In this document: positions 1 through 64,000 of the stretch, piece by piece
Layout: the number at the start of each line of letters is the position of its first letter
Position numbering within the stretch: position 1 is the stretch's first letter
Assembly (NCBI RefSeq): GCF_011305995.1
Contig: NZ_CP049910.1
Location: 1,364,001 to 1,428,000, forward strand
Direction: 5' to 3'
Length of the DNA: 64,000 nt
Source of the DNA: Diaphorobacter sp. HDW4A
Lineage (GTDB): Bacteria > Pseudomonadota > Gammaproteobacteria > Burkholderiales > Burkholderiaceae_C
Program-made: the position numbers and the translations under genes
The notes under the pieces: generated by a model
What the model saw: the letters and a program-made list of their open reading frames with translations, nothing else
Database searches by the model: none
Told to the model about the DNA's origin: nothing

Positions 1-350
1 AAGCCCCGTCGGTGCGATGGAGGCGTCGTCAGCAGGCATGAGACCTGCGCGATCATCCATACAAGCAGCAGAAAGAACACCGCATTGAGGTAGAGAATGA
101 AACGCAGATTGAGAGCGGGATCCCGGATGAACGAGGCGAGCAGCGGGACGATGTTGATCAGCCGACTTTGACCCCAGTAAAACAGGGTGACGTTCTGCAG
201 CGACATGACGGAGTTGAGAATCACGTCGGCATTCAGCGCCTGTGGAGCAAGTCCATTGACCGTCAAATGCGCTGCGGCGGCGAGCCAGAGAATACCCAGC
301 GCAATGGGCGTGATCCTGATCCACGCAGAGAGGGGGCGTTGAAGACTCAT
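1..350 (-). CDS. Polytopic membrane protein, partial (C-terminus beyond the window edge)
   Basis: The reading frame starts at an ATG at 350, 9 bases after the preceding gene, and runs off the left edge after about 116 codons. The visible part begins MSLQRPLSAWIRITPIALG and contains hydrophobic segments near residues 10-30 and 85-105 separated by a short hydrophilic loop. This is how many polytopic glycan-modifying or GtrC-like proteins begin. It is the last visible gene of a minus-strand operon that makes UDP-xylose (by family) and a membrane glycosyltransferase. A role as the final glycosyl transferase acting on a lipid-linked sugar is therefore an inference from context. No diagnostic motif is visible in the part present. 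Confidence 0.6.
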   Translation of the reverse strand, partial: MSLQRPLSAWIRITPIALGILWLAAAAHLTVNGLAPQALNADVILNSVMSLQNVTLFYWGQSRLINIVPLLASFIRDPALNLRFILYLNAVFFLLLVWMIAQVSCLLTTPPSHRRG

Positions 351-359
351 GCCGACATT

Positions 360-959
360 TCAACGACAGAGATAGTCGGGCGCGGGCGCCGAATGGGCGA
401 AGGGATCTACAAGATCATCGGTGTAAGCGCCGTTGATGAGCCGCTCTTTGGGCAGGAAATGGCGCCGGAAGAAACGACTGGCGGTGCTCAGAAACTGGCC
501 TCGCTCGGTGAGTTTTATGCACCCGTCGGGACGGATGACGATAGTGCCCGACGCCACTTGCTCTGTCAGCCGGATATCCATCAACCGATGCTCGCGAACA
601 TATTCGTCCTTGAACACCTGATCGATCTTGGCGCGCTGAATGCCGCCGCCACGCTGCTGCAGCTTTTCAATCAGATAGAACGACAGTGAACGGTCGATGA
701 CGGTAGGCACGCTGATGGCGAGCGCGTAACCGGTCAACGCGGCGATGGCGACGCTCTGCAGCTTTTCGAACGACGTCAAGGCCTTGAACGGTGTAGCGCA
801 CAGAAGCAGGCTATAGGGAATCAGCGCGATCAGTGCGGCTGCGATGGCACTGTAGAAGACCACATCCACCCGTCGATAGTGGATGTAGAGGTAGTAGGTG
901 GACACCGCCAGAATCACATAGGCAAGGAGTCCGGCAACCGATAGAACGAACTTTTTCAT
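360..959 (-). CDS. Membrane protein of unknown function
   Basis: A 199-residue protein that I do not recognise. It begins MKKFVLSVAGLLAYVILAV and has hydrophobic segments at about residues 5-25, 32-55 and 68-88. A charged soluble C-terminal domain of about 110 residues follows, with a short winged-helix-like stretch (IRPDGCIKLTERGQ). It begins 3 bases after the glycosyltransferase stop and ends 9 bases before the next gene, so it is clearly co-transcribed with the glycan operon. A role as an accessory or partner protein of the glycosyltransferase is inferred only from position. Confidence 0.7.
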   Translation of the reverse strand: MKKFVLSVAGLLAYVILAVSTYYLYIHYRRVDVVFYSAIAAALIALIPYSLLLCATPFKALTSFEKLQSVAIAALTGYALAISVPTVIDRSLSFYLIEKLQQRGGGIQRAKIDQVFKDEYVREHRLMDIRLTEQVASGTIVIRPDGCIKLTERGQFLSTASRFFRRHFLPKERLINGAYTDDLVDPFAHSAPAPDYLCR

Positions 960-962
960 GGA

Positions 963-1904
963 CTATGGCGTATACAGAACCGCTTGGGTGTTGCCTGTGT
1001 ATGCGGCTGTCGACGTGTCCGGCAGTTGCTTGTGGCGGTGTTCGAGTAGCCATGCCATCCACAACATGCTTGCAGCGAGCACGGTTGCAACCGCCGCAAC
1101 TCCTGCAATGACCGGCATGATTCCAGGCAACGTGAAATCGAACACTCGTACACCGCCAGCGAGCGTTGCGCAAAGCGCAGCGGCCAGCAGAAACGCCCCT
1201 TTGGCGCGGGCGCGGCAGTCTTTCGAGAACACGAGAATGGCCTTCATGCCGTGGCGAACGAGCTTTGGGAAGTTCATCTTCGATTGACCGTGGTAGCGCG
1301 TGCTGCGATCCACGGGAACGCGCAGGAGGGGCAACTCCGATGCCAGTGCTGCCGCCGCGACATGGGTGCCCAGCCACGGACTCTTCGCCAGTGTCTGCGC
1401 AGCGCGCGGCGTCATGACCATGAAGTTTCCGAAATCGATGGCGCGACCCGTGGACATGCGAAACAACAGCTTGTAGGCGACATAGAACGCACGGAATTTG
1501 AGAGATTCCGAACGCTTTGCACGCTGCGCCACGGCAATGGCCGTATCGCCATGCGATTCGAGCTTTGCCAGCAGCATCGAGCAGGACGCTGGGGCATCTT
1601 CGCCGTCGCAATCCATGAGGATAAGCCGTTGATGGGGCTGTAGTTGAGGCGCGATGAAATGCAGCCCCGTAGCGATGGCCTGTTGGTGGCCGACGTTGCG
1701 GCGCAAGCGGAGGATGCAGGTGTCGGGGGCATCGGCAGGTATGTCTCCCAACCGGAGCGGGGCGCGCGGAGATCCATCGTCGACAGCGACCACCAGAAGC
1801 GATTTGCCGAACAAGGCACCAAGGTGCCGGAGCAGCGTGGCGCACGCCGGGGCATCTTCATAGACCGGCGTGACGATCACAACGCGATGGCGGTGTTCAA
1901 GCAT
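963..1904 (-). CDS. Family 2 glycosyltransferase, polyprenyl-phosphate type (GtrB/DPM1-like)
   Basis: A 313-residue protein. The GT2 fold is shown by the N-terminal [10 protein letters not shown] strand, the [12 protein letters not shown] segment, the metal-binding MDCDGED motif and, near residue 215, [10 protein letters not shown], which matches the R-x-x-G-x-SK motif of DPM1/GtrB-type enzymes. Two hydrophobic segments close to the C-terminus would anchor it in the inner membrane, as in GtrB. Such enzymes move a sugar from a nucleotide donor to undecaprenyl phosphate. The upstream gene makes UDP-xylose by family, so xylose is a plausible donor sugar. I chose the ATG at 1904, which overlaps the upstream stop by 8 bases; a TTG at 1922 would add 6 residues. 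Confidence 0.85.
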
Positions 1905-2856
1905 CTTGCGTGAGGCCCGCAAAATATGGATGGGTCATCCGGAGTCCATCGTGGAGCGAAATGCGCGGCTGCCATTGGAGCAGACTTTGCGCCAGTGTGA
2001 TGTCCGGTTTGCGTTGCAGGGGATCATTCTCCGGCAGAGGTTCGATTCTCAGTTGGGATTCGCTTCCCGTGATCGCGAGTATCCGCTCGGCAAGATCGCG
2101 AATTTGTAGCTCTTCTGGATTGCCCAGATTCACAGGCCCCGTGATCCAGTCGGGGCTGGCCATGAGTCGCACCAGTCCATCGATAAGATCGGACACGTAG
2201 CAAAAACTGCGCGTCTGCTGTCCATCGCCATACAAAGTGATGTCCTTGCCCTGCAAGGCCTGCATGAAGAAGTTGCTCACCACGCGACCATCGTCGGGAT
2301 GCATGTGGGGGCCGTAGGTGTTGAAGATGCGCGCCACCTTGATATGGACACCGTATTGGCGGTGGTGGTCGAAGAACAGGGTCTCTGCACAGCGCTTGCC
2401 CTCGTCATAGCAGGAACGCACGCCGATGGGGTTGACGTTGCCGTTATAGCTTTCGGGCTGGGGATGGACGATGGGATCGCCATAGACCTCGCTGGTCGAC
2501 GCCTGCAACACCCGCGCGTTGCAACGTCTTGCGAGTTCCAGCACATTGAGCGCGCCCAGTACATTGGTCTTGACGGTCTGCACCGGATCACGCTGGTAGT
2601 GCACGGGCGAAGCCGGGCACGCGAGGTTGTAGATCTCGTCGACCTTCACATCCACGGGGAACGTGATGTCATGTTCGAGAAGTCGGAAGCCGGAGTGCCT
2701 TTGCAGCGCAAGGACGTTATCTTCGTTGCTGCTGTAGAAGTTGTCGAGGCAGATGACCTCATGTCCTTCTTGCAGCAATCGTGCGCAGAGGTGAGAGCCC
2801 AGAAACCCGGCCCCTCCTGTCACCAGTACGCGTTTTTTGGTTTGGATGGTTGGCAT
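1897..2856 (-). CDS. uxs: UDP-glucuronic acid decarboxylase (UDP-xylose synthase)
   Basis: A 319-residue extended short-chain dehydrogenase that converts UDP-glucuronate to UDP-xylose in the cytoplasm. Visible features are the Rossmann motif [12 protein letters not shown] (residues 11-22), the catalytic Ser-Tyr-Lys arrangement (STSEVYG followed by SCYDEGKR), and family-specific stretches such as [22 protein letters not shown] and [12 protein letters not shown]. Length fits the bacterial UXS family. It is the first gene of the operon, followed with an 8-base overlap by a GtrB-like glycosyltransferase, so its product probably feeds a lipid-linked sugar used to decorate a surface glycan. A close dTDP-glucose dehydratase is the main alternative, but the AC-PASP motif favours UXS. 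Confidence 0.9.
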
Positions 2857-2975
2857 GTTTCGACGATCACAATCGGCTGGGCCGTTACCCGCATGACATC
2901 ATGCGGATAGAAATCGTATCAAATTGTGAACTTCATTCGGAATGAAGAACATTCTTGCAGAAACGAGGGTGTCAT

Positions 2976-4436
2976 CTATGTCCGAGACAGAGGTAAGGTC
3001 ACGCGGGCATCCAGCCCAAGAATCTTTCCGGCGCCGTCCGCCCGATTTCGCAGCGTGATGCTGCCGCCAATGGCCTGCACGATCTGCTGGCAGATCGCCA
3101 ATCCGAGGCCCGAACCCGCACGCACATCTCCAGCGGAAAAGGGCTGGAACAATCGGGTCGCGAGTTCGTTGTCGATGCCGGGGCCGGTGTCCGCGATGGT
3201 GAGCATGGCCTCGTTGCCGTCGACTTGCAGGGTGACGTTGAGTGTGCCGTGCTCGGGCGTGTGGCGGATCGCGTTGTGCAGCAGATTGCGGCAGAGCTCG
3301 CGCAACATCCATTCGTGGGCGAGCACTGGGGCCGAGTCAGTCTGGATACCGAAGTCGAGGTCGCTTTGTGCGATCAGCGGCGAGATGTCCAGCGCCACGT
3401 CGCGCAGCACGTCGTCCCAGCGCACGCTGACAGGTTGACTCTGCTGGCGCAGTTGTTCGACCTTGGCGAGCGCCAGCATCTGGTTGGCGAGCTGCGTGGC
3501 GCGCTCGACGGTGCCACCGATCTCCTCGAGCGCCTGGCGGTGTGGCAAATCGTCGCGCAGAGCGGATTGCACCTGGGTTTTGAGCACGGCGAGCGGCGTG
3601 CGCAACTGATGGGAGGCGTCGCGCACGAAGCGCTGCTGGTGTTCGAGCAGATGCGATAGACGCTGCATGACGTCGTTGGTGGCGTCAATCAGTGGCTGCA
3701 GCTCGCGCGGAGCTGCAGCGCCGTCGATGGGTGACAGATCGTCCTCTCCGCGTGCCTGTATGGTCTGGCTGAGTTGGCGCACGGGACGTGTGGCGCGTTG
3801 CACGACCAGCACCACAATGAGAGCGATCACGCCGACCAGTACGAGCTGCCTGGCAATGGTGTCCCACAGAATCTGCAATGCGGCCGCCTCGCGCAACTCC
3901 AGCGTCTCTGCCACCTGGATGACGGCCATGCCGCGACCCTCTGCACTCGACACGGGCTGCAGCAGCACGGCCACGCGGACCGGGTCGCCGCGGAAGGTGC
4001 TGTCGTAGAAGTCAACAAGCGCTGCATACGGCGGGCGTGCGGGGATGGTGCCGCGCCACACAGGCAACTCCGCAAACCCGGAAATCAGCTCGCCGTGCAG
4101 ATTGGAGATGCGGTAGAACATGCGGCTCTGGTTGTCCGTCTCGAAGGCTTCCTGCGCGGAGTACGGGACAATGGCGCGCAGCACGGCGAGGTCGTCGTAG
4201 CCGGTCACGTCAAGCTCCTCACTGATGCTTTTGGCGGAGGCAAGCAAGGTGCGGTCGTAGGCTGTGTTGAGCGCGACCAAGGCCTTGCGGTGCAGGCTCC
4301 AGGTGTTGAAGCAGATCACCAGCAAGGTCGGCACGAGGATGCCGACCAGCAACTGGCGCCGGAGTGACCAGGAGCGCCACGGGGCTGTTTCGGTGCTCTC
4401 CGTTTTCTCCTTCTTTGCCGCGTTCCGGCGTCTCAC
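2976..4436 (-). CDS. tctE: Sensor histidine kinase, TctE family
   Basis: A 486-residue two-component sensor. The first transmembrane segment lies at residues 28-46 (LLVGILVPTLLVICFN), a periplasmic sensor domain of the 2CSK_N type follows, and the second segment is near 193-213. After a HAMP-like linker comes the H-box DASHQLRTPLAVLKT with His276, then the N-box (NLLHNAIRHTPEHG), G1 (ADTGPGID) and G2 (GSGLGLAI) ATP-binding motifs. The start is GTG at 4436, overlapping the response-regulator stop by 4 bases (GTGA), so the two are translationally coupled. Adjacent tctCBA genes suggest that it senses a tri- or dicarboxylate and controls the transporter. Confidence 0.92.
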   Translation of the reverse strand: MRRRNAAKKEKTESTETAPWRSWSLRRQLLVGILVPTLLVICFNTWSLHRKALVALNTAYDRTLLASAKSISEELDVTGYDDLAVLRAIVPYSAQEAFETDNQSRMFYRISNLHGELISGFAELPVWRGTIPARPPYAALVDFYDSTFRGDPVRVAVLLQPVSSAEGRGMAVIQVAETLELREAAALQILWDTIARQLVLVGVIALIVVLVVQRATRPVRQLSQTIQARGEDDLSPIDGAAAPRELQPLIDATNDVMQRLSHLLEHQQRFVRDASHQLRTPLAVLKTQVQSALRDDLPHRQALEEIGGTVERATQLANQMLALAKVEQLRQQSQPVSVRWDDVLRDVALDISPLIAQSDLDFGIQTDSAPVLAHEWMLRELCRNLLHNAIRHTPEHGTLNVTLQVDGNEAMLTIADTGPGIDNELATRLFQPFSAGDVRAGSGLGLAICQQIVQAIGGSITLRNRADGAGKILGLDARVTLPLSRT

Positions 4437-5119
4437 TGATCGACCTTGAGCAGATAGCCGAGGCCGCGCAGCGTCATGAGCGACACGCCAGTGTCAGCCA
4501 GCTTTTTGCGCAGGCGGTAGACAACGACTTCGATGGCCTCATATTGCACGTCAGGCTGGCCGGGAAACACCGCTTCGTAGAGCCGCTCTTTGCTGAGCGC
4601 GCGGCCAGGGTGTGGGAGCAGTGCGCGCAACAGGGCCTGTTCGCGCGGTGTGACTTCCATGGGTTCGTCCTTCAGATAGAAGACACCCGTGTCCTTGTCG
4701 TAGCGAAGCGCGCCGAGTGTGATCTGCGAGGGTGCGGTGGGCTGGCCCTCCTGCTGATCCGCAGCGCGGCGCACGAGGGCGCGCAGGCGGGCTTCGAGTT
4801 CGTCAAGGTCAAATGGCTTGGGCAGGTAATCGTCCGCTCCCGCGTTCAGGCCGCGCACCCGGTCGCCAACCGTGCCGCGTGCAGTCAGCACCAGCACGGG
4901 CGTGCGCAGACCGCGCGAGCGCGCTTGCTGCAGCACCTGAAGGCCGTCGAGGCCGGGGAGGGTGAGGTCCAAAATCACGGCATCATGGGGCCGGGCGATC
5001 ATTTCCGCGAGCGCGGCCGAACCGTCGCCGAGCGCAGTCACCTGAAATCCGCGCCGCGCCAGCGAGCGCTGCAGCGTGGTGCGCATCGTGGCGTCGTCTT
5101 CTACCAATAGCAATTGCAT
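4433..5119 (-). CDS. tctD: Response regulator, OmpR/TctD family
   Basis: A 228-residue OmpR-type regulator starting at the ATG at 5119. The receiver domain begins MQLLLVEDD, has the phosphoacceptor Asp51 in VILDLTLPGLDG, the conserved Thr in VLVLTARG and the Lys in LPKPFDLDEL. The C-terminal winged helix includes VTPREQALLRALLPHPGRAL and ends with the typical YRLRKKLAD wing. It is co-transcribed with tctE downstream and divergent from tctC. By analogy with Salmonella TctD it should activate the tripartite transporter genes when its ligand is present. Confidence 0.92.
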   Translation of the reverse strand: MQLLLVEDDATMRTTLQRSLARRGFQVTALGDGSAALAEMIARPHDAVILDLTLPGLDGLQVLQQARSRGLRTPVLVLTARGTVGDRVRGLNAGADDYLPKPFDLDELEARLRALVRRAADQQEGQPTAPSQITLGALRYDKDTGVFYLKDEPMEVTPREQALLRALLPHPGRALSKERLYEAVFPGQPDVQYEAIEVVVYRLRKKLADTGVSLMTLRGLGYLLKVDQ

Positions 5120-5255
5120 GGGCGGCACCTTAGCAGCTTGATTGCATCGCCTGGCGCAGTGGGTATCCGTGTTATCCCTGATGTGGTGGACAGCGATTTG
5201 ACAGTTTGATTTAGCATGATACTGGTGCAATTTCCAAATAACAGGAGTGAGACAC
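5120..5255. promoter_or_regulatory. Divergent tctD / tctC control region
   Basis: The 136-base space between the two divergent operons should carry both promoters and the TctD site. On the plus strand a TTGACA-like element sits at 5198-5203 and an AGGAG ribosome-binding site at 5243-5247, 8 bases before the tctC ATG at 5256. The AT-rich stretch 5196-5222 contains the near-repeat TTTGAC/TTTGAT, which could be a half-site pair for the regulator. No unambiguous -10 element or inverted repeat could be picked by eye. Confidence 0.5.
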
Positions 5256-6215
5256 ATGCGTCGAGACACCTTTCTGAAATCTCTGGCAGCGTTGGCTGCG
5301 GTCGGCAGCCTGCCGCTTTCTGCTCGCGCGGCGGTCGCGGTGAAGATGATGCTGCCCGCCAACCCCGGCGGCGGCTGGGACACCACCGGTCGCGCGCTTG
5401 GCAAGGCGCTGCAGGACGCAGGTGTGGCTTCCTCCGTCACTTACGACAACAAGGGCGGCGCGGCCGGTGCCATCGGTTTGGCCCAGTTCGTTAACGGCTC
5501 CAAGGGCGACCCGAATGCACTGATGGTGATGGGTGCCGTGATGCTGGGCGGCATCATCACCGGCAAGCCGCCGGTGAACCTGAGCCAGGCCACGCCGATT
5601 GCGCGCTTGACCAGTGAATACAACGTGTTCGTGCTGCCCACCAATTCGCAGTTCAAGAGCATGGCCGACGTGGTCGCTCAGCTCAAGAAGGACCCTGGCA
5701 GCGTGAAGTGGGGCGGCGGTTCGCGCGGCTCTACCGAGCACATCGCGGCCGCGATGATCGCGCGCGAAGTGGGCGTCGATCCCGCCAAGATCAACTACGT
5801 GGCCTTCCGTGGAGGTGGCGAAGCGACTGCCGCCATTCTGGGAGGCAACGTGACCGTGGGCGGCAGCGGCTACAGCGAGTTTGCTGAGTACATCACGGCC
5901 GGCAAGATGAAGCCGATCGGCGTGACCTCGGCCAAGCGCCTGACCGGTCTGGACATCCCGACGCTCAAGGAGCAGGGTATCAATGTCGAGATCGGCAACT
6001 GGCGCGGCGTGTACGGCGCGCCCGGCATCTCCGCCGATCAGCGCAAGGCGCTGGTGGCGGCTGTTGAGAAGGCCGTCAAGAGCAAGGCCTGGGCCGAAGC
6101 GATGGAAAAGAACGGCTGGACTCCGGCATGGTTGGCTGGTGACGCGTTCGGCACGTTTGTTGACGAGGAGTTCGCCAGCTTGCGCGCCACGATGGTCAAG
6201 TCCGGCATGGTCTGA
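5256..6215 (+). CDS. tctC: Tripartite tricarboxylate transporter receptor (TctC/Bug family)
   Basis: A 319-residue periplasmic solute receptor. It starts MRRDTFLKSLAALAAVGSLP, with a cleavable signal peptide probably ending near SARA. The mature N-terminus carries the TctC hallmark PANPGGGWDTTGRAL; the glycine-rich WGGGSRGSTEH loop and the GGGEATAAILGGNV segment also belong to the fold. It lies first in tctCBA, directly opposite tctDE, as in citrate-type TctC systems. The actual substrate cannot be read from sequence; the Bug/TctC family binds di- and tricarboxylates, nicotinate, phthalates and others. The ATG at 5256 was chosen over a GTG at 5247 because the latter overlaps the ribosome-binding site. 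Confidence 0.92.
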   Translation: MRRDTFLKSLAALAAVGSLPLSARAAVAVKMMLPANPGGGWDTTGRALGKALQDAGVASSVTYDNKGGAAGAIGLAQFVNGSKGDPNALMVMGAVMLGGIITGKPPVNLSQATPIARLTSEYNVFVLPTNSQFKSMADVVAQLKKDPGSVKWGGGSRGSTEHIAAAMIAREVGVDPAKINYVAFRGGGEATAAILGGNVTVGGSGYSEFAEYITAGKMKPIGVTSAKRLTGLDIPTLKEQGINVEIGNWRGVYGAPGISADQRKALVAAVEKAVKSKAWAEAMEKNGWTPAWLAGDAFGTFVDEEFASLRATMVKSGMV

Positions 6216-6288
6216 GGCTTGAGTGAGTAGTCGGGGGTGCCATGTTGCAAGCGCCCTTGATTTCTTTTTCGAATCATATGTAAATCGC

Positions 6289-6311
6289 CCCTGCAGGCAG
6301 CGGGCGCAGGG
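6289..6311 (+). other. Weak stem-loop in the tctC-tctB spacer
   Basis: Within the 178-base spacer, CCCTGC at 6289-6294 can pair with GCAGGG at 6306-6311, with an 11-base GC-rich loop and no T-run. Stem-loops behind receptor genes often protect the upstream mRNA end so that more receptor than permease is made. That role here is an inference. Confidence 0.3.
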
Positions 6312-6393
6312 TGACTGTTCCCTGATCACGGGCGTTGCGCGTGTGATGCCGGATTCATTGCTCAATATTCACACATAGCAAGGGCAAAACATC

Positions 6394-6951
6394 ATGACAG
6401 ATGCTGTATCCCAAGCGTCGGCGGCCAGTCCGCTGGACGAGTTGTCCATCCCCTCTCCCAAATGGCAGGCGGCAGTCGGCGTCGGAGTTCTTGTCGTGGC
6501 CGTCGTCATGGCGACCGGCGCGCTGCAGATCCCTGGTGATGCCGGCTACGGCGGTGTCGGCCCCAACTTCATGCCATGGGCATGCGCCGTTGTGCTGGGT
6601 CTGTGCGGTGCATTGCTGATCTGGGAGGCCATGACCGGTGGCTACCGCCAGGCGGCTGATCCGGGTGGCGCCAAGCATGCCAAGCTGATTCCATTTGCCT
6701 GGGTCTCCGCAGGGCTGCTGCTCAACGCGGCGCTCATCACGCACATCGGCTTCATCTTGGGCTGCACTATGTGCTATGCGCTGGCGGTGCAAGGGCTTCG
6801 GCGCGGCGAAGATCAGACGAACCTGCTGTCGCCGGGCAATCTCGCCAAGGACGTGATCACGGGTCTTTTGATCTCGGCTCCAGTGTTCTGGCTGTTCACG
6901 CAATTTCTGGCGATCAATCTGCCAGGCCTGACAGAAACAGGGTGGCTGTGA
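6394..6951 (+). CDS. tctB: Tripartite tricarboxylate transporter small membrane subunit TctB
   Basis: A 185-residue inner-membrane protein with about four hydrophobic segments (near residues 28-48, 61-82, 104-140 and 155-175), as in TctB. The DAGYGGVGPNFMPWA loop after the first segment fits the family pattern. It forms the permease with TctA and is powered by the ion gradient while TctC delivers the substrate. Its TGA overlaps the tctA ATG by one base, indicating translational coupling. Confidence 0.9.
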   Translation: MTDAVSQASAASPLDELSIPSPKWQAAVGVGVLVVAVVMATGALQIPGDAGYGGVGPNFMPWACAVVLGLCGALLIWEAMTGGYRQAADPGGAKHAKLIPFAWVSAGLLLNAALITHIGFILGCTMCYALAVQGLRRGEDQTNLLSPGNLAKDVITGLLISAPVFWLFTQFLAINLPGLTETGWL

Positions 6952-8468
6952 TGGATATCTTCAACGCATTGATGCAGGGTTTCGCAACCGCCATCTCGCC
7001 CGCGAATCTGCTGTGGGCATTGGTCGGTTGCGCTTTGGGTACCGCCGTTGGCGTGTTGCCGGGTATCGGCCCCGCCGTAGCGGTCGCCATGCTGCTGCCG
7101 ATCACCGCCAAGGTCGACGTGACGGCCTCGATGATCTTCTTCGCCGGCATCTACTACGGTGCGATGTATGGTGGATCGACCACCTCCATTTTGTTGAACA
7201 CGCCCGGCGAAACCGCCAGCATGGTGACGGCGATGGAGGGCAACAAGATGGCCAAGAGCGGGCGCGCGGGAGCGGCGTTGGCAACCTCGGCCATCGGTTC
7301 GTTCTTCGCGGGGACGGTGGCGACGGTCGTGGTCACGCTGTTTGCGCCTACGGTGGCCGACTTTGCCGTGAAGCTGGGCCCGCCTGAATACTTCATGCTG
7401 ATGGTATTGGCCTTCACCACGGTGAGTGCGGTGCTTGGCCAGAGCAGCCTGCGCGGCATGACGGCACTGTTCCTCGGCCTGGCGCTGGGCTGCATCGGCA
7501 TGGACCAGATTTCTGGCGCCGCGCGCTACACCGCAGGCCAGATGGAACTGCTCGACGGCATCGACATCGTGCTGGTGGCGGTGGGCCTGTTCGCGGTGGC
7601 CGAGGTGCTCTACAACGCGCTCTACGAAGGCAAGGTCGAAGAGTCGCAGAACAAGCTGAGCCGCGTGTACATGACCAAGCGCGACTGGAAGCGCTCCGTT
7701 CCCGCATGGATTCGCGGCACGCTCATCGGCACGCCCTTCGGCTGCATTCCCGCTGGCGGAACCGAGATCCCGACGTTCCTCTCGTATGCCACTGAAAAGA
7801 AGCTGGCCAAGGGCTCAGACAAGGCAGAGTTTGGTACGACGGGCGCGATTGAAGGCGTGGCTGGCCCCGAAGCCGCCAACAACGCCACCGTGACCGCCGC
7901 GCTGATCCCGCTGCTCACGCTGGGTATCCCTACCAGCAACACGACTGCCGTGCTGTTGGGGGCGTTCCAGAACTACGGCATCAACCCCGGCCCGCAGCTG
8001 TTCACGACCTCCGCCACGCTGGTCTGGGCGTTGATCGCATCGCTCTACATCGGCAACATCATGCTGCTGGTGCTCAATCTGCCGATGGTCGGCATGTGGG
8101 TGAAGTTGCTCAAGATTCCGCGTCCGCAACTCTACGCCGGCATCCTGATCTTCGCGACGGTGGGTGCCTACGGCATGCGCCAAAGTACGTTCGACCTGTT
8201 CCTGCTGTATTTCATCGGCCTGCTGGGTGTGCTGATGCGCCGCTACGACTTCCCGACGGCTCCCGTGGTTGTCGGCATGATCCTCGGCCCGCTCGCAGAA
8301 GCGCAGATGCGCAATGCCGTGTCCATTGGCGAAGGCAGCTGGATGATCTTCCTGCAACGCCCGATGTCGGTGACCTTGCTGGTGATCGTGCTGATGGTGC
8401 TGTTCATTCCGCGCTTCATGCGCTGGATGGGCAAGCGCAAGGGCGTGGAGATGACCGAGGCGGTCTGA
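6951..8468 (+). CDS. tctA: Tripartite tricarboxylate transporter large membrane subunit TctA
   Basis: A 505-residue polytopic permease with about twelve hydrophobic segments. The diagnostic glycine/proline motif [17 protein letters not shown] occurs near residue 38 and is echoed in the second half by the [17 protein letters not shown] and [17 protein letters not shown] stretches, reflecting the duplicated fold. Length and motifs match TctA. The start is the ATG at 6951, overlapping the tctB stop; upstream in-frame codons lie inside tctB. A strong terminator follows at 8494. Confidence 0.95.
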
Positions 8469-8493
8469 CCATCCAAGGCTTTGAAAGCAAAGC

Positions 8494-8526
8494 GACTGCA
8501 GGTGACACTGCAGTCTTTTTTTTCAT
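8494..8526 (+). terminator. Intrinsic terminator of tctCBA
   Basis: The perfect inverted repeat GACTGCAG (8494-8501) and CTGCAGTC (8508-8515) flanks a 6-base loop and is followed at once by a run of Ts to about 8524. It separates the transporter operon from the thiolase gene. Confidence 0.9.
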
Positions 8527-8557
8527 TCATTTTTCATTCTTTTCAGGTTGTGGGCTG

Positions 8558-8578
8558 CACCACCCGTTTCGGGTGGTG
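8558..8578. promoter_or_regulatory. Perfect dyad upstream of the thiolase gene, putative operator
   Basis: CACCACCCG at 8558-8566 and CGGGTGGTG at 8570-8578 are perfect 9-base inverted arms around TTT. The core CCACCC-N5-GGGTGG recurs at 12604-12620 before the kinase operon. The dyad lies 66 bases before the thiolase ATG, has no T-run behind it, and so looks like a protein-binding site rather than a terminator. The regulator encoded at 9882 is the natural candidate; this is an inference. Confidence 0.6.
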
Positions 8579-8644
8579 GGGCGCTCACCGTTGCGCCATA
8601 GACTGATCCGTATTTTTTCAATCATCCGGAGACAAGGAAGTTCT

Positions 8645-9829
8645 ATGTCCGAAGCATTCATCGTTGCCGCCAGGCGCACGGCAGGGGGGCGTCGTGGCGG
8701 CCGACTGTCCGGTTGGCATCCGGTGGACCTGGCCGCGCAGATCATCGATGCGTTGGTGGATGAGGTCGGTGCTGATCCTGCAGCGGTCGATGACGTGTTC
8801 ATGGGCTGCGTCAGTCAGGTCGGTGAGCAGTCCACCAACGTGGGGCGCAATGCGGTGCTGGCGTCGAAGTTGCCGGAGTCGGTGCCGGGTACGAGCATCG
8901 ACAGGCAATGCGGCTCGTCGCAGCAAGCCATCCATTTCGCTGCTCAGGCCGTCATGTCGGGCGCTATGGACATGGTCATCGCGGCCGGTGTCGAATCCAT
9001 GAGCCGCGTGCCCATGGGCAGTCCCGGCGCGCTTGCGCAGAAGGCGGGTCTGGGGCATTACCACAGCCCGGCGATCAGAGAGCGGTATGGCGATGCGGTC
9101 TTCAGTCAGTTCGTCGGTGCCGAGATGGTTGCGCGCCAATATGGTCTGGACAAGGATGCGCTCGACCGCTATGCGCTGCAAAGTCACCAGCGAGCGGCAG
9201 CGGCGAGCAAGGCGGGATGGTTCGAACGGGAAATCCTGCCCATCGCCGTGCGCGATGCCGATGCCAATGGCGTGCCGGGCTCCGACATGCATGCAGTGGA
9301 CGAAGGCATTCGCTTCGAGGCGACGCTCGAAGGCATCCAGAGCGTCAAGCTGCTGCAGGAAGGCGGCGTGATCACGGCCGCCAATGCCAGCCAGATGTGC
9401 GACGGCGCAAGCGGCGTGCTTATCGTCAATGAGCGCGGCCTGCGACGCCTGAATGTGAAGCCGCTGGCCCGCATTCACCACATGACCGTGCTGGGACATG
9501 ACCCGGTGATCATGCTGGAGGCACCGGTTCCCGCGACCGAGCTGGCCTTGAAGCGCGCCGGAATGAAGCTGGACGACATCGACCTCTACGAAGTGAACGA
9601 GGCCTTTGCGTCGATTCCACTGGCCTGGCAGCAGGCGCTGGGCGCCGATCCCGAACGCATGAACGCGAGCGGTGGCGCGATTGCGCTTGGGCATCCGCTG
9701 GGCGGCACTGGGGCGAAGCTCATGGCAACGCTGGTCCACGCGCTGCATCGACGTGGCGGCCGCTACGGGCTGCAGACCATGTGCGAGGGCGGGGGGATGG
9801 CGAATGTGACGGTCATAGAGCGCCTGTAG
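8645..9829 (+). CDS. Acetyl-CoA acyltransferase (thiolase)
   Basis: A 394-residue thiolase. The acylated nucleophile is Cys89 in SIDRQCGSSQQA; the second half carries GGAIALGHPLGGTGAK with the active-site His, and the proton-transfer Cys380 lies in TMCEGGGMAN. The NEAFASIPLAW stretch is also typical. It would cleave a 3-ketoacyl-CoA to acetyl-CoA (or propionyl-CoA) and a shortened acyl-CoA. An AAGGAAG ribosome-binding site precedes the ATG. It stands alone between the TctCBA terminator and the regulator gene but shares a dyad with the operon at 12933, so it probably supplies the last step of that pathway. Confidence 0.92.
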   Translation: MSEAFIVAARRTAGGRRGGRLSGWHPVDLAAQIIDALVDEVGADPAAVDDVFMGCVSQVGEQSTNVGRNAVLASKLPESVPGTSIDRQCGSSQQAIHFAAQAVMSGAMDMVIAAGVESMSRVPMGSPGALAQKAGLGHYHSPAIRERYGDAVFSQFVGAEMVARQYGLDKDALDRYALQSHQRAAAASKAGWFEREILPIAVRDADANGVPGSDMHAVDEGIRFEATLEGIQSVKLLQEGGVITAANASQMCDGASGVLIVNERGLRRLNVKPLARIHHMTVLGHDPVIMLEAPVPATELALKRAGMKLDDIDLYEVNEAFASIPLAWQQALGADPERMNASGGAIALGHPLGGTGAKLMATLVHALHRRGGRYGLQTMCEGGGMANVTVIERL

Positions 9830-9881
9830 GCAGCAGTCGTGGCACCATAGGGGACAAACATGCTTTGCCCATATAAATACA

Positions 9882-12578
9882 GTGATCGAGACAAGCCACA
9901 CCTCTCCCCGATTGGAGCCTGGGCGCATTGAGCGCAAGCATCTGTTGTCGCGTCTGACGGAGGCGCGGCACAAGACCTGCCTGTTGATCCATGGGCCTGC
10001 TGGCAGCGGCAAGACCTCGCTCGCGCTGCAGTGGCGCGCGCAGGCGTTGACCTTTGGGCATGACGAGGCTTGGGTGACAGTCCAGCCCGGGGACGATGGA
10101 CAGTCGCTGATGACGTCGCTGTTCGATTCGCTGGACCGCGTCGACCGCGACATCGCGCGCGAGGCGCGGCTGCTCGCCAACCGGGGCGGCGAGGCGCGCG
10201 CGGATGCTATCGCGATTGCGTTGCTGCGTGCTTTGCTGGCCCGCAGTCGTCCGCTGCTGGTGGTGATCGACGATTGGCAGAACATGCTCGACACGCGCGT
10301 CAGCGGCGTGGTGCAGACGCTGCTGGACTTTGCCCCGCCGCCGCTGCGGCTGGTGATCGTCTCCAGAAGCCTGCCGCAATTGACTTTCGCGCGATTGCGT
10401 GACCAAGGCATGCTCGAAGAGATCGGGCCGAGGGAACTGCGCTTCTCGCTGGAGGAGGTGCAGCAATATCTGCAGGCACGCCAGCCGCGCACCTGCAGCC
10501 CGGCCTTCGCGCGCAAGCTGCTGGAGGATACGGATGGCTGGGCCGCCGGCCTGCAGTTGCTCGCGCTGCAGCCGCGCGCCCCGGCATCGCCCGTGCAGAA
10601 TGCGCAGGATTTCACAGCCTACTTCAACCGCGAGGTACTGTGCCGCGTGGACAAGGACGAGATTCATGCGATGACGCGGCTGGCGGTCGCGCGCAGCTTC
10701 AATCAGGCGTTGGCCAACACGGTGGCCGGAGATCTGGTGGGGCCGGCCCTGCTGGAGCGGCTGCAGCGGGAAAACCTGTTCGTCTTGCCGTTGCAGGATG
10801 TGGCGGGGCAGGGCTGGTATCGGTTTCATCCGCTGTTTCGCGAACTGCTGCTGAACCGCTTCAAGTCTCTGCCGCAGGAAGAGAGGCAAGCCACGCATCT
10901 GGCCCTGTCCAGGTGGCTGGGAGCGAGGCGCCATCTGCGCGATGCCGTGCACCACGCGGTAGAGGCCGGGGACATGGAGCAGGCGGCGGATTGGGTGGAG
11001 CGCTGGGCGCGCGAGCTGTTTCTCAATGGTGAGCTGCAGCAATTGGTTCGCGCCGTTTCCGAACTGCCCCGGGCCATCGTCAACACGCGCCCGCCACTGC
11101 TTTTGTGGTTCGGATGGACGCAGCTCTGCTACTTTCGCTTGGAAGCCTGTCACGAGACCTTGAACGCGCTGCGCAGCCAGCTCGGCGAGCATGATCATGA
11201 AGGCCGCGCCCATTGCGTGCTGCTGGCATTTTCTCTGGCATTGCAGGAGGATGATCTCGCAACTGCGCATGCGCTGATGCCCGATCTGATGTCCATACAG
11301 CAAGGGGACGATGCGGTGCTGGTTGGCGGCAAACGCAATCTGTTGGGCTGGATGTATGGGCACACGGCGGAGTATGAAAAGGCGCGCGAGGTGCTGCAGG
11401 GCATGCCGCCATTGCGCGAGGACGGCACGCCGCTGCTCGATTCGGCCTTCGGCCATCTGATGACGCAGTCGCTGCGCGGGCTCTCCTGGCTGTACGCGGG
11501 CGATGTGCGCAATGCCGAGTCGGTGCTGCGCGACGCACTCGCGCATGCGGAAAAAGTCCTCGGCCGCCACAGCGAGATGGCCTGCAATGCAGCGGCCTAT
11601 CTGGCGGCGGTGCTCTACGAAATCAACGAACTCGAAGAGCTGCGCCAACTGCTTGATGGACGGCTCGATACGACGGAGCGGGTGGTGTTGCCCGATGCGC
11701 TGGTGACGGTGGCGCTGGTTTGCGCGCGGCAGAGCCGTCTGGATGGCAATCCGCGCGAGGCCATCGAGGGATTGGCCCGCATCGAGGAGATCGCGCACCG
11801 CCGATCCTTGGATCGCTTGCTGGCCTTTGCGATGAGCGAGCGCGTGCGCTGCCTCATGCAGATGCGCGACATGGACGGCGCTCGTCAGGTGCTGCATCAG
11901 CTGGAGTTGCTGGCCCAGCGACATGGCGAAGCGAGCAGTGCAGATGGTGCAAGCAGTACGAGTGGCCCGGTGAGCCTGCGCATTCTCGGCGTAGCGAAGT
12001 ACACGCAGGCGCTCTATCACGAGGCGAATCTCGAAGACCAGGCGGCACTGGCCGCATTGGGCGAGCGGGGCAGGGATGACACGCCATTGCTTCAGCGGCG
12101 GGATCAATGTGCGACGCTGCTGCTGCGCGCCTTGTTGTTGAGCCGACAGGGACATCGCGAGAGTGCGCTGGAAGTCATGCGCGATGCCCTGCTGCTGGGG
12201 CATCGACTGGGACTGGTGCGGACCGTGCTGGATTTCGGAGATCCGGCGCTGTCGCTTGCGGATGTCTGCGTCGAGACGCTTGGGGCGAGCGATCCCATTT
12301 TGGCTTTCTATGTCGACAGGCTGCACCAGCAGTCGCAGAAGTACCGACCGGTGCACCAGCCCGCCGATGCATCCAGCCTCGAGCCGTTGTCGGAGCGGGA
12401 GCTGGAAATCCTGCGGGCGCTGGCCCACAGCATGTCCAACAAGCGCATCGCACAGGTGCTGGGCATATCGCCCGAGACCGTGAAATGGCATCTGCGCAAC
12501 GTCTACGCCAAGCTCAAGGTGGTGGGGCGCGACGACGCCGTGGCGCGGGCACGTGATCTTGGGCTGGTGAATCGCTGA
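9882..12578 (+). CDS. MalT/LuxR-type ATPase transcriptional activator
   Basis: An 898-residue LAL-type regulator. A Walker A motif HGPAGSGKTSL (residues 37-47) and a Walker B-like LLVVIDDWQN near 125 define an NTPase domain of the MalT/STAND type. About 450 residues of helical, TPR-like repeats follow, and a LuxR-type helix-turn-helix closes the protein (LSERELEILRALAH to GISPETVKWHLRNVYAKL, from about residue 836). The start is GTG at 9882, 52 bases after the thiolase stop. Such proteins bind inducer and ATP, oligomerise and activate nearby promoters. Its position between two copies of a dyad suggests that it controls the thiolase and the kinase-dehydrogenase operon; the inducer is unknown. 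Confidence 0.88.
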   Translation: MIETSHTSPRLEPGRIERKHLLSRLTEARHKTCLLIHGPAGSGKTSLALQWRAQALTFGHDEAWVTVQPGDDGQSLMTSLFDSLDRVDRDIAREARLLANRGGEARADAIAIALLRALLARSRPLLVVIDDWQNMLDTRVSGVVQTLLDFAPPPLRLVIVSRSLPQLTFARLRDQGMLEEIGPRELRFSLEEVQQYLQARQPRTCSPAFARKLLEDTDGWAAGLQLLALQPRAPASPVQNAQDFTAYFNREVLCRVDKDEIHAMTRLAVARSFNQALANTVAGDLVGPALLERLQRENLFVLPLQDVAGQGWYRFHPLFRELLLNRFKSLPQEERQATHLALSRWLGARRHLRDAVHHAVEAGDMEQAADWVERWARELFLNGELQQLVRAVSELPRAIVNTRPPLLLWFGWTQLCYFRLEACHETLNALRSQLGEHDHEGRAHCVLLAFSLALQEDDLATAHALMPDLMSIQQGDDAVLVGGKRNLLGWMYGHTAEYEKAREVLQGMPPLREDGTPLLDSAFGHLMTQSLRGLSWLYAGDVRNAESVLRDALAHAEKVLGRHSEMACNAAAYLAAVLYEINELEELRQLLDGRLDTTERVVLPDALVTVALVCARQSRLDGNPREAIEGLARIEEIAHRRSLDRLLAFAMSERVRCLMQMRDMDGARQVLHQLELLAQRHGEASSADGASSTSGPVSLRILGVAKYTQALYHEANLEDQAALAALGERGRDDTPLLQRRDQCATLLLRALLLSRQGHRESALEVMRDALLLGHRLGLVRTVLDFGDPALSLADVCVETLGASDPILAFYVDRLHQQSQKYRPVHQPADASSLEPLSERELEILRALAHSMSNKRIAQVLGISPETVKWHLRNVYAKLKVVGRDDAVARARDLGLVNR

Positions 12579-12602
12579 CTCCCGGCGCAGGGGGAAACCC
12601 GA

Positions 12603-12640
12603 GCCACCCACCTCGGGTGGGGCCGGGTGGGGTGGGTGGC
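12603..12640. promoter_or_regulatory. Nested inverted repeats upstream of the catabolic operon, putative operator
   Basis: GCCACCCACC (12603-12612) and GGTGGGTGGC (12631-12640) are perfect 10-base inverted arms with an 18-base spacer. Nested inside is CCACCC-N5-GGGTGG (12604-12620), the same core as at 8560-8576, and further GGGTGG copies start at 12625 and 12634. It lies just after the regulator stop and 38 bases before a small ORF. There is no T-run, so a regulator-binding array is favoured over a terminator. Confidence 0.6.
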
Positions 12641-12677
12641 TGCATGATTGCGTCAAATGAAAGACAGGAGACAAATC

Positions 12678-12761
12678 ATGTTCACATCCCTCACCAGCGG
12701 CTGCATCCGTCCACTGAATCGCGTTGCCGGTTTCGGGCCATCGCGCTTGTCGGTTCGCTGA
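12678..12761 (+). CDS. Possible 27-residue leader peptide or gene remnant
   Basis: An ATG at 12678 follows a good AGGAGA ribosome-binding site (12666-12671) at proper spacing and opens a 27-codon frame (MFTSLTSGCIRPLNRVAGFG...) ending at TGA 12759-12761. It is the first translatable frame behind the operator array in the 354-base gap 12579-12932. It may be a leader peptide, or the intact start of a gene whose remainder has been lost. I do not recognise the sequence. The rest of the gap (12762-12932) shows no gene, and the kinase behind it lacks an obvious ribosome-binding site. Confidence 0.35.
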   Translation: MFTSLTSGCIRPLNRVAGFGPSRLSVR

Positions 12762-12932
12762 CCGACTACGCCACAAGAAATCACGCAAAGAGCACGCAAG
12801 CCGCCCTGAGACGGCGCTGTCACGCAGTTCCACAGACCTTTCTGAAAGACATGAACCGCTCATGCCTGCGGAAGAACTGTGCCTGTTTCTTTGCGTGCCC
12901 TTCATTGCTGCATCCGATATTTCATTGGCCCG

Positions 12933-13991
12933 ATGACTCAAACCAGCTCTACATCCGCCGTCGCCCGGAGCTTCGATCCGGAACGCCTCGATGCCTTTTT
13001 GCGTGCGCACATTCCAGTGCTCGACGGCAGCATGGAACTGCAGGCCATCAACGGCGGGCAGTCCAATCCGACCTTCTTCGTGAGCTACGGCAATCGCCGG
13101 ATGGTGTTGCGCAAGAAACCCGCCGGTGAGGTGTTGCCATCGGCGCATGCCATTGACCGCGAGTATCGCGTGATGCAGGCGCTGGCCTCGACCGCGCTGC
13201 CGGTGCCGCAGATGGTGCTCTATCACGAAGGTGACGATGTGATCGGCACGCCTTTCTATCTGATGGAGCGGGTCGAGGGCCGGGTATTCAACGACAACGA
13301 TCTGCCCGGCATGACGCCCATCGAGCGCGGCGCGATTTATCAGGCCATGGCCGATACGCTTGCCACCTTGCACGCGGTGGATTGGCGCAAGGCGGGACTG
13401 GCGGATTTTGGACGCGAAGGCGGCTACTTCGAGCGCCAGTTGCGTCGCTGGCAGAAGCAGTGGGACCTCTCGCGCATTCGCGAAAACGCCGCCATCGATG
13501 AGCTTCTCGCGTGGCTCGAAAAGCACATGCCTGCTGACGACGAGACCACGCTGACGCATGGCGATTTCAAGCTCAACAATCTGCTGTTTCACCCGACTGA
13601 ACCCAAGGTGGTGGCGGTGCTGGACTGGGAGCTTTCCACGCTCGGCAATCCGCTGGCGGATGTTGCCTTCAACACGGTGGCTTGGCGCACGTTGCCGGAA
13701 GAATTCGGCGGCCTGCGGGGGCTTGATCTCGTGGCGCTTGGCATACCGTCGGAGGCTGCCTATCTTTCGCATTACTACCAGCAGTCCGGGCGCAGCTCCC
13801 CGGCACGTCAGGCCACCCCATTTCACTGGGCCTTCGCATTCATGCGCTGGGCCGTCATTTTCGAGGGCATTGCCGCACGCGCCGCACGTGGCAATGCCGT
13901 AGCCGACAACGCGTCCGAGATGGGCGCCATCGGCAGAGCCTTGGCCCAACGCGGGCTGGAGGCCATCGATTCGCCAGCGGTTGCCATTTGA
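12933..13991 (+). CDS. APH-fold phosphotransferase, ACAD10/11-like (LvaA-like hydroxyacyl-CoA kinase candidate)
   Basis: A 352-residue kinase of the aminoglycoside phosphotransferase fold. The glycine loop INGGQSNPTFFV (about residue 37) is followed by the ATP-binding Lys in MVLRKKPAG, the Brenner motif LTHGDFKLNNLLF with Asp211, and the metal-binding DWELSTLGNPLAD at residues 231-243. That last stretch is characteristic of the kinase domain fused to human ACAD10/ACAD11. In bacteria such kinases are separate and sit next to an acyl-CoA dehydrogenase, as here. In Pseudomonas putida, LvaA of this type phosphorylates 4-hydroxyvaleryl-CoA. A hydroxyacyl-CoA kinase role is therefore likely, with the substrate open. 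The start at 12933 is chosen by family N-terminus; a GTG at 12879 would add 18 residues. Confidence 0.85.
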   Translation: MTQTSSTSAVARSFDPERLDAFLRAHIPVLDGSMELQAINGGQSNPTFFVSYGNRRMVLRKKPAGEVLPSAHAIDREYRVMQALASTALPVPQMVLYHEGDDVIGTPFYLMERVEGRVFNDNDLPGMTPIERGAIYQAMADTLATLHAVDWRKAGLADFGREGGYFERQLRRWQKQWDLSRIRENAAIDELLAWLEKHMPADDETTLTHGDFKLNNLLFHPTEPKVVAVLDWELSTLGNPLADVAFNTVAWRTLPEEFGGLRGLDLVALGIPSEAAYLSHYYQQSGRSSPARQATPFHWAFAFMRWAVIFEGIAARAARGNAVADNASEMGAIGRALAQRGLEAIDSPAVAI

Positions 13992-14005
13992 CTGAGGAGA
14001 CGTTC

Positions 14006-15253
14006 TTGAATTTCCAATACCCAGAAGACACGCAGCAGATGCAGCAGACGCTGCGCCAGTTCATGGACCGCCATGTGGTGCCGCGCTATCACGACTACGA
14101 GCGCATCGCCGCGAGCGGCGTCTATCCCACCGAAGTCGTCGAACCGCTCAAGGCGCTGGCGCGCGAGGCCGGGTTGTGGAATCTGTTCCTGCCCGGTCTG
14201 CGCGACGACGAGCCCGGCACGCGTCTGTCCAACATGCAATACAGCCCGCTGGCCGAGATCATGGGCCGTGTGCCATGGGCGTCGGAGGTCTTCAACTGCA
14301 ATGCGCCAGACACCGGCAACATGGAGCTGCTGCACCTCTTCGCCACGCCGGAACAACGCGCGCGCTGGCTGGTGCCGTTGATGGACGGGACGATCCGCTC
14401 GTGCTTCTCGATGACCGAGCCCGACGTGGCCTCGTCCGATGCCACGAACATCTGCACTACCATCCGTCGCGAGGGCGACGAGTACGTGATCAATGGACGC
14501 AAGTGGTTCACCACGGGCGCGCTGCATCCGAACTGCCAATTTGCCATCGTCATGGGCGTGACGAACGAGAGCGCCGACGCGCCGCGCCACCAACGACATT
14601 CGATGGTCATCGTGCCGATGGACACGCCGGGCTTCAAGATCGAGCGCAACGTGGCCATCATGCACCACCATGCTCCCGAAGGACATTGCGAAGTCACCTA
14701 CACCAATGTGCGCGTGCCGGTCAGCAATCTGCTCGGCGAAGAGAGCGCGGGCTTCGCATTGGCCCAGGCACGCCTCGGCCCCGGTCGCGTGCACCACTGC
14801 ATGCGGACGATGGGGCAGTGCGAGCTGGCCATGGATCTCATGTGCGAGCGGGCGCTGACACGCCGTGCTTTCGGCAAGCACCTGAGTGACTACGCCAACG
14901 TGCAGGACTGGATCGCGCAGTCACGCGTGGAGATCGATCAGGCGCGCCTCTTGGTGCTGCAGGCCGCGTGGAAGATGGATACCTACGGCAACAAGGCCGC
15001 GCATATTGATGTCTCGGCCATCAAGCTGGTGGCGGCGCAACTGCAGACGCGCGTGCTGGATCGCGCCATTCAGGTGTTCGGTGCCATGGGCATTACGCCG
15101 GACACACCGCTGTCCTACCTCTGGTCCTGGGGCCGCGCGATGCGTTTCTTTGATGGCCCGGACGAGGTGCATCTGCGGGCGATTGCGCGCGCCGAGCTGT
15201 CCAAGGCCCGCGAGAACCTCGGTGCCACGGCCGTCTACTACAGCGCGACCTGA
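14006..15253 (+). CDS. Acyl-CoA dehydrogenase, ACAD10/11-like (LvaC-like)
   Basis: A 415-residue flavoprotein of the acyl-CoA dehydrogenase fold. The FAD/substrate segment CFSMTEPDVASSDATN and the following WFTTGALHPNC, the family block RLGPGRVHHCMRTMGQCE and the C-terminal QVFGAMGITPDTPLSY / GPDEVHLRAIAR are all visible. The RLGPGRxHHCMR block is that of ACAD10/11. Together with the kinase just upstream it may eliminate phosphate from a phosphoacyl-CoA to give an enoyl-CoA rather than perform a simple oxidation. The TTG start at 14006 is chosen because GAGGAG (13993-13998) sits 7 bases before it; a TTG at 13988 would overlap the kinase stop. Confidence 0.88.
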   Translation: MNFQYPEDTQQMQQTLRQFMDRHVVPRYHDYERIAASGVYPTEVVEPLKALAREAGLWNLFLPGLRDDEPGTRLSNMQYSPLAEIMGRVPWASEVFNCNAPDTGNMELLHLFATPEQRARWLVPLMDGTIRSCFSMTEPDVASSDATNICTTIRREGDEYVINGRKWFTTGALHPNCQFAIVMGVTNESADAPRHQRHSMVIVPMDTPGFKIERNVAIMHHHAPEGHCEVTYTNVRVPVSNLLGEESAGFALAQARLGPGRVHHCMRTMGQCELAMDLMCERALTRRAFGKHLSDYANVQDWIAQSRVEIDQARLLVLQAAWKMDTYGNKAAHIDVSAIKLVAAQLQTRVLDRAIQVFGAMGITPDTPLSYLWSWGRAMRFFDGPDEVHLRAIARAELSKARENLGATAVYYSAT

Positions 15254-15262
15254 GGGCTGAGC

Positions 15263-16060
15263 ATGACCTATCCCGAGAAGAACACTTCAGGCAGCGTGCT
15301 GCATTGGCGCGAAGGCGCGGTGGCGCACATCCGCTTCAACCGGCCCGCGTCGCTCAACGCCATCAACCGCGAGATGGCTGCGGGCTTTCATCGGGCGTGC
15401 AAGAACATTGCCGCTGATGCAGCCGTGCGCGCCGTGCTCGTCAGCGGTGAAGGCCGTGCGTTCATGGCGGGCGGCGACCTCGATGAAATGCTCGCGGATC
15501 CTGCACAGGCTGCGTCAGAGCTGATCGCTGGAATGCATGGCGGCATCCGCTTGTTGACCTCGATGAACGCACCGGTGGTCTGTGCTGTGCAGGGTGCCGT
15601 GGCGGGTGGTGGGCTGGGGCTGATGCTGGCCTGTGATCTGGCGATTGCTGCAGAGGGCACGCGATTTTCGGTGGCCTATCCGCTGATCGGTGCGAGCTGT
15701 GATTGCTCCACCTCCTGGGGATTGCCACGTGTGCTGGGGCTGCGCCGCGCCATGCAACTGGCGCTGTTGGGCGACACCGTCGATGCGCAAGAGGCGCTGA
15801 GCCTTGGGCTGGTCAATAGGGTGGTGCCGGTCGCATCCATGGACGCGGAGGTCGAGGCCCTGCTGCAGCGTCTTGCGAACGGGCCGACGCAGGCGCTGGG
15901 CCGCATGAAGAAGCTGCTGCGCAAGTCGTCCGAGCACGGGATCGATGCGCATCTGGATGCAGAGGCCGAGGGCTTTGTCGCGTGTTCGGGCACGGCCGAC
16001 TTCCGTGAAGGAATCAGCGCATTCCGCGAGAAACGTGCAGCGCGGTTTCAAGGCATCTGA
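15263..16060 (+). CDS. Crotonase-superfamily protein (enoyl-CoA hydratase/isomerase fold)
   Basis: A 265-residue crotonase. The oxyanion-hole motif GRAFMAGGDLDEM and the second GAVAGGGLGLMLACDLAIAA loop are intact. When aligned by eye to rat mitochondrial enoyl-CoA hydratase, the two catalytic glutamates (144 and 164) fall on Tyr in FSVAYPLIG and Gln in RAMQLALLGD, so a standard hydratase mechanism is doubtful. An isomerase, hydrolase or other CoA-ester reaction is possible. It begins 10 bases after the dehydrogenase stop and is part of the same operon. Confidence 0.85.
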   Translation: MTYPEKNTSGSVLHWREGAVAHIRFNRPASLNAINREMAAGFHRACKNIAADAAVRAVLVSGEGRAFMAGGDLDEMLADPAQAASELIAGMHGGIRLLTSMNAPVVCAVQGAVAGGGLGLMLACDLAIAAEGTRFSVAYPLIGASCDCSTSWGLPRVLGLRRAMQLALLGDTVDAQEALSLGLVNRVVPVASMDAEVEALLQRLANGPTQALGRMKKLLRKSSEHGIDAHLDAEAEGFVACSGTADFREGISAFREKRAARFQGI

Positions 16061-16089
16061 CCACTTTCCATTTTGTGAATGCAAGGCAT

Positions 16090-17103
16090 ATGAATCACAT
16101 GAAGACACGCATCACGGAACTGCTCGGAACGCGTTATCCGATCATTCAGGGCGGCATGCAATGGGTGGGCACGGCAGAGCTGGCATCGGCGGTATCCAAC
16201 GCCGGTGGGCTTGGCGTGCTCACGGCATTGACGCAGCCGACGCCCGAGGCGCTGGCGCGCGAGATAGCGCGTTGCCGCAGCATGACGGATCAACCGTTTG
16301 GTGTGAATCTCACCATTCTCCCGTCGGTCAATCCGCCGCCCTACGAGGCCTATCTCGATGCCGCCATCGACTGCGGCGTGCAGGTGCTGGAGACGGCGGG
16401 AAACAGCCCGGTCGCGTTCATCGAAAAGGCCAAGCGGCGCAACATGCGCATCGTCCACAAATGCACCAGCGTGCGCCACGCGTTGTCGGCGGAGCGCAAT
16501 GGCGTGGATGCGATCAGCATCGACGGCTTTGAATGCGCGGGGCATCCCGGGGAAGACGACGTGGGCGGGCTGGTTCTGATTCCGCTGGCGGTCCGCGCGC
16601 TGCGCATTCCAGTGATCGCCTCAGGCGGCATTGCCGACGGTCGGGGCATGGCGGCGGCCATGGCGCTGGGCGCTGAGGGCGTCAACATGGGCACGCGCTT
16701 CTGCGCGACCGTCGAGGCACCGATCCATGACGATATCAAGCAGGCTTTGGTGAATGCGGGTGAGCGTGATACCAACCTGATCTTCCGCTCATTCCGCAAC
16801 ACGGGCCGGGTTCTCAAGAACGCCATATCCGAACAGGTCGTTGCTGCCGAACGCCGCGCGGGTGGCTGCGAGTTCGCCGAGATCCAGCCGCTCGTCGCCG
16901 GCCAGCGCGGGCGTGCCACCTTGCACAGCGGTGACGTGGATGGCGGATTGGTCTGGGCCGGTCAGGTGGTCGGGCTCATCCACGATCTACCGACCTGTGA
17001 TGAGCTCATTGCGCGCATGGCCCGGGAATGCCGCGAGGCGCTTTCCCAGGCATCCCGGTGGGCAGCGGTTGAAGAAGAAGCCGGAATTTTTCAGGAAGCC
17101 TGA
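16090..17103 (+). CDS. Nitronate monooxygenase-like FMN flavoprotein
   Basis: A 337-residue FMN TIM-barrel protein of the 2-nitropropane dioxygenase/nitronate monooxygenase family. It begins ITELLGTRYPIIQGGMQWVG, has FGVNLTILP, DAISIDGFECAGHPGEDD and the FMN phosphate-binding PVIASGGIADGRGMAAAMALGA. Members within CoA-ester operons are usually annotated nitronate monooxygenase, but enoyl-reductase-like (FabK fold) activity on a CoA ester is an alternative that fits the context better than detoxification. The start is uncertain: ATG at 16090 has a weak AAGG upstream, and ATG at 16099 and GTG at 16075 are alternatives. It is followed 2 bases later by the ligase. Confidence 0.85.
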   Translation: MNHMKTRITELLGTRYPIIQGGMQWVGTAELASAVSNAGGLGVLTALTQPTPEALAREIARCRSMTDQPFGVNLTILPSVNPPPYEAYLDAAIDCGVQVLETAGNSPVAFIEKAKRRNMRIVHKCTSVRHALSAERNGVDAISIDGFECAGHPGEDDVGGLVLIPLAVRALRIPVIASGGIADGRGMAAAMALGAEGVNMGTRFCATVEAPIHDDIKQALVNAGERDTNLIFRSFRNTGRVLKNAISEQVVAAERRAGGCEFAEIQPLVAGQRGRATLHSGDVDGGLVWAGQVVGLIHDLPTCDELIARMARECREALSQASRWAAVEEEAGIFQEA

Positions 17104-17105
17104 GC

Positions 17106-18692
17106 ATGTCCAACATTCGACTCGAACAGCATTACGACCAACGCGTGCTGCGTTGCTTCAAAGACAGGCCGCGCGACGTGCTCTCGATGTGGAGCGACGC
17201 GGCGCAGAAACGGCCCGATGCCGACGCATTGATCTGCGGTGCGAAGCGATTGAGCTGGGCACAGCTCGAGAACCAGGTGCTGCGCGTGGCTGAGGCTTTG
17301 CGTTCGCGCGGCGTTGAACGCGGTGACCGCGTCGCGCTGCTGCTAGGAAATGGTGCGGAATTCGTGATCTCCACCTACGCCATTCTGGCAATTGGGGCGG
17401 TGGTGGTGCCGCTCAGCGTGCGCGATCAATCGGCCGGCATTGGATACATCTTGCGCAATTGCGGTGCCCGTGTGCTGATCCACGAAGCCTCGCTCGTTCA
17501 GGTTGTGAACGGCATGGAAGACACGCCCGGGCTCCAGCACAAGGTGAAGGTTGGGGGCATCGGTGGCGCTGATAATTTTGACGCGTTGCTTCGTCACGAA
17601 CCGCTGCCGCAAGCCGTCGAGGTGCATGAAGAAGATTTGGCGATGCTGGTCTACACCTCGGGTACCACCGGCTTTCCCAAGGGCGCGATGCTCACGCATC
17701 TTGGCATCGTGCACACCATTCTTCACTATGCGCAGTCGCTGGGGCTTGATGAGAACGTGCGCGGTTGCGCCGTCGTGCCGCTGAGCCATGTCACTGGCCT
17801 TGCCGCGATCATGGCGGTCACGCTGGGACTGGGTGGAACCTTGATCGTGGTGCCGCATTTCAAGGCAACCGAGTTGTTGCCGCTGGCGGCGCGCGAGCGC
17901 ATCAACTTCACCATCATGGTGCCGGCGATGTACCAGCTATTGTTGCTGCAGGAGGATCATCGCGAGCATGATCTCTCGTCCTGGACGGTGGGCGGTTTCG
18001 GCGGCGCCCCCATGCCGCCGGAGACCATCGACCGGCTCGGGCAGTGGCTTCCGGCGCTGCGCCTGTCCAACTGCTACGGCGCGACCGAGACGACCTCGCC
18101 GGTGGCAGTGATGCCAGCGCATCTGACGCGCGAGCATCTCGACAGCGTTGGCTTGTCCTTGCCCTGCGCGGAGATTGCGGTCATGGATGAGCAGGGTGGC
18201 GAGGTTCCTGTGGGCGAGATCGGCGAGCTGTGGCTCAAGGGGCCGATGGTCGCCAAGGGCTACTGGAACAACCCGCAGGCGACGGACGAGAACTTCATCG
18301 GCGGCTACTGGCGCAGCGGTGATGTCGGACGCGTGGACGAGCAGGGCTTTTTGTACGTGATGGATCGCCGCAAGGACATGCTCAATCGCGGCGGCTACAA
18401 GATTTTCAGCGTGGAGGTGGAAAACACACTGTGCGAGCATCCGGCGGTGCTCGAGGCCGCCGTGGTCGCCAAGCCGTGCCCGGTGCTGGGCGAGCGGGTC
18501 CATGTGTTTATCACGCTGCGCGAGCACAGCGAGGCCGAAGCAGTTGAGCTGCGCAGCTTCTGCGCCAAACGTCTGGCGGATTACAAGGTGCCGGAGAGCT
18601 TCACGGTCAGCCATGACCCGCTGCCCCGCAACGCCAACGGCAAGCTGCTCAAGCGCGTGCTGCGCGAAGAGCTGCTGGCCACCTTGGGTTGA
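17106..18692 (+). CDS. AMP-forming acyl-CoA synthetase
   Basis: A 528-residue ANL-superfamily ligase. The phosphate-binding loop LVYTSGTTGFPKGAMLTH (about residue 182), the YGATETTSP motif, the hinge RSGDVGRVDEQGFLYVMDRRKDML and the C-terminal catalytic Lys in NANGKLLKRVLREE are complete. It would activate the free acid substrate of this pathway to its CoA ester with ATP. It sits in the middle of the operon, 2 bases after the flavoprotein gene. Chain specificity cannot be predicted by eye. Confidence 0.92.
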   Translation: MSNIRLEQHYDQRVLRCFKDRPRDVLSMWSDAAQKRPDADALICGAKRLSWAQLENQVLRVAEALRSRGVERGDRVALLLGNGAEFVISTYAILAIGAVVVPLSVRDQSAGIGYILRNCGARVLIHEASLVQVVNGMEDTPGLQHKVKVGGIGGADNFDALLRHEPLPQAVEVHEEDLAMLVYTSGTTGFPKGAMLTHLGIVHTILHYAQSLGLDENVRGCAVVPLSHVTGLAAIMAVTLGLGGTLIVVPHFKATELLPLAARERINFTIMVPAMYQLLLLQEDHREHDLSSWTVGGFGGAPMPPETIDRLGQWLPALRLSNCYGATETTSPVAVMPAHLTREHLDSVGLSLPCAEIAVMDEQGGEVPVGEIGELWLKGPMVAKGYWNNPQATDENFIGGYWRSGDVGRVDEQGFLYVMDRRKDMLNRGGYKIFSVEVENTLCEHPAVLEAAVVAKPCPVLGERVHVFITLREHSEAEAVELRSFCAKRLADYKVPESFTVSHDPLPRNANGKLLKRVLREELLATLG

Positions 18693-18706
18693 AAAGGGAG
18701 CGCGAC

Positions 18707-19513
18707 ATGCAAACACCTGCAGCTTCCATCCAAACTGTGCAGCCAGGCATTGCCCTGCTGCGCTTGGAACGACCCAAGCAACTCAATGCGCTGAGTCTGC
18801 CCGACCTGCGCTCCATTCACTGCCTGCTCGATCAGGTGCTGTCCGATGCTTCACTGCGCGTGCTGATCCTGACGGGAGAAGGCGACGGCTTCTGCGCCGG
18901 TCTGAACCTCAAATCGATGCTGGATGCGAACGGAGGAGTTCGCGCGTCCGTCGCAGAACACATGGAGTTGCAGCAGACCTTTGCCGGGCTGGTGCAGCGC
19001 CTGCGGGACACGCCTCTTGCCGTCATCGCGGCGGTCAATGGCGTCGCTGTGGGTGCGGGCATGGCGATGGCGTTGGCGGCCGATATCCGATTTGCAGACC
19101 CCAAGGCGTCATTTCATGTGGGCGCGGTGAAGATCGGCATCACCGCAGGCGAGTGCGGCATCAGCTACCACTTGCCGCGACTCATCGGCGCAGGCCGCGC
19201 TTTTGAATTGATGCTGAGCGGCCGTGCGGTTGCTGCAGAAGAAGCCTTGCGTATCGGGCTGGTGAGCGATGTGGTGGACAAGGGCGCGGTGCTGGAGCGC
19301 GCGCTGTATTGTGCGCGCCAGATCGCCGGAAACGCTCCCTATGCCACGGCACACACCAAGAAGCTGATGTGGCAGAACCTCGATGCGTCGAGCCTGAAGG
19401 CCGCCATCGAGTTGGAGAACCACGCCCAGGTGTTGGGTCTGATGACGGCGGATTTTCAGGAGGCCGTGCAGGCATTTCTGCAGAAACGCGATCCGGTTTT
19501 CACCGGACGATAG
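18707..19513 (+). CDS. Enoyl-CoA hydratase/isomerase family protein
   Basis: A 268-residue crotonase, the second of the operon and not a close copy of the first. It has ALSLPDLR, the oxyanion-hole motif GDGFCAGLNLKSM and NGVAVGAGMAMALAADIRFA. Aligned by eye to rat enoyl-CoA hydratase, the Glu144 position is Ala (HVGAVKIG) but Glu164 is kept (FELMLSG), and an extra Glu occurs in TAGECGIS. Hydratase or isomerase activity is therefore plausible but not certain. GGGAG before the ATG at 18707 supports this start, giving a 14-base spacer from the ligase. Confidence 0.88.
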   Translation: MQTPAASIQTVQPGIALLRLERPKQLNALSLPDLRSIHCLLDQVLSDASLRVLILTGEGDGFCAGLNLKSMLDANGGVRASVAEHMELQQTFAGLVQRLRDTPLAVIAAVNGVAVGAGMAMALAADIRFADPKASFHVGAVKIGITAGECGISYHLPRLIGAGRAFELMLSGRAVAAEEALRIGLVSDVVDKGAVLERALYCARQIAGNAPYATAHTKKLMWQNLDASSLKAAIELENHAQVLGLMTADFQEAVQAFLQKRDPVFTGR

Positions 19514-19522
19514 GAGGGCGTG

Positions 19523-20041
19523 ATGGACAACATGCCAATGGCTGATCCGGTGGTGAAAAGCATCTGTCGTGATCTGGAGGATCTGCTCACGCAGGTCGGC
19601 TCCGAGGTGTATTGCAGCGACTGGACCCTGATCGAGCAGACGCGCATCGACAGATTCGCAGAGGCGACGGGTGACTTTCAGTGGATTCATGTGAACCCCG
19701 AACGCGCGGCGCAGGAGTCGCCGTTTGGTGGAACGATTGCGCACGGCTTTCTCTCGCTGTCCTTGCTAGGCAAGCACTACGAGGAGTTTTTGCCGCAGTG
19801 GTTGCCGTTCTGCGACATAGGCATCAACTACGGACTCAACCGGGTGCGGTTCATTCAGCCGGTGCGCTCGGGCAGCAGGGTGCGCAGCCGGTTTGTGCTG
19901 GGTGAGGTGAGCGAGGCTGGTGGCGGTGTGCAAATGCTGTTCAACGTGACCGTGGAGCTGCAAGGGCAGAGCAAACCCGCCCTTGTGGCGGAGTCGGTGA
20001 TTCGCCGCCAGTTCAGAAACAGAAAAGGAGGCCCGATGTGA
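19523..20041 (+). CDS. MaoC-like (R)-specific hydratase, NodN type
   Basis: A 172-residue hot-dog-fold protein. The hydratase 2 motif RFAEATGDFQWIHVNPERA with Asp and His, then PFGGTIAHGFLSLSL, is complete and characteristic of NodN/MaoC-like dehydratases. It should hydrate an enoyl-CoA or dehydrate an (R)-3-hydroxyacyl-CoA, complementing the two crotonases whose catalytic residues are unusual. An AGGAGG at 19512-19517 directs the ATG at 19523. Its end overlaps the next gene by 4 bases. Confidence 0.88.
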   Translation: MDNMPMADPVVKSICRDLEDLLTQVGSEVYCSDWTLIEQTRIDRFAEATGDFQWIHVNPERAAQESPFGGTIAHGFLSLSLLGKHYEEFLPQWLPFCDIGINYGLNRVRFIQPVRSGSRVRSRFVLGEVSEAGGGVQMLFNVTVELQGQSKPALVAESVIRRQFRNRKGGPM

Positions 20042-21012
20042 AGGCGTTGATGTGCACTCAATTCGGACCACCCTCGTCGCTTCAGGTGCTTGAACAGCCA
20101 TTGATGACTGCGGGCCACGGTGAGGTGGTGGTCGCCGTCAAGGCGGCGGGGATCAACTTTCCCGACACGCTGATCATCGAAGATCGCTACCAGATCAAGG
20201 CCCCGCTGCCGTTCAGCCCTGGTGGCGAGTTCTCCGGCGTGATTGAGGAGGTTGGCGCGGATGTTCCGGATCTCGTGGCTGGTCAGGAGGTCATCGGATT
20301 CGTCGGCTGGGGCGCGTTTGCACGGCAGATCCGCGTGCAGCCGCCGGCGCTTTTTGCGATGCCTGCCGGGCTTCCGTTCGACGTCGCGGGCTCGTTCCTG
20401 ATGACCTATGGAACGGCATACCACGCGCTGCGGGACCGGGCTCAGCTTATGGCAGGCGAGACGGTGCTGGTGCTGGGGGCTGCAGGTGGACTGGGCATTG
20501 CGAGCATCGAACTCGCGAAGGCGCTCGGTGCCAAGGTGATCGCTGCCGCATCGTCTGCGGAAAAGCTGGCTGTTTGCCGTGCTCATGGAGCCGACGAGAC
20601 CATCGACTACGAGCACGAGGATCTGCGCGAGCGGCTGAAAAAAATCACGGGCGGACGCGGGGTCGATGTGGTCTGCGATGTCGTGGGTGGCCGCTTCAGC
20701 GAGCCTGCTTTGCGCAGTGTAGGCTGGCGTGGGCGTTTTCTGGTGATCGGCTTTGCGGGCGGCGAGATTCCGCGCATCGCGCTCAATCTGCCGCTGCTCA
20801 AGGGATGCGCCATCGTCGGTGTGTTCTGGGGCGACTACCTGAAGCGCGAGCGCTCAAGGGTCGAGGGTGACATCCGGACGCTGGCGGATCTGTATTCAGC
20901 AGGTCGCATCCGGCCCCTGATTTCGCAACGCTTCTCGTTGGAGGAAACACCTGCTGCGCTGGAGGCCGTCCGTCAGCGCAAGGCCATGGGCAAAGGAGTT
21001 GTCGTGCCCTGA
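20038..21012 (+). CDS. NADPH:quinone oxidoreductase-like zinc-free MDR protein
   Basis: A 324-residue medium-chain dehydrogenase/reductase of the quinone oxidoreductase branch. It has PFSPGGEFSGVIEEVG, the nucleotide-binding GAAGGLGIASIELAKALGAKVIAAASS and no zinc-ligand set. The operon suggests that it acts on an enoyl-CoA or a derived ketone rather than a free quinone. It starts at GTG 20038 inside the MaoC-like stop (ATGTGA overlap), so expression is coupled. It is the last gene of the operon that is tightly packed. Confidence 0.85.
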   Translation: MKALMCTQFGPPSSLQVLEQPLMTAGHGEVVVAVKAAGINFPDTLIIEDRYQIKAPLPFSPGGEFSGVIEEVGADVPDLVAGQEVIGFVGWGAFARQIRVQPPALFAMPAGLPFDVAGSFLMTYGTAYHALRDRAQLMAGETVLVLGAAGGLGIASIELAKALGAKVIAAASSAEKLAVCRAHGADETIDYEHEDLRERLKKITGGRGVDVVCDVVGGRFSEPALRSVGWRGRFLVIGFAGGEIPRIALNLPLLKGCAIVGVFWGDYLKRERSRVEGDIRTLADLYSAGRIRPLISQRFSLEETPAALEAVRQRKAMGKGVVVP

Positions 21013-21153
21013 AACCACTTCATCTTCACCGTTTCCGTCTGGACAACCTGCGTGGACATCGACGACAGAGATCGTCATGCGGATGCAGGCGTGATCGCCA
21101 GGGCGGCCCATGGGTCGTCCTCTATCCAAACCCATTTTCCGAATGGATGAATC

Positions 21154-22461
21154 ATGACGAATGCAAACACCCTGACCGCTGACGCCGTGGCCAAGGCCAG
21201 TGAGAACGGAGCACCTGCCGACGCCAAGCGCGCCGCAGTGTCGGGTTTCGTGGGCACCCTGATCGAGTATTACGATTTCAGTCTGTATGGCTACATGGCG
21301 GTGGTGATCGCGCCGCTGTTCTTCCCGAGCGGCGATCCCACGGTCTCGCTTCTGGCCGCGCTGGCGGTGTTCGGCACGGCCTATGTGGTGAGACCCCTGG
21401 GCGGGATTTTCTTCGGCCACATCGGTGACCGATACGGGCGCAAGACAGCGCTGCTTGGAACGCTGATCTGCATGGGTATCGGCAGTACGCTGATGGGGCT
21501 GCTTCCCACGTTCGATCAACTGGGATATTTCGCAACCGCCTTGCTTGTTCTGGTGCGGCTGCTGCAGGGCTTCTCTGCGGGTGGTGAGGTGGGCGGCTCG
21601 GCGACCTTCATTTCGGAGTCGTCCCCGCCGCACATGAAGGCCACGTTCGGCGCGTTCACTCCCATGGGCTCGACCGGCGGGTTCGCAGTGGCCGCAGCCG
21701 TGGCAGGGGTGGTCACCGCCTTCACCACGCCGGAGCAGATGAGTTCGTGGGGCTGGCGCATTCCGTTCCTGCTGGCGCTGCCGCTGACGTTGCTATGCAT
21801 CTGGGCACGTACCCGGGTGAAGGAAACCTACGAAGGCAAGCCCGAGAAGAAGGAGCACTCGCCCATCGGTGCGATCTTCCGTCTGCAGACCAAGGCACTG
21901 CTGCAATCCACCGCGATCAGCGCTGCCACCAATGGCACGGCCTACATCGGCTTGACTTACATGAGCATCCATCTGGTCAAGCAGCTGGGCTATCCAGCAG
22001 GCAGCGTGTACTGGGTTGCCACGTTGGCGATTGGTCTCTCGGCGCTGCTGATGCCGGTCGGGGGCATCATCGGGGACCGCATCGGGCTGCGGCGTCTGAT
22101 GCTCGTTGGCCTGATCGGCTACATCGTGCTGACCTATCCGATGATGGGTCTGATGGGGCAAAGCCTGACGGTCGCCACATGGGCCTACGTGGTGCTGATG
22201 CTCAACACCGTGGCAACCCAGGTCAGTGCCTACACGCTGCTGCCCCTGCTATTCAAGCCTGAATACCGCTACACCGGTGTGGCCTCAGGCTGGAACTTTG
22301 GCGTCATCATCGCGGGCGGCACGGCTCCGTATGTGGCGGTGAAGCTGGTGCAGGTAACGGAAAACAAACAGTCCCCTGCGTTTTTTGTGATTGCAGCGGC
22401 CATCATCGGACTGATCGGTGTTCTGTCGATCCACCGTGATCGCGGACGATCTGTCACCTGA
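21154..22461 (+). CDS. MFS transporter, metabolite:H+ symporter (MHS) family
   Basis: A 435-residue transporter with twelve hydrophobic segments. The MHS signature is clear: LIEYYDFSLYGYMAVVIAPLFFP near residue 32, GHIGDRYGRKTALLGTLICMGIGS and RLLQGFSAGGEVGGSATFI. Such carriers import organic acids (shikimate, alpha-ketoglutarate, dicarboxylates, aromatic acids). It follows the catabolic operon by 141 bases, so it probably takes up the acid that the ligase activates. That spacer has a CCCATGGG palindrome but no copy of the GGGTGG dyad. Confidence 0.9.
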   Translation: MTNANTLTADAVAKASENGAPADAKRAAVSGFVGTLIEYYDFSLYGYMAVVIAPLFFPSGDPTVSLLAALAVFGTAYVVRPLGGIFFGHIGDRYGRKTALLGTLICMGIGSTLMGLLPTFDQLGYFATALLVLVRLLQGFSAGGEVGGSATFISESSPPHMKATFGAFTPMGSTGGFAVAAAVAGVVTAFTTPEQMSSWGWRIPFLLALPLTLLCIWARTRVKETYEGKPEKKEHSPIGAIFRLQTKALLQSTAISAATNGTAYIGLTYMSIHLVKQLGYPAGSVYWVATLAIGLSALLMPVGGIIGDRIGLRRLMLVGLIGYIVLTYPMMGLMGQSLTVATWAYVVLMLNTVATQVSAYTLLPLLFKPEYRYTGVASGWNFGVIIAGGTAPYVAVKLVQVTENKQSPAFFVIAAAIIGLIGVLSIHRDRGRSVT

Positions 22462-22615
22462 ACGGGAGCTGTTTGACGTTCTCAAAGGGGCCTGCTTCCG
22501 CTAGGGAGTCTGGCTCCTTACTTCTTGCAATGTTCAAGCAAACGGTTTCAAAAACATCATCAAAAATACAGAAGTACCAATATGATCACAACTTGACCGG
22601 ACGGGATGTTGTTGC

Positions 22616-22635
22616 GCGCAAACATGTGTTTGCGC
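22616..22635. other. Near-perfect palindrome in the MFS-ArsR gap
   Basis: GCGCAAACA (22616-22624) and TGTTTGCGC (22627-22635) are perfect 9-base arms around TG. Only TTTAAT follows, so it could be a weak terminator of the transporter gene or an operator. The rest of the 369-base gap 22462-22830 contains AT-rich sequence, a likely promoter zone around 22715-22735 (CATATG, TATACG) before the regulator gene, and no convincing ORF. Confidence 0.5.
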
Positions 22636-22830
22636 TTTAATCTGAGGGCATTGATACACAACAGATGTGGCAGATTCCGGTTCTGTGCGGGGTGGGGTAG
22701 TGAGCCTACACTTTTCCATATGTCTATACGCAAGAACTGGCCGCTGTCGCGCCGCAATCAATATGTCGCTGATTTCGGCAAGTATTCCACTGGCCGCCAG
22801 CTGTTGCTCAACCGAATGCAGGAGCCCTCC

Positions 22831-23136
22831 ATGGACACCGAAGTGATCGATGACGACCGTGTTTACGAAAACGCCGCCGAGCTGTTTCGTGCCATGGCTG
22901 CGCCTATGCGGCTGCGTATCATCAGTGCGCTGTGCAACGGGGAAAAGAACGTGTCGGAACTGCTGTCGTCCATCGACACCACGCAGCCCAACATGTCCCA
23001 GCACCTGAACACGCTCTACCAGGCCGGCATTCTCGGGCGTCGCCGTGAAGGGGTGAGCATCTATTACTACATCACCAACGAGAAGGTGGTGCAGATGTGC
23101 CGCAGCGTATGCCTACAGATGGCCATGGACGACTGA
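22831..23136 (+). CDS. ArsR-family repressor, SqrR/BigR-like sulfide/persulfide sensor
   Basis: A 101-residue winged-helix protein. The helix-turn-helix is VSELLSSIDTTQPNMSQHLNTLYQAGIL and the wing RRREGVSIYYYIT. Cys35 in ISALCNGEKNVSELL and Cys90 in VVQMCRSVCLQ lie where SqrR/BigR/YgaV-type repressors carry the cysteine pair that forms a polysulfide bridge; a third cysteine, Cys94, is also present. It stands at the head of the sox region, so it likely releases sulfur genes when reactive sulfur appears. GGAG at 22821-22824 supports the ATG at 22831. Classical metal-binding ELCVCDL is absent, which argues against an arsenic sensor. Confidence 0.82.
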   Translation: MDTEVIDDDRVYENAAELFRAMAAPMRLRIISALCNGEKNVSELLSSIDTTQPNMSQHLNTLYQAGILGRRREGVSIYYYITNEKVVQMCRSVCLQMAMDD

Positions 23137-23234
23137 ACTTTCCCGTCTTTGGCGAGACGGGTTAGGTAGATTGCGCAGAGATTTTTCTTCTCCATTGATG
23201 TTCGAGCGCCTTTGGCGTTTGGTGCTCGACTCCA

Positions 23235-23268
23235 GCAAAAAGGGCAGCCGATTGGCTGCCCTTTTTGC
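23235..23268. terminator. Bidirectional intrinsic terminator
   Basis: GCAAAAAGGGCAGCC (23235-23249) and GGCTGCCCTTTTTGC (23254-23268) are perfect 15-base arms around GATT. It carries A- and T-runs on its two sides, so it works for both the regulator gene (plus) and the DsrE-like gene (minus), which converge here. A weaker stem without a T-run, CCCGTCT/AGACGGG, lies at 23142-23161. Confidence 0.92.
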
Positions 23269-23291
23269 ATGGGAGACCGAAGTGAAGCCGC

Positions 23292-23708
23292 TCAGGGCTT
23301 GAGGTAGACGTAGCCTTCCTTGGCCTGCAGGCGTGCGACTTCGGCGACGCCCGAGGGAACGATGGAGGTCTCCATCAGCAGCTTGGCCGGGTCGATGCTG
23401 CGTGATTGCAGGGTGTTGTTGCAGACGCGGAACTCCACGCCCTTGGAGGCCAGCGCACTGACCTGACCGCTGAACTCGCGGCCCTTGCTGTCCTTGGCGT
23501 CGCTCAGCAGAAAATCGATGCCAGGGCCATGTGTGACGACGACGATCTTGTCCTTGGGGGCGGCGTTCAGATGGTTGTTGATGTTGTTGAGAATCGCGGC
23601 TGCGGTTTCCACGCCGGTGTTGACGTGGTAGACCACCTTGACGTCTTGGGCGAATGACAGGCCGGCCATCAGGGTCAGGAAAAATGCGAGAAAGACACGC
23701 TTGAACAT
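23292..23708 (-). CDS. Periplasmic DsrE-like protein
   Basis: A 138-residue exported protein. MFKRVFLAFFLTLMAGLSFA is a cleavable signal peptide. The mature part has the DsrE/DsrF-type pattern of a sulfur-carrier fold: VKVVYHVNTG, IVVVTHGPGIDFLL and a single conserved Cys in GVEFRVCNNTLQ. Such proteins bind or relay persulfide sulfur, or serve as accessory factors in sulfur oxidisers. AAAAGGAG precedes the ATG at 23708. It is divergent from the SoxH-like gene and shares its control region. Confidence 0.82.
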   Translation of the reverse strand: MFKRVFLAFFLTLMAGLSFAQDVKVVYHVNTGVETAAAILNNINNHLNAAPKDKIVVVTHGPGIDFLLSDAKDSKGREFSGQVSALASKGVEFRVCNNTLQSRSIDPAKLLMETSIVPSGVAEVARLQAKEGYVYLKP

Positions 23709-23765
23709 ATTGGGCTCCTTTTTATGCATGGGTTGCTTTGGTTGTATGTCCAGCCCCAAAATATC

Positions 23766-23790
23766 GCTGGTGACTTATATTAGCACCAGC
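23766..23790. promoter_or_regulatory. Dyad in the DsrE-like / SoxH-like divergent control region
   Basis: GCTGGTG (23766-23772) and CACCAGC (23784-23790) are perfect 7-base arms around an AT-rich 11-base spacer, and AATAT (23760-23764) and ATATT (23795-23799) extend the symmetry outward. It lies centrally in the 138-base intergenic region, so it could control both genes. The local repressor at 22831 is a candidate binder by inference. Confidence 0.5.
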
Positions 23791-23846
23791 AAGGATATTC
23801 ACGTCAGCTGATGATGCTGATCCAATAACTACTGGAGATGCTGCGC

Positions 23847-24869
23847 ATGTTAGTTCAGGGTTCGCGTTGGTTGGCAGGCGTTGTCGTGTTGACAAGCCTG
23901 CAGATTCCGGCCTTTGCACATGGCGATCACGGTGCTGCCATGCAGCTCGCGCAGGTGACTGTTGCTCCCGACATGTCGACCACCGAAGCAGCCACGGTGG
24001 AGATGGAAGTCAAGAGCGTCGCGCCGAATGTCTACTACGTGCAGGGCGTTTCCGCTCTGGGCTCGCCGGCCAATCAGAACTTCATTTCGAACGCGGGCTT
24101 TGTGGTGACTGACGACAGCGTGGTGGTGATTGACGCGCTCGGCTCGCCCGCGCTGGCCGAGGAGCTGGTGAAGAAGATCAAGGCGATCACGTCCAAGCCG
24201 ATCAGCACGGTGATCCTCACGCACTACCACGCGGACCACATCTACGGGCTGCAGGTATTCAAGGCGCTGGGCGCGAAGATCATCGCGAATGGACAGGCCA
24301 AGGAGTACATCAACTCCGATACCGCGCGCCTGCGGCTCGAAGCCTCACGCACCGAGCTCGCGCCGTGGATCAATGCGTCAACGCAGATGGTCACGGCCGA
24401 CGAGTGGATGGACAAGGATGCGCTCACGCTGAAGATCGGTGGCACCGAGTTCGTGTTGCAGCACATGGGTCCCGCACACACGCCGGAAGACACCGCCGTG
24501 TTCCTGCCCCAAAGTGGCGTGCTGTTCATCGGCGATGTGGTGTTTCGCAAGCGCATCCCGTATGTGGGCCAGGCCGACAGCCGTCATTGGATCGCGGCGC
24601 TTGATGCGCTGCTGAAGCTGCCAGTCAAGGTGATGGTGCCGGGACACGGCCCTGCGTCCGAAGAGCCCGGGAAGGACATGCAACTGACGCGCGACTATCT
24701 CGAATTCCTGCGCACCGCGATGGCCAAGGCGGCGCAGAATCTTGATCCATTTGACGATGCCTACAAAGCCACCGACTGGTCGCGCTTCGAGGGCTATCCG
24801 CTGTTCAAGGAAGCCAACCGAATGAATGCCTACAACACCTATCTGCTGATGGAGCAGGAAAAGCCATGA
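23847..24869 (+). CDS. soxH: Periplasmic metallo-beta-lactamase-fold hydrolase, SoxH-like
   Basis: A 340-residue exported protein of the metallo-beta-lactamase fold. A signal peptide (LAGVVVLTSLQIPAFA) is followed by a histidine-rich HGDHG. The zinc-binding motif TVILTHYHADHIYG near residue 130 is complete, with later ligands in MGPAHTPEDTAVFLP and VMVPGHGP. SoxH of sulfur oxidisers has this architecture and a still unclear role, probably on thiol esters or persulfides. GGAG at 23834-23837 fits the ATG at 23847 better than the ATG at 23838, which it abuts. It overlaps the thioredoxin gene by 4 bases. Confidence 0.8.
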   Translation: MLVQGSRWLAGVVVLTSLQIPAFAHGDHGAAMQLAQVTVAPDMSTTEAATVEMEVKSVAPNVYYVQGVSALGSPANQNFISNAGFVVTDDSVVVIDALGSPALAEELVKKIKAITSKPISTVILTHYHADHIYGLQVFKALGAKIIANGQAKEYINSDTARLRLEASRTELAPWINASTQMVTADEWMDKDALTLKIGGTEFVLQHMGPAHTPEDTAVFLPQSGVLFIGDVVFRKRIPYVGQADSRHWIAALDALLKLPVKVMVPGHGPASEEPGKDMQLTRDYLEFLRTAMAKAAQNLDPFDDAYKATDWSRFEGYPLFKEANRMNAYNTYLLMEQEKP

Positions 24870-25363
24870 TGCGCGTGGATCGCCGAGCGGTGGTGCGTGG
24901 GATGGTGGCGTTGGCTGGTGTTCCATGGTTTGGGATTGCGTCGGTTGCGTCGGCTGCGGCGCAGGATGCCTCGGAGCGCTTACTGCCCACGACGACTGAT
25001 TTGCGCGCGAGTCTGGCACAAGCGCTTGCTCGCGGTGAGCCGTTGATTGTGCTCGCGACATTGCAGGGCTGTCCGTTCTGCAAAGTGGCGCGTGAGAACT
25101 ATCTGGTGTCGGAGCTGCGCGCGGGACGGGTGGTGACGCAGATTCATTTTCTGTCCCGTGAACCAGTGCGCAACTGGCAGGGGGATGAGGTCACCCATGG
25201 GCGGTTGGTCAAGCAGTTGCAGATCGATGCCGCTCCTACCTTGCTGTTCTATGGGCGGGATGCTCGGGAAGTTGCCCCTCGGCTGGTCGGTGGATCCACG
25301 TCGGACTTCTACGCGGCCTATCTGGATGAACGTGTCGCTTTGGCTCGGTCTGCCGTTCGTTGA
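24866..25363 (+). CDS. Periplasmic thioredoxin-like protein, SoxS/SoxW type
   Basis: A 165-residue exported thioredoxin-fold protein. The N-terminus (DRRAVVRGMVALAGVPWFG) is a twin-arginine-like or Sec signal. The redox motif is CPFC in LQGCPFCKVARENYL, and the cis-proline loop is DAAPTLLFY. SoxS/SoxW proteins keep the SoxY carrier cysteine reduced and active, and this position within the sox region fits that role. ATG at 24866 overlaps the upstream stop; a second ATG at 24869 is in frame. Confidence 0.8.
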   Translation: MMRVDRRAVVRGMVALAGVPWFGIASVASAAAQDASERLLPTTTDLRASLAQALARGEPLIVLATLQGCPFCKVARENYLVSELRAGRVVTQIHFLSREPVRNWQGDEVTHGRLVKQLQIDAAPTLLFYGRDAREVAPRLVGGSTSDFYAAYLDERVALARSAVR

Positions 25364-25645
25364 TTTTGGTTCTACGCCACCTCTGGTGACGATTGGTGGG
25401 TCGTTTGCGGGCTGCAATACAGGCCCTCATGCGTTGTTGCGAAGCCTTGCCTGAGAGCCTGTCTTGCCGTTGGGATGCGGGATCGAGTGCTCGCTGCGCT
25501 TTGGTGGGCTGCTGTTGGAAATCCGAAATCTGAAATCCAATTCGTTCGAGATGGGCTGTTTTGCAATGTTCGTTTCGTCATTCCTTTCTTGAATAACGGG
25601 GGAAAACCCGTTGGCTTTTGATGGGGATCACATTGGATAATTGAT

Positions 25646-25669
25646 TACATAAATACATGCTTATATGTA
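25646..25669. promoter_or_regulatory. AT-rich palindrome upstream of the sox operon, putative repressor site
   Basis: TACATA (25646-25651) and TATGTA (25664-25669) form arms around 12 bases; over the full 24 bases 9 of 12 pairs match. It lies 16 bases before the cytochrome c ATG, overlapping the likely promoter and 5' leader, as expected for an ArsR-type operator. The rest of the 322-base gap 25364-25685 has no gene; 25400-25520 reads like an intergenic repeat (GGGCTGCAATACAGGCCCTC and onward), which I cannot place. Confidence 0.55.
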
Positions 25670-25685
25670 GATAAAGGACAAGACG

Positions 25686-26012
25686 ATGAAGCGGATTCGT
25701 GGCTACGCGTTGGCGGCGGTGTGTGTGGTGGGTGGTCTGGGCGTGGCGGCTCCGAGCTGGGCGAATTTGGCGTTGGCGCAGAAGAACGCGTGCATGGCCT
25801 GCCATTCGGTTGACAAGAAGTTGGTCGGACCGGCCTATCTGGACGTTGCGAAGAAGTATGCCGGTCAGTCCGATGCGCAGGCTGCCTTGGCCAAGAGCAT
25901 CAAGGCGGGTGGTTCGGGCAAGTGGGGCCCGGTTCCGATGCCTGCACAGGCGGCCTTGAGCGATGCGGATGCGAGCACGCTGGCTGGCTGGATTCTGGGT
26001 GGCGCCAAGTAA
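25686..26012 (+). CDS. Periplasmic monoheme cytochrome c
   Basis: A 108-residue class I cytochrome c with a signal peptide ending near APSWA. The heme motif is CMACH at about residues 36-40 (NACMACHSVDKK), and the sixth ligand is probably a Met in VPMPAQ. It is clearly similar to the C-terminal heme domain of SoxD encoded 2.5 kb downstream (NACIACH, KKYAGQ, IPMPPQ), so it may arise from the same ancestor. It precedes soxC by 63 bases and probably accepts electrons from SoxCD or SoxXA. An AAAGGA ribosome-binding site lies before the ATG. Confidence 0.88.
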   Translation: MKRIRGYALAAVCVVGGLGVAAPSWANLALAQKNACMACHSVDKKLVGPAYLDVAKKYAGQSDAQAALAKSIKAGGSGKWGPVPMPAQAALSDADASTLAGWILGGAK

Positions 26013-26075
26013 ACGGCACAGCGGGTTTCGACTTCCGTGTCGAATGGCCCCATGGAGAAGACCTGAGGACAACAC

Positions 26076-27440
26076 ATGCAAAACCAGATGACAGGTCGGT
26101 TGCGTAAGGCTCCGGAGAATTTTGTGCGAGGCGATGGTGTGGCTACGGTGTTTGCCGAGGCCAAAGCGGGGCGTCGCAGTTTCATCCGCAGTGCGTTCGC
26201 GGCAGCGGCCGCAGGTGCTGCCGCGACGTCGGCGCTGGCCCAGGGCGGGCAGAACGTGCCGAATGTGGGTGAGGGTGATCCAAACATTCTGGAGATGCCG
26301 GCGCACACCAAGGGGCTGGGGCAACCGGTGGCTGCCGAAGGCTACGGCAAGCCGTCGAAATATGAAGCCAATGTGCAGCGTCGCCAAAGCCCGGGGCTCA
26401 CGCAGACGCGCCAGGCCTCAGTCTCGTTCGCGCCGCTGCAGTCGTTGTTTGGCATCGTCACGCCGAGCGGTCTGCATTTCGAACGGCACCATCAGGGCTG
26501 GTGGGACATTGATCCGTCGAAGCACCGCTTGATGATCAACGGCCTCGTGAAGAGCGCCAAGGTGTTCACGATGGACGAGCTGATGCGCCTGCCTGCAGTG
26601 TCGCGTTTTCACTTCATAGAGTGCGGTGCGAACACCGGCATGGAGTGGGGCAATGTGGCCGTGCCGACGGTGCAGTACACACACGGCATGATCTCGTGCA
26701 GCGAGTTCACGGGTGTGCCGCTGATCACGCTGCTCGAGATGGCAGGCGCTGATCTGAAGAAGGGCAAATTTATCCTCGCCGAGGGTGCGGACGGCTCGTC
26801 GATGACGCGCACGATTCCGATGGAGCTCATCACCTCGGGCGAGGTGATCGTGGCCTACGGGCAGAACGGCGAGATGCTGCGGCCCGAGCAGGGCTATCCA
26901 TTGCGCCTTGTGGTGCCGGGCGTGCAGGGCGTGAGCTGGGTGAAATATCTGCGTCGCATCGAGGTAGGTGACATGCCCTATGCGACCAAGGATGAGGCGG
27001 TGCACTACATCGACCTGATGCCCGATGGTCAGCACCGCCAGTACACCAGCATCCAGGAATGCAAGAGCGTGGTGACCACACCGTCGGGCGGGCAGATGCT
27101 GCTCGACAAGGGCTTCTACAACATTACAGGCCTTGCGTGGTCCGGGCGTGGCAAGGTCAAGCGTGTGGATGTGAGCGTGGACGGTGGCCGCAATTGGCGC
27201 ACCGCACGGCTCGAAGGGCCGGTGTTAGCTAAGTGCCTCACGCGCTTCAATATCGACTGGGTGTGGGACGGCAAGCCCGCCATCATCCAGAGCCGCGCGA
27301 TGGACGAGACCGGCTATGTACAGCCGACCTACCAACAGAACCGCGCGGTGCGTGGCTCGCGCTCGATCTATCACAACAACTCGATTCAGTCCTGGGCGCT
27401 GCGTGAGGACGGGGAGGTGGTCAATGTCCAGCTCGCGTAA
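26076..27440 (+). CDS. soxC: Sulfane dehydrogenase molybdenum subunit SoxC
   Basis: A 454-residue molybdopterin protein of the sulfite-oxidase family. A twin-arginine-type signal (AGRRSFIRSAFAAAAAGAAA, about residues 30-50) targets it to the periplasm. The molybdenum-ligating Cys183 lies in FIECGANTGMEW, and VVPGVQGVSWVKYLRRI is the SoxC version of the sulfite-oxidase fold. With SoxD it oxidises the SoxY-bound sulfane sulfur to the sulfone level with release of electrons. Its presence predicts complete thiosulfate oxidation without sulfur globules. It overlaps soxD by 17 bases. Confidence 0.95.
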   Translation: MQNQMTGRLRKAPENFVRGDGVATVFAEAKAGRRSFIRSAFAAAAAGAAATSALAQGGQNVPNVGEGDPNILEMPAHTKGLGQPVAAEGYGKPSKYEANVQRRQSPGLTQTRQASVSFAPLQSLFGIVTPSGLHFERHHQGWWDIDPSKHRLMINGLVKSAKVFTMDELMRLPAVSRFHFIECGANTGMEWGNVAVPTVQYTHGMISCSEFTGVPLITLLEMAGADLKKGKFILAEGADGSSMTRTIPMELITSGEVIVAYGQNGEMLRPEQGYPLRLVVPGVQGVSWVKYLRRIEVGDMPYATKDEAVHYIDLMPDGQHRQYTSIQECKSVVTTPSGGQMLLDKGFYNITGLAWSGRGKVKRVDVSVDGGRNWRTARLEGPVLAKCLTRFNIDWVWDGKPAIIQSRAMDETGYVQPTYQQNRAVRGSRSIYHNNSIQSWALREDGEVVNVQLA

Positions 27441-28497
27441 ATCCGGGATGAAAGCCATGAAAACCGCCGCGCTGCTGCTGTCGGGCCTGTGCGTGTCGGG
27501 CGCGTTTGCGCAGGGCGCGGCCGAGAAGTACACCGGCGTGGGCCGCAACGCGACGCCTAAGGAAGTGCAGGCGTGGGACATCGACGTACGTCCCGATTTC
27601 AAGGGCCTGCCCATGGGCTCGGGCTCGGTCGAAAAGGGCCAGGACGTGTGGGAGGCCAAGTGCGCCTCGTGCCACGGGGTGTTTGGCGAGTCGAACGAGG
27701 TGTTCTCGCCGCTGATCGGTGGCACGACCAAGGACGACATCAAGACCGGAAACGTCGCTCGTTTGAAGGACGCTTCGTTCCCCGGCCGCACGACTTTCAT
27801 GAAGGTGTCGACGATCTCGACGGTGTGGGACTACATCCACCGCGCCATGCCGTGGAATGCGCCCAAGTCGCTGTCGCCCGACGAGGTCTATGCGGTCACC
27901 GCGTACATGCTGAATCTGGCCGACGTTGTGCCGCAGGACTTCACGCTCAGCGACAAGAACATCGCCGAGGTGCAGGCCAAGATGCCCAACCGCAACGGCA
28001 TGACCACCGCGCACGCCATGTGGCCCGGCAACGAGTTCACCAAGAACGCCAAGCCAGACACCAGGGCCGTGGCTTGCATGAGCAACTGTGGTCCGCAGCC
28101 GCAGGTGCGCTCCAAGCTGCCCGATCATGCGAGCAACAACCACGGCAACCTGGCCGACCAGAATCGACCCGTGGGCGCGCAACACGGCATGCAGACTGAC
28201 ACCAAGCCTGTCGCACCTGCTGATAAAACTCCGGCCAAGTCCGCTGCTGGATCGGTGCCGACCGCGCTGCTCGAGAAGAACGCCTGCATCGCATGCCACG
28301 GAATGGAGCAGAAGATCGTCGGTCCTGGATTTGGCGAGATCGCCAAGAAGTACGCGGGTCAGGTGGACTATCTGACAGGCAAGATCAAGAACGGCGGTGC
28401 GGGCGTGTGGGGCAATATCCCAATGCCCCCGCAGCCCGGTTTGAGTGATGATGAGGCCAAGTCCATTGCACAGTGGCTTGCGGGCGCGGCCAAGTGA
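27424..28497 (+). CDS. soxD: Sulfane dehydrogenase cytochrome subunit SoxD
   Basis: A 357-residue diheme cytochrome c. The start MSSSRKSGMKAMKTAAL has GGAGGT at 27411-27416, with later ATGs at 27448 and 27457 as alternatives; the signal peptide ends near GAFA. The first heme site is CASCHGVFGE and the second, in the C-terminal domain, is CIACHGMEQK. A Pro/Lys-rich linker (about residues 255-275) joins the domains. It passes electrons from SoxC onward. The C-terminal domain matches the separate cytochrome at 25686. Confidence 0.94.
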   Translation: MSSSRKSGMKAMKTAALLLSGLCVSGAFAQGAAEKYTGVGRNATPKEVQAWDIDVRPDFKGLPMGSGSVEKGQDVWEAKCASCHGVFGESNEVFSPLIGGTTKDDIKTGNVARLKDASFPGRTTFMKVSTISTVWDYIHRAMPWNAPKSLSPDEVYAVTAYMLNLADVVPQDFTLSDKNIAEVQAKMPNRNGMTTAHAMWPGNEFTKNAKPDTRAVACMSNCGPQPQVRSKLPDHASNNHGNLADQNRPVGAQHGMQTDTKPVAPADKTPAKSAAGSVPTALLEKNACIACHGMEQKIVGPGFGEIAKKYAGQVDYLTGKIKNGGAGVWGNIPMPPQPGLSDDEAKSIAQWLAGAAK

Positions 28498-28569
28498 TGG
28501 CCCACGCGCATCAGTTTTTAAACATTGAACACACAACGACTCAACAAACGATTCGCAAGGAGAGATGAC

Positions 28570-29025
28570 ATGATTTCACGTAGACAAGCAGTGAAGAACT
28601 CCGCCGCAGTGACGGGCATGCTGCTCGCTGCCGGCCTGCTGCCGCAGACGGCATTCGCCTTCAATAAGGCTGCGTTCGACGCGAAGACCGTCGCCGACGT
28701 GATGAAGGCCATGGGCGCAGGTGCTCCCGCCGAAAGCAAGGACGTGACGCTCACCGCGCCCGATATTGCTGAGAACGGCGCGGTCGTGCCGCTCGGCGCG
28801 GCCACCACGCTCTCCGGCGTCAAGCACATGCTGATTCTGGTGGAAAAGAATCCCAACACGCTGGTGGCGTCGTTCGACGTGTCCGACGCACTTGAGCCCA
28901 ACTTCCTCACGCGCGCCAAGCTCGGCCAGACCTCCGACGTTTACGCCGTCGCCATCACCAACGATGGCAAGGCGCTGTTCGCCAAGAAGGAAGTCAAGGT
29001 CACGCTCGGCGGCTGCGGCGGCTGA
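28570..29025 (+). CDS. soxY: Thiosulfate oxidation carrier protein SoxY
   Basis: A 151-residue sulfur carrier. A twin-arginine signal (MISRRQAVKNSAAVTGMLLA) directs folded export together with SoxZ. The C-terminus is the diagnostic flexible arm ending VTLGGCGG, where Cys149 carries the sulfur intermediates. AAGGAGAG lies upstream of the ATG at 28570. It forms the heterodimer SoxYZ with the next gene, the substrate of SoxXA, SoxB and SoxCD. Confidence 0.96.
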   Translation: MISRRQAVKNSAAVTGMLLAAGLLPQTAFAFNKAAFDAKTVADVMKAMGAGAPAESKDVTLTAPDIAENGAVVPLGAATTLSGVKHMLILVEKNPNTLVASFDVSDALEPNFLTRAKLGQTSDVYAVAITNDGKALFAKKEVKVTLGGCGG

Positions 29026-29097
29026 TTGATCGATTGATTGATGGAACAAAAACACGCACCGAACCCGCGTAATTTGTAGATAGACAAGGAGAAGAAC

Positions 29098-29409
29098 ATG
29101 CCCGATCCGATGCGCATTCGCGCCCAAGCAGCTGGCGACAAAGTCACCGTCCGCGTTCTGATGTCCCACGAAATGGAGACCGGCCAACGCAAGGACGCCA
29201 ACGGTCAGGTGATCCCCGCCTGGTTCATTCAGGATGTGTCGGCGTCGCTCAACGGCAAGCCGGTTTTTCGCGCCGAGTGGGGCCCGGCCGTGTCGAAGAA
29301 CCCGTTCCTGCAATTCAACCTCAAGGGCGCGAAGGCGGGCGACAAGCTCTCCGTGACCTGGAAGGACAACAAGGGCGAGACCCGCACCGACGAGGCCACG
29401 GTTAGCTGA
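29098..29409 (+). CDS. soxZ: Thiosulfate oxidation carrier complex protein SoxZ
   Basis: A 103-residue immunoglobulin-like protein without its own signal (MPDPMRIRAQAAGDKVTVRV). Family marks are LMSHEMETGQRKDANG, VIPAWFIQDVS and FNLKGAKAGDKLSVTW. It pairs with SoxY and is exported by piggy-back on the SoxY Tat signal. The 72-base spacer before it holds short GATT repeats (29021-29042) and an AAGGAGAAGA ribosome-binding site. Confidence 0.95.
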   Translation: MPDPMRIRAQAAGDKVTVRVLMSHEMETGQRKDANGQVIPAWFIQDVSASLNGKPVFRAEWGPAVSKNPFLQFNLKGAKAGDKLSVTWKDNKGETRTDEATVS

Positions 29410-29577
29410 TTGGAGTGACCTCGCCGCTCGATGGGAGGGGCATCCGCCGGCGCGTCGGCCGCGGGTGGATGCGTCGAGATGGATGGATAGAGACAAAGCT
29501 CCCGAGTCGCTCCGCGTGGCTTGCCGCTTGCCCGCTTCGCGCTTTCAAGATTTCCCACAACAACAATGGAGACACCC

Positions 29578-30399
29578 ATGAGACGTACCACGAAAGGCCT
29601 TGTGCCGTTGGCCGCTGTCGCAATGCTGTCGCTGCTGGGGGCGGTATCGCCCGCTGCTGCGCAGAAGAGCACGGCCGATGGCATCGCGGAATACCGCGAG
29701 ATGCTGCAGGACGGCAATCCCGCCGAGCTGTTCGAGATGAAGGGTGAAGCGCTGTGGAAGCAGAAGCGGGGGCCCAGGAACGCCTCCATGGAGCGCTGTG
29801 ATCTGGGCAAGGGCCCGGGCGTGGTGAAGGGGGCGTTCGTGGAGCTGCCGCGCTACTTTGCCGACACCGGCAAGGTGCAGGATCTCGAATCGCGCCTCTT
29901 GACCTGCATGGAGACGCTGCAGGGGCTGGATGCCAAGCAGATCGCCGCTACGCCATTCGGCAAGGACGAGCAGAAAAACATGGAAGGCCTCGTGGCCTGG
30001 ATTTCCGCCGAATCCAAGGGCATGAAGTTCAACCTGCCGCAGAACCACGCGCAGGAAAAGCAGATGTACGAAGTTGGCAAGCGCATGTTCTACCTGCGCG
30101 GTGGGCCGCACGACTTTGCCTGTGCCACCTGCCACGGCGCGGACGACAAGCGCATTCGTCTGCAGGATCTGCCCAATCTGACCAAGAACCCCGGTGCCGC
30201 CGCTGGCTTCGGCGCCTGGCCTGCTTACCGCGTGTCGTCGGGCGAGCTCTGGAGTATGCAAAGGCGCCTCAATGACTGCTTCCGTCAGCAGCGCTTTCCG
30301 TATCCGGGCTACGCGAGTGACGCCACGATTGCGCTGGGCGTCTACATGGGTGTGAACGGCAAGGGCGGTGAGGCCACGGCGCCTGCCATCAAGCGATGA
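29578..30399 (+). CDS. soxA: L-cysteine S-thiosulfotransferase subunit SoxA
   Basis: A 273-residue cytochrome c with a signal peptide ending near SPAAA. It has a single canonical heme site (FACATCHGADDK) and the cysteine in LNDCFRQQRFPYP that serves as the persulfide heme ligand in SoxA. The N-terminal domain keeps the cysteine pair (ERCDLG, LLTCMETL) but lacks a second CxxCH, so this is a monoheme-type SoxA. SoxXA links thiosulfate to SoxY. The 168-base spacer after soxZ has a possible hairpin (GCATCC...GGATGC, 29440-29473). Confidence 0.94.
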   Translation: MRRTTKGLVPLAAVAMLSLLGAVSPAAAQKSTADGIAEYREMLQDGNPAELFEMKGEALWKQKRGPRNASMERCDLGKGPGVVKGAFVELPRYFADTGKVQDLESRLLTCMETLQGLDAKQIAATPFGKDEQKNMEGLVAWISAESKGMKFNLPQNHAQEKQMYEVGKRMFYLRGGPHDFACATCHGADDKRIRLQDLPNLTKNPGAAAGFGAWPAYRVSSGELWSMQRRLNDCFRQQRFPYPGYASDATIALGVYMGVNGKGGEATAPAIKR

Positions 30400-30419
30400 A
30401 CAGAACGGGAGACAGCAGC

Positions 30420-31076
30420 ATGACACAACGTAATCACTGGTTGCCTGTTCTGGGTGTCGCCTCGTCGCTGATCGTGCTGGGCTGCGCCTCGGTCGACAGC
30501 GCCGCAGACGTCGACAAGCTCACGCAGCAGATCGTCACGGCATCGTTCCGCGATCAGGGTATCGCCAAGGTGGACCGTCTGAAGCAGGATGAAACCAACG
30601 CCGCCTGCAGCGCGGCTGATGCGGCGGGCAAGCCCATCGACGCGAAACTCGGTGCCAAGCTCGAAGCCGACAACCTCAAGAGCGTGCAATGGCCCACGGC
30701 CGGCAAGTTCCTCGGCGACTGGAAGGAGGGCGAAAAGCTCGCGCAGAACGGCCGAGGCATGACCTGGACCGACAAGCCCGGCGACGCCAACGGCGGCAAC
30801 TGCTACAACTGCCACCAGATCAGCAAGCAGGAAATCTCGTTCGGCACGCTCGGCCCCAGCCTCTACAACTACGGCAAGATACGGGGCATCGTCGACCCGA
30901 ACAGCCCCGAAGCCAAGGCCATCGTCGAATACACCTGGGGCAAGATCTGGAACGCCAAGGCCTACAACGCCTGCTCCGGCATGCCAAGATTCGGACATGA
31001 AAAGATCCTGACAGAAAGACAGGTGCAGGACCTCGTGGCGCTGCTGGTGGACCCGAATTCGCCAGTGAACAAATAG
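30420..31076 (+). CDS. soxX: L-cysteine S-thiosulfotransferase subunit SoxX
   Basis: A 218-residue monoheme cytochrome c, the long type of SoxX. The heme motif is CYNCHQISKQE in the middle of the protein, and the axial Met is likely in GMPRFGHEKILTE. The N-terminus MTQRNHWLPVLGVASSLIVL is followed by a possible lipobox (VLGC, Cys22), so it may be membrane anchored. GGGAG sits before the ATG at 30420; an ATG at 30396 overlapping the soxA stop is an alternative. It forms SoxXA with the upstream gene product. Confidence 0.93.
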   Translation: MTQRNHWLPVLGVASSLIVLGCASVDSAADVDKLTQQIVTASFRDQGIAKVDRLKQDETNAACSAADAAGKPIDAKLGAKLEADNLKSVQWPTAGKFLGDWKEGEKLAQNGRGMTWTDKPGDANGGNCYNCHQISKQEISFGTLGPSLYNYGKIRGIVDPNSPEAKAIVEYTWGKIWNAKAYNACSGMPRFGHEKILTERQVQDLVALLVDPNSPVNK

Positions 31077-31256
31077 CAGGAAAGAACCCGAAGCAGCCGG
31101 CTCCGGTTGCAGAGGTGTTCACGACGTTTGAACCACCACCACAACGCCAAGACTGCCTCTGATACGCGACGCACAGGCGCAGACAGTACTCATGTACGGC
31201 CAGCCTGTGCAACAAAGTATCAGGGCTGTCTTTGCGCCTCGAAACGACCAACCAAC

Positions 31257-31274
31257 CGAAGCCGCAAGGCTTCG
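31257..31274 (+). other. Stem-loop in the soxX-soxB spacer
   Basis: CGAAGCC (31257-31263) and GGCTTCG (31268-31274) pair around GCAA, a GNRA-type tetraloop, 24 bases before the soxB ATG. There is no T-run on the plus strand, so it is more likely an mRNA processing or stability element than a terminator. The rest of the 222-base spacer shows no gene. Confidence 0.45.
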
Positions 31275-31298
31275 TAAAAAACAAAAGAAGAAGCACCC

Positions 31299-33029
31299 AT
31301 GAGCCTTTCCAAACGCGAATTCATGCAGATGTTGGCGGCTGCGGGCGTGGCAGGCATGGGCCTGCAGCGCTATGCGCACGCTGACAGCAGATTGGCCGAC
31401 AAGGCCATGTACGACGTTCCGACATTCGGCAACGTCAGCTTTCTGCACATGACCGACTGCCACGCGCAGCTCAACCCCATCTACTTTCGCGAACCCAGTG
31501 TGAACCTCGGCATTGGCGCGATGAAGAACCAGCGCCCGCATCTGGTGGGCGAGCATTTGCTGAAGTCCGCGGGCGTGCGCCCCGGCACGGCGGATGCCTA
31601 TGCGTTCTCCTATCTCGACTTTGAAAGCGCCGCCAAGCGCTACGGCAAGGTGGGCGGTTTCGCGCATCTGGCCACGCTGGTCAAGCGCATGAAGGCGTCA
31701 CGGCCCGGTTCGCTGCTGCTCGACGGTGGCGACACTTGGCAGGGCTCCGCCACGTCGCTCTGGACCAACGCGCAGGACATGGTTGACGCCTGCAAGCTGC
31801 TTGGCGTGGATGTGATGACCGGCCACTGGGAGTTCACCTACGGCATGGACCGGGTCAAGGAAATCATCGAAAAGGACTTTGGCAGCAAGCTCGATTTTGT
31901 CGCGCAGAATGTGAAGACCACCGACTTCGGCGACCCGGTGTTCAAACCGTATGTGATCCGTGAAATGAATGGCGTACCCTGCGCCATCATCGGCCAGGCC
32001 TTCCCTTACACGCCGATTGCCAACCCGCGCTACATGGTGGCGGACTGGAGCTTCGGCATTCAGGACGAAAACCTGCAGGCCATGGTGGACGAGGCACGCG
32101 GCAAGGGCGCGAAGGTTGTCGTCGTGCTCTCGCACAATGGCATGGACGTGGACCTGAAGATGGCCTCGCGCGTGCGCGGCATCGATGCGATTCTGGGCGG
32201 TCACACGCACGACGGCATGCCCGTGCCGACCATTGTCGAGAACGCGGGCGGCAAGACCATCGTCACCAATGCGGGATCGAACGGCAAGTTTCTTGGCGTG
32301 CTCGACTTTAACGTCAAGGACGGCAAGGTCCGCGACTTCAAGTATCGCCTGCTGCCGATCTTCTCGAACATCTTGCCAGCCGATGCCGAGATGCAGGCGC
32401 TCATCACCAAGGTGCGCGCGCCCTACGAGGCCAAGCTCGCCGAGGTGCTGGCGCGTACTGACGGCACGCTGTATCGCCGTGGCAATTTCAACGGCACGGG
32501 TGATCAGTTGCTGCTCGACGCGATGATGGCGGTGCAGGACTGTCCGATTGCATTTTCGCCGGGCTTCCGTTGGGGTACGTCGCTGCTGCCGGGTCAGGAC
32601 ATCACGCGCGAATGGCTCATGGACATGACGGCGACGACCTACTCCTACGCCACCGTCACCGAGATGACCGGTGCGACCATCAAGACCGTGCTCGAAGATG
32701 TGGCCGACAACCTGTTCAATCCCGACCCGTACTACCAGCAGGGCGGCGACATGGTGCGCGTGGGCGGCCTTCAATACCGCTGCGACCCGACCGCCAAGGC
32801 GGGCAGCCGCATCACCGAGATGCGACTCAAGGGCCAGTTGCTGGACGCAGAGAAGAAGTACAAGGTGGCAGGCTGGGCGCCGGTGGCCGAAGAGGCCAAG
32901 TCGGCCGGCAACAAGCAGATCTGGGAGCTGGTCGAGCCCTGGTTGAAAGATCAAAAGGTGATCGCGCCGCGCAGGCTCAATGAGCCTGAGTTGCTAAACG
33001 TCAAACCCAATGAGGGAATAGCCCAGTAG
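31299..33029 (+). CDS. soxB: Thiosulfohydrolase SoxB
   Basis: A 576-residue dimanganese enzyme of the 5'-nucleotidase/metallophosphatase fold that hydrolyses sulfate from SoxY-S-sulfonate. A Tat-like signal (LSKREFMQMLAAAGVAG) precedes the metal motifs LHMTDCHAQLNP, LDGGDTWQGSA, TGHWEFTYG, VLSHNGMDVD and GGHTHDGMP. Its length and the DCHAQ motif are specific to SoxB. It lies 222 bases after soxX in the same direction. Confidence 0.96.
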   Translation: MSLSKREFMQMLAAAGVAGMGLQRYAHADSRLADKAMYDVPTFGNVSFLHMTDCHAQLNPIYFREPSVNLGIGAMKNQRPHLVGEHLLKSAGVRPGTADAYAFSYLDFESAAKRYGKVGGFAHLATLVKRMKASRPGSLLLDGGDTWQGSATSLWTNAQDMVDACKLLGVDVMTGHWEFTYGMDRVKEIIEKDFGSKLDFVAQNVKTTDFGDPVFKPYVIREMNGVPCAIIGQAFPYTPIANPRYMVADWSFGIQDENLQAMVDEARGKGAKVVVVLSHNGMDVDLKMASRVRGIDAILGGHTHDGMPVPTIVENAGGKTIVTNAGSNGKFLGVLDFNVKDGKVRDFKYRLLPIFSNILPADAEMQALITKVRAPYEAKLAEVLARTDGTLYRRGNFNGTGDQLLLDAMMAVQDCPIAFSPGFRWGTSLLPGQDITREWLMDMTATTYSYATVTEMTGATIKTVLEDVADNLFNPDPYYQQGGDMVRVGGLQYRCDPTAKAGSRITEMRLKGQLLDAEKKYKVAGWAPVAEEAKSAGNKQIWELVEPWLKDQKVIAPRRLNEPELLNVKPNEGIAQ

Positions 33030-33084
33030 GGGAATGTGTAAATAGCCATTGCGAAGTTGTGAGCGAAACGCTCCAATACGGCGC

Positions 33085-34200
33085 ATGAGTGTTTCCGAGT
33101 TTGATTCGTTGGTCGCCACCGTTCTGGTGGCGGTTTTTTTCCTGTCGGCCGTGTTGGGCGCGGTCATGCGCGAGACGCGTTTCTGCACCATGGGTGCCAT
33201 CAGCGACGTCGTTTATGTGGGCGACTGGATGCGCATGCGCCAGTGGCTGGCCGCCATCGGCGTCGCGATGTGTGGCTTTGCGCTGCTGGCCCACATCGGC
33301 TGGGTGAAGCCCGCCGACACCATTTACGCAATGCGCCGCGTGCTCTGGCTGTCCTCCATCGTCGGGGGACTGATGTTCGGCATCGGCATGGTGCTGGCAT
33401 CGGGCTGCGGCGCACGCAATCTCACGCGCGTGGGTGGCGGCAGCCTCAAGTCGCTGGTGGTGCTGATCGTCATGGCGGTGGCCGCGTTCGCCACGCTCAA
33501 GGGCATCACCTCGGTACCGCGCGCGCGGTATCTGGAGAGCGTGTTTGTTGAGCTGCCGTATCTCACGCTGCTTCCGGAATGGCTGGCGGCGTCGGGCATG
33601 GCGTCGGTGGACACGCTGCGTTGGATGCTCGGCTGCGGTATTGGCGCAGTGCTGATCGTCGTCGGCTTCGGCGTCCCGCGCAGCGGGCGTGACTGGCCCG
33701 TGCTGATCGGTGGCTTGCTCGTGGGGGCTTGCGTGGCGGCGGCCTGGGCGCTGAGCGGCCATGTAGGCGAGGTGCAGGAGCATCCCGAAACGCTGGAGCA
33801 TCTCTACGCCACCACTTACACCGGCCGCATCGAGGCCTTCAGCTTCGTCGCGCCGGTGGCGCATGTGCTCGACTGGTTGCTGTTCTTCAGCGACCGGGCC
33901 AAGGTGCTCACTTGGGGCGTGGTGGCGGTGTTCGGCATGGTGTTTGGTGCGCTGGTGCAGTCGCTTGTGCGGCGCGAATTTCGCTGGCAGGGCTTTGCCG
34001 ACATGGCCGATCTGGCGCGCCATCTGGTGGGCGCGGTGCTCATGGGCATTGGCGGCGTGGTCGCCATGGGCTGCACCGTGGGGCAGGGCTTGAGCGCGAT
34101 CTCGATGTTGCAAATTGGGAGCTTCATCTCGGTGGCGGCCATCGTTGCGGGTGCGGTGATCGCCTTGCGCGCGCAGCAGTGGTGGTTGGAGCGCGGCTGA
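33085..34200 (+). CDS. YeeE/YedE-family sulfur-compound transporter
   Basis: A 371-residue polytopic membrane protein with about ten hydrophobic segments. The YeeE/YedE cysteine motifs are present: RETRFCTMGAISD near the N-terminus, LASGCGARNLTRVGGG and VAMGCTVGQGLSAIS. TsuA of this family imports thiosulfate through such cysteines. Located 55 bases behind soxB it probably moves thiosulfate or a sulfur-oxidation product across the inner membrane. There is no strong ribosome-binding site before the ATG at 33085; a start at 33049 would add 12 residues. Confidence 0.85.
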   Translation: MSVSEFDSLVATVLVAVFFLSAVLGAVMRETRFCTMGAISDVVYVGDWMRMRQWLAAIGVAMCGFALLAHIGWVKPADTIYAMRRVLWLSSIVGGLMFGIGMVLASGCGARNLTRVGGGSLKSLVVLIVMAVAAFATLKGITSVPRARYLESVFVELPYLTLLPEWLAASGMASVDTLRWMLGCGIGAVLIVVGFGVPRSGRDWPVLIGGLLVGACVAAAWALSGHVGEVQEHPETLEHLYATTYTGRIEAFSFVAPVAHVLDWLLFFSDRAKVLTWGVVAVFGMVFGALVQSLVRREFRWQGFADMADLARHLVGAVLMGIGGVVAMGCTVGQGLSAISMLQIGSFISVAAIVAGAVIALRAQQWWLERG

Positions 34201-34370
34201 CTCCCCCGGCCTATCAGGGTTTTCTTTTAGGGGCCTTTGCTTATGCGGGTTTACTTTGAGTGATCTCGCCCGGTTTGTTTTCCACAATGCGTTGCCGGTG
34301 GTTCCATCGGTCTTCGCAATGATGGGCACGCCCAGAGACTGGCGCGTGTCAGAACAAGTCGGGAGACAAA

Positions 34371-36563
34371 ATGCACGCGAGAGCAACGAAGAAGAAATCC
34401 CATGCCACGCTCCAGTGGAGCTTCACCGCATTGGCCTGCGCCACGCTGGCGGCCTGTGGCGGCAGTTCCCACCACGTGACCAATGACCTGCCGCAGGGTG
34501 TCACGGAGATCAGCAACACGCAGTACGCCGCTACGTCGGTCAGCACCGGGAGCACGGCCGCGCAGCAGGATCTGCTGACCGGCGGCATTGGCAAGACCGG
34601 CCTTGGCGGCGCGGCTCCGGCTTATGCCGATCCGGCCAACCCAACCGTGGCGGAACTGCGCCGCAATGCGCTGTTCTCGAACTACCGGGGCATTCTTGAT
34701 CCGCTGGCAAATGGCGGCTATGGCACGCTCTACGGCCCCAATGTGACCGCTGCGGGCGTGGTTACCCAGAACGAGGGGCTGATTCCCGGGCGCGAATACA
34801 TCGCTGTGCTTGACGACGGCTCGGGCCGCAAGCAGACCGTGATCGCGGTGCAGGTGCCCGACAGCTTCGATGCCAAAAATCCATGTGTGGTGATCGGCCC
34901 ATCCTCGGGCTCGCGCGGCGTGTATGGCGCCATCGGCACGGCGGGCGAATGGGGTCTCAAGAAGGGCTGCGCGGTGGCGCTCACCGATGCGGGCAAGGGC
35001 GTGGGCCTGCACAATCTGGCGGACGACACGGTCAACAAGATCGATGGCTCGCGCGCTACCAAATCGGCGGCGGGCAAGCTGAGCTTCTTCTCCGCGAATC
35101 TCACGGATGCGGCACGCGCGGCCTACAACGCCGCCTTCCCGAACCGCATCGCCATCAAGCATGCTCAGTCGCAGCAGAACCCCGAGAAGGACTGGGGCAC
35201 CGACACGCTGACCGCCGCGCGCTATGCGATCTACGTGCTCAACGCCAAGTACGGCAAGCTGGACGATCCCGTGCCCTTCACCAAGGACAACACGCTGGTG
35301 ATCGGCGGCTCGGCCTCCAATGGCGGCGCGGCCGTGCTGCGCGCTGCCGAGCAGGATGGCGATGGGCTGATTGACGGCGTGGTGGCGTCCGAGCCCATGG
35401 TCGAGATGCCGACCACCAGCGGCTACGGCATCCAGTTTGGCGAGACAGCGGTCACCGGCTATGGCAAGACGCTGGCCGACTACACCACCTACGGCAACAT
35501 CTACCAGCCTTGCGCGGCGCTCGCGCCCGATGCAGCGATCAGCGAGACCTCGATCTTCAACTACATCGCGCTCACCGCCATGACGGCGCGTGCCACCGCG
35601 CGCTGCGATGGCTTGGCCGCCAAGGGTCTGGTGAGCGGCACGACCACGGCGGAGCGTGCAGCCGATGCGCTTAACAAGCTGCGCGCCTACGGCTGGACGC
35701 GCGACAACGACCAGATGCACAACGCGCACTACGCGCTGGGCAATGGGCCCATTCTGTCGGCGATGTACACCATGGCCTATGGCCGCTTCGGCGCCGACTC
35801 CAATCTGTGCAACGCGAGCTTCGGTGCCGCGAGCGCCACTGGCGACGTCGTCGCTGCTGCGCCCGCCGCGCTGGCGGTGAGCTTTGCAACGGCCAACGGC
35901 ACATCGAACGGCACGCCCGCCACAGTGATCTACAACGACTCCGTGGGCGGCGCGAAATCGTGGGCGTTCGCGGTGTCACCATCCACTGGCGTGGCTGATC
36001 TGGGGCTCGACAACGCGCTGTGCCAGCACGCGCTGGTTTCGGGCGTCGATGCAGCGGGCGCGGCGCTCACGGCAGCGAGCGTTCCGACCAAGGCGCAGAG
36101 CGATGCGGTGCGCAGCGGCCTGACGGAAGTGCGCCACAGCGCCAACCTCAAGACCAAGCCGGTGATCATCGTCGCAGGCCGCAGCGACGCGCTGATTCCT
36201 GTGAACCACAACGCGCGCGCCTACACCGCGCTGAACCAGACGCTCGAGGGTGCCAAGTCCAACCTGCGCTACATCGAGGTGACCAATGCGCAGCACTTCG
36301 ACGCCTTCCTGCTGTTCGGCGGCTTCGACACGCGCTTCGTGCCGCTGCATCCCTACTTCAATCAGGCGATGGACGCGATGTGGAACCATCTGAAGACCAA
36401 GGCCGCACTGCCCGCCAGCCAGGTCGTGCGCACCACGCCGCGTGGCGGCACACCGGGCGCGGCCACGGCGATTACCGCAGCCAATGTGCCGGGCTTCAAG
36501 GCGACTCCGGCAGCGGCTGACCAGATCGGATTTGCGGGCACCTCCATCAAGGTACCGCAGTGA
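34371..36563 (+). CDS. D-(-)-3-hydroxybutyrate oligomer hydrolase
   Basis: A 730-residue secreted or lipid-anchored hydrolase. The N-terminus (FTALACATLAACGGSS) ends in a lipobox, LAAC. Stretches VIGPSSGSRGVYGAIGTAGEWGLKKGCAVALTDAG (in two parts) and VIGGSASNGGAAVLRA with the likely nucleophilic Ser are those of the 3HB-oligomer hydrolase family, as is the C-terminal PVIIVAGRSDALIPVNHNAR and NAQHFDAFLLF with Asp and His. It would split hydroxybutyrate oligomers released by PHB depolymerase. No pha genes are near. GGGAG precedes the ATG. Confidence 0.9.
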   Translation: MHARATKKKSHATLQWSFTALACATLAACGGSSHHVTNDLPQGVTEISNTQYAATSVSTGSTAAQQDLLTGGIGKTGLGGAAPAYADPANPTVAELRRNALFSNYRGILDPLANGGYGTLYGPNVTAAGVVTQNEGLIPGREYIAVLDDGSGRKQTVIAVQVPDSFDAKNPCVVIGPSSGSRGVYGAIGTAGEWGLKKGCAVALTDAGKGVGLHNLADDTVNKIDGSRATKSAAGKLSFFSANLTDAARAAYNAAFPNRIAIKHAQSQQNPEKDWGTDTLTAARYAIYVLNAKYGKLDDPVPFTKDNTLVIGGSASNGGAAVLRAAEQDGDGLIDGVVASEPMVEMPTTSGYGIQFGETAVTGYGKTLADYTTYGNIYQPCAALAPDAAISETSIFNYIALTAMTARATARCDGLAAKGLVSGTTTAERAADALNKLRAYGWTRDNDQMHNAHYALGNGPILSAMYTMAYGRFGADSNLCNASFGAASATGDVVAAAPAALAVSFATANGTSNGTPATVIYNDSVGGAKSWAFAVSPSTGVADLGLDNALCQHALVSGVDAAGAALTAASVPTKAQSDAVRSGLTEVRHSANLKTKPVIIVAGRSDALIPVNHNARAYTALNQTLEGAKSNLRYIEVTNAQHFDAFLLFGGFDTRFVPLHPYFNQAMDAMWNHLKTKAALPASQVVRTTPRGGTPGAATAITAANVPGFKATPAAADQIGFAGTSIKVPQ

Positions 36564-36588
36564 CAATCTGAGCCCGTGGCACACTGGA

Positions 36589-36628
36589 AACCGGCTCGCC
36601 AAAGTCTTCGGCGGCCGGTTTTTTCTTT
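36589..36628 (+). terminator. Intrinsic terminator behind the oligomer hydrolase
   Basis: AACCGGC (36589-36595) pairs with GCCGGTT (36614-36620), and CGCC (36597-36600) with GGCG (36610-36613), giving a long stem, followed by TTTTTTCTTT. The next gene starts at 36645. Confidence 0.88.
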
Positions 36629-36644
36629 GACCATCCCACAAGCC

Positions 36645-37532
36645 ATGTCTGCTGCCATCACTCCCGTTTCCCGATATGTCCCGTGTGCCGGTTACGAGCT
36701 GCACTGCATGGACTGGAGCGCTCCTGGTGTACAGGATGCGCCGGTCGTCATCGCTTGGCACGGCCTCGCGCGCACCGGGCGCGACATGGATGCGCTCGCG
36801 CAGTTCCTTGCTGGCCAGGGCTTTCGCGTGATCTGCCCCGACACCATCGGTCGGGGCTACAGCCAGTGGAGCAGGGCTCCCAAAGATGAATACTGTCTGC
36901 GCTTTTACGCCCGCGTCGCACGTGAGCTGTTGGATGCACTCGGCATTGCCCGCGCGCACTGGGTGGGCACGTCGATGGGCGGCGCCATCGGCACAGTCTG
37001 CGCGTCGGGCCTGTTCGAGCCCTCCCTGCGAGGGCGTATCGCCACGCTGGTGCTCAACGACAACGCGCCCCAGCTCGCCGAGACCGCCATCGAGCGCATT
37101 AAGGCCTATGTCGGCAAGCCGCCCGTGTTCGATTCCATGGCCGAACTCGAGAGCTTCTTCCGCACTGCGTACAAGCCCTTCGGCTGGCTCAGCGACGTCG
37201 AATGGCGCAAACTCACCGAGACCAGCACGCGCCGCCTGGACGATGGCCGCGTCACGCCGCACTACGATCCGGCCATCGTCATGCAGTTCACCGAACATAC
37301 CGACGACTACCGGATCTGGCCGCATTACGACGCGCTCGACTTGCCCGTGCTGCTGCTGCGCGGCGAGGCTTCCGATCTCGTGCTCGAGGCCACGGCGCGT
37401 GAAATGCAGACGTGCGGGCCGGGTTCCAAGGGCCTGCTGGAGTGGATTGAAGTGCCGGGCTGCGGCCACGCCCCGGCGCTCAACGTGCCAGCACAGTACG
37501 ACGCCGTGATGCGCTGCCTGCTGCGCGCCTGA
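36645..37532 (+). CDS. Alpha/beta hydrolase
   Basis: A 295-residue alpha/beta-fold hydrolase. The oxyanion region is VIAWHGLARTGRDMD, the nucleophile elbow GTSMGG (Ser near residue 109), the acid is likely in LLLRGEASDLV and the catalytic His in GCGHAPAL. PDTIGRGYSQW is a family stretch near the first loop. The substrate is unknown; similar proteins lie near PHB or ester catabolism genes. The start MSAAITPVSRYVP at 36645 is chosen because the upstream GTG at 36576 lies within the terminator hairpin zone. Confidence 0.85.
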   Translation: MSAAITPVSRYVPCAGYELHCMDWSAPGVQDAPVVIAWHGLARTGRDMDALAQFLAGQGFRVICPDTIGRGYSQWSRAPKDEYCLRFYARVARELLDALGIARAHWVGTSMGGAIGTVCASGLFEPSLRGRIATLVLNDNAPQLAETAIERIKAYVGKPPVFDSMAELESFFRTAYKPFGWLSDVEWRKLTETSTRRLDDGRVTPHYDPAIVMQFTEHTDDYRIWPHYDALDLPVLLLRGEASDLVLEATAREMQTCGPGSKGLLEWIEVPGCGHAPALNVPAQYDAVMRCLLRA

Positions 37533-37657
37533 CCACGCCATGATCAACCCCCACTGAGCAAGGACACTGGGGCGGGGCTAGCATGCCCTGCCGTCCTGCA
37601 TCATTTGCAGAACCGTCCTCAGTGTGCTTTTTCCACCCCCATCGGAGTGCCCGCAAA

Positions 37658-38656
37658 ATGGCTTGGCTGGTCGATCTCATTCGCGAATTCGGCTTTGGAA
37701 TCGTGTTCCTCAACGTGCTCATCGAACAGTTGGGCGCGCCGATCCCCGCCTATCCCGTGCTGGTGATCACCGGTGCGCTCGAAGGCGCGAGCATGGGCCG
37801 TCTCGCGATGCTGATCGTCATCGCCGTGGTTGCCGCGCTGATCGCCGACGTGATCTGGTACCGCGCGGGCAAAGTCTACGGCGGCGCGGTGCTTGGGCGC
37901 ATCTGCCGCATCTCGCTCTCACCCGATGCCTGCATCCGCCAGACCGAATCGGTCTATGGCCGCTGGGGCCCCAAGTCACTGTTGATCGCCAAATTCGTGC
38001 CGGGCTTCGCCTCGATCGCCAGTGCGCTGGCCGGAACCGTGGGCACGCCGCTCTCGACCTTTGTGCTGTTCGACACGCTGGGTGCGCTCATCTGGGTGGG
38101 CTCGGCCGTATTCCTCGGGTCGTTGTTCAGCAGCACGGTACAGGACCTGCTCGACGTGCTCTCCGCGCTTGGCAAATGGGGCCTGTTGCTGGTGCTGTTC
38201 GTATTCGTGGTTTTTTTGCTGCGTAAATGGTGGCAGCGCACACGTACTCTTCGCTCGCTGAAGATGCCGCGCCTGTCGGTGCACGAACTCGCTGGCATGA
38301 ACGCACACGGCGTTTTCCCCACGGTGATCGACGTGCGCGATGTTTCGCAATACCAGCGTGGGCGCATTCCACGCGCGCAGTCCTGGAAGTCGATTTCCAG
38401 ACAGTCCAGCCTGCCCCACGAACCACTGATGCCGCAGGAGCAGCACGCCCATGGGCTCGTGGTGTATTGCGATTGCCCGCACGAAATCTCGGCTGCGCGC
38501 CTCGCCAAGCAACTGCAGCGTGCCGGATTCACCAATGTGCGACCTCTGGTGGGTGGGCTGGAGGCTTGGCGGGCTGCAGGGTTCGAGGTGGAGGCTGATG
38601 CGGCGGTGAACGAACCTGGCAACGCCGTTGAATCACAAGGCCCGTTGATTCCCTGA
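37658..38656 (+). CDS. DedA-family membrane protein fused to a rhodanese domain
   Basis: A 332-residue two-domain protein. Residues 1-205 form a DedA/VTT membrane domain (GAPIPAYPVLVITGAL, WYRAGK, FVPGFASIASALAGT). After a basic linker (RKWWQRTRTLRS) comes a rhodanese domain at about 215-312 (VIDVRDVSQYQRGRIPRAQ), with Cys271 and Cys273 in the loop VVYCDCPHEISA. DedA proteins include undecaprenyl-phosphate and phospholipid translocases; the rhodanese would face the cytoplasm and could handle sulfane sulfur. Location between two sulfur gene clusters fits that. A long C-terminal tail follows. Confidence 0.9.
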   Translation: MAWLVDLIREFGFGIVFLNVLIEQLGAPIPAYPVLVITGALEGASMGRLAMLIVIAVVAALIADVIWYRAGKVYGGAVLGRICRISLSPDACIRQTESVYGRWGPKSLLIAKFVPGFASIASALAGTVGTPLSTFVLFDTLGALIWVGSAVFLGSLFSSTVQDLLDVLSALGKWGLLLVLFVFVVFLLRKWWQRTRTLRSLKMPRLSVHELAGMNAHGVFPTVIDVRDVSQYQRGRIPRAQSWKSISRQSSLPHEPLMPQEQHAHGLVVYCDCPHEISAARLAKQLQRAGFTNVRPLVGGLEAWRAAGFEVEADAAVNEPGNAVESQGPLIP

Positions 38657-38696
38657 CGAGGCGCGCTGGACGCGACGACTCCCAACAGAACAAAGC

Positions 38697-38723
38697 AAAC
38701 AGCCACCGCGAGGGTGGCTGTTT
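38697..38723. terminator. Bidirectional terminator between convergent genes
   Basis: AAACAGCCACC (38697-38707) and GGTGGCTGTTT (38713-38723) are perfect 11-base arms with a GCGAG loop. The flanking A- and T-runs are short, but it sits exactly between the convergent DedA-rhodanese and SYLF genes. Confidence 0.82.
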
Positions 38724-38771
38724 GAGGTATCCGCGAAGCTCGGCAAAAACGCTTGGCGGAGTTCGACCGGT

Positions 38772-39359
38772 TTACTCGACCACGCGTGAGATCTTCGAGC
38801 CGTTGAGCGATACGCCAGCTTCGAGGCCCACATTGGTCAACACATAGCTCACCACGGGTTCTTGGGCAGTTTGGGTGTCGATGGAGGAGTTGGCTCCCAC
38901 GCGGCCCACGGTCACCTGGGCGTCGGCACCGGCGGTCCAGCCGTTGCTTGCCTTGAACTTGGCGAGCGCTTCATCCGTGTTGAACACATAGATCACAGCT
39001 TTGGATTGACCGCCGATCTGCCAGCCGATGGATGCGCCGGTGGTGCTGTAGAACGCGGTGTTTTTGCCATGCTCACGCAGCACGCCGCGACCATGTTCCA
39101 CACCCACCACGAAGCTGCCGCCCACCACCGACGGGAAAATCAGCACGCCCTTGGCTTTGGACACCACATCCTTGGAGCCGGGGGCGGTGGAGTACAGGCG
39201 CTCGAGGGCTGCGTTGGCACGGGTGTTGATGGTGGTGCTGTCCATACGCGGTGCGGCAGCGGTGGTGGTGTTCGTGGTGGTACATGCCACCATCGACATG
39301 CTGCCCACGGCCACTGCGGCAGCCATCACAACGGTACGCAGAGAAACAATATTACGCAT
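38772..39359 (-). CDS. SYLF/YSC84-domain lipoprotein
   Basis: A 195-residue exported protein. MRNIVSLRTVVMAAAVAVGS is followed by a lipobox, SMVAC (Cys near residue 26), and a Thr-rich linker. The SYLF domain is shown by AKGVLIFPSVVGGSFVVGVEHGRGVL, IGWQIGGQSKAVIYVF and the C-terminal LTNVGLEAGVSLNGSKISRV. Such proteins are common betaproteobacterial lipid-binding lipoproteins of unknown role. GGAAGGA precedes the ATG at 39359. A strong stem-loop lies in its leader. Confidence 0.88.
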   Translation of the reverse strand: MRNIVSLRTVVMAAAVAVGSMSMVACTTTNTTTAAAPRMDSTTINTRANAALERLYSTAPGSKDVVSKAKGVLIFPSVVGGSFVVGVEHGRGVLREHGKNTAFYSTTGASIGWQIGGQSKAVIYVFNTDEALAKFKASNGWTAGADAQVTVGRVGANSSIDTQTAQEPVVSYVLTNVGLEAGVSLNGSKISRVVE

Positions 39360-39389
39360 CACAGTCCTTCCTTTCAATTCTCTTGAGGG

Positions 39390-39422
39390 ATGCGGCTTCG
39401 CCAAAGTCGGGCGAAGCCGCAT
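39390..39422. other. Long perfect stem-loop upstream of the SYLF gene
   Basis: ATGCGGCTTCGCC (39390-39402) and GGCGAAGCCGCAT (39410-39422) are 13-base perfect arms around a 7-base loop. No T-run follows directly on either strand. It may be a leader structure of the SYLF mRNA, 31 bases before its ATG, or a terminator of the operon ending at 39636. The remaining intergenic bases 39423-39635 show no gene. Confidence 0.5.
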
Positions 39423-39635
39423 GTCCTTATTTTCGGAGCAACGCGCTGAGCGCGGTAGAGGCAGTCGACAACGTTGCTGCCCAAATCAGGATGGGGCAAT
39501 GCTATTGCTTGTTGGCTCTTTTGTGCTGGACATCACACTACTATGCGCGCTCGGCCTACAAAACGGTGTTGTGGCTCGAATGCACCTGAGATGCAAGTGC
39601 TGATGCCGCTTTTTGAATGGAATGTGTGCGCATGC

Positions 39636-39809
39636 TCACTTTCCTGTAGGCATGGAGCAGTGACCGCCTTGTGCGGCTTGACCGGATCCCGCAGCGATCA
39701 GGGGGGCTTCGAAGCGCAGATCGACCTTGGGCGAGGCCCAGTAGTCCCAAGTCAGAAAAGCAAGCAGGGCCAGCCAGAAGAGGGTGCGGAGGGTGCTTTT
39801 TTGTGTCAT
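39636..39809 (-). CDS. Small single-span membrane protein behind YeeE/YedE
   Basis: A 57-residue protein, MTQKSTLRTLFWLALLAFLT at its start, with one hydrophobic helix (residues 9-25) and a short polar tail ending GGHCSMPTGK. The ATG at 39809 has a GGGAGA upstream (minus-strand sense) and lies 22 bases after the transporter stop, so it is probably co-translated with it. I do not recognise a family. It could be an accessory subunit of the YeeE/YedE transporter or of the rhodanese system; its single Cys near the C-terminus is notable. Confidence 0.65.
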   Translation of the reverse strand: MTQKSTLRTLFWLALLAFLTWDYWASPKVDLRFEAPLIAAGSGQAAQGGHCSMPTGK

Positions 39810-39831
39810 GTTCGAGTTCTCCCGTGCGTGC

Positions 39832-40995
39832 TCACATGCCGAAGTGCCTGCGAATGCGCAGACCGAAAATCGTGCCTGCAAACGCAAGTGGCACCCAGAT
39901 CCAGCCGTGGATGCTGCCGGTGGAGATACCTGAGAACATGGCACCCACATTGCATCCAAAGGCCAGGCGCGAGCTGTAGCCAAGGATCAGACCTGCGACG
40001 AGCGCGACGACCCATTGCGTGCCGGTGAGCGGCTTGGCGGATGCAGGCTTGGCAGCGGCGACCCAGAGTGCGCCTCCGAGGATGCCGATGTTGGTGATGC
40101 TGGTGACATCGAGAAGCACGGTCTCGTGCAGGCGCGCGGCGTTGCCGGGTTGGCTCCAGAACCAGTTCTGCGAGAGATCAATGGCGTTGGTGGCATTGGC
40201 TACTTTTGCGGCCCACAGGCCAAAGCCGTAGACCACGCCCCAAGGTTGGCCCGCGATGACCAGATTCAAGGTGGCGAGCACCGCGAGCAGCACCGCGCCG
40301 ATCAGCCAGCGACGCGAGAGCAGCGGCTTGGCCGGGCGCTGCAACCTGGCATTGGCGCCGCGCGTGTAGAGCGCCACGCCGATGGCGAGCGCGGCAAGTG
40401 CGACCAGCGTGGCCGCAAGCGCGTATTGCCAACCCCAGGTCGTCACGAGGCCGACGGGCGGCAGCGCGCCGAGATCGAGCCACCAGCCGAGACTCAGGCT
40501 GCCCAGAAAGCTGCCGATGGCGAACATCGGGAGGATGGCGGTGTTCATCGGAAAACCCATGCCCGCCTTGTAAAGCGTACCGCTGCCGCAGCCATCCGCG
40601 ATCTGCATGCACATGCCGAAGACGAAGGCACCCACCAGCAGACTGATGCTGGGAGGGCCAAGCGCGGCGGTCAGTTCGGGGAAGTGCCCCAGCAATGGCA
40701 TGGCCATGGCGGCCGCGAGTGCGAGCAGCAGCAGTTGGCCGAAAACGCCGCTGGCATCCTTCTCTTCGATGAGCATGCGCCACCCGGTGGTGAAGCCAAA
40801 GCGCTTGCCTGCGAGCACCGCACCGAGACCAAGGCCGACCGCAAACAGCGCTGCCTGGCGCACCGAGACGGTCCAGAGCAGCCAGCCGAAGAAGACGAGA
40901 AAGACGATGGCCAGCGGCAGGCGCTTGGCACCACTGGTGGTGGGGGATGCGCTGGTGGCTGCGCCATGCGTGGCCGTTGTGGTGGCTGTGCTCAT
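39832..40995 (-). CDS. YeeE/YedE-family transporter, thiosulfate/sulfur uptake
   Basis: A 387-residue polytopic protein with about nine to ten hydrophobic segments after a Ser/Thr/Ala-rich N-terminal tail. The two cysteine motifs, QIADGCGSGTLYKAG and RLAFGCNVGAMFSGIS, are those of the YeeE/TsuA family, which conducts thiosulfate through cysteine relays. It follows the rhodanese gene by 52 bases and precedes the small membrane gene by 22, so the three form an operon for sulfur uptake and transfer. It is not a close copy of the YeeE/YedE gene at 33085. The ATG at 40995 is taken as start. Confidence 0.87.
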   Translation of the reverse strand: MSTATTTATHGAATSASPTTSGAKRLPLAIVFLVFFGWLLWTVSVRQAALFAVGLGLGAVLAGKRFGFTTGWRMLIEEKDASGVFGQLLLLALAAAMAMPLLGHFPELTAALGPPSISLLVGAFVFGMCMQIADGCGSGTLYKAGMGFPMNTAILPMFAIGSFLGSLSLGWWLDLGALPPVGLVTTWGWQYALAATLVALAALAIGVALYTRGANARLQRPAKPLLSRRWLIGAVLLAVLATLNLVIAGQPWGVVYGFGLWAAKVANATNAIDLSQNWFWSQPGNAARLHETVLLDVTSITNIGILGGALWVAAAKPASAKPLTGTQWVVALVAGLILGYSSRLAFGCNVGAMFSGISTGSIHGWIWVPLAFAGTIFGLRIRRHFGM

Positions 40996-41047
40996 GCTGA
41001 GTTCTTGTGTGTAGTGATGTTTGTGCGAAGGAAGCAAAGTCGCTCCA

Positions 41048-41989
41048 TCACTTGAACGTGCGCTTCCACCATTGCTGTGCGTCGTAGGCCAGCGATTCGG
41101 CGCGCGTGGGCTGGTTGGCCATCTGGGGCGCATCCGTGGACTGGGTCCAGTCCACCATGGAGCCGGCGTAGAGCTTCACGCTGGGCAAGCCAGCGACTTC
41201 CGACAGACCGAACCAGTCGGTCGCAGCCCAGTGGCCGGTGTTGCAGAAGGCGACCATGTCCTTGCCGCTCTCGCGCTTGATCTTCGCGGCGATCTGCTGG
41301 GCCTTTTCGGTGTTCACAAATTGGGACGTGCCGGGCTCGAACCATTGGTTGAAGTCGAGTTGCTGCGCGCCCGGCAGGGTGCCCGAGAGCTTGGCGGCCG
41401 GGGCGCGTGTCTTGCCTTGGTAGAACGCATCGGGCCGCGAGTCGACCAGCGCCGCGTTGCTCAGATCGAGATGCTGGCGTACATCGGCACGTGTGGCGAG
41501 CCATTGGGCATCGAAGGTGGGTGCATAGTTGCTTGGCGTGATCTTGGCGATGTCACGGGTGGTCTGTGCACCCGCCGCTTCCCACGCCTTCATGCCGCCG
41601 TTGGCGACCGACAGCTCTTTCAGACCCAGACTCTTGAGCGTCCAGTACACGCGCGCCATCGCGCCGAAGTCGGTGGCGTCAGCGCCGTTCGAGATCACCA
41701 CCGCATGCGTCTGCGGTGTGAGGCCGAGCGATTGCACGAGCTTGACCAGCTTCTCCTGATCGGGCAACTCGCCCGGGTTGGTGGCCGGGCCGCGCCACTT
41801 GCCATAGGGCGCATTCACGGCACCAGCGATATGGCCGAGCTCGAAGCTTTTGGGGTCGCGAATATCGATCACGCGCACTGCAGGTTGCTGCAGCAACGGC
41901 TGCAATTCCTGCGGCGTGAGAAGAGGCTGGGCGGACCACGCCAACTGGGTTGCAGTCAACGTTGCCGCAAAGGCGAGGAGAGCTTTCAT
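41048..41989 (-). CDS. Periplasmic tandem-domain rhodanese (sulfurtransferase)
   Basis: A 313-residue exported sulfurtransferase. MKALLAFAATLTATQLAWSA is the signal peptide. Two rhodanese domains follow: the first (about 25-140, VIDIRDPKSFELGHIAGA) has no cysteine in its loop (VVISNGADA) and is inactive, while the second carries Cys249 in VAFCNTGHWAATDW. This is the usual plan of thiosulfate sulfurtransferases. It is first in the operon with the YeeE/YedE transporter, so it probably passes sulfane sulfur in the periplasm to or from the transporter. A GGAAG precedes the ATG at 41989. Confidence 0.9.
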   Translation of the reverse strand: MKALLAFAATLTATQLAWSAQPLLTPQELQPLLQQPAVRVIDIRDPKSFELGHIAGAVNAPYGKWRGPATNPGELPDQEKLVKLVQSLGLTPQTHAVVISNGADATDFGAMARVYWTLKSLGLKELSVANGGMKAWEAAGAQTTRDIAKITPSNYAPTFDAQWLATRADVRQHLDLSNAALVDSRPDAFYQGKTRAPAAKLSGTLPGAQQLDFNQWFEPGTSQFVNTEKAQQIAAKIKRESGKDMVAFCNTGHWAATDWFGLSEVAGLPSVKLYAGSMVDWTQSTDAPQMANQPTRAESLAYDAQQWWKRTFK

Positions 41990-42118
41990 GTCATGCTTCC
42001 GTGGTCGGTTCGATGCGGAGGGACCGTGCACGACACCGGAACAACCTGTGTGGCCGATCTCCAGATATATCGCCATTGTCTTATTTATGTTTTTTGAATT
42101 CAACAACGAAAAAGCAGT

Positions 42119-42146
42119 TTCAATATTCCGATTTGGTTATATTGAA
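42119..42146. promoter_or_regulatory. AT-rich palindrome upstream of the rhodanese operon, putative repressor site
   Basis: TTCAATAT (42119-42126) and ATATTGAA (42139-42146) are perfect 8-base arms with a 12-base spacer, the same spacer as the palindrome before the sox operon at 25646. It lies 130 bases upstream of the rhodanese start. A further palindrome, TTGAATTCAA, occurs at 42094-42103. Both fit a control region for the sulfur operon; the ArsR-type protein at 22831 is a candidate ligand by inference. Confidence 0.55.
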
Positions 42147-42178
42147 TGCACTCGCCAAGAGACTTCTACGCTCGGTGT

Positions 42179-42300
42179 TCAGTATTCCAATGTCACCGTG
42201 ACCGTGTCGCTGTAGCCTCCGGCGGTAGACTGCGTCCGCACTGGAACCTTTCCATAGCCGGCGATCACCTTCACGGTACCTATGCCGCTGCCAAGAAGTA
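42179..42300 (-). pseudogene. C-terminal remnant of a spore-coat-U/Csu-type pilin
   Basis: Read on the minus strand, the frame ending at TGA 42179-42181 gives VKVIAGYGKVPV followed by RTQSTAGGYSDTVTVTLEY and stop. This is the typical end of SCPU-domain (spore coat protein U, CsuA/B-type) fimbrial proteins: a GYG+VP turn and a G-Y-S-D-T-V-T-V final strand. No start or upstream domain remains, because the GST gene ends at 42313. The fragment suggests a deleted chaperone-usher pilus locus here. It fills most of the 323-base gap 41990-42312 with the palindromes below it. Confidence 0.6.
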
Positions 42301-42312
42301 GAAAAAGGATGT

Positions 42313-43029
42313 TCAGTCCATTGGAGCGGCGGGAATCAACAGGCCGCGCTGTACGGCTGGTCGCTTGAGGAAGGTCTCGAGGGCACGGGCCAGGTGAGTA
42401 AAGTCCTTGAACCCCACCAACTCACCGGCCTCGTAAAACCCAATAATGTTGCGCACCCACGGCAGGATGGCAATGTCGGCAATCGTGTAGTCGTCGCCCG
42501 CCACCCATCGGTGCTCCGCGTACTGTTTGTCGAGCACGGCCAGCAGTCGTCGTGATTCGCCCACATAGCGCTCGAGCGGACGCTTGTCTTCGATGGCCTT
42601 GCCGGCAAACTTGTTGAAGAAGCCCACTTGGCCGAACATCGGGCCGACGCCACCCATCTGAAACATCAGCCATTGCAGTGTGCGGAATTTGCCCGCATCG
42701 TCCTTCGGCATGAACTTTCCGTTCTTGCCCGCGAGGTAGACCAGAATCGCACCCGATTCGAACAGCGCCATCGGCTTGTCGTCCGGGCCGTTCGGGTCGA
42801 GGATCGCGGGAATCTTGTTGTTCGGGTTGAGCGAGATGAACTCGGGCGTGAGCTGATCGTTCGTGTCGAAGGACACGCGATGCGCCTCGTAGGGCAGACC
42901 CATTTCCTCCAGCATGATCGACACCTTCACGCCATTGGGCGTGGGCAGCGAATACAGTTGAAGCCGCTCGGGATGCTGAGCGGGCCATTTGCGGGTGATG
43001 GGAAAAGCGTCGAGTCGGGATGCTGTCAT
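42313..43029 (-). CDS. Glutathione S-transferase, Nu class (YghU/YfcG-like disulfide reductase)
   Basis: A 238-residue GST. The N-terminal thioredoxin-like domain has LYSLPTPNGVKVSIMLEEMGL and NPNNKIPAILDPNG, with the ESGAILVYLA glutathione-binding motif. The helical domain includes QMGGVGPMFGQVGFF, RWVAGDDYTIADIAILPWV. The T-P-N-G motif is that of the Nu class, which reduces disulfides with glutathione. It is followed by the ancient pilin remnant and precedes ferrochelatase (in minus orientation), with no clear operon link. Confidence 0.88.
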   Translation of the reverse strand: MTASRLDAFPITRKWPAQHPERLQLYSLPTPNGVKVSIMLEEMGLPYEAHRVSFDTNDQLTPEFISLNPNNKIPAILDPNGPDDKPMALFESGAILVYLAGKNGKFMPKDDAGKFRTLQWLMFQMGGVGPMFGQVGFFNKFAGKAIEDKRPLERYVGESRRLLAVLDKQYAEHRWVAGDDYTIADIAILPWVRNIIGFYEAGELVGFKDFTHLARALETFLKRPAVQRGLLIPAAPMD

Positions 43030-43081
43030 GGTGGTGATGATGTTGCCTGTTGTCGGTCGTTGAAATTGGTTTTTCAGTCAG

Positions 43082-44161
43082 TCAGCGAACGGGCCAGCCG
43101 CCAAGATGTTGCTGCGCAATCGTGCTCAGCGCGGTGATCCATGCGTTGCTGTCGTTCAGGCAGGGAATGTAGCGAAACTCCTTGCCGCCTGCATGCATGA
43201 AGGCCTCGCGTGCTTCCATGTTGATTTCCTCGAGCGTTTCGAGGCAGTCGCCAGTGAAACCGGGACACATCACATCGACGCTCGCCACACCTTCTTTGGC
43301 CATGGCGATGAGCGTGGGTTCGGTATATGGCGTGAGCCATTCGGCCTTGCCGAAGCGTGACTGGAACGTGATCTGGCAGCGCTCGGGCGGGTGTCCCAGC
43401 TCGGCTGCCAGCAAGCGCGCGGTCGTGCGGCATTCATCGGCGTAGGGATCGCCGAGTTTCACATTGCGTGCGGGAATGCCGTGAAAGCTCATCACCAGTT
43501 TGTCAGCCGGGCCGCCTTGCTTGCTCCAGTGCGCGCGCACGCTGTCGGCCAGCGCCCGGATGTAGGCGGGGTGGTCGTGGTAGCTATTCACAAAGCGCAG
43601 CTCGGGCATGCGGCGCTGTTTGCCAAGCCAGGCGTAGGCATCGTCGACCACGCTGGCCGTTGTGGTGCTCGAATACTGCGGATACAGCGGCAGCACCAGC
43701 ACGCGATCAATGCCTTGCTTCTGCAGTGCTTCCAACTGCGACGCGATGGACGGATTGCCGTAGCGCATCGCATAGCTCACATGGGTTGCACGCAGACCAG
43801 CCTCACCCAACCAGCCGCGCAGCAGCACGGATTGCTTGGCAGTCCACACAGCGAGCGGTGAGCCTTCCTTCATCCAGATCGATGCGTACTTGGCAGCCGA
43901 CTTCGCGGGCCGAGTGCGCAGAATGATGCCATGCAGAATGGGCAGCCACGCGATGCGCGGAATTTCCACCACGCGTGGGTCGCCGAGAAACTGCGCCAGA
44001 TAGCGCCTGAGCGCCGGAGCCGTAGGCTCGTCCGGTGTGCCCAGATTGACCAGCAGAACGGCACAGCCAGTGCCTGTTTGCGTGGAGGAGGAGGGTGTGA
44101 GGTAGGTAGCGGCATGTGGCGTTGGCATGTATTCATTGTCGCAGGCTCGCGAGTCATTCAT
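43082..44161 (-). CDS. hemH: Ferrochelatase
   Basis: A 359-residue enzyme inserting iron into protoporphyrin IX. It shows AVLLVNLGTPDEPTAPALRRYL, PLYPQYSSTTTASV, the metal-site His in VMSFHGIPARN and the acid-rich GFTGDCLETLEEINME. Length is as expected. Its start is uncertain: an ATG at 44128 (MPTPHAATY) gives 348 residues, and neither site has a good ribosome-binding site. It is divergent from katG, a heme enzyme, with a 241-base shared region, so joint control by oxidative stress or iron is plausible. Confidence 0.93.
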   Translation of the reverse strand: MNDSRACDNEYMPTPHAATYLTPSSSTQTGTGCAVLLVNLGTPDEPTAPALRRYLAQFLGDPRVVEIPRIAWLPILHGIILRTRPAKSAAKYASIWMKEGSPLAVWTAKQSVLLRGWLGEAGLRATHVSYAMRYGNPSIASQLEALQKQGIDRVLVLPLYPQYSSTTTASVVDDAYAWLGKQRRMPELRFVNSYHDHPAYIRALADSVRAHWSKQGGPADKLVMSFHGIPARNVKLGDPYADECRTTARLLAAELGHPPERCQITFQSRFGKAEWLTPYTEPTLIAMAKEGVASVDVMCPGFTGDCLETLEEINMEAREAFMHAGGKEFRYIPCLNDSNAWITALSTIAQQHLGGWPVR

Positions 44162-44315
44162 CTGCAGTCAAACACTGCTGTCTTTGCATGAACGTCATCA
44201 ACAAGTGGAGCTGTGGAGGTTGTGCTCGCGAGTGATTTTTCCCTATGATGGACTTGCGTATATTCAATGGGCAAAACGGCCCGGAATGGCGCATGCCACT
44301 TCATAATTAATGCCA

Positions 44316-44332
44316 ATCAATGATGCATTGAT
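44316..44332. promoter_or_regulatory. Dyad in the hemH-katG divergent region
   Basis: ATCAATG (44316-44322) and CATTGAT (44326-44332) are perfect 7-base arms around ATG, inside a notably AT-rich stretch 44301-44348 of the divergent region 44162-44402. It could be an operator for OxyR- or Fur-family control of katG. The OxyR consensus spacing (ATAG-N7-CTAT) could not be found. A CTGGAG ribosome-binding site lies before katG. Confidence 0.45.
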
Positions 44333-44387
44333 CATTGCTTTTCATCACTACTGGCGCCGCAAGGTGCCGGGTGCCCTGCAAGTTTGA

Positions 44388-46607
<2,220 letters not shown>

Positions 46608-46656
46608 TGAGCGGGCCTGGGGCGTGAGTCCTCGGGCTTTGATTCAATGAACGCAG

Positions 46657-46685
46657 AAGCGCCTTTCGGGGCGCTTTTGTTTTTG
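46657..46685 (+). terminator. Intrinsic terminator of katG
   Basis: AAGCGCC (46657-46663) and GGCGCTT (46670-46676) pair around TTTCGG and are followed by TTGTTTTT. It lies 50 bases behind the katG stop. Confidence 0.9.
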
Positions 46686-46818
46686 GGCAGACAGGAGCGC
46701 TGAGTTTGGGTTGAGCCTTCGTGGAAGCGATGGCCTTGGTAAAGGCGATTCAGCATGAATGGGGGCTGCGCAATCACCGTCCAATTCCTCGCGGGGCGGC
46801 TGCTAGACTTCCTGAACG

Positions 46819-48957
46819 ATGTCTACTCAAGAACACCTGAACCCTCCCACACGGACGCCGGAGTCGGTCCGCGCGTCCTCATGGCCCGATGTGCAGGCAC
46901 CCATCGCTCCATGCGAAGACAAACGCATCGAGCAGCTTGGACGCACGCGCAACGATGAGTTTGCGTGGATGCAATTTGTGCCTGAGCTGGGAACGCGCAC
47001 GATGGAGAATCTGCCGCAGCGCCTGCAAACTCATTTGCAGGCTGAGCGCAGTTATGCGCAACAGATGCTTGCGCCTCTGGAGGCATCGACAGACGCGTTC
47101 TACCGCTCGATGGCCAGTCATGTGCAAAGTGCTGAGCATGTACCGTCCACAGCCATGAGCGGCTGGACTTACACAGTGGATGCGTCTGCGGCGAGCGGGC
47201 GCAAGCTGTTTCTGCGCAAGCATTCGGATGGGCGGGTGCAGCCTTTGGTGGATGAGGCAGAGCGAGCACAGGGCCATGCGTATTACCGTGCGACAGACCA
47301 CCAACAGAGTCCCGACGACCAATTTTTCGCATGGGCTGAAGACCTCATCGGGAATGATCGTCACCGCATCTGCGTGCTGGACATGCGGGATGGGGTGATC
47401 AGGGTGATCGTGCCGGAGGACGCATTTGGCTATGGGGGGCTGACGTTCTCGCCGTCGTCGCGGGATCTGTTCTGGATCTGGCGGGATGCGCAGAGCCGTC
47501 CTTCGCGTTTGTATCGCAGTGCCATCGATGAGGGCGATGCGGTGCTGGTGCATGAGGAGCATGACCCGGCGCTGTTCATGCGCGTGGCGCGCACGTCGGC
47601 CGACGGGTTTGTTGCCTTGACTCTGTTTGGCCCGGATACCAGTGAGGTGCGTTTGATCGCCGCAAGTGATGCCCGCGCATCTGCACGGGTGCTTCGTGCG
47701 CGCGAGAGGGGCGTTCGGTACGAGGTCAATGAGTGGGATGGCGGACTGATCGCCATCACGAATGCGGAGGGTGCGACGGATCGGCAGATATTGCGGCTGG
47801 CCCCCTCGGATCTGCGATCGATTGGCACTCTGGTCCCGCACCGCCTTGGGGTGCCGATCATTGCCGTGGTGCCCTTTGTGACGACACTGGTGCGGTTGGA
47901 GCGCGTGGAGGGGCTGCATCGCCTGGTGCTGTTGCAGCGCGATGGCCGGGAGATTCCCATTGTCTTCGACGACCCCTCATATGTATTGGAACTCCCGCCC
48001 GGGCAGCGCTGGGACGCAACGCATGTACGCATCGTGCATCAGACGCTGGCCCAGCCGCCGCGTTGGCTGGATGTGCGACTAAGTGATGGTCAGATCACAG
48101 AGACGGGACGAGAGAGTTGGAGTGGGTTGGAGCCAGATCGATACCGGATCGAGCGCCTCACGGCTGTGGCGGATGACGGCGTGGCTGTTCCCATCACCGT
48201 TCTCTCGCGCAAAGACATGGCGGGCGATGTGCCTGGGCCATTGCTGCTCACCGGTTATGGCGCCTATGGCATTGCGTATGAGCCCGTGTTCTCCTTGCCT
48301 GCACTGGCCTGGGTGGATGCGGGCTACCGCTACGCGATAGCGCATGTTCGCGGTGGCTCTGAAAAAGGCCACGACTGGTATCAGGGCGGCTGTCGTGAAT
48401 TGAAGCGCAATTCCATGACGGATTTCATCGCATGCGCACGGTATTTGAACGATATCGGCTACACCACACGGACGCAAACCGTTGCCTACGGCGTGTCTGC
48501 GGGCGGACTGCTGGTGTGCGGGGCTGCGAACATGCAGCCCGGGCAATGGGCCGGGGTGATCGCGCAGGTGCCGTTCGTCGACATGCTCAACACCATGAGC
48601 GATGCCGATCATCCGCTGGTTCCGCTGCTGCGTCCCGATTGGGGTGATCCGCTGGCGGACCCTGTTGCCTACGACGCCATGGCGGCCATTTCTCCGTATG
48701 AGAACGTGCCGGTGGCGGACTACCCGCCGACGCTGTGCACGGCGGGTCTCAAAGATGACCGCGTGCCATATTGGGAGCCCGCCAAACTGCTGGCCAATAT
48801 CCGACGACGCTCGACCAGCGGAGCACCGGCGCTGCTGCTGCTCAATCCCGAGAGCGGCCATCAGGAGAGCGATCAGCAGGAGCAGCTGTTCTTGCAGGCT
48901 GCGCGCTTCTGGGCCTTTGCGCAGCATTGCGCCGACGCATCTTCCTTCAGGCGTTGA
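46819..48957 (+). CDS. Prolyl oligopeptidase-family peptidase (S9A, oligopeptidase B-like)
   Basis: A 712-residue cytoplasmic serine peptidase. Residues 1-430 form a beta-propeller with few conserved motifs (EFAWMQFV near the start). The catalytic domain has LLLTGYGAYGIAYEPVFS, IAHVRGGSEKGHDWYQGG, the nucleophile in AYGVSAGGLLVCGAA, the Asp in LKDDRVPYWEPAK and the His in NPESGHQESD. The complete triad predicts activity on short basic or proline-containing peptides; oligopeptidase B is the closest match in the propeller entrance. It overlaps the convergent MFS gene by 11 bases. Confidence 0.9.
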   Translation: MSTQEHLNPPTRTPESVRASSWPDVQAPIAPCEDKRIEQLGRTRNDEFAWMQFVPELGTRTMENLPQRLQTHLQAERSYAQQMLAPLEASTDAFYRSMASHVQSAEHVPSTAMSGWTYTVDASAASGRKLFLRKHSDGRVQPLVDEAERAQGHAYYRATDHQQSPDDQFFAWAEDLIGNDRHRICVLDMRDGVIRVIVPEDAFGYGGLTFSPSSRDLFWIWRDAQSRPSRLYRSAIDEGDAVLVHEEHDPALFMRVARTSADGFVALTLFGPDTSEVRLIAASDARASARVLRARERGVRYEVNEWDGGLIAITNAEGATDRQILRLAPSDLRSIGTLVPHRLGVPIIAVVPFVTTLVRLERVEGLHRLVLLQRDGREIPIVFDDPSYVLELPPGQRWDATHVRIVHQTLAQPPRWLDVRLSDGQITETGRESWSGLEPDRYRIERLTAVADDGVAVPITVLSRKDMAGDVPGPLLLTGYGAYGIAYEPVFSLPALAWVDAGYRYAIAHVRGGSEKGHDWYQGGCRELKRNSMTDFIACARYLNDIGYTTRTQTVAYGVSAGGLLVCGAANMQPGQWAGVIAQVPFVDMLNTMSDADHPLVPLLRPDWGDPLADPVAYDAMAAISPYENVPVADYPPTLCTAGLKDDRVPYWEPAKLLANIRRRSTSGAPALLLLNPESGHQESDQQEQLFLQAARFWAFAQHCADASSFRR

Positions 48958-50236
48958 CGGTGGTCCTGCGCGTGTACTGAAAAAGTCGCAACGCGCAAAA
49001 TGCTGACACGAGCAGGGCAGGGGTGGCGGTCAGTGCGATGGCCGTGAGCATCTGGCCGGAGACGAGCCATGTCGACACGAACCCAGCCAGCAAAGGCCCC
49101 AGCGCGCTGAACACCGAGACGACAAAACTCCAGAGCGCAAAACAGCGTGCGCGCAACGCCGCCGGAGCCACGTCCTGCAGCATGGTCGGCACGAGGGCGT
49201 TGGCGGTGCAGGTGGTGAAGAGAAACAAGGCCACCACCACAAAGGCCTGCTGCAGCGAGGCGGTGGAAAAGAGCATCAGGATGGCGGGCACGGAAAGAAC
49301 CGCGCAGACGCCCATGATCATCGGCCGCACGGCGGTTCCCAAGCGCTTGGCAAACCAGCGGTCCAGCGCCGCGACGACGGGGAGACAGCCCAGCGTTGCG
49401 ACCAGCACGATCACGCCCATGACCTCGCCGATGCGCGCGGGCGCGACTTCGAAGCGGCGCTCGAGCGCCAAGGCAATCAGCTGATTCAGCCCCTGAACCG
49501 CGATCATCAGACTCCCCGCCACGCCGACAAACAGGGCGACTGGCTGCCAGTGTTCTTTCAGGAATTGCCTCAACGATGTCGCGCCTGAAACGTCCTCCTG
49601 TCTGGCATGCCGAGGCGGATCGGCGGTGAAAAGGCCTGCGATCAGCAAGGGCAGCCCGGCTGCTGACAGAAGCAGAAAGCCCTTGCGCCAGACGTCCAGA
49701 TCACCGGGAATCCAGGCTGCGGCGGTGGCCTGTATGTCTCCTGAAAAGTAGAAGCCCGCGCTGGCACCACTTGAGACCAAGGCCGCGAAGCCGAGGTTGG
49801 CCAAGACGCGGTGACGTTGTGGAGCGAGGTCGGGAATCATCGAGTACACCAGCGGCACCATCGCAAACTCGGTGATGCCAGCGGCCGAGCGGCCCAGAAA
49901 GAACAGCGGGAAATTGGGCGCCAGCGCGCTGAGCACCATCATCGCGGTCGATGCGAAGATCAGACACAGCAACACGCGTTTGCGCGGGAAACGATCAGCG
50001 AAGCGAGCCAGCGGAATCGCCAGCGCGCTGCCCACCAGAACGCCCGCCAGTCCCTGCAATGCGCCGAGACTGGCGTCGCTGATGTCAAAGCTTTTTTGGA
50101 TTGCCGATAGCGAGATGGCCTGCAGGCCGTAGTCGCTCATCTGCACTCCGGCGGTGATGCCAAGAAACGCGACAGTCAGAAAGGCTTGCAGCGACCATTG
50201 CGCGGGTGCGCCATCGTCCCTGACGCTTACTTCCAT
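48947..50236 (-). CDS. MFS transporter, partner of the TonB receptor
   Basis: A 429-residue major-facilitator protein with twelve hydrophobic segments. It begins MEVSVRDDGAPAQWSL, has ALQGLAGVLVGSALAIPLARFADRFPRKRVLL and GRSAAGITEFAMVPLVYSMI typical of spinster-like MFS carriers. Its ATG at 50236 lies inside the end of the TonB receptor gene (10-base overlap), so it is co-translated. A role in moving the ferric siderophore or its product over the inner membrane is likely from this coupling. Other starts further upstream would run within the receptor gene. Confidence 0.87.
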   Translation of the reverse strand: MEVSVRDDGAPAQWSLQAFLTVAFLGITAGVQMSDYGLQAISLSAIQKSFDISDASLGALQGLAGVLVGSALAIPLARFADRFPRKRVLLCLIFASTAMMVLSALAPNFPLFFLGRSAAGITEFAMVPLVYSMIPDLAPQRHRVLANLGFAALVSSGASAGFYFSGDIQATAAAWIPGDLDVWRKGFLLLSAAGLPLLIAGLFTADPPRHARQEDVSGATSLRQFLKEHWQPVALFVGVAGSLMIAVQGLNQLIALALERRFEVAPARIGEVMGVIVLVATLGCLPVVAALDRWFAKRLGTAVRPMIMGVCAVLSVPAILMLFSTASLQQAFVVVALFLFTTCTANALVPTMLQDVAPAALRARCFALWSFVVSVFSALGPLLAGFVSTWLVSGQMLTAIALTATPALLVSAFCALRLFQYTRRTTVNA

Positions 50237-52299
50237 TGGTACTGCAGTTGCACATCCACGGTGCGTGCGGCGCCGTAGTAGCAGTAGAAATCGCAGCCGC
50301 TGACGTAGGTCTTGTCGGTCAGATTGCGGGCATTGAACTGCAGCGCCCATTCGCGGCTCATGTCGTAGCGCACCATCAGGTCCAGCAGCGTGTAGCTCGA
50401 AATTTTCTGACCGGCGTAGTAACGCTGGTCTTCGGTCTGGCCGGTGTAGCGCGCGCCTGCGCCCACGGTCAGCTTCTGGTTGTTGGCCAGATCGAAGCGG
50501 TGGCTGAGCCACAGGCTGGCCGCGTTGTCGGGAATCAGCGCGGTGCGCACGGACTGGGTCGTTGTCAGGTCCTGACGGGAATCGTTGTGCGTGTAGGCCG
50601 CCTTCATCGAGGTGTTGGTGCCGAGCTTGAAGTTGCCTTGCAGCTCAACGCCCTTGTTGGTGCGCTGGCCGGTCTGCGACTGGATGTTGGACGCGTCGGA
50701 CACCAAGGCATTCTTTTCCTTGATGTCGAAGTACGCCAGCGTGAGGTTGCCGCCGTTCAGCCATGTGGGCTCGAACTTGACGCCGACTTCGCGCTGCGTG
50801 CCTTCATAGGGGCGGTAGCCGTTTCCGTGGCCGTCCACGCCATCGACGGGCTTGAACGATTCCGAATAGCTGATGTAGGGCGAGACACCGATGTCGCTGA
50901 TATACATCGCGCCAAAGTTCAGGGAGTTCTTGCTCACGTCGTAGCCAGCGTTTCCGCCGTTGATGGCACCCTTGTTCTTGGCGCGATCATGGCGGATGCC
51001 GGCGTTGAAGTTCCAGTGACTGCCTACACGCATCTGGGTGGACGCATAGGCGCCCCATTGCTTGGAGTGCAGGCCGTAGGGTGTGCCAGTCACATCGAAC
51101 GGGGTGCCGTAGACCGGGTTGAACATGTCGAGCCCGGGCACAAAACCAAAACCGTTGTTCAGGCCGTCGGTGTCGGACTTCAGGTAGTCAATCCCGAGCA
51201 CGGGCAGTAATTGCACGCTGTCCGACAGACGCAGCTTGCCGCTGATGCGGTTGTCCAGATAGTGTGTCTTTGACTTGCCGTTGGTGTACGTGTACCCGCG
51301 CATCAGTTGGCGGTTGCCGTCAGATCCCCATGCGAAGGTGTTCACCTGGTCTAGATCGAGGTTGGTGTACTTGTAGTTCTGCGCGAACTTCCAGTCGTTG
51401 TTGATTTGATGGCTGAGCATCCAGCCTGCGCTTGCTTGTGTGCGCTTGAGGTAGTCAAATCCGGGCTCGCCGGGGTTCATGCGGCGGTCGATGCGGCCAT
51501 AAGGTGTGTCGATGATGGTGCCGTAGGCCGGCAAGAATCCGTTGGTGGGCGTACCGTCTTCGCGCTGGACGCTGGCCAGCAGGGTCAGCGATGTGCGTGG
51601 GCTGAACTCCATCGTCACGCTCGGTGCGAAGTAGTAGCTCTTCATGTCGGTGCCGCGCTGCATGCCGTCTTCCTTGCGGGCCTGCGCGACAAGGCGGTAG
51701 TACACCGTGCCGTCCTCATTGGCGATGTTGTTGTAGTCGACGCTCAGACCCAGACGGCCGCGATTTCCCGCTTCCGTGTTCAGCTCGAGGGCGCGCTCCT
51801 TGTGTGGGCGCTTGGTCACCAGGTTCACCACGCCGCCGGTTTGTGCAGCGCCAAACACCAAGGCATTGGGGCCCTTGAGCACTTCGGCGGATTCAACCCC
51901 AAAGATTTCTGGCTTCCAGACAAAGTAGCCATTCGGCGTGGTCGGTGTTCCGTCCAGAGACACCGAGGCGTCAAACCCGCGGATCTTGAACCACTCGACC
52001 TTGTTGTCGCCACCAAACGGCTCGCTGAGAACACCGGCCTGGTATTGCAGGCCCTGATCCAGCTTGCGCGCGCCCATTTCCTGAAAGTCGCCCTTGCGCA
52101 GCACCGCGCTCGAATTGGGCGCATAGAAGTCCAGACTCTGCAACTCTTCGACCGTTCCGATAACCGTGACCGTCTCCATGGTTTTCGCCTCGGCTGGAAC
52201 CTTGTCAGTAGTTTGCGCAAGCAATGGTGACGCGAAGCCGACGGCTCCGATGGTCAGCAAAACAGCTTGAACGACGGGGGTGTATTGCAGATGACGCAT
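50227..52299 (-). CDS. TonB-dependent siderophore receptor
   Basis: A 690-residue outer-membrane receptor. The signal peptide ends near SPLLA; a TonB box candidate is METVTVIGT at about residue 41. The plug domain has YQAGVLSEPFGGDNKVEWFKIRGFD and the ESAEVLKGPNALVFG/GGVVNLVTKRP stretch. The barrel ends with the terminal aromatic motif VDVQLQYQWK. Two Cys close to the end (SGCDFYCYYGAARTV) are typical of FhuA/FoxA-like receptors. The substrate is a ferric siderophore; hydroxamate type is possible but not proven. It is divergent from the siderophore-interacting protein. Confidence 0.93.
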   Translation of the reverse strand: MRHLQYTPVVQAVLLTIGAVGFASPLLAQTTDKVPAEAKTMETVTVIGTVEELQSLDFYAPNSSAVLRKGDFQEMGARKLDQGLQYQAGVLSEPFGGDNKVEWFKIRGFDASVSLDGTPTTPNGYFVWKPEIFGVESAEVLKGPNALVFGAAQTGGVVNLVTKRPHKERALELNTEAGNRGRLGLSVDYNNIANEDGTVYYRLVAQARKEDGMQRGTDMKSYYFAPSVTMEFSPRTSLTLLASVQREDGTPTNGFLPAYGTIIDTPYGRIDRRMNPGEPGFDYLKRTQASAGWMLSHQINNDWKFAQNYKYTNLDLDQVNTFAWGSDGNRQLMRGYTYTNGKSKTHYLDNRISGKLRLSDSVQLLPVLGIDYLKSDTDGLNNGFGFVPGLDMFNPVYGTPFDVTGTPYGLHSKQWGAYASTQMRVGSHWNFNAGIRHDRAKNKGAINGGNAGYDVSKNSLNFGAMYISDIGVSPYISYSESFKPVDGVDGHGNGYRPYEGTQREVGVKFEPTWLNGGNLTLAYFDIKEKNALVSDASNIQSQTGQRTNKGVELQGNFKLGTNTSMKAAYTHNDSRQDLTTTQSVRTALIPDNAASLWLSHRFDLANNQKLTVGAGARYTGQTEDQRYYAGQKISSYTLLDLMVRYDMSREWALQFNARNLTDKTYVSGCDFYCYYGAARTVDVQLQYQWK

Positions 52300-52362
52300 A
52301 GAACGTGAAGGGAAAGGAGGTGAGGGAGGTGGCGCTTGGATGTGCCTCTCATTTTACGTCGT

Positions 52363-52381
52363 GGATAATAGTGATTCTCAA
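52363..52381. promoter_or_regulatory. Putative Fur box between receptor and SIP genes
   Basis: GGATAATAGTGATTCTCAAATGCATTAGCATTAG (written in part: GATAATAGTGATTCTCAAA, 52364-52382) matches the 19-base Fur consensus in about 11 positions, and the neighbouring AATGCATTAGCATT at 52381 onward is a second weak copy. The 233-base region 52300-52532 serves the divergent receptor and SIP genes, both iron-uptake types usually repressed by Fur. Confidence 0.5.
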
Positions 52382-52532
52382 ATGCATTAGCATTAGTGGT
52401 GCATTTGTCACGGTTTCGAAATGTTTTCGGGAATGTTTGACCGTCCTACAGACAGAATCAAAAAAACTTGGCAGATGTCCAAATAGTTCATGCCACCAGC
52501 GAACGCATGCGGTACCAAGACCAGCACTTTCC

Positions 52533-53624
52533 ATGAATACGACAGCAGAAAAGAGCACACCACTGAGCGCAAACATCGCGCTGCCACGAGCGACCGCCTT
52601 TGTTGAATGGCTGGTCGCCCTTTGGCGAGACAAAGGAGTGGAGGTGCGCCACGTCGAGCCCGAGCGAGTGCATTTGATTCTGGTGGAGGTCGGTTCGGTG
52701 GAGCTTCAAGTTGCGGGTGCGCGGCTACTCCATTGCGCCTTGCAAACAGTGAGCTCGCAGATGGGCGAGTTGATGCAGTTGTCGATCACCGAGCATTTGG
52801 GCGAGTTTGCCGATGAAATGGCCTGGCCCGAGGGCAGTTGGAACATCGTCTGGAATGGTCAGGCGCCGCGTAGTCCGGCGCAATTGCATGTCATGCAAGT
52901 CATCAGCAACAAGGAGCTCTCCCCCCGAATGCGCCGTTTGCGGTTGCGGGGGGATGATCTTGGGGTGTTCGCGAATGGTGGGTTGCACGTGCGCATGCTG
53001 CTGCCGAACGTCGGCTGTGAGCCTGTCTGGCCGTCGCTCATGGAGGATGGCCGCTTGCAGTGGCAAGCTGGCAAGCCTCGCATGCCGCGACGCACCTACA
53101 CGATTCGCGATCTGGATGTGGACGCCGCTTGGCTTGATGTTGACGTGCTGTTGCACCCGGATCGCGATGGCGCATCACCCGGCTCCCAGTGGGCCGGGCA
53201 GGCACGGCCCGGCAGCAGCGTTGGCGTACTCAGCCCTTCCAGTGGGCCGTTTGCACCTGCAGCACATGTTGTTCTGATGGCTGACGCCTGCGCTTTGCCT
53301 GCGGCCGCTCGCATGGCGCAGATGCTGCCCAAGGGGCAATCGTCAGCCATGATGTTGTGGGTGGCGGATGACGCTGAACGTGCGGCATTCGACCTGCCCA
53401 CGCCGGTTGTCCGGCCGGAATGGATCTGTGGCGGTGAGCCGGGTGCTTCGGCTCCAGAAATCGACCAGGTGCTGGGCTGGCTGGCAACGCAGGATTACCA
53501 GAAAGCCGATACGACGCTGTGGGTGGCTGGTGGGTTGCCGTTGATTCAAGCGGTTCGCGGCTGGGCGGCCGATCAATCTCAATTGGCCGGCGTGCGAAAG
53601 ATGATTCACACCTATTGGCGTTGA
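52533..53624 (+). CDS. Siderophore-interacting FAD reductase with N-terminal DUF2218 domain
   Basis: A 363-residue protein. Residues about 15-95 form a DUF2218-type domain (ATAFVEWLVALWRDKGVEVR, TEHLGEFA). The rest is a siderophore-interacting protein: FAD-binding RMRRLRLRGDDL, RRTYTIRDLD, then WAGQARPGSSVGVLSPSSG and the SIP domain with HVVLMADACALPAAARM. It would reduce ferric siderophore in the cytoplasm with NAD(P)H to release iron. The ATG at 52533 is taken because translation of upstream codons gives non-family sequence. It is divergent from the receptor. Confidence 0.88.
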   Translation: MNTTAEKSTPLSANIALPRATAFVEWLVALWRDKGVEVRHVEPERVHLILVEVGSVELQVAGARLLHCALQTVSSQMGELMQLSITEHLGEFADEMAWPEGSWNIVWNGQAPRSPAQLHVMQVISNKELSPRMRRLRLRGDDLGVFANGGLHVRMLLPNVGCEPVWPSLMEDGRLQWQAGKPRMPRRTYTIRDLDVDAAWLDVDVLLHPDRDGASPGSQWAGQARPGSSVGVLSPSSGPFAPAAHVVLMADACALPAAARMAQMLPKGQSSAMMLWVADDAERAAFDLPTPVVRPEWICGGEPGASAPEIDQVLGWLATQDYQKADTTLWVAGGLPLIQAVRGWAADQSQLAGVRKMIHTYWR

Positions 53625-53833
53625 GTTTGCAGCAGGGAGTGAGTAGGGCGTTTGCAAAGGCCGAGGCCGTCGTGAAGGTGTGGTGGGCCGCAGATCACGA
53701 ATATTGTTTGAACGGGATTTTTCGTGACGGGCAGGCAGGCTTGTGATTGGGCGTTTTCATCGTTGGATTTCGATATGCAGCACGCTTTCAGCACTACCAT
53801 GGAGCACTTCCCCATTACGGCCTGCGACATCCC

Positions 53834-54250
53834 ATGAGCAATTTTCTTGCTTTTGTCAGTGAGACAAGCGACATCGCATTGGATTCCGACATCGTCAAGG
53901 AAGCGTCCAATTGCCTTGACGAATTCACGGATGCATTCAATGCACTGGACTTGGCGGGCATGGATGCCCGACTGCATTTTCCGCACGTGATGATTTCCGA
54001 GACGGAGACTTTGATTTGGGAAACATCTGGTCAACATCCCGTGGATTTCTTCTCCCGGTTGCAGGGGACTGGCTGGAAGTCCACGCGCTATGAATCAAAG
54101 GTCCCTGTCTTGGCGAGCATGAACAAGGTGCACTTTCTGGTCACGTACACGCGCCGGGCGGTCAGTGGTGAGGAACGGAGTCGCCACATCAACCTGTGGA
54201 TTGTTGTGAAGAGAAATAATGTCTGGGGTATCTCATTGAGATCCTATTGA
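53834..54250 (+). CDS. SnoaL/NTF2-like protein of unknown function
   Basis: A 138-residue protein without signal peptide. The sequence (NCLDEFTDAFNALDLAGMDARLHFPHVMIS...) reads like an NTF2-like fold: a helical start, then alternating beta strands ending LWIVVKRNNVWGISLRS. No catalytic motif is recognised. It stands alone between the iron genes and the HAD gene. The 209 bases before it contain no other gene, and the ribosome-binding site of this ATG is weak. Confidence 0.65.
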   Translation: MSNFLAFVSETSDIALDSDIVKEASNCLDEFTDAFNALDLAGMDARLHFPHVMISETETLIWETSGQHPVDFFSRLQGTGWKSTRYESKVPVLASMNKVHFLVTYTRRAVSGEERSRHINLWIVVKRNNVWGISLRSY

Positions 54251-54324
54251 GTGCAATGGTGCGCCGCCGATGGAACATCCCTTCGCGCGGACGGCATGTG
54301 TTCTGAGGCTATCCTTGACCCACC

Positions 54325-55023
54325 ATGCATGAACTCGATATCTCCCGCATCAAAGCCATCACCATCGATCTGGACGACACGCTGTGGCCCGTCTGGCCGA
54401 CGATCACGCGTGCCGAGGAGGTGCTGGCCGAGTGGCTGCGGCAACATGCGCCGGCCACTTCGGCGGCATATCCGGATTCCCGGTCGCTGCGTCGCATCCG
54501 GGAACGTGTGGAGCTGGAGCGGCCCGAGTTGCGGTTCGATCTGAGCGCCATGCGTCGCGAATCGATTCGTGCGGCACTCACAGAATGTGGCGATGATCCG
54601 GCACTGGCGGAACCCGCTTTTGATCTTTTCTTTGACGAACGCCAGCGCGTGGTGCTGTTCGACGATGCGCTCGAGACGTTGGAGTTTTTGGCCGCACGCT
54701 ATCCGGTGGTGGCGATCTCCAACGGCAATGCTGACGTGAATCGCATCGGCCTTGGACGCTATTTCAAGGCCGCGTTGAGTGCGCAGGGCTTTGGTATTGC
54801 CAAGCCCGATGTGCGCATTTTTCAAGCTGGCGCGGAGCAGGCCGGGTATTCCTCGGAGGCGGTGCTGCATGTAGGCGACGACGCACGGCTCGATGTGGAG
54901 GGCGCGCTGCTGGCGGGCATGCAGACCGCCTGGGTCAATTGGGACAACAAGACTTGGGAGCTGGAAGCACAACCGCATGTCATGCTGAGCAAGCTAGGCG
55001 AGCTGTGCAGCATCCTGCGTTGA
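54325..55023 (+). CDS. HAD-superfamily hydrolase
   Basis: A 232-residue HAD phosphatase. Motif I is TIDLDDTLWPVW (Asp16 nucleophile), motif II VVAISNGNAD, motif III the Lys in GIAKPDVRIF and motif IV HVGDDARLDVEGA. The cap between residues 25 and 100 is helical, as in the HAD-IA subfamily (haloacid dehalogenase, phosphoglycolate phosphatase or YjjG-type). The substrate is not predictable. It converges on the IPTL-CTERM gene without a clear terminator between. Confidence 0.9.
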   Translation: MHELDISRIKAITIDLDDTLWPVWPTITRAEEVLAEWLRQHAPATSAAYPDSRSLRRIRERVELERPELRFDLSAMRRESIRAALTECGDDPALAEPAFDLFFDERQRVVLFDDALETLEFLAARYPVVAISNGNADVNRIGLGRYFKAALSAQGFGIAKPDVRIFQAGAEQAGYSSEAVLHVGDDARLDVEGALLAGMQTAWVNWDNKTWELEAQPHVMLSKLGELCSILR

Positions 55024-55106
55024 GCCAGCGCTTCAATGTTTGGAGTGCGGCCATCTTCCTCAAGATCGATGTCTCAGAGAAGCCAGGCAGTTCACGACCA
55101 GACGCT

Positions 55107-56774
55107 TTACTGCCGTCGACCCCGGGCTCGCGCATCTCGCCAGCCCATCGCGCCTAGCAGTCCAGCAAGCAACAGCAGCCCCCACTCTGACAGTGTGGGC
55201 ACGGCCCGTGCTGCGCCAATCTCAGGGTTACCGGGCTGTGGCAGGCTATCGTCGTTGGCAATGGTGCCGGTCGCGGTGCTGGTGCCTATCGAGGCTCCAG
55301 CACCAATGCTGTCCAGGGTGACCGTGAAGGTTTCGTTCGGCTCCACCTGAATGTCTCCATTGATGGTGACGGTCAAGCTTCCTGAGTTGTCGCCCGCGGG
55401 GATGGTGACTTGCCCACCCGCTACCGCGACATAGTCGCTTGATGCGGCGGCGGTTCCATCCGCCGTAGACCAGGTGATGGTGATGCCACCCGATGGTGCG
55501 GGAGCCGACAGGGAAATGGGGAAGTCAAGCACGGTGGTGCCCGCGTTGCCTTCGGTGATGGATGCGTTGCCCACGTTGACCACGATGGCTGCGGTCGCTT
55601 CATACGCACCAATGTCTGCTCGCCCTGCCTGCACGCGCGCCTTGTGGTTTTGGTCGGTGGTGGCTTGCACCGGCACGAGTGTGGGGCCTGCGTTGATGGC
55701 AGGACTGCCCGTCAGCAAGGCGTGCGTGCGGTTGATGTAGCCGTTGAAACCCAGTGATGCCTGTAAGGGATCGGTATGGGTGAGGTCGCCCTGAGCGGTC
55801 ATAAAGGCGCAACTGTCATCGCTGGAGAGGTTGTAGCCGCTCGACGTCAATGAGCCCTCCGTGCTCGCGCAATTCACGCCTCCTGTCGGGTTGGCGATGA
55901 TACTGCCGCTCACGATGCTGGTGCTGTTGGGCGTGTACGATTCCAACTGTCCACTGTTGGCCGAGGTGGCCGTGTTGTAGGCGATGGTGGTGAAGAGAAT
56001 GTTGGCGCTGCCGTCACCGCTCACGCCAATGCCGCTGCCGGTATTTGCTGTGTTGCCAGAGACAGTCGAGTTTACGATTTCGAGTTGTCCCTTCACGTCA
56101 ATCCCCCCTCCGTTGGCACCTAGGTTGGTTGTCGAGTTGCCGCTGATGGTGCTGCGAATGACGTGAACTGCCCCGCCCGATGCCACCCCGATGCCACCTC
56201 CACCATTGGCGGCGCTGTTGTTCATGACTGTGCTGTCCAACAGGTAGAGCGTGCCGGTGCCGTTCACGTAGATGCCACCGCCCTGACTGAACCCTGCGCC
56301 CGTGGCCGTGCTGTTGGATACAAGTACCTCGGTGAGCGTGGTCGTTCCGCTGCCGACGCTCAGTGCTCCTCCGACCGACGACGGCGCTCCGTTACCCTGG
56401 GTGAGGGCTAACTTGTTAAGGTTCACAACGGCATCGCCGCTGATGGTCAGCACAGCGCGCGTGCCGCCGCCACTGATGATGGACGTGCTGGGGCTCTCGC
56501 CGTTGATGGTGATGTTGCTGCCGATGTAGAGAACGCCGGGCAGCGTAAGTGTGTAGTTGCCTGTTGGCAGCACGATGGTGTCGTCGTCTGGCAGCGCGTT
56601 GGCCTGGTCGATGGCCGCGCGCAAGGAGCAAAAGCCTGCGCTGGTATGGCAAATGTTGTCGGTCAGGTTGTCGTCGGGCAGGTCGGCGGTGTCGTTGACG
56701 GCGAAGGTGGCCGCCTGCACCCCGGTGCTGACAAGCCAAGCGGCAAGCAGGCCGTAGAAATGGTACTTTTTCAT
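55107..56774 (-). CDS. Surface protein with parallel beta-helix, Calx-beta domain and IPTL-CTERM sorting signal
   Basis: A 555-residue exported protein. The signal peptide is MKKYHFYGLLAAWLVSTGVQ. The N-terminal third carries the CSLRAAIDQANA motif, then glycine/serine/asparagine-rich beta-helix repeats to about 400 (Omp-type or choice-of-anchor repeats). A Calx-beta-like domain follows (ITEGNAGTTVLDFPIS ... PNETFTVTLDS). The C-terminus is VPTLSEWGLLLLAGLLGAMG and basic residues, the IPTL-CTERM form of an exosortase-like signal. The start MKKYHF at 56774 lacks a clear ribosome-binding site. No sortase partner is in the window. Confidence 0.88.
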   Translation of the reverse strand: MKKYHFYGLLAAWLVSTGVQAATFAVNDTADLPDDNLTDNICHTSAGFCSLRAAIDQANALPDDDTIVLPTGNYTLTLPGVLYIGSNITINGESPSTSIISGGGTRAVLTISGDAVVNLNKLALTQGNGAPSSVGGALSVGSGTTTLTEVLVSNSTATGAGFSQGGGIYVNGTGTLYLLDSTVMNNSAANGGGGIGVASGGAVHVIRSTISGNSTTNLGANGGGIDVKGQLEIVNSTVSGNTANTGSGIGVSGDGSANILFTTIAYNTATSANSGQLESYTPNSTSIVSGSIIANPTGGVNCASTEGSLTSSGYNLSSDDSCAFMTAQGDLTHTDPLQASLGFNGYINRTHALLTGSPAINAGPTLVPVQATTDQNHKARVQAGRADIGAYEATAAIVVNVGNASITEGNAGTTVLDFPISLSAPAPSGGITITWSTADGTAAASSDYVAVAGGQVTIPAGDNSGSLTVTINGDIQVEPNETFTVTLDSIGAGASIGTSTATGTIANDDSLPQPGNPEIGAARAVPTLSEWGLLLLAGLLGAMGWRDARARGRRQ

Positions 56775-56905
56775 GCGAAGGAAGAGTTGTTGACTGTTGC
56801 AACAGCCAGTCTCGCCAAAGCACTCTTTCCCGTCTTTACCGCGCGCGACAATTTCCATACCCAATGCGACATTGGGCCGCTATGGAGGAGAGCGTTGCAG
56901 CATCC

Positions 56906-57895
56906 TCAGCCGTTCAGGCCACGCACCTCGCTAGGCGATACGCCGAAGTGCCGCCGAAATGCACGGCTAAAGGCAGAAGCTCCGTCAAACCCGTTGTCCA
57001 GCGCAATGGCCAAAACGCGGCGGTGGCGTTGCGCGGGGTCGATGAGCATGGCCCGCGCGCGTTCCAGCCGCACTTGGCACACGAAGTCGGAAAAGCACGT
57101 CCCCTCGCCAGCGAACAGGCGTTGGACCTGGCGTGGGGTGAGATGGTGCATGCGGGCGATTTGCACCAAATTCAGTCCGGGCTGGGTGATGCGAGCCCGG
57201 ATGTCGCGCTGGATCAGCGCCAGGCGGGGTACGTTCAGCGTTTCTGGCTCAGGCCGCGCGCCTCGGGCAGCGGGCGCGAGCATGGTTGCCATCAAATCCT
57301 GCAAATGCAGCAGGGCCGATTGCAGCACGCTTGTAGAAAGCGAGGAACTGCTGGCGAGCATTTGCGCATAGCCCAGAGCCAAGGCGGGCTCCGGCATGCT
57401 GGGGGGCAAAAGAACCAGAGGAGCCTCTTCCAGCCCTGGCACTCTTCGCGCCAAGGCGGCATGTGGCACTTGGATGCAGGCACTGGCACCGCCCCTTGGA
57501 GTGATAAATTCGTGCACTCGGGCTTTGGAGACCAGGCCATAGCTCCCACAGGGTACATCGTAGCTTTCGTGCGGCGTACGCAGGATCCCATTGCCGCGCA
57601 AGGTCGTGAACAGATATATATCGTCAGAGCCGTCACGCAGCATCTCGGGCGAGCGCCACATTCGGCAGGGAGTGTTCTGGGTGTGAGCGTAGATGGCCCC
57701 GGAGCCGAAGGGCAGCATGGTGGTGGAAAAATCCAACCCTGCCGTGTGTGCCGTGACCTCAAGAGGTTGCAAGTCCACGCGCATCAATTCGCGTCCATAG
57801 AACTCACGTAGCGCGGCGGTCTTGTCGCGACCGGTGAAGTCGCACGATGTCAGACGCTGGACGTGGGAAGGAGAGGGCTGCGGCAAGTGGTCCAC
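56906..57895 (-). CDS. AraC-family transcriptional regulator
   Basis: A 329-residue regulator. The N-terminal ligand domain (about 20-200) has the AraC-binding-like stretch DDIYLFTTLRGNGILRTPHESYDV. The C-terminal double helix-turn-helix begins near 225: LNLVQIARMHHLTPRQVQRLFAGEG and AIALDNGFDGASAFSRAFRRHFGVSPSEVR. The start is GTG at 57895. Its target and inducer are unknown; the gene upstream of its own, a 422-base gap, shows nothing recognisable, and the next plus-strand gene is far. Confidence 0.88.
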   Translation of the reverse strand: MDHLPQPSPSHVQRLTSCDFTGRDKTAALREFYGRELMRVDLQPLEVTAHTAGLDFSTTMLPFGSGAIYAHTQNTPCRMWRSPEMLRDGSDDIYLFTTLRGNGILRTPHESYDVPCGSYGLVSKARVHEFITPRGGASACIQVPHAALARRVPGLEEAPLVLLPPSMPEPALALGYAQMLASSSSLSTSVLQSALLHLQDLMATMLAPAARGARPEPETLNVPRLALIQRDIRARITQPGLNLVQIARMHHLTPRQVQRLFAGEGTCFSDFVCQVRLERARAMLIDPAQRHRRVLAIALDNGFDGASAFSRAFRRHFGVSPSEVRGLNG

Positions 57896-58317
57896 TTCCG
57901 TTTCAAGAAACTACGATGGCGCAAGTGGGCACAGATGCACGTAATTCCCCATGGGAATATCGCGTGCCCGCCCATCCAACTCGGAACGCCTGTAGGTCAG
58001 GCTTTCGCCGTTATGTTTTATAAGGCAAATTGCATGCGCAGTGCTGACTAACTATTGGCTGCATCCGGGATGATTGGGCAAACAGAACCCAGCGGGCCGT
58101 AGAAGCGTCATTGCTTGCCGGTTTGGTGGCAGGCATTCACGCGTCGCTTGCCATCGAACCAAGGCACAACGCACCGCGCCCGGCGCACCTGTGCGACAGC
58201 TGCCGCTGTGCCTGCGCAGTATCGCCCCAGGCTTTTGGCGCTCAACGTCTGGCAGAGTGATTTTTTGCATACCTCATCATGGGATGTGAATGCATTCGAT
58301 TTCAAAGTGTCAATGGA
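57896..58317. other. 422-base region without a recognisable gene
   Basis: Between the AraC gene and the Bug receptor gene (both minus). The bases 57900-58065 are AT-rich and probably carry the AraC promoter (minus). Short frames of 60-72 codons exist on both strands at 58052-58321, but none has a family resemblance or a convincing ribosome-binding site. I see no terminator hairpin, tRNA or transposon end. Confidence 0.6.
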
Positions 58318-59352
58318 TTAGTCGGGCTTGACGCCCGCGCGCTTGAGCACCTTCTGCCAGCGCTTTTGCTCAGTCGCAATGAACTGGGCGAACTGCGCAG
58401 GCGTGCTGCCGATGGCCTCTGCTGCGTCGCCCTGCAGGCGTTTCAGCGAATCGGGCGCCTTCACGGCCTTGGCGCATTCCACGGCGAGCTTGTCGATGTG
58501 TTCGGGCTTCATCGTGGAGGGGGCGAGCATGCCGTACCACTGCGTCATCTCGAAGCCGGGGAAGCCTTGCTCGGCCACCGTTGCTACGTCGGGGAGTTGC
58601 GGCAGGCGTTGGGTCGATCCGGTGGCGATGCAGCGCACCTTGCCTGACTTGATGAACGGCAGCAGGGCGGCGGCTCCCACCGATGCCGCGTCGAGGCGGC
58701 CGGCGAGCAGGTCCTGCATCATCGGGCCAGTGCCGCGATAGGGCACATGCAGCATGAAGAAATCGGCCGTCATCTTGAGGTATTCGAACGCCAGATGGCC
58801 CGCGCTGCCGTTGCCGGCCGAGCCGTAGCTGAGCTTGCCGGGCTTTTGCTTGGCGTAGGCGATCAGCTCGCGCAGATTGTTCACCGGCACATCGGGATGC
58901 ACCACATAGAGGCTCGGCACCTTGGCTAGCAGCGAGACGGGCTTGAAGTCCTTGTTCGCGTCGTAGGGCAGCTTGTCGAAGATGTAGGGATTGACCGCGA
59001 GCGTACCGATGTGGCCGAGGATCACCGTGTGCTGGTCATCCGAGCGCGCGACTTCCTGCATGGCGATGTTGCCTGCGGCGCCGGGCTTGTTGTCCACGTA
59101 GACGCTCTGACCGAGCGATTTGGTGAGTTCGGCCGCCGTGGAGCGCGCGACGATTTCCGAGCTTCCGCCCGGGGCAAACGGCACGACGAAGCGCACGGAC
59201 TTGGATGGCCAGGCGGTTTCCGCATACGCCCCGACAGGAAGCAGCCCGGTCAACGTGGAGCCACCTGCCAAGGCCAGCAAATGGCGGCGGCTTATCTGGC
59301 TCAGTGCAAGGGCGCGCACGCGGTCACGCATGAGTTGATCGGGTGTGTTCAT
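58318..59352 (-). CDS. Orphan Bug/TctC-family periplasmic receptor
   Basis: A 344-residue solute receptor. The Tat-like signal SQISRRHLLALAGGSTLTGL is followed by a mature part with WPSKSVRFVVPFAPGGSSEIVAR, the GQSVYVDNKPGAAGNIAMQEVA motif, and AGNGSAGHLAFEYL and VPYRGTGPMMQDLLAGRLD. These are the standard Bug family landmarks. No permease lies next to it, as is common for Burkholderiales Bug proteins, which may share one. GGAG precedes the ATG at 59352. The substrate is unknown. Confidence 0.93.
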   Translation of the reverse strand: MNTPDQLMRDRVRALALSQISRRHLLALAGGSTLTGLLPVGAYAETAWPSKSVRFVVPFAPGGSSEIVARSTAAELTKSLGQSVYVDNKPGAAGNIAMQEVARSDDQHTVILGHIGTLAVNPYIFDKLPYDANKDFKPVSLLAKVPSLYVVHPDVPVNNLRELIAYAKQKPGKLSYGSAGNGSAGHLAFEYLKMTADFFMLHVPYRGTGPMMQDLLAGRLDAASVGAAALLPFIKSGKVRCIATGSTQRLPQLPDVATVAEQGFPGFEMTQWYGMLAPSTMKPEHIDKLAVECAKAVKAPDSLKRLQGDAAEAIGSTPAQFAQFIATEQKRWQKVLKRAGVKPD

Positions 59353-59462
59353 ATAGTCTCCGTTGAGCACGCTGTTGTCTGTTGCTTGCAGTGTGCCCTT
59401 TCAGGCTGTCGATTGGCTGTCGGGCGAATGGGGGTTTTCGCGGGGGCACTACCGCAAGGTGC

Positions 59463-59816
59463 TCACAGCGGGATCTTGCCGGTGAGGATGTCGCGCCACA
59501 TTACCCAGTCGCCGCGAAAGCTGAAGAGCGGGCGCTTGAAGCTCGCGGGCCGGTTCTTCTCGAAGACGAAATGGCCGATCCAGGCAAAACCGTAGCCGCT
59601 GACGAGTGCTGCCAGCAGATACCAGATATGGCCGGTGACGATGAGCCCTATCAGAAAGAGCAGGGAAAACGAGGTGCCGACAAAATGCAGGCGGCGGCAG
59701 GTGCGGTTGCTGTGCTCCTGCAGATAGAACGGGTAGAACTCGGCGAAGGTCTTGAACTCGCGAGGGTCAACCGAGGACTTGTCGGGCGAACTGCCGGAGG
59801 GGGATGCGCGAGACAT
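59463..59816 (-). CDS. DUF962/Mpo1-like membrane protein
   Basis: A 117-residue membrane protein. FKTFAEFYPFYLQEHSNRTCRRLHFVGTSFS is the DUF962 signature with its conserved His residues, followed by two hydrophobic helices (about 48-65 and 67-82) and GYGFAWIGHFVFEKNRPASF. Yeast Mpo1 of this family is a 2-hydroxy fatty acid dioxygenase with Fe(II); the same histidines are kept here, so that activity is possible. It lies 111 bases after the Bug receptor gene (minus). Confidence 0.87.
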   Translation of the reverse strand: MSRASPSGSSPDKSSVDPREFKTFAEFYPFYLQEHSNRTCRRLHFVGTSFSLLFLIGLIVTGHIWYLLAALVSGYGFAWIGHFVFEKNRPASFKRPLFSFRGDWVMWRDILTGKIPL

Positions 59817-59927
59817 GTCGGACTCCTTTCCTGAAAAGGGTCGTGTGTCTCCAGATTTATACGCCCGGTTCAGACAGGTCGCCTAAACCGGACGGGTTTC
59901 AGGGGTTTGGGGCGTTTCGGAGGGTAC

Positions 59928-60737
59928 TCAGCGCGCCAGAAAGTCGCGGATTGCGAACAGCGTTTCGTCGGGCGCTTCGGTCATCTGGTTGTGGCCACTC
60001 GGGAGCTTGGCGAGGCTGACTTGCTTGCCTGCCGCCTTGGCCGTGTCCATGAGGCTCTTGGCCGCTTTGGGGGGCGTCATCTGGTCCTGATCGCCCAGCG
60101 CGAACAGCACCGGGCAGGCGAGCGCGGCCATTGCGGCCTCGCCACCGGCGTAGCTGTCGCAGGCCTTGAAGCCGGTGTAGAGCAGGTTGACGTCGCGATT
60201 GCTCGCCAGCACGCGGCGGCCAAGCGCCTTGCCCGCGCCGAACACCCAACTGCCCGCACCGTTGGGCGGCGAGAGCGTGGCGCGCGAGAACACGTTGATC
60301 ATCTCGATGGCCTGCTCGGGTGCCTTCACCGCCGATTCGAGCAGTGCGGGCGACACCTTCATCGGCGCCGCCGTGCCGACCAACACCAGATGGCTCACGC
60401 GTTCGCCGAGCTGCGCCGCCGCCTGCATGGCGATCAGGCTACCCCAGCTGTGGCCGATGAGCGCGGCCTTCTGCAGGTCTTGCGCGTCCATGAGTTGGCC
60501 GATGAACGTGGCGGCTTCTTCCACACTTTCGGGCGCCTTGCCGCCGCTTTTGCAATGGCCGGGCAGGTCGATGGCCAATACATTCCAGCCGTGATTGGCC
60601 ATGTAGCGGCTCTGCAGCGCCCACACGCTGTGGTCGCAGAGCACGCCGTGAATGAAGATGGCGGTGGGCTTGGCGGCATCGAAGGCCTTGCCGCCGGTGT
60701 AGGCATAAATTGGGTCGCCATGAACGTTGATGTGCAT
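59928..60737 (-). CDS. Alpha/beta hydrolase
   Basis: A 269-residue alpha/beta-fold hydrolase. The oxyanion motif is AIFIHGVLCDHSVW, the nucleophile elbow is GHSWGSLIAMQ (Ser near residue 95), the Asp lies in ALGDQDQMTP and the His in LPSGHNQMTEAP. It has no signal peptide. The family includes esterases and lactonases; the substrate is not predictable. GAGGAG precedes the ATG at 60737. It follows the sulfhydrylase gene in the same direction by 59 bases, perhaps in one transcript. Confidence 0.88.
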   Translation of the reverse strand: MHINVHGDPIYAYTGGKAFDAAKPTAIFIHGVLCDHSVWALQSRYMANHGWNVLAIDLPGHCKSGGKAPESVEEAATFIGQLMDAQDLQKAALIGHSWGSLIAMQAAAQLGERVSHLVLVGTAAPMKVSPALLESAVKAPEQAIEMINVFSRATLSPPNGAGSWVFGAGKALGRRVLASNRDVNLLYTGFKACDSYAGGEAAMAALACPVLFALGDQDQMTPPKAAKSLMDTAKAAGKQVSLAKLPSGHNQMTEAPDETLFAIRDFLAR

Positions 60738-60796
60738 GTGCGGGTCTCCTCAATAGGTCGGGAAATCTGTTCGGTTTGTCTTGTTTGCGTGATGTT

Positions 60797-62095
60797 TCAG
60801 ACGGCCTTTTCGGCAGCCTTCAAAGCGCGCTTCAAGTCGTCGATCAGATCGTCTGCATCTTCTAGACCAATCGACAGGCGGATCGTGCCTTGACTGATGC
60901 CAGCTTGCGCGAGCGCTTCGTCCGTCATGCGGAAATGCGTGGTGCTGGCGGGGTGGATCACCAGCGAGCGGCAATCGCCCACATTGGCCAGGTGGCTGAA
61001 GACCTTGAGCGTCTCGATGAACTTCTTGCCCTGGTTGCGATTGCCGTTGATGTCAAAGCTGAACACCGAGCCCGCGCCGCGTGGCAGCAGTTTCTTGGCC
61101 AGGGCGTGTGACGAATGGCTCTCGAGCATCGGATGGCCGACGCGACTGACAAGCGGTTGGTTGGCGAGGAACTGCACGACCTTTTCGGTGTTGCGAATGT
61201 GTTTTTCCATGCGCAGCGGCAGCGTCTCGATGCCTTGCAGGATCAGCCACGCGGTGTGCGGGCTCATGCAGGCGCCGAAGTCACGCAGACCCTCGCGGCG
61301 GGCGCGCAGCAAGAAGGCACCGGTCGTACTTTCCTCGCTGAAGACCATGTTGTGAAAGCCGTCATAGGCCTCGGTCAGTTCGGGAAATTTGCCGGACTTT
61401 TCCCAGTCGAAGCTGCCGCCATCGACCACGATGCCCCCGACCACGGTGCCATGGCCTGAGAGGAACTTGGTGGCCGAGTGGTAGATGATGTCGGCACCAT
61501 GCTCGAAGGGCTTGATCAGCCACGGCGAGGTGAGGGTCGAGTCGACCAGCAGCGGCACGCCGGCCTCATGCGCGATTTGCGAAATGGTGGGGATATCGAG
61601 CACGTCGAGGCCCGGATTGCCCACGGTCTCGCCGAAGAACAGCTTGGTGTTGGGGCGCACGGCCGCTTTCCAGCCACCGATGTCGCCGGGCTTGACGAAG
61701 GTGGTTTCGATTCCGAACCGCGCCAGCGTGTAGTGCAGCAGGTTCTGGCTGCCGCCGTACAGCGCGGTGCTGGCAACGATGTGGCTACCAGCTCCCATCA
61801 GCGTGGCGATCGACAGATGCAACGCCGCCTGGCCGCTGGCCACCGCAATCGCGCCGACGCCGCCTTCGAGCGCCGACACGCGCTGCTCGAGCACCGCGTT
61901 GGTAGGGTTGCTGATGCGGCTGTAGACATGGCCGGGACGTTCGAGGTTGAACAGGCTGGCCGCGTGATCGCTCGATTCGAAGACGAACGAGGTCGTCAGA
62001 TGGATGGGAACCGCGCGCGCGCCGGTGGCAGGATCGGGCTGCGTGCCCGCGTGCAAGGACAGCGTGTCGAAGCCTGGGTCTGAATATCCGGGCAT
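60797..62095 (-). CDS. metY: O-acetylhomoserine aminocarboxypropyltransferase / sulfhydrylase
   Basis: A 432-residue PLP enzyme of the Cys/Met-metabolism family. Motifs: YSRISNPTNAVLEQRVSALEGG, ASTALYGGSQNLLHYTL, and the PLP Lys in IIYHSATKFLSGHGTVVGG. Length and the GFDTLSLHAGTQPDPATGARAVPI start are those of MetY, which makes homocysteine from O-acetylhomoserine and sulfide. It would use sulfide from assimilation. Cystathionine-gamma-synthase is shorter, which argues for MetY. Divergent from the CBS gene. Confidence 0.92.
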   Translation of the reverse strand: MPGYSDPGFDTLSLHAGTQPDPATGARAVPIHLTTSFVFESSDHAASLFNLERPGHVYSRISNPTNAVLEQRVSALEGGVGAIAVASGQAALHLSIATLMGAGSHIVASTALYGGSQNLLHYTLARFGIETTFVKPGDIGGWKAAVRPNTKLFFGETVGNPGLDVLDIPTISQIAHEAGVPLLVDSTLTSPWLIKPFEHGADIIYHSATKFLSGHGTVVGGIVVDGGSFDWEKSGKFPELTEAYDGFHNMVFSEESTTGAFLLRARREGLRDFGACMSPHTAWLILQGIETLPLRMEKHIRNTEKVVQFLANQPLVSRVGHPMLESHSSHALAKKLLPRGAGSVFSFDINGNRNQGKKFIETLKVFSHLANVGDCRSLVIHPASTTHFRMTDEALAQAGISQGTIRLSIGLEDADDLIDDLKRALKAAEKAV

Positions 62096-62198
62096 TCATG
62101 TCTCCAAAGTGGTGCAATTGCCCGCAATTGTGGGCTATATTTCATGAGGAAACGGCCAGCACGCGCCTCATGCGTAGCTGGCCCTAAGGAGATACCCC

Positions 62199-62648
62199 AT
62201 GAAAGTCAGCGATATCCTTCGCGTCAAAGGCAATACGCTTTACACCGTCACCCCCGATGAACCTCTGGCGAAGGCTGTTGAGGTCATGTCCGAGAAGGAC
62301 ATCGGCTCGCTCGTTGTGATGGAGCACGGCGACCTCGTGGGCATGCTCACCTTCCGCGAAGTGATTCAGGCGCTGCAGAAGAATGGTGGCAGCGTCGGCA
62401 CCATGCTCGTGCGCAAGGCCATGGACGACGCGCCGCTGACCTGCACACTCGAGACCGACATGGACGAAGTGCGCCGCATGATGCTCAATCAGCATGCCCG
62501 CTACATGCCGGTGATGGACAGGCGCATGCTGATGGGTGTCATCAGCTTCTACGACGTGGCCAAGGCCGTGGTGGACAGCCAGAACTTCGAGAACAAGCTG
62601 CTCAAGGCGTATATCCGCGACTGGCCTGAGCAGAGCGAATCTGCCTGA
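62199..62648 (+). CDS. Tandem CBS-domain protein
   Basis: A 149-residue protein of two CBS domains. The first is MKVSDILRVKGNTLYTVTPDEPLAKAVEVM to about residue 65, the second about 70-135 (TCTLETDMDEVRRMMLNQHARYMPVMD). CBS pairs bind adenine nucleotides. Standing alone, it may regulate a partner protein; none is evident here. AAGGAG lies before the ATG. It ends 11 bases from the convergent acyltransferase gene. Confidence 0.9.
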   Translation: MKVSDILRVKGNTLYTVTPDEPLAKAVEVMSEKDIGSLVVMEHGDLVGMLTFREVIQALQKNGGSVGTMLVRKAMDDAPLTCTLETDMDEVRRMMLNQHARYMPVMDRRMLMGVISFYDVAKAVVDSQNFENKLLKAYIRDWPEQSESA

Positions 62649-62659
62649 GCGGCAGCTCC

Positions 62660-63814
62660 TCAAACAGGGTGGGCCTGCGTGTTGGCGAAGTCCGCTTCTT
62701 TCGACTTCCTGCCCAGTAGCAGGAGCGCGTTGCGCACCCGCGCCGAGAGCGGGGCCTCCACGGCATAGTGGAACAGCGCTCCGGTGCTGATCCCGCATGT
62801 CAGGTGGATTGCAAAGCCCACCCAATCGCGCGCGCTGGCGCTTTGGATGCCCAGCCAGGCGCTGATCTGCGCGGCCGCCATGAACCCCAGTTTGTGTGTG
62901 AGATAGATCGAGTACGACATCGTGCCCAGCCACACCAGCCAGCGCGTGACGGGCAGTTGCACCGTTTTGCTCGCGAGCGCGATCAGCATGAAGATCGCGA
63001 AGATCGTGAGTCCACCGTATTCAATCGTCGGTCCGTAAAGCGTGGGCGTGTGCGTCTCCGGTATGGCGATGAACGCGATGCCTGCAGCGGCGATCATGCA
63101 GAACGCCAGCGGACGTTTGGGTTGGGTCCAGTCGCGGGTGTAGAGCCAACCGGCCAGTAGTCCGAGCACGAACTCCCAGACCATCGGATTGACCGCCAGA
63201 TTCAGATAGTGGCTCTGCGCGATGGCGCTCTGGTGGTAGAACGAAAAATTCCAGTCCTGAGCCAGCAACGGATACAGCACGAGCCCCGGCGTGAGCAGGG
63301 CCGCGACGATCCACCAGCGCCATTTCCGCGAAAACAGCGAGATCGCGATCACCACATAGAAATAGGCCTCGAAGCACAGTGTCCATGCCACGTCCACCGG
63401 CAGCAGGAAGAAATCTGAGGCCTTGGGGCTGACCGGGCGGAAGACGAGCTGGCTGGCCACATCGGTGAAGTAGGCTGTTGGAAACGCATCGGCCTTTTGC
63501 CAAGCGAGGCCCAGATAGATCAGGCTGACGACAAGAAACAAGGGCCAGATGCGCGCAAAGCGCTTGATCGCGAAATCGGCCACGTAGCGCGGCGAGCCAT
63601 CGCAGCTGCGCGTGGTCAAGAACATGATGAACCCGCTGATCACGAAGAACAGGTCCACGCCAAGCGCCCCGTGGGCGAAATACTCCCACGCGAGTTCCTT
63701 GTGGGCGGGCTGCGCCAGCGTCCAGCCAGCGTGCGTGACGACGACGGCCATCGCGGCAAGGCCGCGCAGTGCCTGCAACCAGTCAATGGTGGCGGTGGTG
63801 CGGAAAGCGGACAT
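62660..63814 (-). CDS. Acyltransferase 3 family membrane protein (OafA/YrhL-like)
   Basis: A 384-residue membrane protein with about ten hydrophobic segments. It begins DWLQALRGLAAMAVVVTHAGW with the conserved His, then FAHGALGVDLFFVISGFIMFL and FAIKRFARIWPLFLVV, typical of O-acetyl or O-acyl transferases acting on surface glycans. The start MSAFRTTATIDW at 63814 is based on the family N-terminus; there is no good ribosome-binding site. The target could be LPS, exopolysaccharide or peptidoglycan. The 186 bases on its right (63815-64000) show no gene. Confidence 0.88.
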   Translation of the reverse strand: MSAFRTTATIDWLQALRGLAAMAVVVTHAGWTLAQPAHKELAWEYFAHGALGVDLFFVISGFIMFLTTRSCDGSPRYVADFAIKRFARIWPLFLVVSLIYLGLAWQKADAFPTAYFTDVASQLVFRPVSPKASDFFLLPVDVAWTLCFEAYFYVVIAISLFSRKWRWWIVAALLTPGLVLYPLLAQDWNFSFYHQSAIAQSHYLNLAVNPMVWEFVLGLLAGWLYTRDWTQPKRPLAFCMIAAAGIAFIAIPETHTPTLYGPTIEYGGLTIFAIFMLIALASKTVQLPVTRWLVWLGTMSYSIYLTHKLGFMAAAQISAWLGIQSASARDWVGFAIHLTCGISTGALFHYAVEAPLSARVRNALLLLGRKSKEADFANTQAHPV

Positions 63815-64000
63815 GAAGGAGGAGAAACGCGCAGTTCGCTGTTGCAGGGCTTGAGGGGCTTCAGACCACTTCTTGCACAACAGGACACGGACGCTTGGAA
63901 GCGCGCAGGTTCGCCCGCAAGGCGCAGGCACGCGCCGCGCGGGTTGTGGCTAGCAAGGGAAGACGGGAGCTTGAATGATTAAAAAAAGCCTGTAATTGCT

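Follow-up and report, generated by a model that had tools for sequence, protein, structure and literature searches.

Gene organization of the operon

Which kind of acid is degraded by an operon that begins with an APH-fold kinase and an acyl-CoA dehydrogenase (ACAD)? This question was raised by a locus of Diaphorobacter sp. HDW4A (NZ_CP049910.1), for which we analyzed a stretch of 64 kb, referred to as the window. Nine plus-strand genes were confirmed at 12933-22461, in the order kinase, ACAD, crotonase, flavoprotein, CoA ligase, crotonase, MaoC, MDR reductase and MFS transporter. Pfam assigned them to APH (E 5.9e-55), Acyl-CoA_dh domains, ECH_1, NMO, AMP-binding, ECH_1, MaoC_dehydratas, ADH_zinc_N and MFS_1, respectively, in agreement with an earlier note on this DNA that had listed a ligase, two crotonases, a MaoC protein, a flavoprotein, an MDR reductase and a transporter in one operon with the kinase and ACAD. 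The side-by-side position of the latter two, also claimed there, was confirmed, the linked genes overlapping by 4 nt, and the quoted motifs HGDFKLNN, DWELSTLGNPLAD and RLGPGRVHHCMR were present in the translations. Between the kinase and MDR genes, the successive intergenic gaps, which depend on the chosen start codons, were -4, 9, 29, 2, -4, 9 and -4 nt; the MFS gene follows 141 nt downstream of the MDR gene, and 354 nt lie between the end of a MalT-type regulator gene and the kinase. A promoter and terminator scan of 12500-23000 revealed no excess over chance (2 sites vs 2.1 expected; 9 vs 7.0).

The central plus-strand genes encode crotonase 1, an enoyl-CoA hydratase/isomerase (15263..16060; ECH_1, 185 bits), an AMP-forming acyl-CoA ligase (17106..18692; AMP-binding, 307 bits), crotonase 2 (18689..19513; ECH_1, 173 bits), a MaoC-type enoyl-CoA hydratase (19523..20041, alternative start 19520; MaoC_dehydratas, 80 bits; PDB Rv0130 2c2i, 5e-36) and an MDR oxidoreductase of the quinone/enoyl reductase type (20038..21012; ADH_zinc_N, 101 bits). 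The MDR enzyme scored 208 bits against the NCBIfam PIG3 family, under the cut-off of 297. Among the matches listed, which for crotonase 1 were 25 of 73, neither the ligase nor the crotonases nor the MDR enzyme reached the cut-off of an NCBIfam family, and thus these assignments give no pointer to a given substrate. Pfam detected no 3-hydroxyacyl-CoA dehydrogenase among the ten operon and regulator proteins, and tblastn with two such enzymes gave no match in window 1-30000 (E <= 1e-12). The beta-oxidation kit of the operon is therefore not complete, as the earlier note had overstated it to be.

The fourth gene (16090..17103, plus strand; alternative starts 16075 and 16099) encodes an FMN flavoprotein of the PA1024 NADH:quinone oxidoreductase (NQO) type. 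A steroid-ring link (Comamonas, NPD-type flavoproteins) was also weighed and was dropped since support was lacking. Homology to PA1024 (PMC10033279; PDB 2gjl/6e2a) amounted to 412 bits over 317 residues, but the NADH gate pair Q80/Y261 is replaced by V/F in the operon flavoprotein, as counted by hand on the alignment.

Residues and phylogeny of the kinase and ACAD

The kinase (12933..13991, plus strand; Pfam APH, 187 bits) had as its closest solved relatives 3dxp (7e-96), deposited as a putative acyl-CoA dehydrogenase, followed by the ACAD11 kinase domain (mouse 8v3v, 9e-72). The ACAD (13988..15253, plus strand), a predicted phosphate-eliminating enzyme of the ACAD10/11 type, matched PDB 4hr3 (5e-115) and then human ACAD11 (2wbi, 7e-113), so that for both proteins an ACAD11 structure ranks next after 3dxp or 4hr3 among solved relatives. 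Alignment revealed equivalents of R176, D220, N225 and the DWE aspartate in the kinase; the catalytic Asp and following Asn of the PKL/APH fold (D220 and N225 equivalents) lie within HGDFKLNN. R176, D220 and N225 were conserved in all 33 kinase rows found beside the operon ACAD type, two of which are the window's own. In the ACAD, R262, R267, H270, R273 and D389 align to mouse R626, R631, H634, R637 and D753, and every residue linked to phosphate, substrate orientation and catalysis in the accessible text of PMC12440821 was found. The proposed match to the two halves of ACAD10/11 therefore stands, with both proteins being ACAD11 homologues that carry phosphate-binding and catalytic residues.

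The R, R, HCMR, D set was present in 98 of the 102 distinct aligned rows of the operon ACAD type (three have HAMR and one HSMR; one row comes from the window's own locus) and in 41/41 rows of the housekeeping type, to which a second pair of this genome belongs. More distant rows likewise had H[CA]MR, and the alignment showed R, R, HCMR and D, within a variant context, in the ACAD of a third pair of this genome and in those of L177 and L181. According to the accessible text of PMC11342911, ACAD10/11 have a pocket proline (human P463). At this position the window ACAD has S99 in place of a helix-breaking proline, and its pocket could thus differ from that of the human enzymes. Proline occurred in 2/102 rows of the operon type and 10/41 of the housekeeping type; because it is missing from most rows of both, P463 may not matter.

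Rows of the operon type have 59% identity or more and those of the housekeeping type 57% or less. In the tree, the operon ACAD fell outside the clade in which the bacterial housekeeping type groups with human ACAD11. For the kinase clade, support was mixed between programs: FastTree gave 1.0 for a 15-tip clade, while IQ-TREE gave 8.6/43 for the 15 tips, 91.9/95 for 14 of them and 100/100 for 11. In 52 of 80 related ACAD loci, a kinase with >= 38% identity was absent within a distance of 3.5 kb (the contig stops short in some of these), and therefore the ACAD is not bound to a neighboring kinase. Of 119 plasmid records found to carry the ACAD, 11 were in the 60-80% range.

Neighboring genes and related loci

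The MFS transporter (21154..22461, plus strand; Pfam MFS_1) is metabolite/H+ symporter-like (TIGR00883, 353 bits, below the cut-off of 443), and an 85% identical counterpart follows crotonase 2 in the related locus L038. Upstream, on the plus strand, lie a TctCBA tripartite carboxylate transporter (5256..8468; Pfam TctC, TctB and TctA), tied to the operon by neighborhood alone, a thiolase (about 8645-9829; NCBIfam PRK06504, 714 bits vs a cut-off of 590) and a MalT-type LuxR protein (9882..12578; Pfam GerE, TPR_MalT and AAA_16). The thiolase, which had been placed elsewhere by the earlier note, is thus a near neighbor; homologs occur in the L126 stretch (80%) and beside the ACAD in L041 (71%), and it probably belongs to the pathway. 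Homologs of the LuxR protein are found upstream of the kinase in L038 (72%) and L040 (56%), and it is likely the regulator of the operon.

When gene neighborhoods were compared, as the same note had suggested, the gene set was found to recur. Kinase, ACAD, crotonase 1, NQO-type flavoprotein, ligase and crotonase 2 occur in the same order in L037, L038 and L040, and the first four genes, plus a thiolase, in L126. Similar kits with other transporters were found in Acidovorax, Hydrogenophaga and some Alphaproteobacteria. The kinase and ACAD are the sole operon homologs at >= 38% in L039 and L065, and L045 and L046 have these two only, apart from a GntR-type gene common to other loci. Gene content and order, conservation of the diagnostic residues and co-occurrence of kinase and ACAD were thus observed directly.

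In L039, L040 and L126, a divergent SDR adjoins the kinase or regulator. These SDRs are 80-90% identical among themselves and 39-43% identical to an SDR of L161 that accompanies a related kinase; that of L126 was located by tblastn, the automatic gene call having given a false plus-strand gene over it. With four SDRs from related loci as queries, tblastn found no SDR in window 1-30000 (E <= 1e-12). The nearest gene of the genome to this companion SDR, with 56-57% identity, belongs to an unlinked locus that lacks homologs of the operon genes.

Proposed function

We consider it probable that the operon serves to degrade a small or medium-sized carboxylic acid, taken up from outside, with a hydroxyl at C4 that is either present from the start or introduced later. 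By analogy with the ACAD10/11 literature, from which we infer the chemistry of the operon, phosphorylation followed by phosphate elimination on a 4-hydroxyacyl-CoA would be the best-supported reaction, and one that is already known. The acid would be taken up by the MFS and/or TctABC system and activated to its CoA ester by the ligase, after which the APH-fold kinase would phosphorylate the 4-hydroxyl in an ATP-dependent step. In the ACAD, D389 would abstract a proton while R262, H270 and R273 hold the phosphate, whose loss would leave a 2-enoyl-CoA with no net oxidation. A crotonase or the MaoC protein could then add water, an unlinked 3-hydroxyacyl-CoA dehydrogenase could oxidize the product, and the adjacent thiolase could carry out thiolysis, with the regulator presumably sensing the substrate.

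Less known than this chemistry is the gene package around an ACAD type separate from the housekeeping type; the literature listings contained no description of this operon. Tentatively, and with less confidence than in the general function, we suggest that the kinase and ACAD may form a separate lineage, inherited together in Beta- and Alphaproteobacteria, that serves a dedicated uptake-to-acetyl-CoA route outside published pathways for a class of acids that are already hydroxylated (gamma-hydroxy acids or their source lactones, perhaps branched or cyclic). Entry would be by phosphate-assisted dehydroxylation and not by keto reduction, with the NQO-type flavoprotein as a recurring partner. The assignment of genes to hydroxyl removal via phosphorylation and ACAD-type elimination is recent (lva 2017; ACAD10/11 2024-2025). 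If true, the existence of a second bacterial lineage equipped in this way would suggest a general catabolic module, hint at where 4-hydroxy acids arise in nature and provide enzymes for lactone or hydroxy-acid conversion.

Alternative explanations and comparison with known systems

The generic beta-oxidation genes that form the majority of the unit could indicate an ordinary operon for branched- or odd-chain acids, in which kinase and ACAD only remove a 4-hydroxylated by-product. In favor of such a role, a CoA-transferase family III protein, a member of the superfamily of alpha-methylacyl-CoA racemase, is encoded next to the kit of L040 and next to the ACAD of L041. We find this explanation unlikely, given that the unit begins with the kinase and ACAD, that Pfam reveals just one ACAD in the operon of the window and that in L039 and L065 these two genes are the sole operon homologs at >= 38% (as in L045 and L046, apart from the GntR-type gene). 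It is very improbable that the kinase has a substrate other than an acyl-CoA, e.g., as an aminoglycoside-type modifying enzyme whose position is incidental. The fold family is the same and weak NCBIfam APH matches exist (64 bits vs a cut-off of 205 for APH(3')), but for all nine NCBIfam families listed the score falls far short of the cut-off; the nearest solved relatives, the overlap with the ACAD gene and an adjacency conserved across Beta- and Alphaproteobacteria all point to acyl-CoA.

The remaining alternative is a pathway for levulinate or 4-hydroxyvalerate (or gamma-valerolactone) with a different gene set, in which an unlinked SDR does the keto reduction. According to the accessible text of PMC6692424 and PMC9399607, lva clusters, including that of P. 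citronellolis LA18T, also group an APH-type kinase, an ACAD, an acyl-CoA ligase and a transporter; these clusters have the same two kinds of key enzyme and a ligase, and at the level of superfamily and motif the operon kinase and ACAD may be LvaA- and LvaC-like. Gene sets of lva clusters vary: in the available part of PMC6692424, LvaB, a 12 kDa partner present in KT2440, is missing from LA18T. The divergent SDR of the three related loci could fill the role of LvaD, the SDR that reduces levulinyl-CoA, and a keto-acid substrate is therefore possible; the substrate, which the earlier note had suggested may be new, need not be so. Against this, Pfam found no SDR in the nine operon genes and tblastn none in window 1-30000; unlinked SDRs exist, the nearest being the distant gene described above. 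No counterpart of LvaB was found in the operon, whose kinase and ACAD genes overlap and whose kinase-to-MFS gaps are at most 141 nt. LvaF (DUF485) and LvaG (cation/acetate symporter) have no local counterparts, the local transporters being MFS and TctABC, and in place of the sigma-54 regulator LvaR a MalT-type LuxR protein adjoins the operon. Therefore, this is not an lva operon, and the missing lvaB, D, F and G reported in the earlier note are borne out. The thiolase, NQO-type flavoprotein, two crotonases, MaoC and MDR enzyme are extras, lying outside the lva genes in the accessible literature. Among 36 Pseudomonadaceae regions, drawn from a search of 119 genomes with ACAD and kinase, gene calls revealed no full lva order (almost no genes were called in L146 and L147); L161 came nearest, with ligase, kinase, SDR and ACAD. 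We regard a levulinate pathway as rather doubtful and prefer the degradation of a 4-hydroxylated acid.

The genome's own housekeeping ACAD10/11-type pair (C1:2567593 / 2568648) resembles the operon in its adjacent kinase and ACAD and its HCMR motif, with 43% identity for the kinase and 50-52% for the ACAD. This pair adjoins a crotonase gene and a gene that, judged by eye, is 3-hydroxyacyl-CoA dehydrogenase-like, and homologs of the operon ligase or MFS transporter were not found in its 18-kb stretch. With mammalian ACAD10/ACAD11, which act in 4-hydroxy acid catabolism according to the accessible portions of PMC12440821 and PMC11342911, the operon kinase and ACAD have catalytic and phosphate-binding residues in common, and over 391 residues the ACAD shares 46% identity with the dehydrogenase domain of human ACAD11. 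In contrast to ACAD10/11, the operon encodes two separate proteins, accompanied by their own ligase, regulator and transporter.

Organization of the operon

Nine genes fill the interval 12933-22461 on the forward strand, namely kinase, acyl-CoA dehydrogenase (ACAD), crotonase 1, flavoprotein, ligase, crotonase 2, MaoC, MDR reductase and MFS transporter, within a genome of 6.76 Mb and three contigs in which the window spans C1:1364001-1428000. Because the gaps from the kinase to the MDR reductase are only -4 to 29 nt (-4, 9, 29, 2, -4, 9 and -4), these eight genes very probably form one transcript. The MFS gene starts 141 nt past the MDR reductase, and 354 nt separate the end of a MalT-type regulator gene from the kinase. 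Scanned for sigma-70 promoters and terminators, the region showed no excess over chance. Upstream of the MalT-type regulator lie a thiolase gene (about 8645-9829; PRK06504 over cut-off) and forward-strand TctCBA transporter genes (5256-8468), divergent from which are two-component sensor/regulator genes (2976-5119, reverse strand). Directly downstream of the operon, a sox thiosulfate-oxidation cluster lies within 22720-34200 together with an ArsR-type regulator (22720); SoxC, SoxY, SoxA and SoxB each scored above their NCBIfam cut-off.

Conserved residues and the proposed route

The solved structures closest to the window ACAD were 4hr3, presumably a mycobacterial protein, and then human and mouse ACAD11 (E 7e-113 and 3e-112), the remaining solved ACADs being far weaker matches (next E 8e-38); those closest to the kinase were 3dxp and ACAD11. 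The mouse ACAD11 account consulted (PMC12440821) describes R626, H634 and R637 as associated with the 4-phosphate, R631 as orienting the substrate and D753 as catalytic. By alignment, mouse R626, R631, H634, R637 and D753 correspond to R262, R267, H270, R273 and D389 of the window ACAD. A proline of human ACAD11, P463, is said to widen the pocket (PMC11342911); the window ACAD has S99 there and does not share this feature, yet most bacterial relatives lack the proline too (it is present in 2 of 102 aligned window-type rows and 10 of 41 housekeeping-type rows). The kinase comparison covered R176, D220 and N225, the mapping having placed no arginine at position 86; equivalents of all three occur in the window kinase and in 33 of 33 aligned rows for kinases beside window-type ACADs, two of these rows being the window's own.

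With ACAD11-like phosphate and catalytic residues kept, the phosphorylation-elimination chemistry proposed in the earlier note appears sound at the level of sequence. On the best reading of the operon, the substrate would be imported, activated with CoA and phosphorylated at its 4-hydroxyl, and phosphate elimination would yield a 2-enoyl-CoA; beta-oxidation would continue by hydration, oxidation through an enzyme encoded outside the operon and, finally, thiolysis. The "complete kit" of that note was not borne out, since the oxidation step would need an unlinked enzyme; the substrate may, as that note suggested, be new. The flavoprotein matched PA1024 across its length (412 bits), reported as an NADH:quinone oxidoreductase whose genome context suggests aid to fatty acid catabolism (PMC10033279). 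The PA1024 gate pair Q80/Y261 is, however, V/F in the window protein; therefore, PA1024-like activity is putative and not to be assumed. Titles and abstract beginnings, with sparse coverage of subscription papers, yielded no account of the operon.

Distribution and phylogeny

Scoring up to eight candidates per genome, we found an ACAD at E <= 1e-125 in 160 of 200 genomes from the family; the window type (59-100% identity) occurred in 20 of the 200, other matches listed reaching at most 57%. Among Pseudomonadaceae, 25 of 119 genomes carried it (59-64%; other matches listed, at most 55%). In trees, window-type ACADs grouped together to the exclusion of human ACAD11 (103 tips, FastTree support 0.76; 29 sampled tips, SH-aLRT/UFBoot 89.8/84), which gives moderate support for a separate lineage. 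The window kinase clustered with kinases beside window-type ACADs from Comamonadaceae and Alphaproteobacteria (IQ-TREE: 11 tips 100/100, 14 tips 91.9/95, 15 tips 8.6/43), although FastTree gave the 15-tip node 1.0.

Close relatives of the window kinase are rare: among 369 genomes from the class, only 3 had a match at E <= 1e-95, the window genome included. In the genus, each of six genomes has a kinase at E <= 1e-100, but the window kind is confined to the window genome and G202 (86%, broken by a contig end); matches in the remaining four are of 48-52%. The ACAD of L037, a locus in a Comamonadaceae MAG, is 91% identical to the window's.

The genome encodes three kinase/ACAD pairs, and the window pair is therefore additional to a general ACAD10/11-like function. 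The housekeeping pair (C1:2567593/2568648) has an ACAD 50-52% and a kinase 43% identical to the window's; the third (C1:4744029/4745845, stretch to 4747005) has an SDR between its members (kinase 51%, ACAD 34-35%). R, R, HCMR and D are kept in all three aligned ACADs. The third-pair ACAD and that of L181:7973-10259 (34-35%, kinase adjoining) share RL(A/V)PARLTHCMR, and ACADs with this motif may represent a third ACAD10/11-like type.

Gene neighbourhoods of related loci

A kinase (>= 38%) lay within 3.5 kb of the ACAD in 28 of 80 named loci and was missing there in 52, some on short contigs; even where none adjoined, 15 of 15 genomes (reached via 16 of 17 loci, L045 left out) had a kinase at E <= 1e-40 somewhere. 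Gene order from kinase to crotonase 2, including an NQO-type flavoprotein, was the same in L037, L038 (Acidovorax) and L040 (Hydrogenophaga). L126 combined kinase, ACAD, crotonase 1 and NQO-type flavoprotein with a thiolase (80%) and an ABC transporter accompanied by a different ligase; its ACAD homologue (L126:10180-11437, genome G114) is split over two frames through a frameshift or an error in the sequencing. The alphaproteobacterial L056, L058, L064 and L072 held kinase, ACAD, ligase (46-48%), MDR (45-50%) and crotonase, some with MaoC-type, thiolase or 3-hydroxyacyl-CoA dehydrogenase genes. Transporters were of MFS type in the window and L038, TRAP type in L040 and, by clustering, L058, and ABC type with a branched-chain/urea-like binding protein (under NCBIfam cut-offs) in L126 and L072.

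CoA-transferase family III genes (68% mutual identity, tblastn) stand beside the kit or ACAD at L040:15728-16834 and L041:8914-9993, hinting at a possible CoA transfer or racemase step. In Pseudomonadaceae, the set of kinase, thiolase and flavoprotein is also seen with a different kind of ACAD: the cluster at L177:7458-13409 (G684:C31) has an ACAD that is distant (34%) and carries the motif, together with crotonases, a kinase (46%), a thiolase (61%) and an NQO-type flavoprotein (66%).

Comparison with the levulinate operon

An SDR (>= 38%) lay within 3.5 kb in 16 of the 28 kinase-bearing loci, joined by a histidine phosphatase in 15, Burkholderia and Paraburkholderia included; the sixteenth, L039, has a divergent SDR. 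Such companion SDRs, divergent and beside the kinase or regulator, occur on the reverse strand at L126 about 8184-8984, L040:2023-2820 and L039:8057-8761 (80-90% mutual identity), and argue against a confident "no keto reduction". By tblastn, window 1-30000 lacks one; the closest gene in the genome (56-57%, C1:2784747) is in a stretch without operon homologues. The nearest SDR-superfamily gene noticed by eye is epimerase-like (1897-2856, reverse strand). In the Pseudomonadaceae loci L153, L182 and L184, a kinase of 28-31% and an SDR are accompanied by a ~103-aa protein that no search identified (7628-7939 in L153) and a gene resembling histidine phosphatases, an arrangement that recalls LvaB/LvaA/LvaD.

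The lva genes, as reported (PMC6692424, PMC9399607), comprise LvaA, LvaB (12 kDa), LvaC, LvaD (SDR), LvaE (ligase), LvaF (DUF485), LvaG (cation/acetate symporter) and the sigma-54 regulator LvaR. The window operon has no counterpart of LvaB, LvaD, LvaF, LvaG or LvaR, and the earlier note was right to see no lvaB, D, F or G. What it does hold is a ligase and a kinase and ACAD of the LvaA and LvaC superfamilies; judged by its genes, the window operon fails as an lva operon but would work like the lva core.
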